Of a stretch of 42,583 nt of DNA, positions 1 through 42,583 are shown piece after piece. Numbering within the stretch: the stretch's first letter is position 1; the number at the start of each line of letters is the position of its first letter. The position numbers and the translations under genes are program-made. The stretch is taken from IMG/VR virus record IMGVR_UViG_3300032893_000119, positions 1 to 42,583 of that record; one strand, 5' to 3'. This DNA is from a virus. The notes beneath the pieces were generated by a model. It was not told the origin of the DNA and searched no databases. It saw only the letters and a list, made by a program, of their open reading frames with translations.

Positions 1-22
1 CATACTTTTGCCCATCTCTCCG
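1..22. repeat. Left copy of 22-bp terminal direct repeat
   Basis: The first 22 bases, beginning CATACTTTTGCC, are identical to the last 22 bases of the window. The cupin gene is uninterrupted when the two copies are merged. The repeat therefore marks either a circular assembly with overlapping ends or a circularly permuted genome. It is too short to be a typical T7-like terminal repeat. The non-redundant length would be 42561 bp. Confidence 0.9.
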
Positions 23-303
23 TCGTCGGAAGCGGATTTTTTCGGATCACTCGTGGGGAAGGAGCCGGAGCCGAAACCTTCGAACTCGGCCCCGGCGACA
101 CCATCGAAATCCCAGCCGAAACCGTGCATGCCGTCCATGCAATCACCGCTGGGACGTGGCTGTGTATACACAGGACGGACGTTACCGACCTCGCAGAAAT
201 AGACAAATCGCTTATTCACCAACCCGCAACCGACCATGCGCCACATCATCAAGATCGGGCAAAACGTACCCGTGCTGCCCCTGCACAACGCGATCCTTCG
301 TAA
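1..303 (+). CDS. Small cupin-fold protein, 3' part (gene starts at 42478 across the join)
   Basis: This is the downstream part of a 128-residue protein whose start lies at 42478. Reading through the merged 22-bp repeat gives one open frame ending at TAA 301-303. The protein has both cupin signatures. Motif 1 has His27 and His29, with His33 where Glu is usual, followed by Gly40. Motif 2 runs from Gly60 and has Pro66 and His71. A four-histidine metal site is therefore likely. The N-terminus carries Cys8, Cys13 and Cys16, which could bind a second metal. The last 25 or so residues overlap the start of the next gene in another frame and look unstructured. The biochemical role is unknown. Cupins range from sugar isomerases and dioxygenases to non-enzymatic binding proteins. 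Confidence 0.75.
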   Translation, partial: HTFAHLSVVGSGFFRITRGEGAGAETFELGPGDTIEIPAETVHAVHAITAGTWLCIHRTDVTDLAEIDKSLIHQPATDHAPHHQDRAKRTRAAPAQRDPS

Positions 304-811
304 TCCAACGCTCTGGAACAGATATCCCGAGCGCAGTTTTCAAGGTTCGCCGCACGAGGATATCGATGACATCTGGGTGCGGTGCCGCGCTCGATCTGCC
401 TGGGACCCGAAGCACCCGGAAAAGTTTATGGGCGTGCATGATTCGGTGTGGTATCCCGAATACCACGAACTCAAGAGCGCGATCGATCCGATTCTTTTCC
501 CGCTCGCAATGAACGTGCAGGCCGACCGAATTGGCGGCATCCTGATCACGCGCGTGCCGGCGGGCAAATCGGTGAAGCCGCACATCGATCCGGGCTGGCA
601 TGCCAGCTATTACGACAAATACGCGGTGCAGGTGGCGGCGACGCCCGAGCAGAAATGGTGCAATGAAGACGGCGAAATGGTCACACTGCCCGGCGATGTG
701 TACTGGTTCGCAAACAACGTGCCACATTGGGTTACGAACGAAAGCGCGGTTGATAGAATCACGATGATCGTTTGCTTGCACCACGCAAAGTCGATCCCAC
801 AGACGACATAG
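236..811 (+). CDS. 2-oxoglutarate/Fe(II) oxygenase-like (aspartyl/asparaginyl beta-hydroxylase type) protein
   Basis: A 191-residue protein of double-stranded beta-helix type. It carries an HxD pair in the segment VKPHIDPGWHA near residue 120 and a distal His near VPHWVTNES, followed by a DRITMIVCLHH strand. This is the layout of aspartyl/asparaginyl beta-hydroxylase-like 2OG oxygenases. The only usable start is ATG 236, since a stop lies in frame at 200-202. No clear Shine-Dalgarno precedes it, so translation is probably coupled to the cupin gene, whose last 68 bases it overlaps. A cupin and a 2OG oxygenase side by side in a late operon suggests a protein or small-molecule tailoring step. 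The substrate is not evident, and the 2OG-binding Arg cannot be assigned with certainty. Confidence 0.65.
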   Translation: MRHIIKIGQNVPVLPLHNAILRNPTLWNRYPERSFQGSPHEDIDDIWVRCRARSAWDPKHPEKFMGVHDSVWYPEYHELKSAIDPILFPLAMNVQADRIGGILITRVPAGKSVKPHIDPGWHASYYDKYAVQVAATPEQKWCNEDGEMVTLPGDVYWFANNVPHWVTNESAVDRITMIVCLHHAKSIPQTT

Positions 812-819
812 GAGCAAGC

Positions 820-2157
820 ATGCCATTCGGATACGTGAGCGCAGGCCTGGGAGCCGCCAGTGCAATCAAGTCGCTCACCAGTTCCGGGGGCGGCGGTCAA
901 GGCCCTACGCCGGCCGGCTGGGTGGCGAACGCACAGGGGCTGACCCAGTTGGAGGGTGCGCTCAACCCGCAGTTGAACCCTCATAACGCCTACGCGGACC
1001 AGTATGCGTTGCAGATGGACCAAGCGAGCGGCTTGCAAACGCAAGCGCAGCAGATGGCGGGTCAGTTCAATACGGGTGCACAGAATCTCACCAATCAGCA
1101 GAACGCATTGTCGGGGCAGATCACCGACGCTGCGAACGCCTATCTGAACTCGGGCAATCAGGCGCAGTACATGGCTGCCATGGGCGGGCTCGTGCCTTCC
1201 TACTACGGGGCAGGCAACAGCGCGTTCAACCTGGGGAACATGCTCCAGAACCAAGCTGGGCAGGCGCAAGGCTATGGCAACCAGATCATGAATCTGGCAC
1301 TCGATCCGCAGCAGGCCCTGTTCAACCAACAGAATCAGTTGCAGCAGCAGCAAGCGCTTGCGAGCCAAGCTGCGCGCGGCATTGCGACCTCGGGTGTCGG
1401 CGCCGGGCTGTCGAACGACGCGACGAACAATTTCCTGATCAACTGGCAGAACCAGCAACTGGGGCGTGCCACGGCAGGTTTGCAAGCCTACGATGCCAAC
1501 AATCAATCGATCGCCGGGCTCGCGCAGGGTGCGAACCAGTCGTACACCACCGGGTTGCAGGACTACACGACCGGCGCCGGGCTGCCCTACAACGCGGCGC
1601 AGACGGTGTACAACAACAACCAAGCGGCTTATGGCAATCAGCAGAACGCGCTGACGGCGCAGCAGGCAGCGTTCCTCGCGCAGCAGCAGACGGCGCAGCA
1701 AGGCTTCGCGAATCAAGCGGGTGCGCTCACCGGCTATCAACAGGCGCTGGCGAATGCACAGAACAATCTTGTGTCGGGCAATGCGTGGCTGAACCAGAAC
1801 GCCGCCAACCTGATGGGCTACTACAACGGCAGCGTGCCGACGTGGAACCAAGGGCAAGCGGCTGCCACGGCGAACGGCTATGCCGGCATCGGCAACTACC
1901 TGGGCTCGGGCGGATACAACAACATGGTCGGCAACGGACAGTCGGGCCTCTCGGGCGCCTACAACACCGCGTACATCAACAACGCGGCGAACAACGGCGA
2001 CAGCTACGACTACCTCGCGAATCAAGGTAACTACGGAGCCGGCACGCCTTACAACGCCTACGCAGGTGCAAGCGCCTGGGCCGCACCTACGTCGAGCATT
2101 TACGACACGGCGGGCGGTGCCGGCGACTTGGCCGGCTTCGCTGCCTTGGGAGGCTGA
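820..2157 (+). CDS. Gln/Asn-rich virion protein, probable DNA-ejection protein
   Basis: A 445-residue protein, exceptionally rich in Gln, Asn, Ala and Gly, with long helical Q/A runs (for example around NQQNQLQQQQALASQA). It has no transmembrane segment. The start is ATG 820, because AGGAG at 810-814 sits five bases upstream; a longer frame from 772 has no such site. It is the first of three consecutive late genes ending in a transglycosylase-bearing protein. That order and composition match the internal (ejection) protein sets of podoviruses, such as P22 gp7/gp20/gp16 or the T7 gp14/15/16 type. The role is inferred from position and composition, not from a recognised domain. Confidence 0.6.
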   Translation: MPFGYVSAGLGAASAIKSLTSSGGGGQGPTPAGWVANAQGLTQLEGALNPQLNPHNAYADQYALQMDQASGLQTQAQQMAGQFNTGAQNLTNQQNALSGQITDAANAYLNSGNQAQYMAAMGGLVPSYYGAGNSAFNLGNMLQNQAGQAQGYGNQIMNLALDPQQALFNQQNQLQQQQALASQAARGIATSGVGAGLSNDATNNFLINWQNQQLGRATAGLQAYDANNQSIAGLAQGANQSYTTGLQDYTTGAGLPYNAAQTVYNNNQAAYGNQQNALTAQQAAFLAQQQTAQQGFANQAGALTGYQQALANAQNNLVSGNAWLNQNAANLMGYYNGSVPTWNQGQAAATANGYAGIGNYLGSGGYNNMVGNGQSGLSGAYNTAYINNAANNGDSYDYLANQGNYGAGTPYNAYAGASAWAAPTSSIYDTAGGAGDLAGFAALGG

Positions 2158-2159
2158 TC

Positions 2160-3815
2160 ATGTCGGTTGCGAACTTCGGCGCGTTCCTCGGAGGGCTCAC
2201 GCAGGGGCAGCAGAACGCGGAAAACCAGCGCGAGCGCGCTGCCTATCTGGCGATGATCCAGAAGCGGCAGAAGGACGCCGACGACGATGCGCAGGCCGGC
2301 AAGGATGCCCTCTTCGCGAACATCTTCGGCTCCGACAACATGCCGGCGCCCGTGGTGCAGCCGCCGACGACGCAGCCGCAAGCCGCGCAGCCCGGTCCGG
2401 CGCCGCAGCCGGGGCAGGCAAGCGTGCCGGCCGGCCCACCCCCCGGTGCAGGCGCCCCGCCGCAGCAAATGATGATGCCCGGCGCCACGCCCATGGGGCC
2501 GCAAGGCGGTCCGCCCCCTGGCGTCGGCATGCTGCCTCCGAGCCCGTACGCAGGTGCAGGCAACCCGATGGCTGCACCGAAGCCGGCGGCGCCGCCCGTG
2601 CCACAGCAAACCGGCGACGGCTATGAGCAGGCGAAATCCACGCTTGCGCAGATCAAGGAATTCCTCGATACGCCGGAAGCTGCGCAGATCGCGAAAGACC
2701 CGGCGCTCAAGGAAGCGCAGCAGCGCATGCACTCGTACATCGAGCAGCTTCGCAAGGCAGGTATCGACCCTTCGAACCCCGCAGCCGCGAAGCCCGATCC
2801 GATTCAGCAGAAGCGCCTGCAACTGCTGCACGAGGATGTGGGGCTCGCCGCTGCGGCAGCCGCCAAGCATGTGAGTGCGGACCGCACCGCACAGATGAAG
2901 TGGGGGCAGGAATTCGCGAACGTGCTCGTGCATCAAGAGAATGCCCGGCAGGCGATGAAGCGCGTCGAAGCGCAGCAGGCCGGCGCGACCGAGCGCGCAG
3001 GAATGAAGGGCAGTGGTAGCGGCAAGACCGATGCGCCAGCCTACGACGATCTGACGCCGGACAAGCGCACGTATGTGGAGAGCCTGATCAGCGCGTTTCA
3101 GCGCACGGGCAAGTTCCCCACCGGCACCGGGTACAACGATCCATTCAAAAAGACGGCGCTCGCTGAAATGGAGCGGCGCGGCATGGACATCAACGCTGGC
3201 GTGGGGAACAAGGCAGCAGACACCGCCGACGCAGGCACCATCAAGACGCTGACCGGGCGCAAGGGTGTGGTCGAAGAAACGTCGAAGATCATGCAGAACC
3301 TGGAGCCGCAGATCATGGACGTGGCGAAGCGCGTCATGGCGCAGCCCGGCATGTCCAGTTCGATGAAGTTGAACGAAATAGTTCAAGGTGCTCAGACCAA
3401 GTTCCGGGACAACGGAGATGTGCGGCAGTTGGTCAATCTGATGCAGGGTTGGAAGTCCGCCAATGCACGTCTGATGTCTCAGAACACAGGTGCCGGCGGC
3501 ACTCCGGTCTTCTCGCTCCACCGATCCGACGAACTTGCGAGCGGTGCCATGCCACTCAGTCAATTGGCCGGCGCGTTCAAGGCTGCGCAAACGGAACGTG
3601 AAGCGACCAAGAAAGGCTTGACCGACACGATCAACGAACATCAGTCAGCCATCGACAATCGCGGCAAGGGTGCAGGGTCGTCGAGCGGAGGTGCGATGTA
3701 CAAGACCAGCGATGGCAAGCAGTCGTTCAAGGCGAGCGATGTCGAGCGCGCAGCGAAAGCGGCAGGCATGACGGTTGAGGAATTCGCCAAGCGCAAGGGG
3801 TTGAGCGGTGGCTGA
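2160..3815 (+). CDS. Probable internal virion / DNA-ejection protein
   Basis: A 551-residue protein. The N-terminal helical stretch (QQNAENQRERAAYLAMIQ) is followed by a Pro/Gly/Ala/Gln-rich low-complexity linker at about residues 60-150. A long predicted-helical region fills the rest. It starts at ATG 2160, two bases after the upstream stop, with GGGAGG at 2148-2153 as ribosome site. Its end overlaps the next gene by 8 bases. Its location between a Q/N-rich virion protein and a transglycosylase virion protein supports an ejectosome component. No enzymatic motif was recognised. Confidence 0.55.
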   Translation: MSVANFGAFLGGLTQGQQNAENQRERAAYLAMIQKRQKDADDDAQAGKDALFANIFGSDNMPAPVVQPPTTQPQAAQPGPAPQPGQASVPAGPPPGAGAPPQQMMMPGATPMGPQGGPPPGVGMLPPSPYAGAGNPMAAPKPAAPPVPQQTGDGYEQAKSTLAQIKEFLDTPEAAQIAKDPALKEAQQRMHSYIEQLRKAGIDPSNPAAAKPDPIQQKRLQLLHEDVGLAAAAAAKHVSADRTAQMKWGQEFANVLVHQENARQAMKRVEAQQAGATERAGMKGSGSGKTDAPAYDDLTPDKRTYVESLISAFQRTGKFPTGTGYNDPFKKTALAEMERRGMDINAGVGNKAADTADAGTIKTLTGRKGVVEETSKIMQNLEPQIMDVAKRVMAQPGMSSSMKLNEIVQGAQTKFRDNGDVRQLVNLMQGWKSANARLMSQNTGAGGTPVFSLHRSDELASGAMPLSQLAGAFKAAQTEREATKKGLTDTINEHQSAIDNRGKGAGSSSGGAMYKTSDGKQSFKASDVERAAKAAGMTVEEFAKRKGLSGG

Positions 3816-6123
3816 CCAGCGCCTGCTGTACGAAGACACGGCGCGCAACGTCGCGTCGAAGTACGGCATTCCGCCGGACGTATTCGTTGCCATGATTGGA
3901 AAGGAATCCGGCTGGGACCCGGATGCTCAGGCGCCGGGCAGCACTGCGCACGGCCTGGGCCAGATGGTGAAGGGCACGGCGGCGCAGACCGGCACCAACG
4001 TCTACGATCCCGGGAGCCAGCTTGATGGCAGCGCTCGCTATCTGCGCCAGCAATACGACAAGTTCGGCGACTGGCATACCGCACTCGCGGCTTACAACCA
4101 AGGCCCGGGTGCAGCGCGCACGCCCGCCGGCCAGCAATACGCGAGGAACGTCATGGGCGGCAAGGACAGTTCAGTGGATGCGCTCCTGGCGCTTCCCGAT
4201 GTGGGCGAGAACGGTGATCATCCGCCAGAGGTGCAGTCGTTGCTCGCACTGCCCGATGTCGCGCCCGTGGCGGATACGTCGGACCCGAAGGGGAACATGG
4301 ACCCCCGCGACATCCGGCAGACGCAAGACTACGCGAACACCTTGGAGGAAGCCAAGCCGTCATGGATGGCGCGGGTCCGTCAAGGAATGACGGTCGGCGG
4401 ACCGGCGGGCCGCGCTGCACTGGAGCTTGCGCAGCCGGGCGTGGGCAACGCCGTTGCGCGCCGCGCGGTGCCTGTCGCAGTGGGTGCGCCTGGGGACTTC
4501 ATCGACTTCGCCGCTAACAAGGTGCCTCAATTCTTCGGCCGCGAGGGGCTTGGCGGGCATACAGGACTGCCGACTTCCGAAGATATCAGCGGCGTCTTGA
4601 GCCGGGCAGGGTGGGCGGATCAGCGCGATGCGCACCCGATCGCCAGCCAGATGGGCACTGCACTGGGCAGCGTGGTGCCGGTGGGTGAAGCGGCGCGTGC
4701 CGTGGTGAACCCCATCGTGCAGAAGACCGGGCAGGTGCTCGCCGACTACGGTGCCGGCGGGCAGATCGGCCGCGATATCAATCGGTTCGGGCAGCAAGTC
4801 GCAAACTTGGCGAACATGCGCCGCGCCAAGATCGTGGACGACGTACGTGCACCAGACGTAAAGCCGGGGCTGGCCCCCGTGCGTCAAGGCGAGGCGCCGA
4901 TCAAGCCGGCGGAAAACTGGAGCGTCGAAGGTCTGCCCGGCGTGCGCAAGGATGGGCGCCCCGCTGCACCGCAAGACCTCGATACCGAATTCGAGAACAG
5001 TGCGTTCGCGACCAAAGAGGGCATCAAGGCCGAGAAAACCGACATCCGCTCCACGATGGAGTGGCAGCGCATGACGAAGAAGCCGGAGGTGGACTTGGAG
5101 CCGATCAAGGATCACCTGACAGGTCTGATCGAAAACAGTGCAGGCCCCGGGCGCAAGGCAGCCATCGCGGCACGTCAGCACGTCGAAGAAATCGAGAACA
5201 TTCAAGATCCGGTTGCACGTTTCGAGCAGTTGGATCAGTTCAAGCGCGAACTGGCGAAGCGCGGCGGCTTCGAAGCCGGCACCGATGCCTCGGGCTACGC
5301 TGCGATTGCAGAAAAGCAGTCGCGCGAACTGCGCAACGTGGTGGATACCCAGTTGAAAGACTGGAAGCCATTCGAGAAATACACCACCGACTACGCGAAC
5401 GCGAGCGCGCAAGAGGCGAAGGCCAATTTCCTCAAGAATGTCGGCGAGCCCGAAAGCGGTGCTTCGTTCATGCGCGGTGCGTTCAAAGGCCCGAAGAATG
5501 TCGCGCTGGCAAAGAAAGCGCTCGGCGAGGGCGGCGATGCGAAGTTCGATGAAATGGCGAGCCACTACGTTGTGAGCCAGTTGCAAGGCAAGTCCGCCAG
5601 TGCCATCGAAAAGTGGAGCCTGAAGAACGAAGCCACGCTGCGCGAACTGCCACAAGCCGCACAGACCGTGCTGCGCATGCAGCAGCGCGCCGATCGCGTG
5701 CTCGCCGAGCAGGGGCTGTACGAAACAGCTTTGAAGCAGCATGCGACGAACCAAGCCATCGACGTGAGCGCCCTGACCGGTGCGCTCAATGCGCAGAAGT
5801 CGCAGGAAGCTGCCGAAGCTGCTGCACGCGCCACGGCACGATCGCTCACGCCGGCCATCACGGCGGTGCAGGTCGCGAAGACGCCCAAGGAACAAGCCAC
5901 GGCGATCGGCGGGTTGATCAATGAACTGCACGGCAAGGGCATGATCGACGACGCACAGTACAAGGTGTGGGCCGAGCAACTGTCGGCGATGCAGAAGTCG
6001 GCAAGCCGGCAGGCTGCACTTCAGACCATGGCGAAGTACATCAGCTATGCCGTCACCGGCAACTACCTTGTTTCGTTCGGCGGGCCGGCCGCTGCCAAGT
6101 ACATCGCTGCGGCTGCAAAATGA
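3808..6123 (+). CDS. Virion-associated lytic transglycosylase / ejection protein
   Basis: A 771-residue protein beginning with a soluble lytic transglycosylase (SLT) domain at about residues 8-110. It has the catalytic Glu33 in KESGW, the GLGQM motif at 49-53 and the AYNQG motif at 95-99. The rest is long and mostly helical, as expected for an ejected protein that crosses the periplasm. The start is GTG 3808, with AAGGGG at 3795-3800 seven bases upstream. Its likely job is local peptidoglycan cleavage during DNA entry. Its last residues are hydrophobic and Ala/Gly rich (YLVSFGGPAAAKYIAAAAK). It overlaps the next gene as ATGA. Confidence 0.85.
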   Translation: MADQRLLYEDTARNVASKYGIPPDVFVAMIGKESGWDPDAQAPGSTAHGLGQMVKGTAAQTGTNVYDPGSQLDGSARYLRQQYDKFGDWHTALAAYNQGPGAARTPAGQQYARNVMGGKDSSVDALLALPDVGENGDHPPEVQSLLALPDVAPVADTSDPKGNMDPRDIRQTQDYANTLEEAKPSWMARVRQGMTVGGPAGRAALELAQPGVGNAVARRAVPVAVGAPGDFIDFAANKVPQFFGREGLGGHTGLPTSEDISGVLSRAGWADQRDAHPIASQMGTALGSVVPVGEAARAVVNPIVQKTGQVLADYGAGGQIGRDINRFGQQVANLANMRRAKIVDDVRAPDVKPGLAPVRQGEAPIKPAENWSVEGLPGVRKDGRPAAPQDLDTEFENSAFATKEGIKAEKTDIRSTMEWQRMTKKPEVDLEPIKDHLTGLIENSAGPGRKAAIAARQHVEEIENIQDPVARFEQLDQFKRELAKRGGFEAGTDASGYAAIAEKQSRELRNVVDTQLKDWKPFEKYTTDYANASAQEAKANFLKNVGEPESGASFMRGAFKGPKNVALAKKALGEGGDAKFDEMASHYVVSQLQGKSASAIEKWSLKNEATLRELPQAAQTVLRMQQRADRVLAEQGLYETALKQHATNQAIDVSALTGALNAQKSQEAAEAAARATARSLTPAITAVQVAKTPKEQATAIGGLINELHGKGMIDDAQYKVWAEQLSAMQKSASRQAALQTMAKYISYAVTGNYLVSFGGPAAAKYIAAAAK

Positions 6124-7430
6124 AGATTCTTGTCATCGACTCGAATGCGCTGGCCCTGGACTACTGCCTTCGGTCGATGGCGGAAGGGCACGAGGTGCTG
6201 TGGTTCATCCGCGATCACAAGCCGGGCATTCGCACGATCGGGCAAGGGCTGGTGCCGAAAACGGGCGACTGGCGCAGGTACATGCGCTGGGCAGACTTGA
6301 TCTTTCTGCCCGACAACAGCGCATACATGCGCGACCTCCAACCGTTCGTCGATAAGGGCTATCCGATCTACGGTGCGAACGACTGGACTGCACGGTGGGA
6401 ACTGGAGCGCGGCACCGGCATGGATGTGTTGGAGGCGCACGGCGTGAAGACGCTCGGGGGTGAGTGCTTCACGAACTACGACAAGGCGATCGACTACGTC
6501 AAATCGACGATGGGACGCTACGTTTCGAAGCCGTCAGGGGATGCCGACAAGGCGCTCAGTTATGTCAGCAAGACCCCCGCCGACATGGTGTTCATGCTGG
6601 AGCGGTGGAAGCGCCTCGGGAAGCTCAAAGCCCCCTTCATTCTTCAGAAGTTTACGAAGGGTTGCGAGATGGCGGTGGGTGCCTGGGTCGGCAAAGAAGG
6701 CTTCGCAAGCCCCTGGTGCGAGAACTTCGAATTTAAGAAGCTGATGCCGGATGACCTTGGCGTAGCAACGGGCGAGCAGGGTACAGTCATCCGTTACGTT
6801 GAGCACAGCAAGCTCGCGGACAAGGTGCTGAAGCCGGTCGAAAGTTACTTGGTCGAGTGCGGGCATATTGGCTTCGTGGATGTGAACTGCATCATTGACG
6901 ACAAGGGCAACCCGTGGCCGTTGGAGTTTACGATGCGTCCTGGCTGGCCCATCTTCAACATTCAGCAGCAACTGCACCGTTCGACAGCATCATGGATGAA
7001 AAGTTCCCTGGAGGGAAAGTCGATTCGCTCGAACTTCCTGACCGACAAGATAGCGACCGGGATCGTGGTGAGTATCCCGGACTACCCCTATTCCTCGCGG
7101 CCCAGGGAGGATTCGTCGGGCATCCCCATCTACGGCTTGGACAAGTCGGAAGCGATGATTCACCTGTGCGAGTGCAAGGCGGGCCGGGCACCGGTCGATG
7201 TGAAGGGGAAAGTGAAGACGGAGCCGATGATCGTGACGGCGGGGAACTATGTGCTGGTGACGTGCGGAGTGGGCAAGACGGTGCAGGAGAGCCGCGAAGG
7301 GGCCTACGACGTAGCGAAGAGCCTGATTATTCCGAACTCCCCAGCGTGGCGGACGGACGTTGGCGAGCGCCTGAAATCCCAGTTGCCACAGATGCAGAAG
7401 CTGGGGTACGCGAAGGGAATGACCTTCTAG
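6120..7430 (+). CDS. PurD-like (phosphoribosylamine-glycine ligase-like) ATP-grasp enzyme
   Basis: A 436-residue protein laid out like PurD. A Rossmann-like N-domain starts MKILVIDSNA. Then comes a segment YPIYGANDWTARWELERGTG resembling the PurD region that precedes the ATP-grasp. The ATP-grasp core has YVSKPSGDADKA (lysine strand) and FVDVNCIIDD..PWPLEFTMRPGWP (metal-binding Glu and Arg strand). The C-domain ends NYVLVTCGVGKTVQESREGAYD. The GGREHA-type loop that contacts phosphoribosylamine in true PurD is absent, so a different acceptor is likely. It starts at ATG 6120, overlapping the previous stop as ATGA. Its late-operon location argues against simple purine supply. The reaction would be ATP-dependent carboxylate-amine ligation, substrate unknown. 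Confidence 0.65.
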   Translation: MKILVIDSNALALDYCLRSMAEGHEVLWFIRDHKPGIRTIGQGLVPKTGDWRRYMRWADLIFLPDNSAYMRDLQPFVDKGYPIYGANDWTARWELERGTGMDVLEAHGVKTLGGECFTNYDKAIDYVKSTMGRYVSKPSGDADKALSYVSKTPADMVFMLERWKRLGKLKAPFILQKFTKGCEMAVGAWVGKEGFASPWCENFEFKKLMPDDLGVATGEQGTVIRYVEHSKLADKVLKPVESYLVECGHIGFVDVNCIIDDKGNPWPLEFTMRPGWPIFNIQQQLHRSTASWMKSSLEGKSIRSNFLTDKIATGIVVSIPDYPYSSRPREDSSGIPIYGLDKSEAMIHLCECKAGRAPVDVKGKVKTEPMIVTAGNYVLVTCGVGKTVQESREGAYDVAKSLIIPNSPAWRTDVGERLKSQLPQMQKLGYAKGMTF

Positions 7431-7738
7431 CGGAAGACGCCGAGAGCACTGAGTACAAGGACTTCGGCCATCTCACCAAGGCAGCCGTTTCAACCCTCGC
7501 CCGGGTGCTCAAGATCAAGGTCGCCGACAGTGACCTCCGATTCCTCGCCATGCAGAAGGACGCCGCCGTCAGCGTGTTGCACCTCGCCATCAAGGCTGAC
7601 GAAGCCCGTTTCCGCGCCCGCAGCGAGGGCGGTCTTGTCGCGATCCTTGAGGAGGTGCGCGCCCTTCGCGAGGCTGGCACTTCGCGACTTGTCTACGACG
7701 AGTGGGAGTCGCCTCCCGCTACGCCATTGCTGCAATAG
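7346..7738 (+). CDS. Hypothetical protein, last gene of the late arm; start uncertain
   Basis: The convincing part is from about 7440, rich in helices: FGHLTKAAVSTLARVLKIKV and later GGLVAILEEVRALREAG. The nearest in-frame start codon is GTG 7346, which lies 85 bases inside the PurD-like gene and has no Shine-Dalgarno. No ATG, GTG or TTG lies between that point and the helical part. Alternatives are a non-standard start or a -1 frameshift extension of the PurD-like protein near its stop at 7428-7430. I see no canonical slippery heptamer there. The size (up to 130 residues) and helical nature would suit a small terminase subunit, but no family was recognised. Its 3' end overlaps the convergent primase gene by 20 bases. 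Confidence 0.45.
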   Translation: MADGRWRAPEIPVATDAEAGVREGNDLLAEDAESTEYKDFGHLTKAAVSTLARVLKIKVADSDLRFLAMQKDAAVSVLHLAIKADEARFRARSEGGLVAILEEVRALREAGTSRLVYDEWESPPATPLLQ

Positions 7739-10268
7739 TGAGAGACGAACGGCTGTCTTCGGTAGCATCGAGAACCCCCATGCGCAGGTTATCAAGGACA
7801 AGGACGTTGACTTGCGGCGAGGATGGCAGGCCCGAGCCCTTCGACAGCACGTGCTTGCCGCGCCGCTTCAGATAACCCTGCACCTCCATCCACTTCACGA
7901 AGTCGGCCCACGATTGCTTACGCTCCTGCACGTACTTGTGAAGTTCGGACTGGTGCACGTACAACTCCTCCGCCAGCACGTCATAGCGCATCATCAGCGG
8001 CCCCGCGCGACCCTGGATCGAAATCACGTTGAGCGCACTGTCGCCCTTCATCCGCAGCACGCTGGCTTGGTTCGAGTCGATGAAGCCCTGGAGCACGTCG
8101 GCGAAGCCCACGGCATTCTCGGCCTGGGAACCCATGTTGCGCCGCAGCACCTCGATCCCGTATTCGCGGAACGCCTTGACATCGACCGGCAGCACGCCCG
8201 TGGCCTTGAGCATTGCGCCGGCCACCAGCGCGCACGCCAGCATGTTGATGCGGATGCGCTCCTTGGTGGACGCGGAGACGGTATCGGATAGCTCGGCGAC
8301 GGTGCGGCGGATCAGGCTCGTGATCGCGTCCTTGTGATCGACCAGATACTGCGCGAAGACGAAGCCGGCATGCCCCTGGTTCGCGACCAGTGCGCGCATG
8401 ATGCGGTCGCCATCCGACTGCTTTGCACCCTTGGGCAGTGATACGGTGTCTTCAAGGATGCGGTAGGCCGCAGCGTCTCCGTCAGCCATCAGGATGGCGT
8501 CGAGCAATGATCGGTTGGACGACGACACGACAAGGGTGTGCCACGCTCCCACATTCACGCGAAGCCCGCCGTCCTGATTCGCGCGATCCTTGTCGCGACC
8601 CTCGGAGACGGAGTACGCGAGGTTCGACAACTCGTGCGGCTCCATCTTCGTCAACTCCTCCGCGACCATGGGCAGATTCGAGAGATACGACAGCTTGATC
8701 ATGCGCGCGTTGGCAGTGTCGTCCGCGCGGGTGTGGAACGCTGCCGGGTCGCCCCACACAGTGCAGAGCGCGTTCTGCACGCTGGACTTCCCCTGGCCGG
8801 ACTCGCCCAGCAGCGAGTACATGCCGCCACGCTCACCGGAGAGCTTCATCAAGGGTGCGGCCATGCCCATGAGGAAACCGAATGCCTGAGACATGTTGCC
8901 GGGGTGGATCATGTCCAGCGCGGAGCCGCGCCACGCCGCGAGCGACCCGAACGGTGCGGGCTTCATGCCTTCGGCCAGCGGCAGCAGCGCCTGAGTGAGC
9001 GCCACGGTCTGCGGGGCCTTGCCGGGGCTGAACAGCAGATCGCCGACGAGGAAATTGTCCCCGTGCCAGCCGAATGTGCCATAGGTGTCCACGATCAGTC
9101 CTTTCTGTTCGCAGTGTTTCATGCTTTTGACGAGGTACGTTCGCACTGCTTTCGCGCTCTCGTTGATCGAATAAATGCCGTAGTTGACGAACGTCTTATC
9201 CGCCGCCGTGACAAGTTCCGTTGCCGGGATCAGCTTGCGCCCTGCGCCTGTCATGACCTCCGCAGTCCGCACTTCGGTGCCGTCAGGACTGATCGTGCGC
9301 AGCACCCGGTTGACCCACAGCGGGCCGTCGCTCAGCAGCGCGCGGGGTGCAGGATCGGTGCGGTAAATCCAGTCACCATCCCACTCGTAGCCGTAGGGCA
9401 ACTCGGGCTTCGTCTCGAACACGAGATCCTCGGTGCCGGGCAGCGCTCCCGCAGATGGGGGAATGACGATCGGATCGGGCTCGATGTTCGACTTCCCGCG
9501 CCAGATTTTGTAGACCTTGTCATCATCCTCGGGCGGGCTGCATTTCTCCGCGTTGAGGCGCCTGAGCCATTCGAGCGAGCCGTCGTAGTCGCCGCCGCGC
9601 TTCAGGTAAGCGTACAACTGGCCCGAGAGCCATTCGTTGCGATTCCCCTCGAACGCGCTGTCGGCCGCGCCGACCATCGCAGCGGCGGTGAGCCCGGACG
9701 CGGCAGCCGGTGCAGTCTTCGGCCCAGGCTTGTCTTCCGGCCACAGCGCCTTGGCCCGCACCCAGGCGTGGCGGATGTTGTCGGGCAGCGGGGGCAGCGT
9801 GCGCCAGTCGCCCTTGAGCCAGCGGTACGCCTCCCCGGATTCGTGGATCGAGGGGGGCAGCACGTCCTGCTGGCTGCCGCCGGTTTCGGCCATGCAGCGG
9901 AAATCGAAGCCGTGCCCGTTGCGTGCGACGCCCACAATCGGCTCAGGAAGCGCGAACAGCAGTTTCAGCTTGTTCGGGTCGCCGCGCCAAAAAGAAACGC
10001 ACCCAGGGGCGCGCAGCAGCCCCGGCAGGTCGATTCCTTGGGAGGCGAGCGCCGGGATCGCCAGTTTCAGGTTGTCGATGTCGATCGCGCAGGTGCCGCT
10101 GAAGGCGTGCAGCAGGCCGGCGCCGCCGCGCCAAGCACCCAGCGAGTCAGGATCGGTGTACGCACCCTCGCGCGAAGACCACCCTTTTTCGAAGGCTCCC
10201 TTTTCGCGGGGTTTGATCTTGCAGAGCGCCCAGCCGGCGCGTTGATAGTCCGCGAACGAATCGCCCAT
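7719..10268 (-). CDS. Primase-polymerase fused to DUF927-like helicase/ATPase
   Basis: An 849-residue replication protein. The N-terminal domain (about 1-170) is a bifunctional primase/polymerase (AEP) type. It has the catalytic DxD (Asp63, Asp65 in AIDIDN), followed by the QQDVLPPSIHESG segment near 133-145 typical of Prim-Pol. A linker leads to a C-terminal ATPase with Walker A GESGQGKSS at 488-496 and Walker B VAEE at 535-538. This order resembles DUF927 helicase-like proteins. The start is ATG 10268 with GGAG eight bases upstream; an in-frame GTG at 10277 is less likely. It is the last gene of the early arm. Expected role: primer synthesis and unwinding at the phage fork. Confidence 0.8.
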   Translation of the reverse strand: MGDSFADYQRAGWALCKIKPREKGAFEKGWSSREGAYTDPDSLGAWRGGAGLLHAFSGTCAIDIDNLKLAIPALASQGIDLPGLLRAPGCVSFWRGDPNKLKLLFALPEPIVGVARNGHGFDFRCMAETGGSQQDVLPPSIHESGEAYRWLKGDWRTLPPLPDNIRHAWVRAKALWPEDKPGPKTAPAAASGLTAAAMVGAADSAFEGNRNEWLSGQLYAYLKRGGDYDGSLEWLRRLNAEKCSPPEDDDKVYKIWRGKSNIEPDPIVIPPSAGALPGTEDLVFETKPELPYGYEWDGDWIYRTDPAPRALLSDGPLWVNRVLRTISPDGTEVRTAEVMTGAGRKLIPATELVTAADKTFVNYGIYSINESAKAVRTYLVKSMKHCEQKGLIVDTYGTFGWHGDNFLVGDLLFSPGKAPQTVALTQALLPLAEGMKPAPFGSLAAWRGSALDMIHPGNMSQAFGFLMGMAAPLMKLSGERGGMYSLLGESGQGKSSVQNALCTVWGDPAAFHTRADDTANARMIKLSYLSNLPMVAEELTKMEPHELSNLAYSVSEGRDKDRANQDGGLRVNVGAWHTLVVSSSNRSLLDAILMADGDAAAYRILEDTVSLPKGAKQSDGDRIMRALVANQGHAGFVFAQYLVDHKDAITSLIRRTVAELSDTVSASTKERIRINMLACALVAGAMLKATGVLPVDVKAFREYGIEVLRRNMGSQAENAVGFADVLQGFIDSNQASVLRMKGDSALNVISIQGRAGPLMMRYDVLAEELYVHQSELHKYVQERKQSWADFVKWMEVQGYLKRRGKHVLSKGSGLPSSPQVNVLVLDNLRMGVLDATEDSRSSLTIAAMA

Positions 10269-10290
10269 TTCCTGCACTCCGTTTGGCGCC

Positions 10291-10309
10291 GCCCGGTGCG
10301 TGGCCGGGC
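10291..10309. other. GC-rich hairpin ahead of the primase gene
   Basis: GCCCGG at 10291-10296 pairs with CCGGGC at 10304-10309 around a 7-base loop. It lies in the 61-bp gap between the stop of the upstream gene (10330) and the primase start. No T-run follows on the minus strand, so it is more likely an mRNA structure or attenuator than a true terminator. Confidence 0.4.
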
Positions 10310-10329
10310 GGGCGTATTCGATGGACCGA

Positions 10330-11535
10330 TCAGTCTGCCATGGCTCGGGACAGAAGATCTTCCATGTCTGGAGTCGCAGGATCAGGGGAAACGGTGTTGA
10401 CAGGGTGCCGCTGACGCGGTTTTTCCTGCACGTCCGTGATCTGGTGCACGTTCTGCGCGGGCGTCACATCCCGGCCCACGCTGGGGTCATTGGCTTCGGC
10501 CGCTTCCAACAACGCCAGTTGCTCACGCATCTCGCGCAGTTTCTTCTGCTGCGGAGTCTCGCTTGGTTGTTGCGCCGCAGCAAGTTCGGCCGCACGGGCG
10601 ATCTGGCGCTGCTTGTCAGCTTCGCGTTCCTTGTCGGCCTGCTGCGCCGCACGCACGCGCGCCATGCGTTCGGTTTCAGCCTTCGCTTTGGCAGCTTCCT
10701 GCTCGCGCGCCGCCGTGACTTGCGCCTCCGACATCTCGCCGGTCGGCGCCGGCAGCATCGGGTTGTCGCGCACCGGCACGTGCATGATGCGCTCAGCCAT
10801 GATCGGGATCACTTTCTGACCGCTGTTCGAAGCCCGCACCGCGCGTTCTTCGTTGCGCACCCGGTTGACCACCGTCCACTCCTCTTGCGTCATGTTGCGC
10901 AGCACGCTGAACTTGATCAGCGGGTAGTCGGCTTTCTCGTCGAACTCAGCCTTGATGACGATGTAGTCGAGCGCACCGCCAGCGGCAGCCACTTCTTTGG
11001 CGAAGTCGCTGAAGTTGATCATCGACATGGCCGACAGGCGCTGGTTGTAGATTTCCGGCGACTCGGCCGCGAGGTTTTCCGGGTTGAGGAACATCAGCGA
11101 AATGTGCTTGGTGTCCTTGCACCACTTCAGCTTGGCCCCGTTGTTCGGGTTCGCATCGGAGCCCCACACATTCTTGTCGCACGTCGCGCACTGCTGCGAC
11201 TGAATCTTGTCCGATTCCGGCAGCGGGACAAGTCCGTTGTTGCTGTAGCAGTCCGGTGCAGAGGGTTCGTCGCCCGGGTTGTACTTTTTCTCGAACCAAG
11301 CCTTCGATACGTTCGGGTTGATCGACACGACGGCGAAGTTGATTTCGAAGGTCTTGAGCACCTGCTCCTCGCCCTCGATATCGACAAGGCGCCAGCGACC
11401 TTGCGCGATCGAGATTCGGGGGAACTCGGCTTTGCTGCCTACGCCGCCGCTGGCGGCTTCAGTCAAGGCAGTTTTCTGGCCGTTCACCATGACGGCATTG
11501 GCCCAGGTCGGGATGGAGAGTTGCGTGGTAGTCAT
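10330..11535 (-). CDS. Early phage protein with four-cysteine cluster and coiled coil
   Basis: A 401-residue protein. It has a putative zinc cluster: one Cys in APDCYSNNG, then QCATC, then KWCKDTKH (spacing C-x..-CxxC-x..-C). A charged coiled coil lies at about 265-350 (AKAETERMARVRAAQQADKE), and the tail is acidic (DMEDLLSRAMAD). The position next to helicase and primase, the zinc cluster and the acidic tail would fit a single-strand DNA-binding or replication-accessory protein. This is an inference; I do not recognise a named family. The start ATG 11535 begins MTTTQLSIPTW. No clear Shine-Dalgarno precedes it, which is unusual for this operon. Confidence 0.6.
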   Translation of the reverse strand: MTTTQLSIPTWANAVMVNGQKTALTEAASGGVGSKAEFPRISIAQGRWRLVDIEGEEQVLKTFEINFAVVSINPNVSKAWFEKKYNPGDEPSAPDCYSNNGLVPLPESDKIQSQQCATCDKNVWGSDANPNNGAKLKWCKDTKHISLMFLNPENLAAESPEIYNQRLSAMSMINFSDFAKEVAAAGGALDYIVIKAEFDEKADYPLIKFSVLRNMTQEEWTVVNRVRNEERAVRASNSGQKVIPIMAERIMHVPVRDNPMLPAPTGEMSEAQVTAAREQEAAKAKAETERMARVRAAQQADKEREADKQRQIARAAELAAAQQPSETPQQKKLREMREQLALLEAAEANDPSVGRDVTPAQNVHQITDVQEKPRQRHPVNTVSPDPATPDMEDLLSRAMAD

Positions 11536-11563
11536 GTTGGTTTTCGAAAGTGGGGTTGAGATT

Positions 11564-11953
11564 CTAGGACGGAGCCCTGATCGCGAGCACCTCGGTGCTG
11601 TCCATCTTGAGCCCATCGGGCAACAGGTGCGCCTTGTCGGCATCGAGGTACGCAAGCACCTCGGTCGAGTCCACCGATTCCTTGATGAATTCCGGCAGTT
11701 CGTTGAACTCGCACCACGTGCGCAGCGCCTCAAGGTCTGTCATCTTGACGTTGCGCCGCATGTAGGTCATCACCGTGCCTGCATCCGTCGAAATGCTTTT
11801 CTGCTTCGTCTTCAGCAGGTGCGAGAGCAGCCAGTTGTCAAGCGTATCCAGCTTGGGTTGGAAACGCTCTTTCAACTTCCGTTGCTCGACGGCGAACTCT
11901 TCAGCGAGTTTGCGCCGCCGGGCAACGATGTCGGCGACGGTGTATTCAGGCAT
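11564..11953 (-). CDS. Hypothetical phage replication-module protein (Gp157/Gam-like style)
   Basis: A 129-residue protein. An N-terminal coiled coil (RRRKLAEEFAVEQRKLKERF) leads to KTKQKSISTDAGTVMTYMRR and ends with GLKMDSTEVLAIRAPS. This pattern (coiled coil, a KT..GT..Y strand, a short helix, a final beta strand ending in a basic residue) recurs in small proteins of many phage replication clusters, sometimes annotated as Gp157 or nuclease-inhibitor-like. I cannot assign a function. ATG 11953 overlaps the upstream stop by 8 bases, so translation is probably coupled. Confidence 0.6.
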   Translation of the reverse strand: MPEYTVADIVARRRKLAEEFAVEQRKLKERFQPKLDTLDNWLLSHLLKTKQKSISTDAGTVMTYMRRNVKMTDLEALRTWCEFNELPEFIKESVDSTEVLAYLDADKAHLLPDGLKMDSTEVLAIRAPS

Positions 11954-12485
11954 CGGTGCCAACGATCGCACGAATGGCTTCGCGCAGTTGATCTTCGGTC
12001 TTGCCGCGCGCATCGATCACGTGCGTCTCGCCCTTGTGCATGACGTGCATTTCTTCAAGGTTCGAACCCTTCGGCAGCATTTCGTCCAGCTTGAATTCAT
12101 CGGGCGAATTGAACCCCTTGACGTGCGTTCGGAGTCGCTTGTCGCCACCCACGCGCTTGAGCGCAGCGAGCCCCTCGATCACGTTCTTGACATGGCCGAG
12201 CATTTCTTCCAGCGGCGGGCCGTCGGTATCTTCGACTTCATCCTCCGTCCTGCCGTTCACGTGCAGGTCGAGAATGCCGCGTTCGTAGAACGCGCGCGCC
12301 GTTGCCTTCGCCTTGTCATCGCCGGAAAGCTTGGCAAGCTGCATCATGGCTTCGAGAACATCCGTCTTGTCGAAATGCTCGTAAGCCTTTTCAAAGGCTT
12401 CGTTGATTTCCGCACGGTTGCGGCTCATGAACTCAAGCGCAGCATCGATGTCAGCAGGGTTGCACGGGTTTCCAATAGAACACAT
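11946..12485 (-). CDS. Hypothetical early protein
   Basis: A 179-residue acidic, helical protein starting MCSIGNPCNPADIDAALEF. It has a ribosome site AAGGAAA and a leader ending ACGACACC that recurs before several other early genes. The C-terminal part has a short beta-rich segment (EEMHVMHKGETHVIDARGKTEDQL). No catalytic motif was recognised. It sits directly downstream of the SF2 helicase gene with a 12-bp gap. Confidence 0.6.
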   Translation of the reverse strand: MCSIGNPCNPADIDAALEFMSRNRAEINEAFEKAYEHFDKTDVLEAMMQLAKLSGDDKAKATARAFYERGILDLHVNGRTEDEVEDTDGPPLEEMLGHVKNVIEGLAALKRVGGDKRLRTHVKGFNSPDEFKLDEMLPKGSNLEEMHVMHKGETHVIDARGKTEDQLREAIRAIVGTDA

Positions 12486-12497
12486 GGTGTCGTTTCC

Positions 12498-14069
12498 TTA
12501 AATATCGTCTTCATCCAACCAACTCATCACGAGCCCTTGAAGCGACTCTGCACCCATGTGGCGGGCGTAGATTTGCTTTTCGAGGATCGTCACCCATAGT
12601 TGGTAAATCAGGGTGTGCCGGTTTTGCCCCGGACGAGTAATTCGACCGTTGGCCTGAACATAAGTTCCCGGACCATCGGCCGGTGTGTACCAAATAATCT
12701 TGTCGGCCGCCGTGAGCGTCAACCCGTGCGCCATGGTGCGGGCATCGGCCACGATCACGCCCAGTTCATCCTTGGGAGCCTTCTGGAACGTGGTGAAAAT
12801 CTCGTCGCGCTGGCCTGACGACGTTTCGCCGATCACGAGAGCGCCGCCCATTTCCTTGTGCAGCATCTTCGCAATCGAGGTCAGATGCGTGAACACGAGC
12901 GTCTTGCCTTCGCTCGATTCGTGGATGTCCTTGACCGTTTCGATGCGCGGCTTCGAATTGACGACGTGGATGTTGTGCTCCGCATCGTAGACCGCACCGG
13001 CCATCACCTGCAAAATCTTCTGGCGCAGCACGCCTTCGTTGAGCGCGTTGATCGACTTGCCGTTGATTTCAAGCCGCAGCTTTTGCTTGAGCGAGCGCAG
13101 CGCGTGCACCTGCTCTGTCGTGATATCGACTTGACGACTGATCACCTGCGTGGGCGGCAGGTCGATGCAGTCCTTGCGCAGAAACCGGATCGCCGGTTGC
13201 AGCAGCTTGACCACTTCGTCTTTCGCAAACGACGTAGGCACCCGCTTGAACGTGCCGACCTTGAACGTGTTCTTGTCTTCGAACGCCCGGTACGACATCG
13301 GCGGCTTGCCCATCAGGTTCTGCTGCGCCCAGGCGTCGGTAGGCAGCTTGGGCGTCGGCGTGCCGGTGTTGTTCCACAGAGCGAGCGGGCGCGGCCCATC
13401 GTTCACATAGGAGTGCATCGCCTTGTAGCGATCGGTGGTGCGGTTCCTGTACTTGTCGCCTTCATCGATGATCACAAGGTCGATGTCGTCACGTTCGGCT
13501 AGCGCCGCGCGAACATAGTCGAGCGTGAATGCCTCGTTGTTGAGGATGATGAAATCGGCGTCGGAAGAAAGGGCGGCAAGTCGCTTGCGTCTGTCGTCGA
13601 TACAGAAAGCTGATCGCCGAAGCCCGGCGAAATGTTCAGCGATATGCTGTCCCCATACGCTACGGACAGTTGAAAAAGGACAAGCGACAATGACGCGGCG
13701 GACCATTTTCTGCCGCATGAGGAAGTCGGCAGCCCATAGACAGCCGAGAGTCTTGCCTGTTCCGATCTCTGCAAGGTTGTGCATTCGATCGTGCAGGGTG
13801 AGCATCGCCGCCATCTCACGTTGATGGCTGAAAGGGGCTCTGATGAAGGGTGCGCGGGGCCAGTCATAGTTTTTCTCCACAAGAATGGGGGAGTAGGCCG
13901 GTAGCTTCAGCTTCGCGGCCACGATCTGAGACGCGATGGTGCAAGGTGCGGCCACGCAGGTGCCTTTGAGCACGGCAGCGCCGGGCACCTTCATCGCGCG
14001 CTGCATTTCCTCCACGTTGAGGCCGTCCCAAATGACGCGATCGTGCGCAGCGGAGTAGGCGATTTTCAT
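12498..14069 (-). CDS. SNF2/DEAD-like superfamily 2 helicase
   Basis: A 523-residue helicase. Motif I is GTGKT at 103-107, motif II DEGD at 202-205 (in place of DEAH), motif III NNTGTP near 233-238, and motif VI QANGRITRPGQ at about 471-481. The NGR..RPGQ form is typical of SNF2-like phage helicases. It starts at ATG 14069 directly after the upstream stop, with GGAG eight bases upstream. It probably acts in replication or recombination fork remodelling. The DEGD box is a small departure from family consensus but keeps both acidic catalytic residues. Confidence 0.85.
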   Translation of the reverse strand: MKIAYSAAHDRVIWDGLNVEEMQRAMKVPGAAVLKGTCVAAPCTIASQIVAAKLKLPAYSPILVEKNYDWPRAPFIRAPFSHQREMAAMLTLHDRMHNLAEIGTGKTLGCLWAADFLMRQKMVRRVIVACPFSTVRSVWGQHIAEHFAGLRRSAFCIDDRRKRLAALSSDADFIILNNEAFTLDYVRAALAERDDIDLVIIDEGDKYRNRTTDRYKAMHSYVNDGPRPLALWNNTGTPTPKLPTDAWAQQNLMGKPPMSYRAFEDKNTFKVGTFKRVPTSFAKDEVVKLLQPAIRFLRKDCIDLPPTQVISRQVDITTEQVHALRSLKQKLRLEINGKSINALNEGVLRQKILQVMAGAVYDAEHNIHVVNSKPRIETVKDIHESSEGKTLVFTHLTSIAKMLHKEMGGALVIGETSSGQRDEIFTTFQKAPKDELGVIVADARTMAHGLTLTAADKIIWYTPADGPGTYVQANGRITRPGQNRHTLIYQLWVTILEKQIYARHMGAESLQGLVMSWLDEDDI

Positions 14070-14879
14070 TCAATAGTCTCCGCCGGGAGATTCGTCTTCA
14101 TCACCGTCGATGCACGACATACAAGGTTCGGGCGATGCAGCGTCCGAACCTGCAAAAGTTTCCCAGTTCCAGTGGCGTCCTAGACCCTTGACGTTTGCGA
14201 CCGGCGCCTGCCCTTCACCGGCCAATGCGCGGCGCTCCATCTGCACTGCTTTCCAATACAGCAGCGGATGCGTTTCAGCCAGCCACTTCACTTCGGGTTT
14301 GCGCGAGCTAGGGCAGTGCCAGCAAGCGGACTTTCCGGGCTGTTTAAGTCCAGCACGCACGATCGCGGCCACACATTCATCACGCGCCCACTTCCATTCG
14401 ATCAAAGGGTATTCCACTTGCAGGTGAGGTCGTTCGGGGATGGGTTTTTCCGACCGGTGGATTTCGCCAAAGTCGAAACCGACGAAATTGCGCACCTTGG
14501 TGACATCTCGTTCGGCCATCCACTTTTTCAGGTATCGCTGTTGAGGCTCCACCTTCCATTTCAAAGAGCACGACGAACGCCCGAATACCTTGGCTGGCAA
14601 CGTACCCAAGCGGAAGCATTCGCCGTACAAGGTGCCGTCCTTGATGCCTTGCGGCAATTCGTTGCGCACTACAGTGATCGGCGGAAACCCATTGTTCACA
14701 CACCACATTTGCATGGTCTTGAGGTGTTCGTAGGTTTCTGGCTTTTCGTCGCCTGTGTCCGCGAACATGATCAGGTCCGGGCGCATCGACCGTTCCTTCA
14801 TACCGATCAACATAGCGGTGCTGTTGGTGCCGCCGCCGTAGGAAACAACAATAGGGAGAGTCATGGTTGCGACTTTCAT
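14070..14879 (-). CDS. PP-loop ATPase, PAPS reductase-like
   Basis: A 269-residue protein with the PP-loop SYGGGTNSTA at 13-22, which binds ATP pyrophosphate in the adenine nucleotide alpha-hydrolase superfamily. FADTGDEKPETYEH follows, as in phage PAPS-reductase-like proteins. Conserved cysteines occur late in the protein (CWHCPSSR) and near the end (CMSC), possibly binding a metal or Fe-S cluster. Substrate unknown. Relatives adenylate substrates in sulfur transfer or base modification, including the DndC type, but no other DNA-modification gene is recognisable here. It starts at ATG 14879, overlapping the upstream stop as ATGA; ATG 14864 is an alternative. Confidence 0.75.
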   Translation of the reverse strand: MKVATMTLPIVVSYGGGTNSTAMLIGMKERSMRPDLIMFADTGDEKPETYEHLKTMQMWCVNNGFPPITVVRNELPQGIKDGTLYGECFRLGTLPAKVFGRSSCSLKWKVEPQQRYLKKWMAERDVTKVRNFVGFDFGEIHRSEKPIPERPHLQVEYPLIEWKWARDECVAAIVRAGLKQPGKSACWHCPSSRKPEVKWLAETHPLLYWKAVQMERRALAGEGQAPVANVKGLGRHWNWETFAGSDAASPEPCMSCIDGDEDESPGGDY

Positions 14880-15028
14880 TTTTTCTTATCCATCACCTTG
14901 AACGTGACGCCGCACTGCGGGCACGTAACCAAGCACTTTGAAGTCTCGTGTATTTTCACGAGTGCTGCCCGCGCTTCGTTGCGTTCGCGGATCAGCTTCT
15001 CGATCAGCTTGAGGGCGGACTTGTTCAT
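14876..15028 (-). CDS. Small protein with CPQC zinc knuckle
   Basis: A 50-residue protein beginning MNKSALKLIEKLIRERNE. It is helical in its first 25 residues and has three cysteines towards the end (KCLVTCPQCGVTFKVMDKKK), a likely half zinc ribbon. ATG 15028 overlaps the stop of the nuclease gene as ATGA, and its own stop overlaps the PP-loop gene start the same way. This supports a real coupled gene. Function unknown. Confidence 0.6.
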   Translation of the reverse strand: MNKSALKLIEKLIRERNEARAALVKIHETSKCLVTCPQCGVTFKVMDKKK

Positions 15029-15375
15029 TCTGTTCGATTCGGTTGAAGCGGGTCGATCGGGCGATCGTTGACGTGCATCATGCCCAGCACTGTCTGCACG
15101 TCGCTGACGCTGCGCACGACGCCGCACAGTCCGCTCGCGGCGCGCCACTCGCTCAGGAAGCGAAACTGCCACGGCGTTGCATATTCAACATTGTCGCCTT
15201 CGGTTTCCGCGCGCTTGGCTTCAAGCGCGAACGCGCGGCCGAAATTGACGCCGATGAAGTCCGCCACGCCGCTCTCGCCCATCCCCATGTTCTGCGGCAT
15301 GAAGAATCGACACTGCGGTCCGAGCGATTTCAAGTAGTCCTTGATGTCTTTTTTAACCTTGCCTTCAGGTGTCAT
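15025..15375 (-). CDS. VRR-NUC domain nuclease
   Basis: A 116-residue single-domain PD-(D/E)xK nuclease of the VRR-NUC type common in phages. It starts TPEGKVKKDIKDYLKS, has catalytic Asp39 in SGVADFIG and Glu52-x-Lys54 in ALEAKR, followed by TPWQFRFLSEW and a VVRS strand. It likely cleaves branched replication or recombination intermediates (Holliday-junction-resolvase-like). The start is ATG 15375, chosen because AGGGAG sits six bases upstream; a longer frame exists. It overlaps the upstream gene by 11 bases. Confidence 0.8.
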   Translation of the reverse strand: MTPEGKVKKDIKDYLKSLGPQCRFFMPQNMGMGESGVADFIGVNFGRAFALEAKRAETEGDNVEYATPWQFRFLSEWRAASGLCGVVRSVSDVQTVLGMMHVNDRPIDPLQPNRTE

Positions 15376-15799
15376 GATCGGCTCCCTGGCTCCCATGCTC
15401 AGGCGAATCGATGAACTTCGTCACCGTATAGTTGAGAAAGTTCTTTTTGTTTTTGTGGTTGTACTCAACGCTGGATTGACTTCCGAGATAGGTGCTCGTG
15501 ATCCATCCCGGCTCTTGGCCGTTGACTTCTAGCCATTCCCGCATCTTCTCCCTATCGTGGGTGTCAAGCGGGCATTCGATGCGCCGCTTCTCCGTGATTC
15601 GCTTCTTTCCAACCCACTCCAGTCCGCGCACTTCGCACTCAAGGAATGGGCGGCTTTGAAGGCTGCTCAGTGCAGCGGTGAACTGCTCATAGCTGATCGT
15701 CGCATCGACGAACTCAACGCCAGATGTCTTGTCCTCGATGCGGATGTTCACACATTCACCGCTGCGGAACCCGATGGAAAGTCTTCCGTCGATTTTCAT
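15365..15799 (-). CDS. Hypothetical early protein
   Basis: A 144-residue protein starting MKIDGRLSIGFRSGECVNI. It is beta-rich in its first half (IRIEDKTSGVEFVDATIS) and charged later. The start ATG 15799 has GGAG six bases upstream. No known domain was recognised. It is flanked by overlapping genes on both sides in the replication operon. Confidence 0.6.
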   Translation of the reverse strand: MKIDGRLSIGFRSGECVNIRIEDKTSGVEFVDATISYEQFTAALSSLQSRPFLECEVRGLEWVGKKRITEKRRIECPLDTHDREKMREWLEVNGQEPGWITSTYLGSQSSVEYNHKNKKNFLNYTVTKFIDSPEHGSQGADHDT

Positions 15800-16053
15800 G
15801 GCTGGCTCCCAATTGCCTGAGTAGGGGAGGGAGTGGCGAACGTCACTGTTTTCAGCAATGCGCATGCTTCATCGAGCGTCAGCACTTCATCGCTATAAGC
15901 TGCCCATCGGTGGCTCCGTAGATTCCAGACTTCGCGATAGCCCTTGGGGTTCCAGCGGGCAATGGCGTATCGGCCCTTCACGCCGTCTGCCCGGTCGCTC
16001 AGGTACAAGAGCCACGGCTCACGCGGGATCGGCTGCTCTGGCTTAATGCTCAT
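15796..16053 (-). CDS. Small hypothetical early protein
   Basis: An 85-residue protein, rich in Trp and Tyr (PREPWLLYLSDRADGVKG, REVWNLRSHRWAAYSDE), followed by a helical DEACALLKTV stretch. AGGAG lies seven bases before ATG 16053. Its end overlaps the next gene as ATGA. Function not recognised. Confidence 0.6.
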   Translation of the reverse strand: MSIKPEQPIPREPWLLYLSDRADGVKGRYAIARWNPKGYREVWNLRSHRWAAYSDEVLTLDEACALLKTVTFATPSPTQAIGSQP

Positions 16054-16418
16054 GATTTCACTCCTAGATCAAAAACAGAAGTCGGCACGGTGCGGGCTAC
16101 CGTGACATCGATCGGGGCGCCGGTTTCCTTCGGACGATCATGGGAAAACAAATCCTTCGGCACGCGCCCGCCGCCGACCTTGTACCCGTTGCTGTTGTCG
16201 TTCAGAATCTGCACCCACTGGCGCCCGATCGTCGTCGCTGTGTAGAGCCCGGTGTTTTTGTCGTATTCAGCCTTGCAATCACGCACAAGCTGCGACATCG
16301 ACGAACGAACCTGCATCATGTGGAAGTTGCCTTCCTTGGCAATGTCTTCCACCGTATGCGCGCCGCGAACCAACATCCGCATGATGGTCCGGGCGCGAGT
16401 GCCGTTGAGCGTGGGCAT
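16050..16418 (-). CDS. Winged-helix-like DNA-binding protein candidate
   Basis: A 122-residue protein. The first 65 residues read as a helix-turn-helix: TRARTIMRMLVRGAHTVEDI, then a second helix MQVRSSMSQLVRDC, then a wing strand GLYTATTIGRQWV. This resembles winged-helix domains of small phage regulators. The start is ATG 16418, sharing one base with the upstream stop; a TTG at 16421 is an alternative. It could regulate early transcription or act in replication. Domain assignment is by eye only. Confidence 0.6.
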   Translation of the reverse strand: MPTLNGTRARTIMRMLVRGAHTVEDIAKEGNFHMMQVRSSMSQLVRDCKAEYDKNTGLYTATTIGRQWVQILNDNSNGYKVGGGRVPKDLFSHDRPKETGAPIDVTVARTVPTSVFDLGVKS

Positions 16419-16843
16419 CAAAACGGTCCGTCGTCATGGTCGGCTTGCATGCCGACATTGCCGATCTGGTTCGCCGCCACATCCGCCGTGATCTGGTTCG
16501 CAGGAGTCGCGATACTCTGGTTCATGACGCCATTCGCGGTCGAACCAAGAGGTGCGCCCCAGACTTGCCCGGTGCGCTTGTCCTTGGCAAGCTGCTGCCG
16601 GCGCATCTTCATCAGACGCTCGCACACATCCCACACGAACACCGGGATGACATCCGATGTTGCTTCGGCCGGCACGTTCGACAACAGCGCTCGAATCCAG
16701 TCGTCGCGCACGCGCATCTCGCCATCAATCTGATAATTCGACTCGATTTGAATGCCGTATTCAATGGCATCGCTCAACGCCTGCTCCAGCGACAATTCGC
16801 CGCTCTGCACCTTGGCAGCCACTTCTGCTCGATCAAAAGACAT
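16418..16843 (-). CDS. Hypothetical early protein
   Basis: A 141-residue helical protein starting MSFDRAEVAAKVQSGELSLE. It has a charged middle and a low-complexity Asn/Gln/Ala tail (ANQITADVAANQIGNVGMQ). The start ATG 16843 has AGGAG five bases upstream. The location beside the DNA polymerase suggests a replication accessory role. No family was recognised. Confidence 0.6.
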   Translation of the reverse strand: MSFDRAEVAAKVQSGELSLEQALSDAIEYGIQIESNYQIDGEMRVRDDWIRALLSNVPAEATSDVIPVFVWDVCERLMKMRRQQLAKDKRTGQVWGAPLGSTANGVMNQSIATPANQITADVAANQIGNVGMQADHDDGPF

Positions 16844-16851
16844 ATGCACTC

Positions 16852-18621
16852 CTATTTGCTGTAGTTGAATGAATGGTCGGCCTCAGCGTCGATCGGCCAT
16901 CCTTTTGCCCACTCGGGCAAAACCGTACGAAACACATCTTCGGCCCACTGGGTCACCTCATCGGCGACTTCGGCGGGCGCTTCGAACACTCCCTCATCAT
17001 GAGTGCTCGACAACCATGGAAGTTCCCGTGCGATGTGATTGCATTGCGGGATCACGACATCGCGGGCCAGTGCTTCGCAAATGTTCTGCACCAGGGTGCC
17101 GCCCCACAGCTTGTAATAGCTGCCATGCTGGCTCTGATAGGTCCATCCATCGGGCGTCTGGTGCAGGTGCGGGTATCGCAGTTCGAGCCCGTTCGGAAGC
17201 AGTATCTTGCCGGGTCGAATCTGGAGCATCTTCCAATCGAGCGAGCGACCCTCGGCCATCATCTCGATCCAGTCATTGGCCTTGTACCAAAGCACCTTGA
17301 CCTTCGGATGCCGATTTCGATAAATCGCGATCATCTCCTCGGCGCGCTGCATCGACACCTGCACGGGCGGGTTCCCCATCAGGCCCACGCTCAACTGGCG
17401 CTGATACGTCGCTGCACCCATGCCATACCCTGGCGCCAGCTTCAGCACCTTGCCGTCGTTGCGCAGCGGGTTCCCTTTCGCGATCTGCACCCCGGGGTGC
17501 AGTTCCATCGCTATCTTCGAATACTGGTCTTCACCCCGATGCCACGCCGCAATGGCGTCATGCTGGTCGGCCAGCGTGTCGAGAATCCGAGCCTCGATCT
17601 GGCTCGAATCGACGATGATGAGTTCGTGCCCCTCCCGTGCTTCGTGGGCGGTACGAAGAACAGACCCCCGCTTGAGGTTCTGATAGTTCGTCTTGTCGCC
17701 GCCAGAAAGACGTGTCGTCCCTGCACCCCCACAGTTGAGATAGACGCACGCCGCACCACGGGACGCCATGTCAACGAAAGTCTGCGCACGTGATTGTTCC
17801 ATGGTGCCCTTGACGCCGAGCCGCGCGGATACAGCCAAAGCAATTCGATCATTGGGATGCTCCTGCAATTCGAGGAAGTCCGGGTTAGACTTCGCCATGG
17901 ACTGATTGCCCCAGTCGAGCCCTTCGCGAAGAAAGAACTGGCCCAGTTGCTGATTGCTCATCAACTGGTCGCGCGACAGGCCGGCTTCCAACTGCAACGC
18001 CAGCCGCTTGGTTTCAATCTCGTCGATCCGCGCGATGAGCGGCGCGGTGTTGATGTGCATGAGAGGTCGCACGAACATCTTCGTGACGTTGCTGATCGTC
18101 ACCCACTCGGCAGCCGGAAGCATCGTCTTCATCCGCTTCAGGTTCTGCTGACACAGCCAGTTGTCATGACACGAGTACGGGCCGATGCGCTCCTCCACCC
18201 AGGGGGGCAATTCCGCGAGCCCCTTCGACAGCGCAAGGTCTTTCATCTTCGGCGGCAAGCCGAAATGCTTCGACAGGTTCGCCAGCGACCCGGGCAACGC
18301 CAGCATGCGCGCAGCCTGCTGGGTGCAGATATACGCCGCTGCGATGAAGCCGTAATGGTGCGATGCGATGAGTCCATCAAACTGTGCGTGGTGGCAGACC
18401 ATGACAGTCTTCGAAGGGTCCAGGCTCGCGAAGAGCGCGGGAAGCCGATCGTGCGTGCACCACCAGTCCGGCTCGCCATCGATCGATACCGCCGCACCGT
18501 GCGCTCGAAAGCGCCAGTCGCGCACGTACGCCTCCGTCGTCATGTGCGTGAGGCTGTAGACGTTGGAGCCGCCGAATGGTGCGCCCCAACGTGTTTCGAA
18601 GTCGAGCGCAAGGACTGTCAC
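16852..18621 (-). CDS. Family A DNA polymerase with 3'-5' exonuclease
   Basis: A 589-residue replicative polymerase. Exonuclease motifs: ExoI LALDFET (Asp7, Glu9), ExoII HAQFDG (Asp82), ExoIII YSCHD (Tyr149, Asp153). Polymerase motifs: A is IIVDSSQIEAR (Asp338), B is RNDGKVLKLAPGYG with Lys391, Lys394 and GYG at 398-400, C is HDE at 541-543. The first tyrosine of the usual DYSQIELR is Ser here. The start is GTG 18621, overlapping the upstream stop as GTGA; the first residues then lead straight into ExoI. It copies the phage genome together with the Prim-Pol helicase and probably the clamp-like protein. Confidence 0.92.
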   Translation of the reverse strand: MTVLALDFETRWGAPFGGSNVYSLTHMTTEAYVRDWRFRAHGAAVSIDGEPDWWCTHDRLPALFASLDPSKTVMVCHHAQFDGLIASHHYGFIAAAYICTQQAARMLALPGSLANLSKHFGLPPKMKDLALSKGLAELPPWVEERIGPYSCHDNWLCQQNLKRMKTMLPAAEWVTISNVTKMFVRPLMHINTAPLIARIDEIETKRLALQLEAGLSRDQLMSNQQLGQFFLREGLDWGNQSMAKSNPDFLELQEHPNDRIALAVSARLGVKGTMEQSRAQTFVDMASRGAACVYLNCGGAGTTRLSGGDKTNYQNLKRGSVLRTAHEAREGHELIIVDSSQIEARILDTLADQHDAIAAWHRGEDQYSKIAMELHPGVQIAKGNPLRNDGKVLKLAPGYGMGAATYQRQLSVGLMGNPPVQVSMQRAEEMIAIYRNRHPKVKVLWYKANDWIEMMAEGRSLDWKMLQIRPGKILLPNGLELRYPHLHQTPDGWTYQSQHGSYYKLWGGTLVQNICEALARDVVIPQCNHIARELPWLSSTHDEGVFEAPAEVADEVTQWAEDVFRTVLPEWAKGWPIDAEADHSFNYSK

Positions 18622-18869
18622 AGACCAAGTCCCGGGTATCCGTAGGGCATAGCCGCATAGGGATTGCTCTGTGCTTGCATTTCGTTCACGCACATCGCGC
18701 ATGAAATCGATGAGGTGCAGTGCGTGCCGTGCCGACACGTCCACTTCACCGGCTCCGGTTCAATGCGCTTGAGCGGGGCTTCGGCTTCCATCGCGCTGAT
18801 CACCGCGCGCAAGCGCCGGTTTTCTTCGATCAGGTCCGCGATGCCTTGCTGCAATTCTGCGGGGGTCAT
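18618..18869 (-). CDS. Small cysteine-rich early protein
   Basis: An 83-residue protein. An N-terminal helix (TPAELQQGIADLIEENRRLR) is followed by a Cys/His cluster (WTCRHGTHCTSSISCAMC) that may bind zinc, then a Pro/Gly/Tyr-rich tail. The start ATG 18869 has GGAGG seven bases upstream. It lies just after the terminator of the SGNH gene, so it should be the first gene of a new transcript unless the terminator is read through. It is coupled to the polymerase by GTGA overlap. Confidence 0.6.
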   Translation of the reverse strand: MTPAELQQGIADLIEENRRLRAVISAMEAEAPLKRIEPEPVKWTCRHGTHCTSSISCAMCVNEMQAQSNPYAAMPYGYPGLGL

Positions 18870-18880
18870 AGGTTCCTCCA

Positions 18881-18903
18881 GAAAAGAGGGGCCGAAGCCC
18901 CTC
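18881..18903 (-). terminator. Rho-independent terminator after the minus-strand SGNH gene
   Basis: On the minus strand a perfect 7-bp stem GAGGGGC with tetraloop TTCG and GCCCCTC is followed by TTTTC. It starts 8 bases after the SGNH gene stop (18911). It is the clearest intrinsic terminator in the early arm and would separate the SGNH gene from the polymerase cluster. Confidence 0.85.
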
Positions 18904-18910
18904 CGTTCGA

Positions 18911-20503
18911 TCAGACAGGCGTGCCAATCTGCACTTCCTTGACGTTCCCCGGGCTCGGGTCGGTCGGCCAAGTCGTGTAGTTCGCCGTGTACGTGCCCGG
19001 TGCAAGCAGCGTCGGGTCGCTCCACTGGTTCGCCGTCGCGTTGCCGAAGCGGTACGCCACGCCCGACGATGCCGTCACCGTGAACGTGTTCGGCGTGTCG
19101 TTCTCATACACGACGTGCGTCCAGTTGCCCCAGGTGACCGGGGGCGGGATGTAGTCGCCGACCGTCACCTTGTTCAGCGCTTCAAGGTCTTCAAGGATGC
19201 GATTCGCAAGCGCGGTGCCCCAGGCGTAATCGCCGTAAGGCAGCGGGTGATCCGGCGGGACGCCGTACATCATGTCGTAGCTGCCGGTCGGCACGCCGCC
19301 GTTGTCACTGTCCGTCACGCCGGTCCACGGGGACTCGAACATCGCATTGAGGTCGATGAAGCGAATCGATCCATCGTTCTTTGCCGCGATCATGGCAGCC
19401 GTCGCAGTGTTCAGGTCCACGGCATCCGGCTCGACGGTCAGGTACTCGTGCGTATCCATCAGCCCCGGCACGATGATGATTGCGTCGGGGTTGTTACCCT
19501 TCACGTAGTCGATCATGTCGCGCATCGCATCCACGATGCCTGCCATCCCAGGATTCGCGGAGCCGCTCGGGTTCGTCCATCCGTTCACGTGGCCGGTGTC
19601 GTAGTCGTTCCACGACAGCGGCATGACATAGATGTCCGGATTGCAGCGGTCGATATCCGCTTGCCGGTCGCTGTAGTAGCCCATCGGCCACGGCCGGTCG
19701 ATCGCACCTGTGCCGCCGATCGATCCGTTCCACAGCGCCGTTTCGAGCCCCATCTGTGCGAAGCACACCGACCAGATACCATCGCCGCTCGGGCCGTTGC
19801 GACCCTGCCCGTGCGAGTCGTGCATGACGAACACGCGCAGCGGATCGTTGCGAGGCGCAAACACTTGGCTCGCGTCTTTCACGTAGATGCCACCAAACAC
19901 GCCCACATCAAAGAATGGTGCCGACGTGGTATCGGGATTCTTGATCAGCGGCTGGAGCCGCACTCGGCGATGCTTGAACGTCGGCGTACCGCCCGTGTTG
20001 AATGCATAGGTGTAGTAGGCCCAGCCGGTGCCAGTCTGCATCGACGCGCCCAGGCCGGTTGTCGCCAGCTTCATGATGCCGTCCGCATCTTCGACGAAGA
20101 GGCGGAAGTCGTGGTTCTGCTCGAACTTGACGACGAAGTCCACGCCGTCCACGACGAAATCGAAGAACCCATTCTGCGCACCCAGTGTGTGAGGCGTGGT
20201 GCTCAGGTCGGTCGTGACGACATCCAGAAGCACGCCGCTGATCGAGCCGCTTCCTGCATGCACCGCCGGGCTTCCGCCGCAACAGTTCCACGGCGCGACA
20301 GCGGGGCCGCTCGCGTGGATGCTCGCGGCATCATAGAAACGGGTGTAGGGACTCGACGGCGCCGTGGTGAGTGCGTAGGTATTGGACGGCTGGAAATCAG
20401 CGCTCTGCACCGTTTCCTGGCCCAGGTTGAAGCGGTTTCGCGGACCGGCAACACCTGCTCGGGCAAGAACCTGCGCAAGCACCTGCAATTGAACTGAAGA
20501 CAT
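18911..20503 (-). CDS. SGNH/GDSL hydrolase with flanking beta-rich domains (spike or depolymerase-like)
   Basis: A 530-residue protein. Residues 1-220 are beta-rich and could be a binding or jelly-roll domain. An SGNH hydrolase follows with Ser230 in VMHDSHGQG and Asn299 in PLSWND. The C-terminal His is probably His419 in PPDHPLPYGDYAW; there the Asp is adjacent rather than three before, so the last block is atypical. Residues 445-530 form a small beta domain. ATG 20503 has GGAG seven bases upstream. Hairpins lie before it and a terminator after it, so it is a discrete unit inside the replication arm. Deacetylation of surface polysaccharide is the usual role of such phage proteins, but expression with early genes is odd. 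Confidence 0.7.
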   Translation of the reverse strand: MSSVQLQVLAQVLARAGVAGPRNRFNLGQETVQSADFQPSNTYALTTAPSSPYTRFYDAASIHASGPAVAPWNCCGGSPAVHAGSGSISGVLLDVVTTDLSTTPHTLGAQNGFFDFVVDGVDFVVKFEQNHDFRLFVEDADGIMKLATTGLGASMQTGTGWAYYTYAFNTGGTPTFKHRRVRLQPLIKNPDTTSAPFFDVGVFGGIYVKDASQVFAPRNDPLRVFVMHDSHGQGRNGPSGDGIWSVCFAQMGLETALWNGSIGGTGAIDRPWPMGYYSDRQADIDRCNPDIYVMPLSWNDYDTGHVNGWTNPSGSANPGMAGIVDAMRDMIDYVKGNNPDAIIIVPGLMDTHEYLTVEPDAVDLNTATAAMIAAKNDGSIRFIDLNAMFESPWTGVTDSDNGGVPTGSYDMMYGVPPDHPLPYGDYAWGTALANRILEDLEALNKVTVGDYIPPPVTWGNWTHVVYENDTPNTFTVTASSGVAYRFGNATANQWSDPTLLAPGTYTANYTTWPTDPSPGNVKEVQIGTPV

Positions 20504-20526
20504 TAAAAAACTCCGTTGGGTTAAAT

Positions 20527-20564
20527 GCACCGGCTCACGGTGCCTGCACTGCGGCTTCCGCCGC
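20527..20564 (-). other. Two hairpins ahead of the minus-strand SGNH gene
   Basis: GCACCG (20527-20532) pairs with CGGTGC (20538-20543), and GCGGC (20551-20555) pairs with GCCGC (20560-20564). Both lie in the 64-bp gap between the upstream stop and the SGNH start. The first is followed on the minus strand by ATTTAA. They may be a weak terminator or an mRNA processing or stability element. Confidence 0.5.
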
Positions 20565-20567
20565 AAT

Positions 20568-21059
20568 TCATTGAAGGGACATCACATGCTTGGCTTTGTC
20601 TTCAAGCCAGAGCGCGAGCCCCTGTCCATCGACGCCCGTGACTTCGGGGTCGGCTGATTCGATCAGATAGATGTCGGCCGCAGCATCGAAATCCTCGGGT
20701 CGGAAGACGACACGCCCGCCCAGCTTCTGAAGCGCCATGATGGCGAACAAGCGGGCGCCTTGCGCCGTTGCGAAGATCGAGCGAGGGTCCGGCGCCCACT
20801 GCATGCGTGTCGGTGCGGGCAGCTTCGCAAAGAGCCCGGTGTAGCCGTTGAATTTCACGTTCATGTCTCGATCCCTGTAACGCGGAGGCTCGACGACTCC
20901 CGCGAATTGACGCGCGACTCGGTACATAAAAGCTACCTCCTCTTGCTGCATAACGATGGGCCAGTCCTCGCAATCCTCAATGGACGGCCATTCGCGAAAG
21001 AGGCGAGCAGCTAGTTCCTGATGATGAATCGCAGCTTCTCGCATGCTGTCTTCGTTCAT
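20568..21059 (-). CDS. Hypothetical early protein
   Basis: A 163-residue protein starting MNEDSMREAAIHHQELAARL. It is helical in the first half, with a beta-rich part later (VKFNGYTGLFAKLPAPTRMQ) and an acidic C-terminus. ATG 21059 overlaps the upstream stop as ATGA. No known motif was recognised. Confidence 0.55.
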   Translation of the reverse strand: MNEDSMREAAIHHQELAARLFREWPSIEDCEDWPIVMQQEEVAFMYRVARQFAGVVEPPRYRDRDMNVKFNGYTGLFAKLPAPTRMQWAPDPRSIFATAQGARLFAIMALQKLGGRVVFRPEDFDAAADIYLIESADPEVTGVDGQGLALWLEDKAKHVMSLQ

Positions 21060-21307
21060 TTTGGAATCATCTCCAGCATTGCACGAGTCACCATGAAGAC
21101 GAACTTCTGCCCGGACTCGCTCTCGCAAATGAAATCAACGGTCGAATTACCTTCCATCGTCGCTTGTTGAACAACCACGACTTGGTTGACGCGCAACGGC
21201 AGGTAGATCGGTGGGCGGTAGAAGTAGCCCGCTTGAGTCGCTTCGCTCGGCGATTCGCACACCTTGATGTCCAAGTATTGTTGGACGCCTGTAATCTTGT
21301 CGCTCAT
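21056..21307 (-). CDS. Small hypothetical early protein
   Basis: An 83-residue protein, mostly beta (PPIYLPLRVNQVVVVQQATM, GQKFVFMVTRAMLEMIPK). GAGG sits five bases before ATG 21307. It overlaps both neighbours as ATGA, next to the clamp-like gene. A processivity or inhibitor partner is possible but unsupported. Confidence 0.55.
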   Translation of the reverse strand: MSDKITGVQQYLDIKVCESPSEATQAGYFYRPPIYLPLRVNQVVVVQQATMEGNSTVDFICESESGQKFVFMVTRAMLEMIPK

Positions 21308-21942
21308 GACCACCTCGCAAGTGCAGGACTCTTGTCTTCATCCCATTGCATGGGGGAAAGCACCCCGACGAAATCAGGCCGTGCAGGAAAGCGAATAATC
21401 GCCGGACTGCCGTCGCTGCCGTCGATCAGCATATTCCCACAGTTTTTCACGCCGAGCGCCTTGTGTACTTTCATGAAAGTTGCCAAGCGGCTCACGTCCA
21501 GTCGCGGTGTCGGTACGTCGCGCACGATTTCCAAAGGCAGCAATCGACTGAGGTTCGGATACCGCCCTTCGGGCACCTTGAACGGAATCAGCGTGCCGTC
21601 GATCAGCCGCACGCGCCAACCATCGATCGATCCATCATCGCGCTCGCGTACTCCGATGATCGTGGCAACGTTCGCAAGGTGCTTGCTCGGCTTCATCTTA
21701 TCGATGACATCCATCGGAAGAATGACGCTCAACTGCGGCTGGCCGCCCAGGACGTTGCTCATGTCGGCCGGCTCGGCGTGGCGCAGCATGCCGCACTGTA
21801 TGCCGTCCGTTGCCGCGATCCGGGTTTCCGCGCCGCTCGCCTCGACATAAACCCCGTTGAGTTGTTGCCGCACGTCCGTGCGGGATGCGAGCAGTGCGAT
21901 GGCTGCCAGCTTTTCAAGGTCGATATTGATTTCGACTGTCAC
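21304..21942 (-). CDS. DNA sliding clamp-like (beta clamp-related) protein
   Basis: A 212-residue protein resembling part of a bacterial beta clamp. An N-terminal helix-strand unit (NIDLEKLAAIALLASRTDVR) is followed by GVYVEA and the clamp-like RIAATDGIQCGM. Then come LSVILPMDVIDKM and a GRYPNLSRLLP segment like the conserved clamp YPNWRRVLP. A full bacterial clamp has about 370 residues in three domains; this has room for one and a half to two. It could be a trimmed phage processivity factor for the encoded polymerase. The start is GTG 21942, supported by GGGAGGG seven bases upstream. No ATG fits. Confidence 0.65.
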   Translation of the reverse strand: MTVEINIDLEKLAAIALLASRTDVRQQLNGVYVEASGAETRIAATDGIQCGMLRHAEPADMSNVLGGQPQLSVILPMDVIDKMKPSKHLANVATIIGVRERDDGSIDGWRVRLIDGTLIPFKVPEGRYPNLSRLLPLEIVRDVPTPRLDVSRLATFMKVHKALGVKNCGNMLIDGSDGSPAIIRFPARPDFVGVLSPMQWDEDKSPALARWS

Positions 21943-21944
21943 GA

Positions 21945-22106
21945 TCAGACCCTCCCTTGATCCGGCTTGCCGTTGCGCCAGTTCTGAAGCCCCCGTGCAT
22001 ACCGGCCGGCGGCTTTTTGTTTGGCAGTCTTGCCCGTGCCGTCGCCTTGCTTGTGCTTGCGACCCGGTCCTTTCTTGCGGAAGTGGGCGTTTTTCGTGTC
22101 GGTCAT
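21945..22106 (-). CDS. Small very basic protein
   Basis: A 53-residue protein starting MTDTKNAHFRKKGPGRKHKQ, with about a third Lys, Arg and His. It is likely nucleic acid binding. The start ATG 22106 follows a GAGGAAACGACATC leader of the type seen before other early genes and overlaps the upstream stop as ATGA. Its own stop is two bases before the clamp-like gene start. Confidence 0.6.
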   Translation of the reverse strand: MTDTKNAHFRKKGPGRKHKQGDGTGKTAKQKAAGRYARGLQNWRNGKPDQGRV

Positions 22107-22489
22107 GATGTCGTTTCCTCGGTTGTTTCAGTCTTGGTGTCGGGGTTCCTCGGAAAGTTCCCCCCGGGATAGGCAGCATCGACGATCAATGCTGCGATGG
22201 CTTGCGCGTACGGCACCCCGAACGAGTTCGCTCGCTCATATTCGGCCACGGTGCACCGCACGCGCAATTGCGTCCCCAGGCCGTCGCGGAAGCGCCGGCC
22301 CGGGTTGATGTAGTCGAACGCGCGCTCGGTGGGCGTGCGCTTGAGCAGCTTGCGCACGACCACGCTCGCGGTGATCTTCGCTCGCAGGTTCTCAGGAATG
22401 CGCGAGCGCACCTGCTCGACGTACACCTCCAGCATGGCCGCGATGTGCGGCCTCAACTGGAGTGTCAACAGCTTGGGGAAGTTGTTCAT
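22103..22489 (-). CDS. Hypothetical early protein
   Basis: A 128-residue protein. Its first 70 residues are helical and basic (LRPHIAAMLEVYVEQVRSRI, AKITASVVVRKLLKRTPTE). The tail is Thr/Glu rich. A DNA-binding role (ribbon-helix-helix-like strand plus helices) is possible but weak. ATG 22489 overlaps the upstream stop as ATGA. Confidence 0.55.
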   Translation of the reverse strand: MNNFPKLLTLQLRPHIAAMLEVYVEQVRSRIPENLRAKITASVVVRKLLKRTPTERAFDYINPGRRFRDGLGTQLRVRCTVAEYERANSFGVPYAQAIAALIVDAAYPGGNFPRNPDTKTETTEETTS

Positions 22490-22689
22490 TGCCCGTTCAC
22501 CATCTGCGCAAGCCGGGACATGTCGCGCATGTAGTGCTCGCACTGCTGCTGCGAGCCGCTGTACACCACGCGCGCATGCACCGGCTCCTGTCCCGCCGGG
22601 CATGACAGCAGCATGCTCCCGGTCGGTTCGAAGTGTTTGCGCACGTGCTGCACGTATACGACGTGCCTGCGCTCGATCGAGTTATCCAT
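22486..22689 (-). CDS. Small hypothetical early protein
   Basis: A 67-residue protein beginning MDNSIERRHVVYVQHVRKHF. It has two Cys separated by about 25 residues (LSCPAG, QQQCEH) and an alpha/beta appearance. ATG 22689 lies 8 bases inside the upstream gene end. Function unknown. Confidence 0.5.
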   Translation of the reverse strand: MDNSIERRHVVYVQHVRKHFEPTGSMLLSCPAGQEPVHARVVYSGSQQQCEHYMRDMSRLAQMVNGQ

Positions 22690-22918
22690 GATTGAGCCCC
22701 CTGATCCCTTCGGACTTGGCGTTGCGTCGCTCCTGCTCATCGCGCAGTGCCGCTTCATAGGTGCGGTAGTAGTGCCCGAATGCTGCGAAGAGTTTCGCGT
22801 TGTTGATCGAATCGGCGTGCAGCCATGCGATCGCGAGGTTCGCGACGAACGACCCGCCGGTCGCCGACATCAGGCGTAGCACCTCAGGGTCTTTGATGTT
22901 GTGCGGTATCCCGTTCAT
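22682..22918 (-). CDS. Small hypothetical early protein
   Basis: A 78-residue helical protein (FVANLAIAWLHADSINNAKL, YEAALRDEQERRNAKSEG). AGGAG lies seven bases before ATG 22918. It overlaps the upstream small membrane protein gene by 35 bases. Function not recognised. Confidence 0.55.
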   Translation of the reverse strand: MNGIPHNIKDPEVLRLMSATGGSFVANLAIAWLHADSINNAKLFAAFGHYYRTYEAALRDEQERRNAKSEGIRGLNHG

Positions 22919-23033
22919 TGATTTGCTCCTTTGTGCATTGGTTGAGTGGTTTCGTGTGTTGAGGTTCCGTCCAGACCAGAAGAAAAATCATGAACAGCAC
23001 ACTCGCGGCTGCTGCGACATATGAGACGTTCAT
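22884..23033 (-). CDS. Small single-pass membrane protein (49 aa)
   Basis: Starts MNVSYVAAAASVLFMIFLLV, giving one strong transmembrane helix from about residue 4 to 21, then a hydrophilic tail of 28 residues with one Cys. GAGGA is seven bases before ATG 23033, and the start overlaps the upstream stop as ATGA. It is part of a run of tiny membrane proteins. Confidence 0.6.
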   Translation of the reverse strand: MNVSYVAAAASVLFMIFLLVWTEPQHTKPLNQCTKEQINERDTAQHQRP

Positions 23034-23155
23034 GTCATCTTCCTCAAGGTCGGTTGCTTGATCGGCTCGTGCTTTGCGCACGTGTTCTGCCCGGCGTAGA
23101 TGCCGAATGCGAACCCGAGCGCCGCGCACAGAAAGGTATGGATCAACAGTTTCAT
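23030..23155 (-). CDS. Small membrane or exported protein (41 aa)
   Basis: Starts MKLLIHTFLCAALGFAFGIY, a short basic start followed by a hydrophobic stretch, then AGQNTC and a charged tail. The AGQNT region could be a signal peptidase site, or the stretch could be a membrane anchor. Both ends overlap neighbours as ATGA. No function is known. Confidence 0.55.
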   Translation of the reverse strand: MKLLIHTFLCAALGFAFGIYAGQNTCAKHEPIKQPTLRKMT

Positions 23156-23259
23156 GACTGGCTCCGCTTGATCTGCACGATGACTCGTGCCATGTCGAAA
23201 AGGATTCCGCCGATCGTGGCAAGCACCATCAGCGGTAGAACGTCGGCAAGGTCAGTCAT
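23152..23259 (-). CDS. Tiny membrane protein (35 aa)
   Basis: The sequence MTDLADVLPLMVLATIGGIL continues into FDMARVIVQIKRSQS: one hydrophobic helix followed by a basic end. It overlaps both neighbours (ATGA downstream, 8 bases upstream). Its reality rests on gene packing and on the similar neighbours. Confidence 0.5.
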   Translation of the reverse strand: MTDLADVLPLMVLATIGGILFDMARVIVQIKRSQS

Positions 23260-23395
23260 GGTCGATGCTCCCGCAATCGCACGAAGCGCCGATGTCGATG
23301 ATGGCTCCGATGATCAGCATGACGATCCCAGCGACCGGGCCGAACAAGGTGCCGCAAAGCGCAGCCGCGATGCACGCGATGATGGTGAATTTCAT
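23252..23395 (-). CDS. Small membrane protein with CDCG tail (47 aa)
   Basis: Starts MKFTIIACIAAALCGTLFGP and continues through a second hydrophobic run (VAGIVMLIIGAII), ending GASCDCGSIDHD. It could be two short helices or a lipoprotein-like signal, though no clean lipobox is seen. GGGGGTG precedes ATG 23395. The start overlaps the upstream stop as ATGA. Confidence 0.5.
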   Translation of the reverse strand: MKFTIIACIAAALCGTLFGPVAGIVMLIIGAIIDIGASCDCGSIDHD

Positions 23396-23487
23396 ACTGC
23401 ACCCCCAATGGATGCGTAGAGCGCTGCAATCACGAGCACGAGCCACAGCGCCATGGCGCTCAGCACGATGTAGACAAGATATTGCAT
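23392..23487 (-). CDS. Tiny membrane protein (31 aa)
   Basis: Sequence MQYLVYIVLSAMALWLVLVI followed by AALYASIGGAV, almost entirely hydrophobic. AGGAGA lies eight bases before ATG 23487, a good ribosome site, which supports real translation. It overlaps the downstream gene as ATGA. Confidence 0.55.
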   Translation of the reverse strand: MQYLVYIVLSAMALWLVLVIAALYASIGGAV

Positions 23488-23499
23488 GGTGTATGTCTC

Positions 23500-23661
23500 C
23501 TAGAGCAAGGCTTCGCCGGTCGCTTGGCTCAACGCCAGCATTCGCCGGAATTCGGTGGCGGTGAGGGGTCGCTGTGCCATGGCATGCCGAAGGGCTTCCA
23601 GTTCCTTGCGCAGGGTTGCGAGGCGGTTCGATGCGGGCGTGGCAGGTGCGGGGCGGTTCAT
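23500..23661 (-). CDS. Small helical protein (53 aa)
   Basis: A 53-residue protein starting MNRPAPATPASNRLATLRKE. It has a basic helical centre and no membrane segment. The leader CAACCAAGGAAACGCACC before ATG 23661 is a strong ribosome site shared in form with other early genes. The 96-bp gap upstream holds a 31-bp repeated regulatory element, so this may start a transcript. Confidence 0.55.
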   Translation of the reverse strand: MNRPAPATPASNRLATLRKELEALRHAMAQRPLTATEFRRMLALSQATGEALL

Positions 23662-23720
23662 GGTGCGTTTCCTTGGTTGCAGGTAATAGGGTGGTAGCGT
23701 GGTGGGCGGAAAACGGCTCC

Positions 23721-23751
23721 TAGGTGCCGAATTCCGGTTTTCTGTAACAGA
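23721..23751 (-). promoter_or_regulatory. 31-bp regulatory element, copy A
   Basis: Read on the minus strand it begins TCTGTTACAGA and ends GGCACCTA. It matches 25 of 31 positions of an element at 25826-25856 that lies in the opposite orientation. Both copies are intergenic in the early arm. It contains the near-palindrome CTGTAACAG at 23742-23750. Confidence 0.55.
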
Positions 23752-23757
23752 GTTGTA

Positions 23758-23985
23758 TCAATCGCCGTGGATCGTGTGCACGACCATAGCGACGGCGCCG
23801 CTGAAGATCACTCCCCAGTTATGGAGGATGTGCTCAATCAGCAGGGTCATGATCCCTTCCCGGAAACCGTGCGCAAGCGCAGCGGCTTCGCTCGGGAAAG
23901 TCCGAACGAGAGTAATCGTCACGGTCAGAGTCACGACAGTGACAGCAGCGCGCTTGAGGTGCGGTGGATGAATGTAGAAAGCCAT
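23758..23985 (-). CDS. Two-helix small membrane protein, holin-like size (75 aa)
   Basis: A 75-residue protein with two hydrophobic stretches: AAVTVVTLTVTITLV at about 13-27 and a second about 20 residues long near 50-70 (HILHNWGVIFSGAVAMVV). AAAGGG precedes ATG 23985. Its size and topology would suit a holin or antiholin, but it sits in the early arm, away from the endolysin. A membrane effector or superinfection-exclusion protein is equally possible. Confidence 0.5.
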   Translation of the reverse strand: MAFYIHPPHLKRAAVTVVTLTVTITLVRTFPSEAAALAHGFREGIMTLLIEHILHNWGVIFSGAVAMVVHTIHGD

Positions 23986-24022
23986 CGGTGTAGGCCCTTT
24001 CTTGGTTGCGGGTTTGAGGGGT

Positions 24023-24067
24023 GGGCATCATGCCCCGTATGTCCCCTGTGTCAATCAAGGGACATAC
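24023..24067. promoter_or_regulatory. Paired palindromes in the 97-bp gap at 23986-24082
   Basis: GGGCAT (24023-24028) faces ATGCCC (24030-24035) around one base. Directly beside it, GTATGTCCC (24037-24045) faces GGGACATAC (24059-24067) with perfect 9-bp arms and a 13-base spacer. The second contains an ACATACA motif at 24062-24068. No T-run follows on the minus strand, so operators are more likely than a terminator. Confidence 0.5.
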
Positions 24068-24082
24068 AGGATTGACGCTGGC

Positions 24083-24352
24083 TCAGTCCCCGGTGTAGGT
24101 GAACGGGTTTGCCTCGCACCGGTAGGCGTCCCCTGTTGCCATCTGATGGCTGACCCGGGCATAGTCCTGAGCCGCGATCGCATGCGAGCGCATGTAGGCG
24201 GCGAGCCCCTGCATGCCTGCGCGCTCGGCTTCGTGCATCTCGTGCCTGAACGTGCGTGCACGGTCGGCCCAGTAGCAGCGGGTGTTCTGGTGGATGCGCG
24301 CGCACTCGCGCTCGCGTTCGAAGGGGTCGAGATCGTTGTAAGGGTAGGTCAT
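24083..24352 (-). CDS. Hypothetical early protein
   Basis: An 89-residue protein starting MTYPYNDLDPFERERECARI, rich in Arg, His and Tyr, helical and hydrophilic. AGGAG is six bases before ATG 24352. The start overlaps the upstream stop as ATGA. Function unknown. Confidence 0.55.
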   Translation of the reverse strand: MTYPYNDLDPFERERECARIHQNTRCYWADRARTFRHEMHEAERAGMQGLAAYMRSHAIAAQDYARVSHQMATGDAYRCEANPFTYTGD

Positions 24353-24579
24353 GATTCGCTCCTGAGGCCACATGCGCGCAGGAACGCGCGCCGATCGAGT
24401 GCGTAATACTGCGCGTAGTAGCGCGCGGCGTCTGTCGCTTGGTAGGCGTCCGAACGGGCGCGCTGGTAATCCGCATCTTTGAGGTTCGGCGTCGAAAGCA
24501 ATTGAAGCGGGCGTTCGATCGCGGCTTTGAGTGCGCGGGCGCGCTTGGCTTCGTACAAAGCGAGAGTGATCCGGGTCAT
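24349..24579 (-). CDS. Hypothetical early protein
   Basis: A 76-residue basic helical protein starting MTRITLALYEAKRARALKAA. The leader CCAAGGAAGCACC before ATG 24579 is a variant of the shared early leader. Tyr-rich stretch ARYYAQYYAL near residue 58. Function unknown. Confidence 0.55.
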   Translation of the reverse strand: MTRITLALYEAKRARALKAAIERPLQLLSTPNLKDADYQRARSDAYQATDAARYYAQYYALDRRAFLRACGLRSES

Positions 24580-24638
24580 GGTGCTTCCTTGGTTTGGGTG
24601 GGTGAGGTGCCCCCGCTGGTGTCGCGGGGGCTGGTGGA

Positions 24639-25646
24639 TCAGGCAGTCAGCAGCGCAGCCGCGCGATTCTTGAGGTCGTCGCCAGCGCCGAACCAAGCCG
24701 AATTCATGCGGTTGTCGGCAGAGGTGGCGCGCATCTTATGGTCGGCGTACTCCGTGACCGCGTTAAGGAACCCCCATGCAGTGCCCTTGACGCCGTCGAT
24801 GCTTGCACCTTTGGCTTCGCCGTTGAACAGGGACAGGATCGACTGGAACGCGCGCGACTCGCTCACCTTAGTGACTGCCTCAAGCTGGGGCAGCGCCTTG
24901 TCCTTCTCCGTGGCAAGCAGGTTGAACAGGATCACCTCTGCACGGTCCCGGGAAATCTGGCGGTCGGCCAAGCGCCGCGCCTTGTCGGTGAACTGAGCGA
25001 ACGAGTCGTCATGGATCAGGCCGAGCGCTGCGGCCATCTTGTCAGCGTCGTAGCGCGAGCGGTGCGACACGGCAAGCACGGTGCCATCCTTCGCACCCAT
25101 GGCCATCGACAGGGTGTTATTGCACACCACGCGCACCGTGGTCTTTTTCCCCGTGGTCTTCAGCGTGCCGTCCGTGGCAGTCACGAGCAGCGTATAGCCG
25201 CGCACGTTGTCCCCGGGGACGATATCCGCTGCTTCACCCTCGAAACTCGCCAGAGCCCAAAACCGGCGCCCGCCGAACAAGGTACCGGCAGTCTCGATTT
25301 CGTAACCTTGCTGGCGCGCCTCATGCGCCAGCGTCTCGAGAATCTGGCGCGGCTGCACGACCTTGAACGAGTCGGAGACGATCGCAAGCGGCGCTTTCGT
25401 GTCGGAGCGCATCAGGACGTGTTGATCTGGCATCGACGCCCAATGGTCCGCCCCTTGATCCCGGCCGGTCGCATAGCGCACGACGCCGCGTTGGATGCGC
25501 CAGTCCATGCCGGCAGCGACCGCGATTTCGTCAATCGACGCGCCGCGCGGGAGGATGGCATGGTTGGTTTCGCCGAAGTGCCACTCCTTGCGAGTGGACA
25601 TCATTTCGTATTGACCGTTGGCGCGTTGCGTGATTTCGTGAGACAT
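24639..25646 (-). CDS. DUF932 phage/plasmid-like protein
   Basis: A 335-residue protein matching the DUF932 (phage/plasmid-like TIGR03299) pattern. It has an early W-x-I-x segment (GMDWRIQRGVVRY), the central block HVLMRSDTKAPLAIVSDSFK and KVVQPRQILETL. The C-terminal end has GTAWGFLNAVTEYADH and SAWFGAGDDLKNRA. Members are widespread in phages and plasmids; the molecular role is not settled. The start is ATG 25646 after AAGGAAA. It is the first large gene of the early arm and probably strongly expressed from promoters in 25647-25995. Confidence 0.8.
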   Translation of the reverse strand: MSHEITQRANGQYEMMSTRKEWHFGETNHAILPRGASIDEIAVAAGMDWRIQRGVVRYATGRDQGADHWASMPDQHVLMRSDTKAPLAIVSDSFKVVQPRQILETLAHEARQQGYEIETAGTLFGGRRFWALASFEGEAADIVPGDNVRGYTLLVTATDGTLKTTGKKTTVRVVCNNTLSMAMGAKDGTVLAVSHRSRYDADKMAAALGLIHDDSFAQFTDKARRLADRQISRDRAEVILFNLLATEKDKALPQLEAVTKVSESRAFQSILSLFNGEAKGASIDGVKGTAWGFLNAVTEYADHKMRATSADNRMNSAWFGAGDDLKNRAAALLTA

Positions 25647-25753
25647 GATGGTTTCCTTAGTTGAGTTCGACCAAGCGCGGTTAGCGCTTGTCGGGGTGTG
25701 CACCGGGTGAGCCCCCGGGGGCCGCTGCGATCAGCGTGAAGAGAGTATATGCC

Positions 25754-25797
25754 ACATACAGACCGATTCCCGGATTCGGGGGAATAAACAACATACA
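25754..25797. promoter_or_regulatory. Compound module: two ACATACA motifs around an inverted repeat
   Basis: ACATACA at 25754-25760 and at 25791-25797 flank a TTCCC...GGGAA inverted repeat centred on GGATTC. A closely similar arrangement occurs at 26704-26740 (ACATACA, TTCCCCCGATTACGGGAA, ACATACA). Both copies point in the early transcription direction, which suggests a protein-binding unit. Confidence 0.6.
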
Positions 25798-25825
25798 GAA
25801 TAGTAGGTTACAGCCCGGGTTTTAT

Positions 25826-25856
25826 TCTGTTACAGATTCCGGGAATATGGCACCTA
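25826..25856 (+). promoter_or_regulatory. 31-bp regulatory element, copy B
   Basis: Begins TCTGTTACAGA and ends GGCACCTA on the plus strand. It shares 25 of 31 positions with 23721-23751, which lies in reverse orientation. The central part here is a perfect ATTCCGGGAAT palindrome. Confidence 0.55.
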
Positions 25857-25924
25857 CAAGCCACGGGGAGGGGTCGAAGCCACTACCGCACCGGGGCAGG
25901 GGCGATCGGAGATTGTGGGTGCCT

Positions 25925-25957
25925 TAAAACGCGGAATCACTGTTTTGGTGCGTTTTA
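25925..25957. other. Inverted repeat downstream of the regulator gene
   Basis: TAAAACGC (25925-25932) and GCGTTTTA (25950-25957) form an 8-bp stem with a 17-base loop, about 40 bases after the stop of the regulator gene on the minus strand. It is A/T rich at its ends, so it could end the regulator transcript or serve as an operator. Confidence 0.4.
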
Positions 25958-25995
25958 TAAAAGATCAGGGTTTTATGTGATTTTGCGTATGTAGC

Positions 25996-26454
25996 TCAGT
26001 TGACGTGGAAAGTAAGGGTAGGGTCCCAGGTTTCGGCCATGACTGCACGGAGAGCCGGGTGCCGTTCCACCATAGCGAACACGAGTGCTTGACAGCACTG
26101 ACTGCGGGTGATTGCGAGAGTGCGGGCCATGCGGTCCAGAGCAGTCAACTGGACCGGATCGAGATGAAGCACCAGCGGGCGGTTATGCGGACGTTTGGCG
26201 GACGGGTGCTTGGCAGCGGCAATCGAACCTGCGCGTAGTTTCTTCGGACGCCGCACCAGCGGCGCGGTTGCATGTTTGATGGCGTGCGGGGTTGTAACCG
26301 TTCGCGGATCATTATTGGCGAGGACTTGCACCAGCGTGCGCATGACTGCCGGAGGCTGCATCAATTTTGATTGCGGATTCTTGCGGTGCAAGAGTTCGCC
26401 GAGACGCGCCAAAGCCTGTATGTGTGCGATGCGAAGACTGACTGAGATTTGCAT
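25996..26454 (-). CDS. Putative tandem ribbon-helix-helix DNA-binding regulator
   Basis: A 152-residue basic protein with two segments that look like ribbon-helix-helix units. The first is MQISVSLRIAHIQALARLGE plus a second helix near PAVMRTLVQVL. The second is RPLVLHLDPVQLTALDRMAR plus TRSQCCQALVFAMVE. They are joined by a Lys/Arg/Pro-rich linker. Each has a short beta strand followed by two helices, as in Arc/CopG proteins. Two units in one chain would act as a built-in dimer. It sits at the head of the early arm beside the repeated motifs, so it is the natural candidate to bind them. AAAGG precedes ATG 26454. Confidence 0.55.
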   Translation of the reverse strand: MQISVSLRIAHIQALARLGELLHRKNPQSKLMQPPAVMRTLVQVLANNDPRTVTTPHAIKHATAPLVRRPKKLRAGSIAAAKHPSAKRPHNRPLVLHLDPVQLTALDRMARTLAITRSQCCQALVFAMVERHPALRAVMAETWDPTLTFHVN

Positions 26455-26545
26455 GATTGGAACCTTTCAAAATTGAGGATTATCACGGAATCCGATCATT
26501 ATTGACCAAGACCAAAGGCCCAAAAATTTTGTCGCGTCCGATGAC

Positions 26546-26740
26546 ACATACAAGGATCGCGCGTCGTATCTATTAATCAATATTGATTGGATAGATAGGA
26601 TAGAGGGGTGCAGTCTCCAATGAAAAGCCGGTATCACACATACAAATTTTTGAGGTGAAACTTGCCTAGCAGTGCAGGATAGTCGGCCCTTTAAGCCACA
26701 CACACATACAAATTCCCCCGATTACGGGAAGTGACATACA
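26546..26740 (-). promoter_or_regulatory. Left-facing TGTATGT motif array (four copies)
   Basis: ACATACA on the plus strand (TGTATGT leftward) at 26546-26552, 26638-26644, 26704-26710 and 26734-26740. The last two flank TTCCCCCGATTACGGGAA. Three of the four are preceded by CAC, giving TGTATGTG when read leftward. All face the early arm. Confidence 0.65.
26575..26588. promoter_or_regulatory. Perfect 14-bp palindrome
   Basis: AATCAATATTGATT is an exact inverted repeat in an A/T-rich patch between two TGTATGT motifs and about 120 bp upstream of the regulator gene start. Typical size and symmetry for a dimeric repressor operator. Confidence 0.55.
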
Positions 26741-26786
26741 GACCCCGCTATCACGAAAAAGTATCCCGATTTCCGCGATTCTGAGG

Positions 26787-26793
26787 TGTATGT
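26787..26793 (+). promoter_or_regulatory. Right-facing TGTATGT motif
   Basis: First copy in the region that reads TGTATGTG on the plus strand, facing the late arm. The orientation switch from left to right therefore falls between 26740 and 26787. Confidence 0.55.
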
Positions 26794-26821
26794 GTTCTAG
26801 TGCTCCGTCGCGTCCCAGGCA

Positions 26822-26855
26822 ATCAGAATTAACGAATGAGGCGATCAGAATTAAC
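26822..26855. repeat. Two direct repeats ATCAGAATTAAC
   Basis: Exact 12-bp copies at 26822-26833 and 26844-26855, 22 bp apart start to start (two helical turns). Same face of the helix, as in iterons or activator sites. Confidence 0.7.
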
Positions 26856-26883
26856 AAACTCGACGAAGCGCGGGAGGGACGGG

Positions 26884-26899
26884 GGGAAAAAATTTTCCC
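26884..26899. promoter_or_regulatory. A/T-tract palindrome
   Basis: GGGAAAA and TTTTCCC arms (7 bp) separated by AA. Could be an operator, a bend, or a DNA-unwinding element of an origin. Confidence 0.45.
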
Positions 26900-26906
26900 G
26901 GCCCAC

Positions 26907-26941
26907 TTCCAAAATGTCCCGTCATTTTTCCAAAAAGTCCC
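26907..26941. repeat. Two direct repeats TTCCAAAAWGTCCC
   Basis: 14-bp copies at 26907-26920 and 26928-26941 differ at one base and are 21 bp apart start to start. A second pair with two-turn spacing beside the first pair. Confidence 0.65.
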
Positions 26942-26962
26942 AAAATCTGGATAGTGATCCCC

Positions 26963-26978
26963 TGTATGTCTTGTATGT
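26963..26978 (+). promoter_or_regulatory. Two right-facing TGTATGT motifs
   Basis: Copies at 26963-26969 and 26972-26978, nine bp apart start to start, both facing the late arm about 200 bp before its first gene. Confidence 0.6.
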
Positions 26979-27064
26979 GGGAGTTACACTTCCGTGGCGT
27001 GCAGACAACACAATTCAGTTGTACACTGTCTTCGGTTTCCTCCTCTACCCTCCTCGGGTCTTGG

Positions 27065-27139
27065 CCCCGGACCCTTCAAAGGTTCGGGGAACTTTCTTCG
27101 CCGCTTGCAAAATTGCAAGTGCCGGGGAACTTCCCGGCA
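27065..27139 (+). other. Three consecutive hairpins in the late leader
   Basis: 27065-27089: CCCCGGACC with GGTTCGGGG, one mismatch. 27104-27119: CTTGCAA with TTGCAAG, perfect. 27120-27139: TGCCGGG with CCCGGCA, perfect. None is followed by a T-run. They would form a structured 5' leader about 40-110 bases before the first late start codon, possibly for stability, attenuation or antitermination. Confidence 0.5.
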
Positions 27140-27178
27140 GGTGCAGAATCCATGCTTTCACCACCCCCGGAGAAACGC

Positions 27179-27394
27179 ATGACGAACCCCTTGCCAGACA
27201 CCCGCCCCCTCTTCGCGACTTTCAGCCTCGACAGTGCAGAAGTGGATTTGCTGATCGCCGCTGTCGAATACGTGGACAGTCACGCCACATACAACACGGC
27301 AGCTTATCGAACGTTGCAGGCTCGACTCCAGAACGTGAAGCAGAACGCTTTCGGGAAACGCAGTGTGAAGACCGGCGATGAGCACCCAATCTGA
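27179..27394 (+). CDS. Small protein ahead of the large terminase
   Basis: A 71-residue protein starting MTNPLPDTRPLFATFSLDSA, alpha-helical and mixed charge (DLLIAAVEYVDSHATYNTAA). GGAGA lies six bases before ATG 27179. It is the first gene of the late arm and overlaps the terminase start by 17 bases. The position is that of a small terminase, but it is much shorter than usual. It could be a trimmed or unrelated small protein. Confidence 0.5.
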   Translation: MTNPLPDTRPLFATFSLDSAEVDLLIAAVEYVDSHATYNTAAYRTLQARLQNVKQNAFGKRSVKTGDEHPI

Positions 27395-29360
27395 CACCGC
27401 CGCGCTGGTCCTCGAACTCACCAACGATCCGGTGCTGGCGAACCGCCTCTTGTTCCCGCACCGGCATCCGGTGGAGTCGGCCGCGTTCCATCCGCGCATG
27501 ATCGCGGCGTACATGTCGGCCCTGCCCCAGGTGCTGGTGAAGGCGTTCCGGGGCTCGGCCAAGTCAACCACGGCCGAGGAGGTCATGGTGCAGGGTGCGG
27601 TGTTCGGGGGGTTCCGCTACGGGCTGATCGTGGGAAGCACCTACGACCGGGCGGTGGACCGCCTCGCCACGATCAAGCGCGAGTTGGAATTCAATCCGAA
27701 GCTGCTCACGATGTTCGGTGGGCTGGAGGGCTCCTCGTGGGGTGCGGAGAAGCTGATCCTGGCGAACGGGTGCATGCTTCGCGCGATCGGGCGCGGGCAG
27801 TCGGCCCGGGGCCTGAAGGAAGAGACGACGAACAGCAGGCCCGACTTCGCGTTCTTCGACGACCTTGAAGAGGAAGAGACGGGCGACCACAAGCGCCCGG
27901 TCGATGGGCTCGCGGTGTGGCGCTGGATCACGCGGGTGCTGGTGCCGGCGATGGCGGAGGACAGGCAGCCGCGCATCCGCTGGGCAGGCACGCCGCTGGG
28001 CGAGAACAGTGCGCTGGAGATGGCGGCGGCGTCTCCCGACTGGCGCACGCTCACGGTGCCGCTGTACGTCGGCGACTTGACCGAGCGCGATCCGGCAAGG
28101 ATCGAGCCGACATGGCCCGCGCTCTGGCCCGCCGGGAAGTGTCTCGCGCTGCGCGACCGCTACGAGCGTGCGGGGGACTTGGCGGGGTTCAGCCAAGAGT
28201 TTCTGTGCCGCTCGATCGACAATCAGGTGCGGCCGTTCCGGCAGGAGACGATCCACGTGGTGAGCCCGAAGAGCAGCTTCCGGCCGAAGACGCTCATCGT
28301 GGACCCGGCACGCACGACGAACGCGAAGAGTGCGCGCACCGGCTACGTCGTCACTTCCTGGCTCGGGAACGTCTTGCAGGTCCACCACGCGCAGGGTGCG
28401 TACCACACGCCGGCCGAGCAGGTGACGAACATCTTCGACTTGGCGCGGGTTTTCAACCCGGGGCTGATCGCCGTCGAGAAGGATGGGCTGGAGGAGTGGC
28501 TGATGCAGCCGCTGCGCGCCGAGATGGTGAAGACCGGCGACGTGCTGCCGATCGAGGGGATTCGCGCTCCGAAGGACAAGATTGCGTTCATCGGCGGGCT
28601 GCAACCGTTCTTCAACGCGGGCGAGGTGCTGTTCGCCCGGGACTTCCCGGACTTGACGAAAGAGTTGCTGGCGTTCCCCTACGGGCTGAAGGACATCGCC
28701 AATGCGCTGGCGTACGCGGTGCGGTTGCGGCCCGGCAGCCCGATCTACCCGGGCTTCACCGAGGACCACATCCAGCCGTTCGTTCCGAGCCCGCTGCGCG
28801 CGACGATGTACCTCGCGATGAATGCGACGCCGGGGCTGCTCGCCGCCGCGCTGGTCGCGGTGCAGGACGGCCGCGTGCACGTGCTCAGGGACTGGGTGCG
28901 CGAAGGCACGATGGCGGACATGTTGCAGGTGATCAGCATGGACATCGGGAACACGCAGACGCCCACGATCGTGATCCCGGGCGACCGGGCGAGCCCGACC
29001 GATGGTGCGGGGCTCGGCGTGGCGCTCCAGCGCGCAGGCGCCCGGTTCGTCACGAGCGCGCGCACGGTCGAGTCGGTGGAGTGCCTGACGGACATCATGC
29101 GCCAGACGTTGGGCGGGCTGCCACGGTTCACCGTGGCGCCGGACGCGGTATGGACGCTGAACGCGCTGGCCGGCGGCTACTGCCGGGAAGCCACGGGTGC
29201 GGTTATCCTTGCGCCAAAGGACGGAATCAGCAAGACGATCGCACAGGCTCTTGAAACGCTCGGACGTACCGCCATCTCCACCACATTGGTCGAATCCGAG
29301 AACTTTGGAACTAACGCACTGACACGCGGCGGTTCACCCTTCAGGAGCTTGAGGCGATGA
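27378..29360 (+). CDS. Terminase large subunit
   Basis: A 660-residue packaging motor. Walker A variant FRGSAKSTT at about 57-65 (Gly-Ser-Ala-Lys-Ser), Walker B with catalytic acid DFAFFDDLEEEE at 156-167. The C-terminal nuclease begins with TLIVDPART near residue 305 and continues through further acidic strands. It starts at ATG 27378 inside the upstream gene, ends overlapping the next gene as ATGA. It cuts and pumps phage DNA through the portal. The Lys in the P-loop is kept, so the motor should be active. Confidence 0.9.
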   Translation: MSTQSDTAALVLELTNDPVLANRLLFPHRHPVESAAFHPRMIAAYMSALPQVLVKAFRGSAKSTTAEEVMVQGAVFGGFRYGLIVGSTYDRAVDRLATIKRELEFNPKLLTMFGGLEGSSWGAEKLILANGCMLRAIGRGQSARGLKEETTNSRPDFAFFDDLEEEETGDHKRPVDGLAVWRWITRVLVPAMAEDRQPRIRWAGTPLGENSALEMAAASPDWRTLTVPLYVGDLTERDPARIEPTWPALWPAGKCLALRDRYERAGDLAGFSQEFLCRSIDNQVRPFRQETIHVVSPKSSFRPKTLIVDPARTTNAKSARTGYVVTSWLGNVLQVHHAQGAYHTPAEQVTNIFDLARVFNPGLIAVEKDGLEEWLMQPLRAEMVKTGDVLPIEGIRAPKDKIAFIGGLQPFFNAGEVLFARDFPDLTKELLAFPYGLKDIANALAYAVRLRPGSPIYPGFTEDHIQPFVPSPLRATMYLAMNATPGLLAAALVAVQDGRVHVLRDWVREGTMADMLQVISMDIGNTQTPTIVIPGDRASPTDGAGLGVALQRAGARFVTSARTVESVECLTDIMRQTLGGLPRFTVAPDAVWTLNALAGGYCREATGAVILAPKDGISKTIAQALETLGRTAISTTLVESENFGTNALTRGGSPFRSLRR

Positions 29361-29977
29361 AACACATCTTGATGATTGCGTCACTGGCTGCTGCGGCTCT
29401 TGTGGGCTGCGGCGGAGGTGGCGGTGGTGCCGGGGGTGGTGTCCCGGCTTCGTTGGTTGCGACATCGCCTCCTGCTGCACCCCCGGCGGCGTCGGCGAGC
29501 CCTGCCGCCGGGGACTGCACGGTCGCGTACTGGGGCGACAGCATCAGCGCGCTCACGGCGCCGCGCCTGGACCCCCGCATCACGGTGCATGCACACAGCG
29601 TCGTTGGAGGCACCGCCCAGGCCGCGCAGACGGCGTTCCTGCAAGATCCGCTCGCCGAGCCGATCGTGGTGCTGGAGTACGGCACGAACGATGCGAACGG
29701 CGGCAGCGACCTTGAGGCGCCGCTCTCCAGCATGATCGACCGGGCATCTTCGCTGCACCGCACCATCATCCTGACCGGCATTCCGCACGAGACAGCCGGT
29801 GCAGTGGCCGTGGAGGCGAACTACAACTTCTGGATGAGCACGCTGAATCTGCCTTATGTCAATTGGGGTAGTACGAGCGGCGGGCTTATGGCGGACGGCG
29901 TGCATCCCGACGATGCATATCAGCAGGTGCTGGCGGACGCTTTGAGCGCCAAAATCCTGGAAAGTTGCAAAAAGTGA
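29357..29977 (+). CDS. SGNH/GDSL hydrolase lipoprotein
   Basis: A 206-residue protein. The signal peptide MKHILMIASLAAAALVGC has a lipobox LVGC with Cys18. A Gly/Pro/Ala linker leads to an SGNH hydrolase: Ser62 in YWGDSIS, Asn111 in EYGTNDA, and Asp180/His183 in DGVHPDD, all four blocks intact. It is therefore probably exported and anchored in the host envelope. It sits between terminase and portal, overlapping the terminase stop. Such position and export fit a receptor-modifying or superinfection-exclusion esterase, or a late helper of lysis. Cys54 and Cys203 could form a disulfide. Confidence 0.8.
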   Translation: MKHILMIASLAAAALVGCGGGGGGAGGGVPASLVATSPPAAPPAASASPAAGDCTVAYWGDSISALTAPRLDPRITVHAHSVVGGTAQAAQTAFLQDPLAEPIVVLEYGTNDANGGSDLEAPLSSMIDRASSLHRTIILTGIPHETAGAVAVEANYNFWMSTLNLPYVNWGSTSGGLMADGVHPDDAYQQVLADALSAKILESCKK

Positions 29978-30055
29978 AGTCCTTTTTTATTCAGCAAGCC
30001 ATCTTTCTGGTGAAAAGCAAGATTCGCGCGGCACTTTCGCGCTAAATTCGCGCGC

Positions 30056-32218
30056 ATGGCGCGAAAAACCAAAGACGACCCCAAGGTCAACGAAGCGGAC
30101 ATCGAGTCCGCAGACGACGAACCCTTTGAGGGGCAGGACTACGTTTCCCGCAAGGCGCTGCGCGCGGACGCGGCGGACATCTACGATGATGTCGTCGAAG
30201 GCTTCAACGCCAAGAAAGACCGGGACGAGGAAAACGCACGGTACTGGGACATTTACAACCTCGAATTGAGCGACGAGCAGTCGTACATCGGCACGAGCGA
30301 CGTGTATCTGCCGATCGTGCGGGATGCGATCGAGGCGCGCACGCTGCGCTACATCAACACGCTCTTTCCGGTGAACAGCCGGTTCGTCGAGTGCATCAGC
30401 AACACGAACGACAACGCGCATGCGTTGCAGGCGCTGCTGAATTTCTATGTCCGGTATGCCAAGCTGCGCGACACGATGAGTGCCTGCCTGCGCGCGGCCG
30501 ACGTGACGGGGCAATACAGCCTCTACGCTGGGTGGACGAAGAAAGAGCGGAAGATTCTCCAGCGAGTGAAAAAGCCCGTTGCCGTTGAATTGGACAAGGA
30601 CTTGTCGATCGAGGTGCCGGAAGACGTGGCAGAGGCGACGACGGAGGTGGAGGAGGTGACGCTCACGATGGGCTCGCCCGACGTGTGGGTGATCCCTGAC
30701 GAAGACCTCTGTGTGCTGCCATCGACCGTGGATGAAATCAACGACGCGGACGTGGTTGCCGTTGCGATCCGGTGCACGAAGAGTTGGTTCCGCGAACGGA
30801 AGAAGGAATTCAATTCGAAGCAGTACAAGCACGCGCTGGCGCTGTTCGAGATGAAGACCGGCATGGGCGTGGAGCGGCCGAACCCGGAGAAAAAGCGCAG
30901 TGCCGACGCGGGCGTGAAGTCGGACAAGGGCGTGAAGATGCTCTTGATTTACGAAATTTGGGCGTCGATGGAGATCGAAGGCGAATGGCTGCCGGTGGTG
31001 ATCCGCGCCGCCGGGCCGGGACCGGAAAACATCCTCTCGATCAAGAAAAATCCGTTTTGGGGGCAGCGTTGTCCTGTCATCAGCGCGCCGGTCAAGAAAG
31101 TCGCCGGCAGCTTTTGGGGTGTGTCGCCGACCAAGGGTGTGGCGAAGCTGGCCTATCAGGCGAACGACGCCGTCAACATGGGCATGGATTCGGCGCAGTT
31201 CGCGCTTTGCCCGATCGTCATGACGAACCCGTTGAGCAACCCGCGCGTCTCGACGATGGTGCTGGAGATGGCGGCGTTGTGGGAGGTGAATCCGAACGAC
31301 ACCAAGATTCTGGAATTCCCCAAGTTGTGGCAGGACGCCTTTCAGATCGTCGCCGGCATCAAGGCGCAGATTCACGAGTCGCTGGGGCTCAACCCGGCCA
31401 TGATGCCCAGCGGTGCCACGAAAAAGACTTCCCAGGCTGCCGTGGCGCAGGAGCAAGCCATCGCCCTCGAATCGACTTCCGATTCGATCAGCGTGCTGGA
31501 GGGGACGATCCTGACCGACCTCGCGAATCGCATTTTCGAGTACGACCAGCAATACCGCGACAAGCCGATGGACATCCCGCATTTCGGGGAACTCGGCTAC
31601 GAAGCGGAGCAGGAGACGGTGCCGCCGGTCGAGATGGGCACGCGCTACTCGTTCCTATGGGCGGGCCGCACGCAGCAGCAGAACCAGCAAAAGGTGCAGC
31701 AGATGATCGCCGGCATGAACGTGCTGCGCGGCATCCCGCCGAACCAGATGGAGGGCCGGCGCCTGGACATCGGCCCGATCCTCGACTCGATTGTGGACAT
31801 CATCTACGGCCCCCGGCTCGGCCCGCGCGTGCTCAAGGACATGCGCAGCGCGCTGGGAATCGCGCCTTCGATCGAAAACGAAATGATGCGGCACAACATG
31901 CCGGCCGTCGTGAATCCGCTCGACAACGATGTGGCGCACTTGCAGTCGCACATGGCAGCAATGCAGGTGGTGGGCGACCCCACGGGCATTTTCATGGCGC
32001 ACATTCAGCAGCATCAGCAGGCGCTGGCAGCCAAGGGGGCGCAGATGGCCCCTGGTGGCGCGCAGGGGGTTCCCGGAGGTGCAGGCCCCGGCGTTGCAGG
32101 TACGCCGCGCCCTGGCGCGCAGCCGGCAGGCCCGCGCGGTGTCGCGCAACAGCCGCCCGGCGCCGTGCGGCCGGGACAAATGAGTGATCCTGCACGTATG
32201 CCGGCTGGACATGCGTGA
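30056..32218 (+). CDS. Portal protein
   Basis: A 720-residue protein with the fold order of large podovirus portals. An acidic N-terminus is followed by a helical domain (SDVYLPIVRDAIEARTLRYI, FYVRYAKLRDTMSACLRAAD), a beta-rich wing, and a long C-terminal region. The tail is Gln, Pro, Gly and Ala rich (MAAMQVVGDPTGIFMAHIQQ, GVPGGAGPGVAGTPRPGAQP). It forms the dodecameric ring for DNA passage. The 78-bp gap before ATG 30056 holds no recognisable Shine-Dalgarno, unusual for so important a gene. Confidence 0.85.
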   Translation: MARKTKDDPKVNEADIESADDEPFEGQDYVSRKALRADAADIYDDVVEGFNAKKDRDEENARYWDIYNLELSDEQSYIGTSDVYLPIVRDAIEARTLRYINTLFPVNSRFVECISNTNDNAHALQALLNFYVRYAKLRDTMSACLRAADVTGQYSLYAGWTKKERKILQRVKKPVAVELDKDLSIEVPEDVAEATTEVEEVTLTMGSPDVWVIPDEDLCVLPSTVDEINDADVVAVAIRCTKSWFRERKKEFNSKQYKHALALFEMKTGMGVERPNPEKKRSADAGVKSDKGVKMLLIYEIWASMEIEGEWLPVVIRAAGPGPENILSIKKNPFWGQRCPVISAPVKKVAGSFWGVSPTKGVAKLAYQANDAVNMGMDSAQFALCPIVMTNPLSNPRVSTMVLEMAALWEVNPNDTKILEFPKLWQDAFQIVAGIKAQIHESLGLNPAMMPSGATKKTSQAAVAQEQAIALESTSDSISVLEGTILTDLANRIFEYDQQYRDKPMDIPHFGELGYEAEQETVPPVEMGTRYSFLWAGRTQQQNQQKVQQMIAGMNVLRGIPPNQMEGRRLDIGPILDSIVDIIYGPRLGPRVLKDMRSALGIAPSIENEMMRHNMPAVVNPLDNDVAHLQSHMAAMQVVGDPTGIFMAHIQQHQQALAAKGAQMAPGGAQGVPGGAGPGVAGTPRPGAQPAGPRGVAQQPPGAVRPGQMSDPARMPAGHA

Positions 32219-32255
32219 CGATTGACATACACTTCGCAACATCACCAACCGAGTG

Positions 32256-32296
32256 GCACCCGCAAGGTGCTGTTCGCATAGCCCCCGTTATGGGCT
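32256..32296 (+). other. Two hairpins between portal and scaffold genes
   Basis: GCACC (32256-32260) with GGTGC (32266-32270), and AGCCC (32280-32284) with GGGCT (32292-32296). No T-run follows. An isolated ACATACA (32225-32231) lies just upstream. Possibly an mRNA processing or attenuation site that adjusts scaffold and capsid expression. Confidence 0.4.
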
Positions 32297-32309
32297 GAAG
32301 GAAGCTGAG

Positions 32310-33053
32310 ATGCCGGACATTGACCCCACGGACCCCGACGAACTGTTGGACGACGACCCGCCTCAGGATGATGATCCTCCTCAGGATGATGATCCCCCTC
32401 AGGACGACGATCCTCCCCAGGACGACGACCCGCCTCAAGACCCGGACCCCGAGCCACAGCAACGACAATCGCGCGCGCAGGCGCGGATTCAACGGCAGCA
32501 GGCCGAGCTACGCGAGATTCGCGAGCGCGACCGGCGAAATGCCGAAGAACTCGCCCAATTGCGAGCGCAGATGCAGACGCTGACGCAGACGCAGACGCAA
32601 GCGCAGCAAGCTGAAATGCTTGCGCGCATGGAACCTGAGCAACGTCGTGAATACGAGTTGAACCAGCGTTTCCAGAACATGCAGACGCGCTTGCAACAGC
32701 AAGAGTGGTCGATGCAGGAGCAGATGGATCGAACGAATTGGGTGTCGAAGACGACAACCGATCCGGTTGCCAAGAAATACGCGGAGCGAGTCGAAGCGCG
32801 TCTCTTGGAAATGCGCCGTGCAGGTCAAACTGCGCCGCGCGAGATGATCTATCACTTGCTGCTTGGGCAGGACATCGCAGCGAAGGGACCGAAAGCCGCA
32901 GCCAGTGCGAAAGCAGGGGCTGCACGTCGAGCCGCTTCAGCCAATGGCGATCCGCCGCGCAGTGCGCGCAGTGCAGTCTCGGGAGGGCGACAACGCCCGG
33001 ACCCCGATTCGATCGAGGCTTTGGAGGAACGGCTCGGCAATCAAATCATTTGA
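32310..33053 (+). CDS. Capsid scaffolding protein
   Basis: A 247-residue, highly charged helical protein between portal and major capsid genes, the normal scaffold position. An acidic repeat DDDPPQ occurs five times at residues 14-43. It is followed by a long coiled coil rich in Gln, Arg and Glu (AQARIQRQQAELREIRERDR, QTLTQTQTQAQQAEMLARME) and a basic Ala-rich end. The start ATG 32310 has AAGGAAG seven bases upstream. It directs procapsid assembly and is normally lost from the virion. Confidence 0.75.
   Translation: MPDIDPTDPDELLDDDPPQDDDPPQDDDPPQDDDPPQDDDPPQDPDPEPQQRQSRAQARIQRQQAELREIRERDRRNAEELAQLRAQMQTLTQTQTQAQQAEMLARMEPEQRREYELNQRFQNMQTRLQQQEWSMQEQMDRTNWVSKTTTDPVAKKYAERVEARLLEMRRAGQTAPREMIYHLLLGQDIAAKGPKAAASAKAGAARRAASANGDPPRSARSAVSGGRQRPDPDSIEALEERLGNQII
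32349..32438 (+). repeat. Five in-frame 18-bp tandem repeats in the scaffold gene
   Basis: Units encode DDDPPQ without amino-acid change but differ at synonymous positions (GAC/GAT, CCG/CCT/CCC). Selection at protein level is therefore likely rather than a fresh expansion. Confidence 0.8.
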
Positions 33054-33069
33054 TTGACCGGAGCAATTC

Positions 33070-34410
33070 GTGACTACCAACAACGCATCGAACTTTGCCG
33101 CAGACGTAGGCAAGTACATTCAGAAAAAGACTTTGCAGTTGACGCAACTGCAAATCGTCCTTTCCCAGTTCGGCGAGAAGACGAAGCTGCCCAACGGCAT
33201 GGGCACGACGTACAACGCCTTCCGCTACGAGCGCGTGCCGCTTCCGTACACGACCCTGGCCGAAGGCATCCCGCCCGCCGGCCAGACGATGACCATCACG
33301 CAAGTGACTGGCTCCGTGGCGCAGTGGGGCGACTTGATCCGCGTCACCGACGTGGCTGAACTGACGATCTTCCATCCCGTGTTCAAGAAGGCGATCGAAC
33401 TCGTCGGCTTGGCTGTGACGGAAACGATCGAGCGCAACACGTTCAACGCCGTCATGGGCGGCACCCAGGTGAACTACGTGGGCGCAGTCGGTAGCCGTGC
33501 TGCACTCTCGGGCGGCTCCGTGCTGACCCCGCACGAACTCAATCGCGCGATCGGTGCACTCAACACGCTGGGCGCGCGTCACTACGCTTCGACTTCGGAA
33601 ACGGACGAGAAGATGAAGGTGGCGAGCGGCGCGAAGGGCATCAGCATGGCGAACCAGCCTCACTACGTGGCTGTGATTCACCCGTTGGTCGAAACCGATC
33701 TGCGGGAGAACAGCACCGTGGTGACGGCCTGGAGCTACAGCGACGTGCAGAAGCTGTACAACAGCGAAATCGGTCAGTGGTCGCAGGTTCGGTTCACGCG
33801 GTCGAACATGGTGCCCTACTACACCGGCTATGCACTGGTGACAGGCACCCCGAGCACTTCGGGCGGCACGCTGGCGTCGGGCACCTATTACATTCGGGTG
33901 ACCGGTCAACTGAACAGCAACGGCTACGAGTCGTATGTTGCGCAGGTGTCCACCGGCCTGAGTGTGACGGGTCCGACCGGCTCCATCAGCGTCACGGTGC
34001 CGAACGTGCCCGGCTACACGTTCAACGTGTATATCGGGACCACGACCACGCCCGTGAACCTTGGTGCTTCCGCCAGCGGCCCGACGACTGGCCCCCTGGC
34101 CGGACAAGCAACCCAGCTTGCCCCAGGCTCCACGGCGGTGATCACTGCGCTGGGTGTCGCACAGGTGCCGCCCGCAGCGCCGGCCACCGGGGTGACGGTC
34201 TATCCGACGTTCATCTTCGGCAAGGAAGCGTTCGTGCAGCTTGAGTTGGATGGTCTGAAGACCTACTACCTCGACAAGGCGGACAAGTCTGACCCGAACA
34301 ATCAGACTCGGGTGGTGTCGTGGAAGGTCTTCTACGGGACGATGATCATGAACAACAACTTCTTCATGCGCATCGAATCGTCGTCTGCCTTCACCGCGAC
34401 CTTCGGCTAA
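33070..34410 (+). CDS. Major capsid protein, N4 gp56 family, with inserted Ig-like domain
   Basis: A 446-residue capsid protein. The start (FAADVGKYIQKKTLQLTQLQ), LPNGMGTTYNAFRYERVPLP and LAEGIPPAGQ are those of the N4 gp56 capsid family. The end FIFGKEAFVQLELDGLKTYY and VSWKVFYGTMIMNNNFFMRI also fits. Residues about 258-375 interrupt this pattern with a beta-rich, Thr/Gly/Ser-rich segment (SGGTLASGTYYIRVTG, VPGYTFNVYIG) like Ig/fibronectin-type surface domains. The start is GTG 33070 with GGAG six bases upstream. Confidence 0.85.
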   Translation: MTTNNASNFAADVGKYIQKKTLQLTQLQIVLSQFGEKTKLPNGMGTTYNAFRYERVPLPYTTLAEGIPPAGQTMTITQVTGSVAQWGDLIRVTDVAELTIFHPVFKKAIELVGLAVTETIERNTFNAVMGGTQVNYVGAVGSRAALSGGSVLTPHELNRAIGALNTLGARHYASTSETDEKMKVASGAKGISMANQPHYVAVIHPLVETDLRENSTVVTAWSYSDVQKLYNSEIGQWSQVRFTRSNMVPYYTGYALVTGTPSTSGGTLASGTYYIRVTGQLNSNGYESYVAQVSTGLSVTGPTGSISVTVPNVPGYTFNVYIGTTTTPVNLGASASGPTTGPLAGQATQLAPGSTAVITALGVAQVPPAAPATGVTVYPTFIFGKEAFVQLELDGLKTYYLDKADKSDPNNQTRVVSWKVFYGTMIMNNNFFMRIESSSAFTATFG

Positions 34411-34448
34411 TCACTGATACAGGGAAGTCATTGGCACAAGACTTCGGC

Positions 34449-34499
34449 GGGGTATAGCCCCACCACAAAATCTAGTGCTCGCCGGGGGTGGTGCCCCCG
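34449..34499 (+). terminator. Hairpins after the capsid gene, probable terminator
   Basis: GGGG/CCCC (34449-34461) and then CGGGGG (34483-34488) with CCCCCG (34494-34499), loop TGGTG, followed by ATTCATTTCT. The second is terminator-like but the T-run is broken, so partial termination that limits later genes relative to capsid protein is likely. Confidence 0.6.
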
Positions 34500-34520
34500 A
34501 TTCATTTCTAGGAGCCTTCC

Positions 34521-35102
34521 ATGTCCAATGACGATCTTGACAATGCCATGGGTGAAGCGATGGGCGAGATGCCTGCTGATCCCGGTATTCCGAACACCCC
34601 GATCGACGCGCTACCTTCTGAAACCGCGCCCGAGCCGAAAAAGCGGGGTCGCTCGAAAAAGGAACTGCGCACGCCGCCGATCGTTGCACCGAAAGTCGAA
34701 GACATCACGCCCGAGCCTCAGTTGTCGTACGAGATGCTGAAGATGCAGGCGAAGATCGACGCGCTTCAGGAACTGCTGATCGAGCAACGCGAACTCGGCA
34801 CCAAGGTCATGAAAGCCGAAGTCAAGGCGCGCGTCGTCGAAGCCGAAACAGACAAGGTGGACTTCCGCGTGAACTTGCCCGTGCAGGCCGCCGACATCAA
34901 GATCGACGGTCGGGCCTACTACCACGGGCATACGTATCGCGTCGGGCGCAAGCAGGCCATCACCATGCAGGACATCCAGTTCAACGCATGGAAGCACGAC
35001 GAACAGGTGCAAGGTCAGCGTGCGCACGCCGCCGGTATTCGCACGAAGGCGATCACGATTGACGGTGCGACTGGCAATCAGTCTGGCATCATGTCGTTTT
35101 AA
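34521..35102 (+). CDS. Hypothetical head protein
   Basis: A 193-residue protein. A Pro/Ala/acidic N-terminus is followed by a basic patch (PKKRGRSKKELRTPP), then a coiled coil (YEMLKMQAKIDALQELLIEQ) and a compact C-domain with VDFRVNLPVQAADIKIDGRA and YYHGHTYRVGRKQ. AGGAG lies six bases before ATG 34521. The position after the capsid gene suggests a head-decoration or completion factor. No family was recognised. Confidence 0.6.
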   Translation: MSNDDLDNAMGEAMGEMPADPGIPNTPIDALPSETAPEPKKRGRSKKELRTPPIVAPKVEDITPEPQLSYEMLKMQAKIDALQELLIEQRELGTKVMKAEVKARVVEAETDKVDFRVNLPVQAADIKIDGRAYYHGHTYRVGRKQAITMQDIQFNAWKHDEQVQGQRAHAAGIRTKAITIDGATGNQSGIMSF

Positions 35103-35116
35103 CCTGAAAGGCACCC

Positions 35117-35527
35117 ATGTCCGAAGCAACCAAAGCTGCACCCGGCTATCTCTTCCAACTTACCTGCGATTGCGGCAACGGCAAGAATATCGTCGTCAGT
35201 TTCAACCCGAATTTCGATGACGATCTTGCCGCGCTCAATGCGCGGGTCGATCTGGTGAATGCGATCTTCGATCGGCAGCGTGCGAAGCACGAAGCCCCTC
35301 TGTTGGAGGAAAAGATCGAAGGGACCAAGCAACAGATCGAGGCGTTCGAAGCCGAGTTGGAGGCGTACGTCGCAACCCACGCGGAGCCGTCGCGGGCCGG
35401 CCAGAAGGGGCCGAAGATTCTCGACCAAGGGTTGGTTGACAATCTGAAACTGAAGATCAAGCACGCGCAGGTGGCGCTTGCGCGCGGCGAAATCACGTAT
35501 ATGGAGACGCTCGAACGAGCGAAGTGA
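35117..35527 (+). CDS. Hypothetical head or connector protein
   Basis: A 136-residue protein. A beta-rich start with CDC (YLFQLTCDCGNGKNIVVSFN) is followed by a long helix (LLEEKIEGTKQQIEAFEAEL) and a final basic helix. GAAAGG precedes ATG 35117. It lies in the head-to-tail joining region; function unknown. Confidence 0.55.
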   Translation: MSEATKAAPGYLFQLTCDCGNGKNIVVSFNPNFDDDLAALNARVDLVNAIFDRQRAKHEAPLLEEKIEGTKQQIEAFEAELEAYVATHAEPSRAGQKGPKILDQGLVDNLKLKIKHAQVALARGEITYMETLERAK

Positions 35528-35528
35528 C

Positions 35529-36212
35529 ATGCTCACAGCCGCGCAGTTGATCAAGTACGCGCTTCAAATCGCGAAGGCACCGCTTTTCACGACCCAGGCA
35601 GAAGACTTGCTCAACGCGCGGCTCTCCACCATCGCACGTCGTTTCGACATTGATGTGTTGAAGACCTTCACGACCATCAATCTCCAAGCGGGAGTGCAGA
35701 AGTACCTGCTGCCGACCGACTATGTTCGGGGGCTCGCAGCCTACTATTACATCGGCGGGCTGCCGCAGACCATCAGCCAGATCGACCTCAACGATTTCAA
35801 TCAGTTGAACGTCGGCAACCTCGCGATGAGTTATCCGACGATGTATGCGACGGACCCGAGCACGGCCGGCGGGCAGGTGCCGTACATCTACTTCTATCCG
35901 ATGCCGAACGTGCCCACGCCGCTGACGCTGCGGTACGCGAGCCAGCCGCCCGACATTGCGAGCCCTTCGACCTCTTCTGTCGTGCCTTGGTTCCCTGATT
36001 CGATGGTGCTGCTGAACCTGCTCGCGGCCGATCTGATGGCGATCACTGACGATACGCGCCTGGGCGACTTTTCGGCCATGGCGAGCGCGCAGTTCGAAGC
36101 ATTTCTCAAGATGCAAGGCGACAAGGAAGGCTACGCCGAGACGGTCAAGAAAGGCAATTCGTTCCGCACCAATCGAGCGAAACTGCCGCCTTCGAAGATC
36201 ACGGGGTTCTAG
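35529..36212 (+). CDS. Probable head-tail connector (adaptor) protein
   Basis: A 227-residue protein beginning MLTAAQLIKYALQIAKAPLF. It is helical first (AEDLLNARLSTIARRFDIDV), then a beta core (YLLPTDYVRGLAAYYYIGGL, VPYIYFYPMPNV), then a closing helix pair (VLLNLLAADLMAI, ASAQFEAFLKMQGDKEGYAE). This helix-beta-helix plan and the place between capsid and tail-hub genes match adaptor proteins of podoviruses (P22 gp4 or T7 gp11 roles). Starts one base after the upstream stop. Confidence 0.65.
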   Translation: MLTAAQLIKYALQIAKAPLFTTQAEDLLNARLSTIARRFDIDVLKTFTTINLQAGVQKYLLPTDYVRGLAAYYYIGGLPQTISQIDLNDFNQLNVGNLAMSYPTMYATDPSTAGGQVPYIYFYPMPNVPTPLTLRYASQPPDIASPSTSSVVPWFPDSMVLLNLLAADLMAITDDTRLGDFSAMASAQFEAFLKMQGDKEGYAETVKKGNSFRTNRAKLPPSKITGF

Positions 36213-36214
36213 CC

Positions 36215-37822
36215 ATGGGCATGCGCAACCCGCAGGTCTATAGCTGGTTGCCGGCGGGCCTGTCGGACAATCGCGAGTCCTTGACGAACACGATCGGGGA
36301 CTGCCGCGTCGTCAAGAATCTGATTCACGATCCGACTTCCAAGGGAGTGCTTGCACCGCGCCCGGCCAGCGTGCTGTTGACCAGCTTCGCCGGCTTCACG
36401 ACGCCGGGCGTCGTCAGCGGGCTCTATACGATCGGCTCGCGCGTCTACGGGCTTATCGCCTCGGGTCGCAATGCAGGCAAGGATGAGCCGTTTTGCTACG
36501 ACACGGCGACAAGCAGCTTCGTCACGATCAGCGGTATCACGAGCGCCAATTCGCCGAACACGCCTGCCACCACAGGTAACTGGGTGCCGCCCACTTTCGC
36601 ACTTGTCGGTTCGAAGCTGATGGTGACGCATCCCGGCTTCGTGGGCGGGACGAATTACTTCGGGTGGTTCGACTTGACGAACCCGGCGGCACCGGCCTGG
36701 AGTGCAGGCAACATCACGGGGGCGCTGCCTGCTTTCACATCGACGCCGACGTGCGTCGCGCAGTTCAATTCGCGCGCATGGTATGGCTTCGCCAATGGCG
36801 TGGTGGTCTTCAGTGACATCCTGGCGCCGACCGTCTGCACGCACGCCGACCAGTTCCTGAACCCGGGCGCGACTGACGCGGTGATCGGGTTCGCGCCGCA
36901 GCCGATCACGACAGGCACGCAAGGCATCTTGAGTGCGCTGCTGATCTTCAAGGCATCGTCGATCTGGCAAGTCACGGGCGACTACGCGAATACGAATTTC
37001 CCGCTCGCGATGAACAACCTGACCTCCTCGGTGGGGTCATTGAGCGAGCGCAGCATCACGGCAACGCCGAGCGGTACGTTCTTTCTCGCGAACGACGGCA
37101 TCCGTACCGTCACGTTGCAAGGCACAGTGAGCGAGCCGCAGAAGGATGTCATTTTCCCCTTCTACAACGTGAATCCGGCCAGCCGCGCGAGTGCAGACTA
37201 TGCGGCCGACGTGTACCGGATCAGCGTCACGAGCGTGAACAACCAAGGCACGCTCGGCAAGTTCGACTACTGGTTTTCGCTGCGCTTCAATCGATGGACC
37301 GGACCTCACGACTTCAGCTATGACGAGGTGGTCGCTTTCGGCAATACCTTCGTGCTGGCGTCGAACGATTATCCGGCGATGCTCTGGACCTCGAACCCGT
37401 TTCCGAGCAGTGCGGACACGTTCATCGAGCACGGCGCGCAGATGACGGTTGACTTGACCACGACGGTGATCAATCCTGAGCCGCAGATGGCGGAAAAGGC
37501 AGCCATCGAGATGGAGGTCAACTTCATCCCCTCGGCGCAGACGTACAACGTGCAGGTGCTGGATGCGAGCGGCAACCCGATCAATTCGACGACCCTTGTG
37601 AGCAGCGTAGCGCCGCACACGTGGGGCACCGGTACATGGGGTGGAGGGTGGGTATGGGCGCCGGCTCCGTACAATCTGGAGACATCGCCCCTCAACTTCG
37701 ATGAGCCCATCGTGTTCAAGCAGTGCGTCATGCGCTTCACCGGATCGAGCGCGCTCTATCTGCGCTTCGGGCACTTCAGCTTCCGCTATGAAGGGCTGGG
37801 TTACACGGGAGCCGACACATGA
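36215..37822 (+). CDS. Tail hub / DNA stabilisation-type protein
   Basis: A 535-residue, mainly beta protein starting MGMRNPQVYSWLPAGLSDNR. It has repeated strand units of beta-propeller look (VVSGLYTIGSRVYGLIASGR, FALVGSKLMVTHPG, GTFFLANDGIRTVTLQGTVS) and a C-terminal jelly-roll-like part (MRFTGSSALYLRFGHFSFRY). This layout resembles P22 gp10-type tail accessory or T7 gp12-type nozzle proteins. The start ATG 36215 follows GGGG by eight bases. It overlaps the fibre gene as ATGA. Confidence 0.65.
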   Translation: MGMRNPQVYSWLPAGLSDNRESLTNTIGDCRVVKNLIHDPTSKGVLAPRPASVLLTSFAGFTTPGVVSGLYTIGSRVYGLIASGRNAGKDEPFCYDTATSSFVTISGITSANSPNTPATTGNWVPPTFALVGSKLMVTHPGFVGGTNYFGWFDLTNPAAPAWSAGNITGALPAFTSTPTCVAQFNSRAWYGFANGVVVFSDILAPTVCTHADQFLNPGATDAVIGFAPQPITTGTQGILSALLIFKASSIWQVTGDYANTNFPLAMNNLTSSVGSLSERSITATPSGTFFLANDGIRTVTLQGTVSEPQKDVIFPFYNVNPASRASADYAADVYRISVTSVNNQGTLGKFDYWFSLRFNRWTGPHDFSYDEVVAFGNTFVLASNDYPAMLWTSNPFPSSADTFIEHGAQMTVDLTTTVINPEPQMAEKAAIEMEVNFIPSAQTYNVQVLDASGNPINSTTLVSSVAPHTWGTGTWGGGWVWAPAPYNLETSPLNFDEPIVFKQCVMRFTGSSALYLRFGHFSFRYEGLGYTGADT

Positions 37823-38703
37823 TCGTCAATCCGCTTCCCGATAACATCGTCAACGGCGACCCGATTGATGCAACGCCAGTCATGGCGAACTTCAATCAAC
37901 TGCGCAACAACGTCAATTCGAACGCCGCCGACCTCAACGCGCAGAACACTTTCACGCAGCCTCAAAACGGCGTGAACGCGATCAGCGCCGCGCAGTTCGT
38001 CACCCTGTCGCAGGTGCAGGCCCTGCTGCTTGGCGCCCTGCCGATCGGAGCGATGATCGACTACGCCGCCGGCAGCGTGCCATCGGGTTACCTGCTTTGT
38101 GATGGCAGCGCGGTCAGCCGAACGACCTATGCGCTGCTGTTCAATGTCATTGGCACGACGTGGGGCAACGGCGACGGCGTGACGACGTTCAATGTGCCTG
38201 ACTTCCGCCGTGCGGTCGCGGTCGGCTCGGGCGGCGCCGGTACGGGCGTGCTGGGCAACGCAGTGGGGAATGCCGGCGGCGCGGAGACGCACGTGATCAG
38301 CGGCACCGAATTGCCGGTCCACAATCACGGGTACAGCGACCCCGGTCATAACCATGCACACAGCGACCCCGGTCACGGGCATTCCGTGGCCGATCCCGGC
38401 CACGGGCATTCGATCAGCGACCCCGGCCATGCGCATACGTACACGAGCGTCGGCGGTGCAGGCACGGCGCAGGCGGGCATCAACTGGAACGTGTCGGGCG
38501 CAGCGGCGGCGACGACGGTGAATGGCACGGGCATCGGCATCAACGGCGCGCTGACCGGCATCGGCATTTATGCGAACACCACCGGCATCACGAACGTCGC
38601 CGCAGGCATCGGTATCACGATTTCGAATGCCGGCAGCAGCGCGGCAATGACGCTCATGCAGCCGTCGCGCGTCGTCACGAAGATGATCAGGACCGGGCTA
38701 TGA
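37819..38703 (+). CDS. Tail fibre with collar domain and histidine repeats
   Basis: A 294-residue fibre. The N-terminus (PDNIVNGDPIDATPVMANFN) is shared with the next gene and is probably the tail-attachment piece. A phage tail collar domain lies at about 74-132 (IGAMIDYAAGSVPSGYLLCD, VTTFNVPDFRR). Four 9-residue repeats DPGHxHxxx at 174-209 give a dense His tract that may bind metal ions, as HxH motifs do in T4 long-fibre tips. A Gly/Ala/Thr-rich tip follows. It recognises a host receptor. Confidence 0.8.
   Translation: MIVNPLPDNIVNGDPIDATPVMANFNQLRNNVNSNAADLNAQNTFTQPQNGVNAISAAQFVTLSQVQALLLGALPIGAMIDYAAGSVPSGYLLCDGSAVSRTTYALLFNVIGTTWGNGDGVTTFNVPDFRRAVAVGSGGAGTGVLGNAVGNAGGAETHVISGTELPVHNHGYSDPGHNHAHSDPGHGHSVADPGHGHSISDPGHAHTYTSVGGAGTAQAGINWNVSGAAAATTVNGTGIGINGALTGIGIYANTTGITNVAAGIGITISNAGSSAAMTLMQPSRVVTKMIRTGL
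38338..38445 (+). repeat. Four 27-bp repeats encoding DPGHxH
   Basis: Units of nine residues: DPGHNHAHS, DPGHGHSVA, DPGHGHSIS, DPGHAHTYT. The first six residues are nearly constant, the last three vary. Sequence similarity is clear at DNA level, so the array could expand or contract. Confidence 0.75.
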
Positions 38704-39314
38704 GTCTCACACTGCCAAACAACATCGTCAACGGGCAGGTGATCGACGCAACACCTGTCATGGGCAACTTCAATGCCCTGGCGAACGCCATGCCGGCGGG
38801 CGGGGCGAATGCGGCGGCGGCCGGCGCAAACAGTGACATCACCTCTTTGAGCGGCTTGACGACGCCGTTGAGCACTGCACAGGGGGGCACAGGCGCCAAT
38901 CTGGCAACAACGCCATTGCCGGTTGCGCAAGGAGGCACGGGCGACAACGGCTCGGCGTGGACGACAGTTGCGGCGGGCACGCCCACTCCGAGCAGCGGAG
39001 CATTTGGAGCAGGCGCGACAAGCAGCGTGCGCTACAAGCGAATGGGGAAGACGGTCTGGTTTCAGATCACGGCGACGGTTCCGCTTGTAGGCACCGGCAC
39101 GGGGGCCATGACTGTAGGAAGCCTTCCTTTCACATTCGCGGGAGGCAACACTCAAATGGTGGCGGGACGAGAGAACGCGCTTAACGGCAAGGCGTGTATC
39201 GGTATTGGTACCCAATCGAGTGCATCGATCACTATCGCTTATTACGACAACAGCGCGACGCCCGGTGCGAATGCCACGGCAATCACAGTCGGCGGAGTCG
39301 CGGAAACTACATGA
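38700..39314 (+). CDS. Second tail fibre-like protein with shared N-terminus
   Basis: A 204-residue protein starting MSLTLPNNIVNGQVIDATPV, paralogous over about 28 residues to the preceding fibre. The motif AQGGTG occurs twice (typical of phage fibres), then a beta domain (GKTVWFQITATVPLVGTGTG). It overlaps the previous stop as ATGA. Probably a short fibre using the same docking site. Confidence 0.7.
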   Translation: MSLTLPNNIVNGQVIDATPVMGNFNALANAMPAGGANAAAAGANSDITSLSGLTTPLSTAQGGTGANLATTPLPVAQGGTGDNGSAWTTVAAGTPTPSSGAFGAGATSSVRYKRMGKTVWFQITATVPLVGTGTGAMTVGSLPFTFAGGNTQMVAGRENALNGKACIGIGTQSSASITIAYYDNSATPGANATAITVGGVAETT

Positions 39315-39343
39315 AAGCACACGCAACGTAGGGAAATGCTGCA

Positions 39344-39538
39344 ATGCATAAAATTCGTCAGACCCGTCCTACAGCGCCGAACATCCCGGCGCCGAAGAAG
39401 CCGCCCCGCGTGTCGTCGGCCAGAAGTAGTAAGGGAATGTCTCCTACACGCACGGCAGGAATCAAACTGCCGACAATTCCCCAGCATCGCGAAAAACTCG
39501 CGACGCTCGCTCCCGCCGGGAGCAAAAAGGGGAAATGA
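39344..39538 (+). CDS. Small basic proline-rich protein
   Basis: A 64-residue protein starting MHKIRQTRPTAPNIPAPKKP, with many Lys, Arg, Pro, Ser and Thr. AGGG lies nine bases before ATG 39344. An overlapping frame from 39337 exists but is less plausible. It shares one base with the following small gene. Function unknown. Confidence 0.5.
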   Translation: MHKIRQTRPTAPNIPAPKKPPRVSSARSSKGMSPTRTAGIKLPTIPQHREKLATLAPAGSKKGK

Positions 39539-39657
39539 TGAACGCCCATCTCGCTCTTGAACTCGTCGCAGTTGGTGGAGTAACCATCGCGATAGAATAT
39601 GTAATCCGACGTTACCTCCGAAAACGCCACCATCATGCAGAAACCGGACGGACTTGA
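39538..39657 (+). CDS. Tiny membrane protein next to the holin (39 aa)
   Basis: Sequence MNAHLALELVAVGGVTIAIE followed by YVIRRYLRKRHHHAETGRT: one transmembrane helix then a cationic, His-rich tail. GGGG lies five bases before ATG 39538, favouring it over ATG 39535. It overlaps the holin candidate by 23 bases. Could be an antiholin or lysis regulator. Confidence 0.5.
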   Translation: MNAHLALELVAVGGVTIAIEYVIRRYLRKRHHHAETGRT

Positions 39658-39925
39658 CTATTCGCTCATCTCGTCCGTAGGGCTGATGGGTGCGCTTATC
39701 GGCCTGGGTCAACTACTCAATTCAACTGAACCCCTGACATGGCGCGCTGCCTTCGGGCGCGCGCTGTGCTCTGCGGGCATCGCCGCCAGTGCACCCATCG
39801 CGCTGTTGTGGTTTCCGGCCATGCCGACGATCGCGCAGTTTGCACTGGCGGCACTTGTCGCTTCGCTGGGCACTTCAGGCATTGCATTGCTCGTTCAACG
39901 ATTCACAGGAGTGAAAAGCGAATGA
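39635..39925 (+). CDS. Holin candidate
   Basis: A 96-residue protein with three hydrophobic segments: LISSVGLMGALIGLGQLL (about 11-28), RALCSAGIAASAPIALLWF (about 42-60) and IAQFALAALVASLGTSGIAL (about 66-85), ending in charged QRFTGVKSE. This fits a class I holin, placed about 1.7 kb before the GH24 endolysin. ATG 39635 lies inside the upstream gene and lacks a clear ribosome site, so coupling is likely. Confidence 0.65.
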   Translation: MQKPDGLDYSLISSVGLMGALIGLGQLLNSTEPLTWRAAFGRALCSAGIAASAPIALLWFPAMPTIAQFALAALVASLGTSGIALLVQRFTGVKSE

Positions 39926-40170
39926 CCTCCGCCTACCAACCCCCAAGCCCGAACACGGCGTACAGCTTCGCGGCGGTCACTCCCAGCGACTCCAGCAATC
40001 AGCCCGTGCCTTTTCGCGCTTTGTGGATCGGCACTGCCGGCACCGTCACCATTGTCGGCCTGGATGGCACCGTGGCGCTCTTCAACGCGCCGCAGGGGCC
40101 GCTGCCTGTTGCCGGCATTCGTGTGAATGCCACAGGCACCACAGCCAGTCAGATCGTGGCGTTGAACTGA
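39922..40170 (+). CDS. Spike base protein of the GTA Rcc01079 type
   Basis: An 82-residue beta protein starting MTSAYQPPSPNTAYSFAAVT and containing VPFRALWIGTAGTVTIVGLD and GIRVNATGTTASQIVALN. This is the pattern of small spike-base proteins (R. capsulatus gene transfer agent Rcc01079 family), where the protein anchors a head spike. The start overlaps the holin stop as ATGA. Together with the next gene it would form a receptor-binding spike. Confidence 0.7.
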   Translation: MTSAYQPPSPNTAYSFAAVTPSDSSNQPVPFRALWIGTAGTVTIVGLDGTVALFNAPQGPLPVAGIRVNATGTTASQIVALN

Positions 40171-40171
40171 A

Positions 40172-41602
40172 ATGAGCATGCTCGGCGTCGGCATCTCACC
40201 CTGCTTGCCCATCCTCGGGCCAAGCGGGCCGCTGCCGGCGCCGTCGCTCAGTGCCGCGCTTGTGAACTGGCGCAAGGGCGGCACCTACGGGCGGCCGGTC
40301 CTTGTCCACGGTGACTCGACGGTTGCGCCACCGGCTCCTCCCTGGGGAGGCATGGCGAGCAAGCTGAATGCGTTCTACAACACGCCCGGTGGCTTGCTCG
40401 ACAGTGTTTCGCTTCAGGACGGCGGCGAGATTGGACAGACGCTCGCGAACGTCATGAATGGCACGGCGGCGTACAACATCACCTGGGTCAATGCGCAGAC
40501 GTTCGACCTCTTGATTGCGCGCTGGGGCATCAACGACGTGCGCACGGGCACCACGAACTTGAGTCAGTTGACGACGCTCCTGACGAACTACGTCAACGCA
40601 GTGCTGGCTGCCAAGCCCAACGCCTGCATCATCCTCGTCACCCCGAATTCGTTCCTGCTCGACGATCCGACCTCTTCGGGCTATGTGGTGCCGCTCGCGT
40701 CGGCACAGGCGTACACCGATATCCTTTGGGGCGCCTACGATGCGGTCAAGAATCTCTGGCCGAACAACGTCGTGGTCTACGATTCGCAGACCCTGGTGTA
40801 CGGTCGCACGTGCAGGCTCAGCGTCAACAACCCGTTGATGCAGGACATCATCCACCCGGTGTCGGCCGCAGCGCCTACGCCGGACGGTTACTCGGCGCAG
40901 AACCTGGGTGTAGCGACGCTGATGCAGCCGCGCGGCTGGCCTGCGACGCAGGTTTATGCGACGGACCCGTTCCTGCCCGAGACGATGCTCGGGCTCAACG
41001 GCAACGCGCTGACCGACTATCGCGGGCGCCACACGCTCACGCAGAGCCCGGCAGGCGTCACCGCCTCGGGCGGCTGGCTGAATTTCAGCGGCGGTGCAGC
41101 ACTCAAGGTGCTCGACAACTTGACCGATTTCATGGCGGGCATTTGGAATGGCTCTACGCAGTTCGATGCCAAGCTGACGATCGATCTCCAGTTGATTCCC
41201 GACGCGGCGCATTCGCAGCCGAACGGCATGATTGAATTGCTGTGCGGCACCGGGTTGAAAATCGGCAATGACTCGGATGCGAACAACAACAATGCGCAGG
41301 TTTCCGGGTTCGGTGCAACGATCCTTTCGAGCGACACAATTCCCAAGGGAGTGCGGACCGACTACTCGTTTGAATTCGGGCGCAACAAATACAGCACCTA
41401 TAAAAATGGGGTGCAAACGAATTTGGCTTATAGCAACGCCGACTTCAATACCAATGCCGGCACGCTATGGATCGGTCAAGAGAATTCGGGCTGGGCAGCC
41501 GTGGTTTACTACGGCTTGATGCGTTTGCGTTGGACGAATGAATTGCGCTACAACCACGCACCGACGATCGCGACCTATCCGAATGGATGGCAAACTACGT
41601 AA
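40172..41602 (+). CDS. SGNH/GDSL hydrolase spike protein
   Basis: A 476-residue protein. The SGNH hydrolase domain (about 35-250) has Ser49 in VHGDSTV, Asn121 in RWGINDV, and Asp225/His228 in QDIIHP, all intact. Residues about 280-470 are beta-rich with features of a concanavalin/LamG-like domain (GGWLNFSGGAALKVLDN, LWIGQENSGWAAVVYYGLMR), suited to sugar binding. ATG 40172 follows the spike base stop directly, with no strong ribosome site. Likely role: binding and deacetylating the host surface polysaccharide before infection. Confidence 0.75.
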   Translation: MSMLGVGISPCLPILGPSGPLPAPSLSAALVNWRKGGTYGRPVLVHGDSTVAPPAPPWGGMASKLNAFYNTPGGLLDSVSLQDGGEIGQTLANVMNGTAAYNITWVNAQTFDLLIARWGINDVRTGTTNLSQLTTLLTNYVNAVLAAKPNACIILVTPNSFLLDDPTSSGYVVPLASAQAYTDILWGAYDAVKNLWPNNVVVYDSQTLVYGRTCRLSVNNPLMQDIIHPVSAAAPTPDGYSAQNLGVATLMQPRGWPATQVYATDPFLPETMLGLNGNALTDYRGRHTLTQSPAGVTASGGWLNFSGGAALKVLDNLTDFMAGIWNGSTQFDAKLTIDLQLIPDAAHSQPNGMIELLCGTGLKIGNDSDANNNNAQVSGFGATILSSDTIPKGVRTDYSFEFGRNKYSTYKNGVQTNLAYSNADFNTNAGTLWIGQENSGWAAVVYYGLMRLRWTNELRYNHAPTIATYPNGWQTT

Positions 41603-41617
41603 CCGGCTTTTACCAGC

Positions 41618-41632
41618 GCCGGCCTTGCCGGC
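41618..41632 (+). terminator. Weak terminator-like hairpin between spike and endolysin
   Basis: GCCGGC, loop CTT, GCCGGC, followed by ATTTCGC. A stable stem with only a short T-run; partial termination or mRNA stabilisation. Confidence 0.4.
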
Positions 41633-41661
41633 ATTTCGCACCAACCTTCAGGAGCCTACTC

Positions 41662-42402
41662 ATGAACGACTACCAAGCCTCGCAAGAACTTCTCGACTAC
41701 ATCAAGCCGACTGAACGGCTGATGCACATGCCGTATTACGACGAGGCCGGGTATTTGACTTGGGGCTATGGGCACAAGTATTCGCCGCCGGAAGTGATCC
41801 CGGTTTTCGTGACGACGGCGGCAGCCGACAACATCCTCGCGTCGGATGTGAATCTCGCCGGCAGCGTGGTGCGGCACAACGTCACGGTGCAGTTGACGCA
41901 GGATCAATTCGACGGATTGACCGACTACGTTTACAACCTGGGCGAAACCGCGTTCAAGCGCAGTCACATGCTGCAATTGATCAATGCCGGCGACTTCGAA
42001 GGCGCGGCCGACGAGTGCAGGAATGCGGATCACGCTCATGTGAACGGACAGCTTGTGGTGCTGGCCGGGCTGAAGGCACGTCGCGAGTGGGATGCGCAGA
42101 AGATCGAGAGCGTGCCGGCGATGACGCCCACCTACGTGCCGCCGGCTGAAGGCGAGACGGCGGTGTATGTGCCGCCTACGCCGGACCCCGTGGTGCCGTT
42201 TCCAGTGCTTGACCCTGCTACCCTGCCGCCCCCGCCCGCAGAAGCGCCTGCGGCCCCGGTGTGGGGCGGCGGCGGGGTGTTTGGCGGTGGAGGTGCCAGC
42301 GGCACGTTCGAAGCCGCTCCTGCGGACCCTCCTGCACCGGCTCCGGTCGAATCCCCTGCACCTGCGGAGTCCCCGGCGCCTGCACCGGCAGACCCATCGT
42401 GA
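41662..42402 (+). CDS. GH24 endolysin with long Pro/Ala-rich tail
   Basis: A 246-residue lysozyme. The catalytic triad is E18-x8-D27-x5-T33 in PTERLMHMPYYDEAGYLTWG, followed by YGH, the T4/P22-type GH24 signature. Residues about 1-150 form the enzyme. The final 95 residues are Pro, Ala, Gly and Glu rich (ETAVYVPPTPDPVVPFPVLD, GGGGVFGGGG, SPAPAESPAPAPADPS) and look disordered. No signal or SAR sequence, so it should need a holin. AGGAG is seven bases before ATG 41662. Confidence 0.85.
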   Translation: MNDYQASQELLDYIKPTERLMHMPYYDEAGYLTWGYGHKYSPPEVIPVFVTTAAADNILASDVNLAGSVVRHNVTVQLTQDQFDGLTDYVYNLGETAFKRSHMLQLINAGDFEGAADECRNADHAHVNGQLVVLAGLKARREWDAQKIESVPAMTPTYVPPAEGETAVYVPPTPDPVVPFPVLDPATLPPPPAEAPAAPVWGGGGVFGGGGASGTFEAAPADPPAPAPVESPAPAESPAPAPADPS

Positions 42403-42473
42403 AGCCCTGGTACATCGAGGCGCTGGCCGTCGCTGTTGTCAGCGTCTTGATGATCCTCAGTTTTCTGAGGTGA
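42399..42473 (+). CDS. Tiny membrane peptide after the endolysin (24 aa)
   Basis: Sequence MKPWYIEALAVAVVSVLMIL then SFLR, one transmembrane helix. The start is GTG 42399, overlapping the endolysin stop as GTGA. The lysis-gene position suggests a holin-like or regulatory peptide; too short for a classical spanin. Existence rests on coupling and the membrane segment only. Confidence 0.45.
   Translation: MKPWYIEALAVAVVSVLMILSFLR
42455..42470 (+). promoter_or_regulatory. Hairpin covering the cupin ribosome site
   Basis: CCTCAG, loop TTTT, CTGAGG: a perfect 6-bp stem. The right arm contains most of the GAGGTG (42467-42472) ribosome site of the cupin gene, so the hairpin could limit its translation unless a ribosome on the preceding gene opens it. 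Confidence 0.5.
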
Positions 42474-42477
42474 AATA

Positions 42478-42583
42478 ATGGAAGTCGAACACGTTTTTTG
42501 TGACGGCGTTTATTGCAAACGCTGTTTTTTCGAAAGAGGAGAAAAAGATGTTCAGCATGCCCATACTTTTGCCCATCTCTCCG
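42478..42583 (+). CDS. Small cupin-fold protein, 5' part (continues at 1-303)
   Basis: ATG 42478 with GAGGTG six bases upstream begins MEVEHVFCDGVYCKRCFFER. The frame runs off the window end and continues after the 22-bp repeat to 303. The first cupin motif (His27, His29, His33) is split across the join. See the entry at 1-303 for domains and role. A second ATG at 42548 in another frame has an even better ribosome site (AGAGGAG) but opens a 71-residue frame without recognisable features. Confidence 0.75.
   Translation, partial: MEVEHVFCDGVYCKRCFFERGEKDVQHAHTFAHLS
42562..42583. repeat. Right copy of 22-bp terminal direct repeat
   Basis: Identical to bases 1-22. Matching stops exactly at 22 bases. 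The interrupted cupin gene closes in frame when one copy is removed, which supports circular closure. Confidence 0.9.

Follow-up and report, generated by a model that had tools for sequence, protein, structure and literature searches.

Our analysis of a short-tailed phage (podophage) genome points to two independent, late-expressed protein-modification modules that flank the DNA-ejection genes and may act on ejection or other virion proteins. We favor this reading tentatively, with somewhat less than even confidence, and its substrates are putative. The first module, a cupin and a 2OG/Fe(II) oxygenase in a slot upstream of the ejection genes, would most likely hydroxylate a virion protein on one of its side chains, with the cupin as its partner or as a second metal enzyme. 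The second would be a PurD-derived ATP-grasp whose translation is coupled to that of the last ejection gene. It would convert a carboxylate to an acyl-phosphate and link this to an amine that is not phosphoribosylamine; the acceptor would most likely sit on an ejection protein or another protein of the virion, to which a small carboxylate or an amino acid would be ligated. The data establish that the genes are present, their folds and conserved catalytic residues, the loss of the PurD signatures, the gene positions, pairing, coupling and purifying selection, and the replacement by other protein-modifying folds; protein substrates, ejection proteins as the targets and chemistry on the ejection proteins are all three points that we infer. 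Virion-protein targets are the simplest reading for late modifying enzymes encoded beside the ejection proteins; modification of virion proteins by late enzymes is plausible, and gene position strengthens it.

To get out of the capsid, ejection proteins have to pass a narrow portal; they then refold and build a channel across the cell envelope, and to our knowledge little is known about their covalent modification. If our reading is true, a gene slot with interchangeable modifying enzymes, together with a ligase common in uncultured podophages, would make ejection-protein modification testable.

Late enzyme genes amid virion genes

The window, by which we mean the whole 42,583-nucleotide stretch analyzed here, carries 22 identical bases at both contig ends (42562-42583 repeats 1-22); the genome is therefore circular or permuted, with a unique length of 42,561 bp. 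TerL, the portal, and the major head protein were all identified. Tail fibers and a lysozyme-type endolysin are also among the virion genes and separate the gp10/head-closure gene, whose equivalent in relatives is PF11134 / PHROG 578, from the cupin/oxygenase slot (Table 1). The early, minus-strand arm starts past the ATP-grasp gene, with a primase/helicase as its first gene, and also encodes a DUF932 protein (PF06067; 24639-25703, minus strand).

The initial annotation had described three metabolic-type enzymes, a cupin, a 2OG-oxygenase-like protein, and a PurD-like ATP-grasp, lying among virion genes. The three genes and their placement are confirmed, with the SLT-domain ejection protein, tail fibers, and endolysin as neighbors, and the assignments are borne out by family matches, motifs, and folds. 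Likewise, the ORFs scanned revealed no accompanying pathway for purines, sugars, or DNA modification. The interpretation that had been attached to the three enzymes is partly supported.

Table 1 Late enzyme, ejection, and related genes in the window
Feature	Coordinates	Strand	Basis
gp10/head-closure-like protein, upstream of slot	36215..37822	+	tblastn to relatives in 25 loci
Cupin gene, 5' part	42478..42583	+	ATG at 42478; crosses join via 22-bp terminal overlap
Cupin gene, 3' part	1..303	+	Continuation from 42478; stop about 303
2OG/Fe(II) oxygenase, proline-hydroxylase/AspH-like fold	236..811	+	Motif, AF2, Foldseek
Putative DNA-ejection protein A, first gene past slot	820..2157	+	tblastn to ATP-grasp phage loci
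Putative ejection protein B	2160..3815	+	Position and size as in relatives
Large ejection protein C, SLT transglycosylase domain	3808..6123	+	PF01464 9.6e-18
PurD-like ATP-grasp ligase, phage-specific subfamily	6120..7430	+	Sequence, AF2/Foldseek, tree
PAPS-reductase-like PP-loop protein	14070..14879	-	PF01507; PHROG 424

An enzyme slot next to the ejection genes

The counterpart of ejection protein A in relatives belongs to PHROG 598 ('DNA ejection'); the copy in the window has no PHROG match, and ejection protein B gave no family match in Pfam/PHROG-type searches. We defined the slot as the interval between the gp10-type head-closure gene and the first ejection gene, and it was visible in 54 ATP-grasp loci. 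Profile searches found a GNAT in 33 of these, a cupin in 12, an oxygenase in 8, a sulfotransferase-like protein in 3, and none of them in 5, and at least one of the four types lay just upstream of ejection protein A in 49/54 loci. GNAT and cupin/oxygenase come close to excluding each other, occurring together in 2/54 loci (Fisher 6e-7, not corrected for relatedness). The GNAT assignment is based on PF00583 above the cut-off, PHROG 1249 (acetyltransferase), and a profile match, weak in score, to acetyltransferases of solved structure. A sulfotransferase-like P-loop protein was also seen near the oxygenase in 8 loci (e.g., L195:2109-2585 and L199:10522-11046); it matches PHROG 10855 ('hydrolase'), and PF13469 just above the cut-off for L199. 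GroES-like (Cpn10) genes are found in the structural operons of relatives (L199:254-511, L199:7031-7321, and MW202796, L085:1618-1953).

At the other end of the ejection block, the stop of ejection protein C and the start of the ATP-grasp share 4 nt (ATGA). Divergent ejection proteins C (L018, L033, L059, L062) share a conserved [YF]xG-type C-terminal tail, and the codons of this [YF]xGxx(Q/E) tail vary, so a ribosome-binding site does not explain it. The same type of tail is present in L357, L359, and L360, which carry no ATP-grasp; its occurrence in ATP-grasp-free phages ruled it out as an acceptor mark for the ligase.

The oxygenase and its pairing with the cupin

The 191-aa oxygenase belongs to the 2OG/Fe(II) superfamily by its HxD...H triad, a 2OG-binding Arg about 10 residues past the distal His, and a DSBH fold. 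In an alignment with 11 homologues the motif reads H116-x-D118...H164...R174, with H116, D118, and H164 invariant and R174 conserved in at least 90%, and the AF2 model (pLDDT 91.9) shows a confident 2OG-oxygenase fold. Foldseek returned L-proline cis-4-hydroxylase as the best match, followed by AspH, prolyl hydroxylases, and others, including a nucleoside-antibiotic hydroxylase. The score for Aspartyl/asparaginyl beta-hydroxylase (PF05118) stayed below the cut-off (16.4 vs 22.6 bits). Because the best structural match of the model hydroxylates free proline, a small-molecule substrate is possible for the oxygenase.

A scan of viral contigs detected more than 400 oxygenase relatives, of which the best 80 were kept. 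A cupin homologue on the same strand, with a gap of at most 87 nt, accompanies the oxygenase in 61/82 loci (upstream in 55), and ejection protein A is the next downstream gene in 58/82. The cupin itself matches Cupin_2 above the cut-off (28.2 vs 27.2 bits), which together with the conserved histidines H27, H29, H33, and H71, in a metal-ligand-type pattern, indicates membership of the cupin superfamily at the sequence level; metal binding is predicted only. Its PHROG matches (24280/12032, labeled tail fibre adhesin) cover the cupin domain only. The cupin frame of the window extends 68 nt into the oxygenase gene (236-303) and homologous cupins stop earlier, which suggests that this phage has lost or displaced the original stop.

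A PurD-like ligase with altered substrate positions

The ATP-grasp protein (436 aa) matches PurD from end to end: a single-sequence phmmer search reached 2yw2 at 2e-17, and a 30-row profile gave 3e-30. GAR synthetases take all of the top 15 places among the Foldseek matches of its AF2 model (pLDDT 94.3) in the PDB, with a TM to the query of 0.68-0.76. The fold and the ATP/Mg Lys and Glu residues place it in the PurD-like branch of the ATP-grasp superfamily. The cut-off of the PurD equivalog (NCBIfam) is not reached (59.1 vs 288 bits). As the initial annotation had stated, the N-terminal GGREHA loop of PurD is absent from the sequence, which reads MKILVIDSNALALDY instead; the RFGDPE signature (PS00184) is also missing and the protein has EFTMRPGWP, with D290 changed to W/Y.

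We placed the ATP-grasp onto A. aeolicus PurD in an active-site map with 32 phage/prophage and 10 cellular sequences, using the residue roles given for PurD in PMC8880213. The residues for ATP/Mg and the acyl-phosphate are kept (E94, K137, E183, K206, E269, R273), four of them (K137, E183, K206, E269) being invariant in the family. Changes comprise K103>R, E185>Q, D212>E204, N285>T271, and E292>T/I, as well as the loops GDPE>GWP(I/T) and GGMGA>GE(Q/M)GT (GEQGT in the window). D212, N285, GDPE, and GGMGA are positions of glycine binding and of the signature, and most replacements are invariant across all 32 phage/prophage and 10 cellular sequences. Because the GGREHA, GDPE, and GGMGA loops are lost while the ATP/acyl-phosphate residues stay, the ATP-grasp is a ligase family separate from PurD. 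The same combination argues for other substrates: the enzyme should still activate a carboxylate as an acyl-phosphate, with a donor and/or acceptor other than those of PurD. The earlier expectation of a different acceptor is supported in the sense of substrates other than those of PurD. Against a viral structure library the best TM to the query was 0.42, and the PurD-derived ligase family is not represented there. A literature search, largely of papers available without subscription, found a PurD-like phage ligase described nowhere.

Distribution and cellular relatives of the ligase

Scanning viral contigs for the ATP-grasp gave 87 relatives, of which 80 were kept, mostly 46-65% identical. All 30 of the 30 ATP-grasp records tested have a TerL, mostly with 35-48% identity, which makes the ligase the more conserved of the two proteins. 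An alignment-based search was used for TerL relatives; a single-sequence search with TerL found none. The ATP-grasp is carried by 10/17 of the TerL-found contigs of at least 39 kb (near-complete related phages), and in two ATP-grasp-free relatives what comes after the homologous ejection block is a small ORF or, with nothing between, ORFs on the minus strand. The ligase is thus a common, facultative gene that keeps one fixed address, and the related phages that lack it while keeping homologous ejection proteins rule it out as an obligatory core gene. Its start overlaps the preceding stop in 40/48 evaluable loci, 34 by ATGA and 6 by 1 nt. Between close phage copies dN/dS is 0.05-0.07, indicating strong purifying selection.

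In two phages, LAGLIDADG inteins are inserted in frame inside the NTGEMGT/TGExGT loop of the ATP-grasp, one at GPN^TGEMG and the other at TGEMG^T (L348, on the contig of L216, and L349, on the contig of L199). Both start with Cys, and Thr comes next after each. Their positions fit an important active-site loop.

In the tree, a branch with full support separates the phage ATP-grasp sequences from the cellular ones. The cellular PurD-like family (loci L101-L166; TGEMGT, EFTxRxGYP) is found in archaea, Patescibacteria, Woeseiaceae, Parvularculaceae, and others. No conserved operon partner was seen in the loci inspected, and we dropped operon context as a route to function; in L153 and L157 the cellular gene has genes for glycogen synthesis and a second gene of ATP-grasp type nearby. 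The phage ATP-grasp, with this cellular sister family beside it, is a clean case of PurD re-used for another ligation.

Co-occurrence of the enzymes

Among 30 viral ATP-grasp records the oxygenase is present in 1 and the cupin in 5, and the ATP-grasp is present in 6/22 large oxygenase contigs. These counts rule out one three-enzyme pathway: the cupin, oxygenase, and ATP-grasp are two modules. The idea that the three would co-occur across phages held for the cupin-oxygenase pair, and the ATP-grasp joins both in Paraburkholderia prophage-like loci, but a single three-enzyme set did not hold. A PAPS-reductase-like enzyme had also been suggested as a partner of the late enzymes; it was found in 0/30 ATP-grasp records, in a weak search run without a positive control. 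The PP-loop protein of the window has the motif SYGGGTNS and the CxxC pairs CWHC and CMSC, and the C-terminal ECGxH catalytic motif of PAPS reductase (EC 1.8.4.8) is absent, so judging by its motifs it is probably not a sulfate-assimilation enzyme; we saw nothing that ties it to the late enzymes.

Alternative readings

A broader form of our reading, in which a conserved podophage locus of exchangeable acetyl-, hydroxyl-, and sulfo-type enzymes plus the PurD-derived ligase would modify the injected ejection proteins as a maturation of the DNA-ejection machine, is doubtful at present. Several points count against protein modification: the ATP-grasp is dispensable in the lineage, as close relatives with similar ejection proteins lack it; the tail motif of ejection protein C failed as an acceptor mark; and the operons of the cellular relatives are uninformative.

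The chief competing reading is small-molecule chemistry, in which the end of the operon would serve as a cargo site: the enzymes would act on host or pool metabolites (e.g., yielding an amino-acid amide or a hydroxylated amino acid), and their late position would reflect an accessory-gene site. The late-operon end does collect unrelated cargo genes as well. The facultative ligase, the oxygenase's match to a free-proline hydroxylase, and cellular ATP-grasp homologues that stand alone in scattered archaea and bacteria all fit this rival. However, the slot is tightly tied to the ejection genes, different modifying chemistries swap there, and the ATP-grasp is translationally coupled with no pathway partners found in the window; we regard metabolites as unlikely substrates overall.

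It is improbable that the proteins encoded in the slot act as chaperones or in assembly, with enzyme folds kept for binding and not for catalysis. P22 gene 14, annotated 'head morphogenesis' and 'virion stability factor', and T7 gene 13, a 'probable scaffold', occupy the same map position, yet the catalytic residues of the oxygenase and ATP-grasp are conserved, and no sequence link was detected from the slot GNAT family to P22 gp14 or T7 gp13. Modification of phage DNA or nucleotides, for which the nucleoside-antibiotic hydroxylase match would speak, is very improbable given that no DNA-modification genes were found in the window and that the enzymes are encoded in the virion operon and outside the replication arm, with GNATs and sulfotransferase-like proteins as slot neighbors. 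A role of the ATP-grasp as a genuine GAR synthetase (PurD, EC 6.3.4.13) that boosts purine synthesis is hardly credible despite its full-length PurD fold and C-terminal domain, with GGREHA gone, RFGDPE and GGMGA replaced, an equivalog score far below the cut-off, no other pur gene found in the window, and a published verdict against PurD identity for PurD-like proteins of haloarchaea that show similar losses (PMC3261824).

Comparison with known systems

With PurD of Aquifex aeolicus (2YW2) the ATP-grasp has in common the whole-chain fold (TM 0.70-0.76), the ATP/Mg lysines and glutamates, the acyl-phosphate arginine, and a C-terminal RxDxG; unlike 2YW2, it lacks GGREHA, GDPE, and E292, has GEQGT for GGMGA, and is about 20% identical. 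Brown et al. 2011 (PMC3261824) concluded that PurD-like proteins of haloarchaea in which GDPE is lost in the same way are not GAR synthetases. In the 'extra' haloarchaeal proteins Hlac_1553 and rrnAC0307 the GDPE aspartate is lost and the N-terminal loop is divergent, as is likewise the case in our haloarchaeal L144 and L155, which share TGEMGT/EFTxRxGxP with the phage family. By this correspondence, which we infer, L144 and L155 probably belong to the same family as Hlac_1553 and rrnAC0307; the haloarchaeal members differ from the phage ATP-grasp in falling in the cellular clade, with 30-33% identity to the window protein.

The slot also has positional counterparts. Pseudomonas phage YA3 (PMC7326022) carries a putative acetyltransferase, annotated DUF2833, upstream of its internal virion protein genes, the same late-operon position; that paper describes neither a cupin/oxygenase alternative nor an ATP-grasp downstream. 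The assembly genes P22 gene 14 (NC_002371) and T7 gene 13 (NC_001604) lie in the same map slot, directly before ejection-protein genes; as homologues of the slot GNATs they have no sequence support, and the analogy is positional only. With AspH and proline hydroxylases the phage oxygenase shares the double-stranded beta-helix, the HxD...H triad, and the 2OG arginine, whereas its family is about 190 aa long, cupin-paired, and located in a late operon. For phage ATP-grasp/amidoligase-type genes, Iyer et al. 2009 is reportedly a further reference. LUZ24-type podophages (PMC3890496) encode ATP-grasp, amidoligase, and glutamine-amidotransferase genes, and amide-bond chemistry has been proposed for phage ATP-grasps; the LUZ24-type ATP-grasp has 291 aa and lies in the early arm beside amidoligases, whereas that of the window has 436 aa, is of the PurD type, and is the last late gene.

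Follow-up and report, generated by a model that had tools for sequence, protein, structure and literature searches.

Organization of the control region

The window, the whole 42,583-nucleotide viral contig analysed here (IMG/VR record IMGVR_UViG_3300032893_000119), contains a divergent region between leftward early genes and rightward late genes. The rightward structural genes begin with the terminase large subunit gene (27378 to 29360, + strand). On the leftward side lie a DUF932 gene (24639 to 25646, − strand), whose start was set by alignment with locus L042 and which has 64% identity with L024, and a gene at 25996 to 26454 (− strand) encoding RHH-B, the ribbon-helix-helix protein suggested as the binder in the original prediction, with a leader that carries part of the repeat array. 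L024 and L042 belong to the closest contig, which is incomplete, at only 20.7 kb. Further left, the gene at 22103 to 22489 (− strand) encodes RHH-A, a small early protein of 128 residues and the best candidate for binding the repeats.

The repeated element is the heptad TGTATGT. Exact copies occur upstream of the DUF932 gene (25754–25760 and 25791–25797, both −), within the 25996–26454 gene (26417–26423, +, right-facing), in the divergent region (26546–26552, 26638–26644 and 26704–26710, all −, and 26787–26793, +) and upstream of the late genes (26963–26969 and 26972–26978, both +). The copy at 26734–26740 (−), with flank GACATACAGNCCNCG, keeps its position, strand and flank at L024 position 3600. 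The array thus comprises nine intergenic copies and one inside the 25996–26454 gene. Another exact match, at 24062–24068 (−), forms one arm of a strong hairpin (24037–24068, −26.2 kcal/mol) and is therefore perhaps part of a separate element. A ribosome-binding site and a start codon apparently flank the copy at 23490, as read by eye.

Two dyads of the form TTCCC-N8-GGGAA, the only such sites in the whole window, are each flanked by two heptads: one at 25767–25784, with 6-bp gaps, and one at 26713–26730, with gaps of 2 and 3 bp. The second is inverted relative to the first and overlaps, in the alignment, a parS match in L024. The window and L024 also share an alignment anchor, TCTCCAATGAAAA, at 26614–26626 (E = 0.059 by itself), and a 39-bp block containing GGGACGGGGGGAAAAAA at 26857–26895, which has 87% identity with a sequence upstream of the L024 terminase gene (E = 5e-9) and may be a candidate packaging (cos/pac) site or a leader.

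Abundance, orientation and conservation of the heptad

The window contains 16 copies of TGTATGT, compared with 1.34 expected, and none of 100 shuffled sequences reached 16. Thirteen copies lie between 23.4 and 27.3 kb and three elsewhere; of the 33 heptads with at least five copies in that interval, which were the ones tested, no other is as concentrated there. In 1017 intergenic bases we counted nine copies, whereas a second-order Markov simulation (2000 runs) gave a mean of 0.16 and a maximum of 3; when the choice of word was allowed for, the top count of any heptad reached at least nine in 25 of the 2000 runs (p ~0.0125). The enrichment between the early and late genes is real, and the genome-wide count proposed in the original prediction bears it out. 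All ten copies and three exceptions (23490, 27287 and 32225) named there were found at their coordinates and strands, with a pyrimidine before nine of the ten and a G after six; the list had overlooked copies at 14117 (−), 42164 (+) and 26417 (+). The named copies are separated by 2, 23, 30, 46, 59, 85 and 169 bp and more.

The copies had also been described as facing outward from the divergence. This orientation is perfect for the ten chosen copies (p = 0.018–0.019) but is lost once all copies are counted. Addition of the copy at 26417, which lies within the array and faces right inside the leftward operon, gives 10 of 11 outward (p = 0.07–0.09); within 23.4–27.3 kb, 10 of the 13 copies comply (p = 0.43–0.49), as do 12 of 16 in the whole genome (p = 0.44–0.45). 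CGTATGT variants at 24036 and 25986 likewise face right inside the leftward arm, and the core copies in the closest relative follow the strand order −, +, +, +, −. The outward direction is not well supported.

In the closest relative (L024/L042), the control region contains five copies of the GTATGT core in 1143 bp (P = 0.0005–0.0015). Among 52 terminase-upstream regions, from the window and 51 relatives, the window has ten cores and L042 has five, the second highest count, whereas the rest have at most two. The conserved GACATACAGNCCNCG site (26734 in the window, 3600 in L024) lies on the same strand in the two phages, 119 and 121 bp, respectively, from TCTCCAATGAAAA and 143 and 153 bp from the G-run block. 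Across the wider family the motif positions show no conservation, an outcome that the original prediction had itself named as counting against it, but one position is kept in the closest relative. In L024, a run of 13 TAG/TAA triplets adjoins the same 13-bp anchor.

The array was not found in other lineages of the phage family, in either relatives' records or terminase-upstream regions. In whole records, 16 of 20 relatives have a copy of TGTATGT, with a maximum of five per record, and none has an array. A DUF932 search (the best 80 of 114 loci) yielded no locus among L009–L220 with more than two copies within 1 kb. Single-protein searches with the terminase and with the helicase returned no relatives; a capsid search returned 33 loci, and its counterpart in genome contigs returned no relative. 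Nine viral stretches matched the pattern GGGACGGGGGGAAAAA, and one of them (L127) is the known relative. Three loci with the anchor-plus-heptad pattern at identical spacing (L221–L223) were rejected as chance matches: their G+C content is 35%, and they matched none of 12 window queries at E = 1e-3.

Candidate binding proteins and competing readings

The heptad array is best read as a regulatory element specific to a small phage group and putatively bound by a ribbon-helix-helix protein. That much of the original prediction stands; the better candidate, however, is RHH-A rather than RHH-B. The start codon of RHH-A is our choice within the ORF 22103–22603. Five models, based on a two-row alignment, had pLDDT values of 74.7, 66.5, 41.3, 39.2 and 38.8, of which only two are confident. 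The best model contains two strand–helix–helix units (E6–12/H14–30/H41–48 and E73–79/H81–88/H94–106), and RHH-A is predicted to hold a pair of ribbon-helix-helix units in a single chain, arranged as a pseudodimer. Foldseek ranks 1 to 11 are all F-plasmid relaxosome chains of 102–120 residues (probability 0.98–1.00), taken here to be TraY, and the next matches have probabilities of at most 0.57; no match reached E ≤ 0.001, and the rmsd was 5–8.5 Å. Structural alignment gave an rmsd of 2.5 over 80 residues and a Z score of 7.8, in the range below 8 that can reflect a common structural arrangement; identity in structural alignment was 13–16%. The two-row profile had no match among PDB sequences at E = 10.

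RHH-A matches a homologue in L042 by BLASTP (1e-6) over 56 residues, covering the N-terminal unit only. The two-row alignment shows full identity in both predicted strands, LLTLQLRPH and LRVR, and a clamp-like gene adjoins RHH-A and also its L042 homologue. Outside this pairwise comparison the homology is weak (phmmer, 0.0045 and 0.0083), and tblastn gave no confirmation. When the alignment was compared with 14 relatives' records, L024, itself the source of one row, was the sole match, and the 13 others gave none; the other searches for RHH-A relatives likewise yielded nothing beyond L042. RHH-A and the heptads co-occur in two phages, and the exact heptad nearest the RHH-A gene is the 23490 copy, ~1 kb away. 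No significant match to RHH-A was found in Pfam, NCBIfam or PHROGs. The only function-named family matches, both insignificant and covering the same stretch, are the Pfam 'Phage late-transcription coactivator' (E = 0.075) and the PHROG 'late promoter transcriptional regulator' (E = 0.32), so that RHH-A might act as a coactivator without reading the heptads.

RHH-A is preferred over RHH-B because a homologue was detected in the one motif-sharing relative, whereas none of RHH-B was detected there (L042/L024, on the 20.7-kb contig). That the heptads form an operator array for RHH-B, which would autoregulate its own leader, is possible but unlikely. Leaders are commonly autoregulated, RHH-B has four heptads upstream in the divergent region and one inside its gene, and a low-confidence model has two strand–helix–helix units, but that model is poor (pLDDT 45) and RHH-B has no profile match to RHH-A. 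Searches of Pfam, NCBIfam and PHROGs with RHH-B gave insignificant matches only, among them a PHROG transcriptional regulator (E = 0.2). A host factor could instead be the heptad binder. Together with RHH-B as binder, the main alternative is that the heptads are replication-origin iterons, recognized by an initiator and set around an AT-rich stretch, which we also regard as unlikely. In lambda-type or plasmid iteron origins, short repeats lie near such a stretch, and here the AT-rich ATCAATATTGATTGGATAGATAGG lies between the heptads at 26546 and 26638; moreover, the 13 triplets next to the anchor in L024 resemble the DnaA-trio of bacterial origins, which has a triplet consensus. The heptad spacing is, however, irregular, no initiator was recognized among 27 ORFs scanned with Pfam, and no DnaA box (at most one mismatch to the consensus) was found in the window or in the L024 and L010 control regions. 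Furthermore, the window has no run of at least five DnaA-trio-like triplets, and its cumulative GC skew reaches its lowest point near 22 kb rather than at 26.7 kb. Some iteron origins, however, have neither DnaA boxes nor a skew change at the site. A scan of the window with an IHF consensus gave no support.

An RNA-level role, with UGUAUGU in both leaders acting in processing, translation control or antitermination, appears improbable. Most intergenic heptads are on the sense strand of the operon that they precede, and a small hairpin is flanked by heptads in two pairs. These hairpins are weak, however (about −8 kcal/mol), the copies at 26417 and 23490 are antisense to their operon, the overall orientation is not significant, the heptad orientations in L024 are mixed, and Rfam had no match at E ≤ 1 in 23000–28000. 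Least probable, and by our estimate very much so, is a promoter element, either −10/−35-like or for a phage RNA polymerase. The heptads lie upstream of genes and contain TAT within the word, but sigma-70-like sites (−35/−10 hexamers 16–18 bp apart) in 25650–27400 are at chance level (1 found, 1.3 expected), no flanking columns resemble −35 or −10 hexamers, and a Pfam scan of 27 distinct ORFs of the window recognized no RNA polymerase family; the promoter proper of the original prediction is thus not upheld. The strongest flanking columns come from overlapping sites: T at −50, which exceeds the random 95% limit, and T at +11, which only just reaches it. LexA boxes and sigma-54 sites were considered by eye and rejected. 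GTATGT also resembles the yeast splice site, which is irrelevant to a phage.

Proposed early-to-late switch and related systems

For the array as a set of asymmetric operator sites for a TraY-like pseudodimeric RHH-A, controlling the divergent early/late region, we hold a tentative preference, somewhat short of an even chance. On this reading, a DNA-binding protein encoded by the phage would recognize TGTATGT (core GTATGT), whose array lies in the control region between leftward early/replication genes and rightward packaging/structural genes. The putative binder, RHH-A, would be a single chain with two different ribbon-helix-helix units; since these would form a pseudodimer, a short non-palindromic word could be read in either orientation, and several heptad copies could be bound, as the F-plasmid TraY fold would allow. 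RHH-A would accumulate through early expression; once bound, it would repress the leftward leaders and remodel the divergent region, allowing late transcription to the right to take over. Both heptad binding by RHH-A and the direction of regulation are what we infer. If this is true, a fold that is familiar here from the relaxosomes of conjugation, that of TraY, enters phage gene control, and the locus offers a compact example of an early-to-late switch in an uncultured phage family, in a setting with no clear sigma-70 promoter and no recognized phage RNA polymerase. The motif, the candidate protein and the conserved site are all defined, making this a compact, testable case.

A broader proposal, which we consider speculative and of low probability, is that a lytic phage family makes its early-to-late switch with a single-chain, TraY-like ribbon-helix-helix protein and an irregular array of asymmetric heptads, and that every lineage has a repeat set of its own at this divergence. 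The relative's module would embed a chromosomal-type parS between inverted GTATGTCG arms together with an origin-like triplet run, and signals for transcription, replication and segregation may come together in the control region. Among the matches listed from the open-licence literature, no title concerned a phage TraY-like protein or a ribbon-helix-helix-controlled early/late switch, and none concerned host-type parS in phages.

According to the published account, TraY is a monomer carrying the whole ribbon-helix-helix dimer fold, and two molecules are bound at oriT in direct orientation (TraY1/2) and one inverted (TraY3) (PMC12117103). The phage system is similar in the predicted fold of RHH-A and in having multiple short sites of both orientations; it differs in that the array is located where early and late genes diverge, and a Pfam scan of 27 distinct ORFs of the window recognized no relaxase family. 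A further parallel is omega, the ParB of pSM19035. As described, this ribbon-helix-helix protein is a dimer that recognizes a 7-bp word repeated in mixed orientation and requires at least four contiguous heptads (PMC9499535). Unlike omega-type operators, the phage heptads are not contiguous, the closest pair being separated by a 2-bp gap and the others by at least 23 bp. Finally, the phi29 proteins p4 and p6 are described as early proteins that occupy DNA separating the early from the late promoters and switch transcription, with p4 reading an inverted repeat with A-tracts (PMC3100819); an early phage protein at the early/late region is the likeness proposed for RHH-A.

The TGTATGT array and its setting

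The window is a single IMG/VR virus record, 42,583 bases long. Its last 22 bases (42562–42583) repeat its first 22 (1–22), which makes a complete circular assembly probable. Its recognised plus-strand genes encode terminase, portal, capsid, lysozyme and an endolysin-like protein; those on the minus strand encode a helicase, a PolA-type DNA polymerase, a clamp-like protein, a PAPS reductase and a DUF932 protein. 'Clamp-like' is our own label: the top PHROG match is a RusA-like resolvase (E = 1.5e-22), the second is a polymerase processivity factor, and the β-clamp match in Pfam is weak (E = 0.0025). Between the polymerase and clamp-like genes, 18911–20566 in the leftward arm gave a weak GDSL lipase/acylhydrolase match (E = 1e-4, below Pfam's cut-off). 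The two arms diverge at about 26.45–27.18 kb.

The TGTATGT array is real and specific. The heptad occurs 16 times in the window (1.34 expected), confirming genome-wide the enrichment proposed in the original prediction, whose coordinates are all correct but whose list overlooked three copies, including a right-facing one at 26417, in coding sequence within the array. In 1017 intergenic bases (25704–25995 and 26455–27179), TGTATGT is the commonest heptad, with nine copies (simulated mean 0.16), and one heptad or another reached at least nine copies in 25 of 2000 simulations. A pyrimidine precedes nine of the ten copies first singled out, as had been noted for most of them, and the base after the heptad, reported as G in six, is G or C in nine. 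The flanks otherwise show little; T at offset −50 (nine of ten sites) exceeds the 95% limit of random sets and T at +11 (eight of ten) just reaches it, in sites that overlap one another.

The outward orientation claimed for the array is unproven, because the ten copies were selected, p rises as copies are added, and variants oppose it. Sorting is perfect only for the chosen ten (p ~0.018); p becomes 0.07–0.09 once 26417 is added and 0.43–0.49 for all 13 copies at 23.4–27.3 kb, and right-facing CGTATGT variants lie within the leftward arm at 24036 and 25986.

Conservation among relatives

Relatives came from a capsid scan (33 loci) and a terminase profile (best 80 of 237 matches). There were 91 terminase-bearing loci including the window; an upstream stretch of 1500 bases was available for 65, and removal of duplicates left 52. 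Upstream of terminase in these 52 regions, heptads number nine in the window, two in locus L042, one each in three others and none in 47; GTATGT cores number ten in the window, five in L042, two in two regions, one in eleven and none in 37. L042, L024, L127 and L141 all belong to one contig, IMGVR_UViG_3300030410_000037. This contig is the closest relative (capsid 79%, portal 65%, DUF932 63%, terminase 52%), and in its intergenic region the five cores occupy 1143 bases (0.6–0.7 expected, P = 0.0005–0.0015) in the strand order −,+,+,+,−.

Aligning the control regions of the window and L024 gave three collinear blocks: a 13-bp anchor, TCTCCAATGAAAA (E = 0.059 taken alone), then GACATACAGNCCNCG, which contains a heptad, and lastly 39 bp centred on the run GGGACGGGGGGAAAAAA. 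The spacings are 119 and 121 bases from anchor to heptad block, and 143 and 153 from there to the GGGACGGGGGGAAAAAA block. A single heptad is thus conserved in position and strand in the closest relative; the positional conservation at issue in the original prediction thus extends to that copy, but not to the array as a whole.

Some other lineages carry other words at this position: CGTGCCAG occurs six times in L010, repeated words reach at least four copies in L070, L049, L069 and L035, and the remaining loci show weaker or low-complexity enrichment. The L010 copies end six same-direction 20-mers (4360–4567), partly with a 28-bp period, accompanied by GGTTACA repeats.

A candidate heptad-binding protein

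The original prediction named the ribbon-helix-helix (RHH) protein at 25996–26454, minus strand, as the possible binder; its model is poor (pLDDT 45), yet shows strand-helix-helix twice. A better candidate is a second putative RHH protein, RHH-A (22103–22489, minus strand), with no detectable relation to the first. RHH-A adjoins the clamp-like gene, as its L042 counterpart adjoins one; the pair match by BLASTP (1e-6, N-terminal 56 residues) and phmmer (0.0045 and 0.0083), tblastn gave no confirmation, and identity in the two-row alignment clusters in the residues LLTLQLRPH and LRVR, each predicted to form a strand. A search of 14 relatives' records turned up no RHH-A in the other 13, which are all classed linear and may be fragments.

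The best AlphaFold model of RHH-A has pLDDT 74.7, and three of five models are poor. Foldseek ranks 1–11, clearly separated from lower matches, all fall on F-plasmid relaxosome structures, in chain E, F or G (E = 0.0045–0.098; TM 0.45–0.49 by query), and the VIA comparison gave Z 7.8 over 80 residues. The Foldseek table leaves these chains unnamed; their size, and the description of three TraY molecules in the relaxosome paper, lead us to identify them as TraY. According to that paper, both TraY strands insert into the major groove, as is typical for RHH dimers (PMC12117103).

Where a homodimer cannot, a single-chain protein with two different strands can recognise an asymmetric word, and it can occupy that word in either direction. 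TGTATGT would suit such a binder better than a palindrome-reading homodimer, and uniform orientation would not be needed. RHH-A might instead be a coactivator that does not bind the heptad, a possible reading; its two function-named family matches, a Pfam late-transcription coactivator (E = 0.075) and a PHROG late promoter regulator (E = 0.32), are insignificant, and we weigh them neither for nor against. With RHH-A as the putative binder, we propose that the heptads act as operators at the arm divergence, most likely serving early repression and late switching, a direction of regulation that we infer.

Dyads and neighbouring elements

The dyad TTCCC-N8-GGGAA occurs just twice in the window, each time between two heptads: at 25767–25784 with 6-bp gaps, and at 26713–26730 with gaps of 2 and 3. 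At the early/late divergence of L024, a palindrome (3578–3593) between inverted GTATGTCG arms perfectly matches the consensus for chromosomal parS (TGTTCCACGTGAAACA). Its gaps to the arms are 6 bp, equal to those of the first window dyad. These two cases suggest a shared arm geometry, from which the second dyad differs. No perfect parS match was found in the window, where one three-mismatch site is at chance level, or in the other contigs among loci L009–L118. A phage with a host-type centromere site would merit attention.

The 39-bp block (26857–26895), upstream of terminase, is kept in L024 (BLASTN E = 5e-9) and partly in L010 (GGACGGGGGGAAA at 4594), and is a candidate cos/pac site or late leader. 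Next to the TCTCCAATGAAAA anchor, L024 has 13 consecutive TAG/TAA triplets (3438–3476, minus strand), resembling the DnaA-trio of bacterial origins. Two tandem copies of the 20-bp AGGCRATCAGAATTAACRAA (26817–26858) are possibly a second operator type. TAGATAGGATAGAGG (26592–26606) is found in more relatives than the array: it recurs in L051 and, ahead of a leftward ORF, in both L010 and L017, and L194 has a close variant. A strong hairpin (24037–24068, −26.2 kcal/mol; arms GTATGTCCC/GGGACATAC) lies between two small leftward genes.
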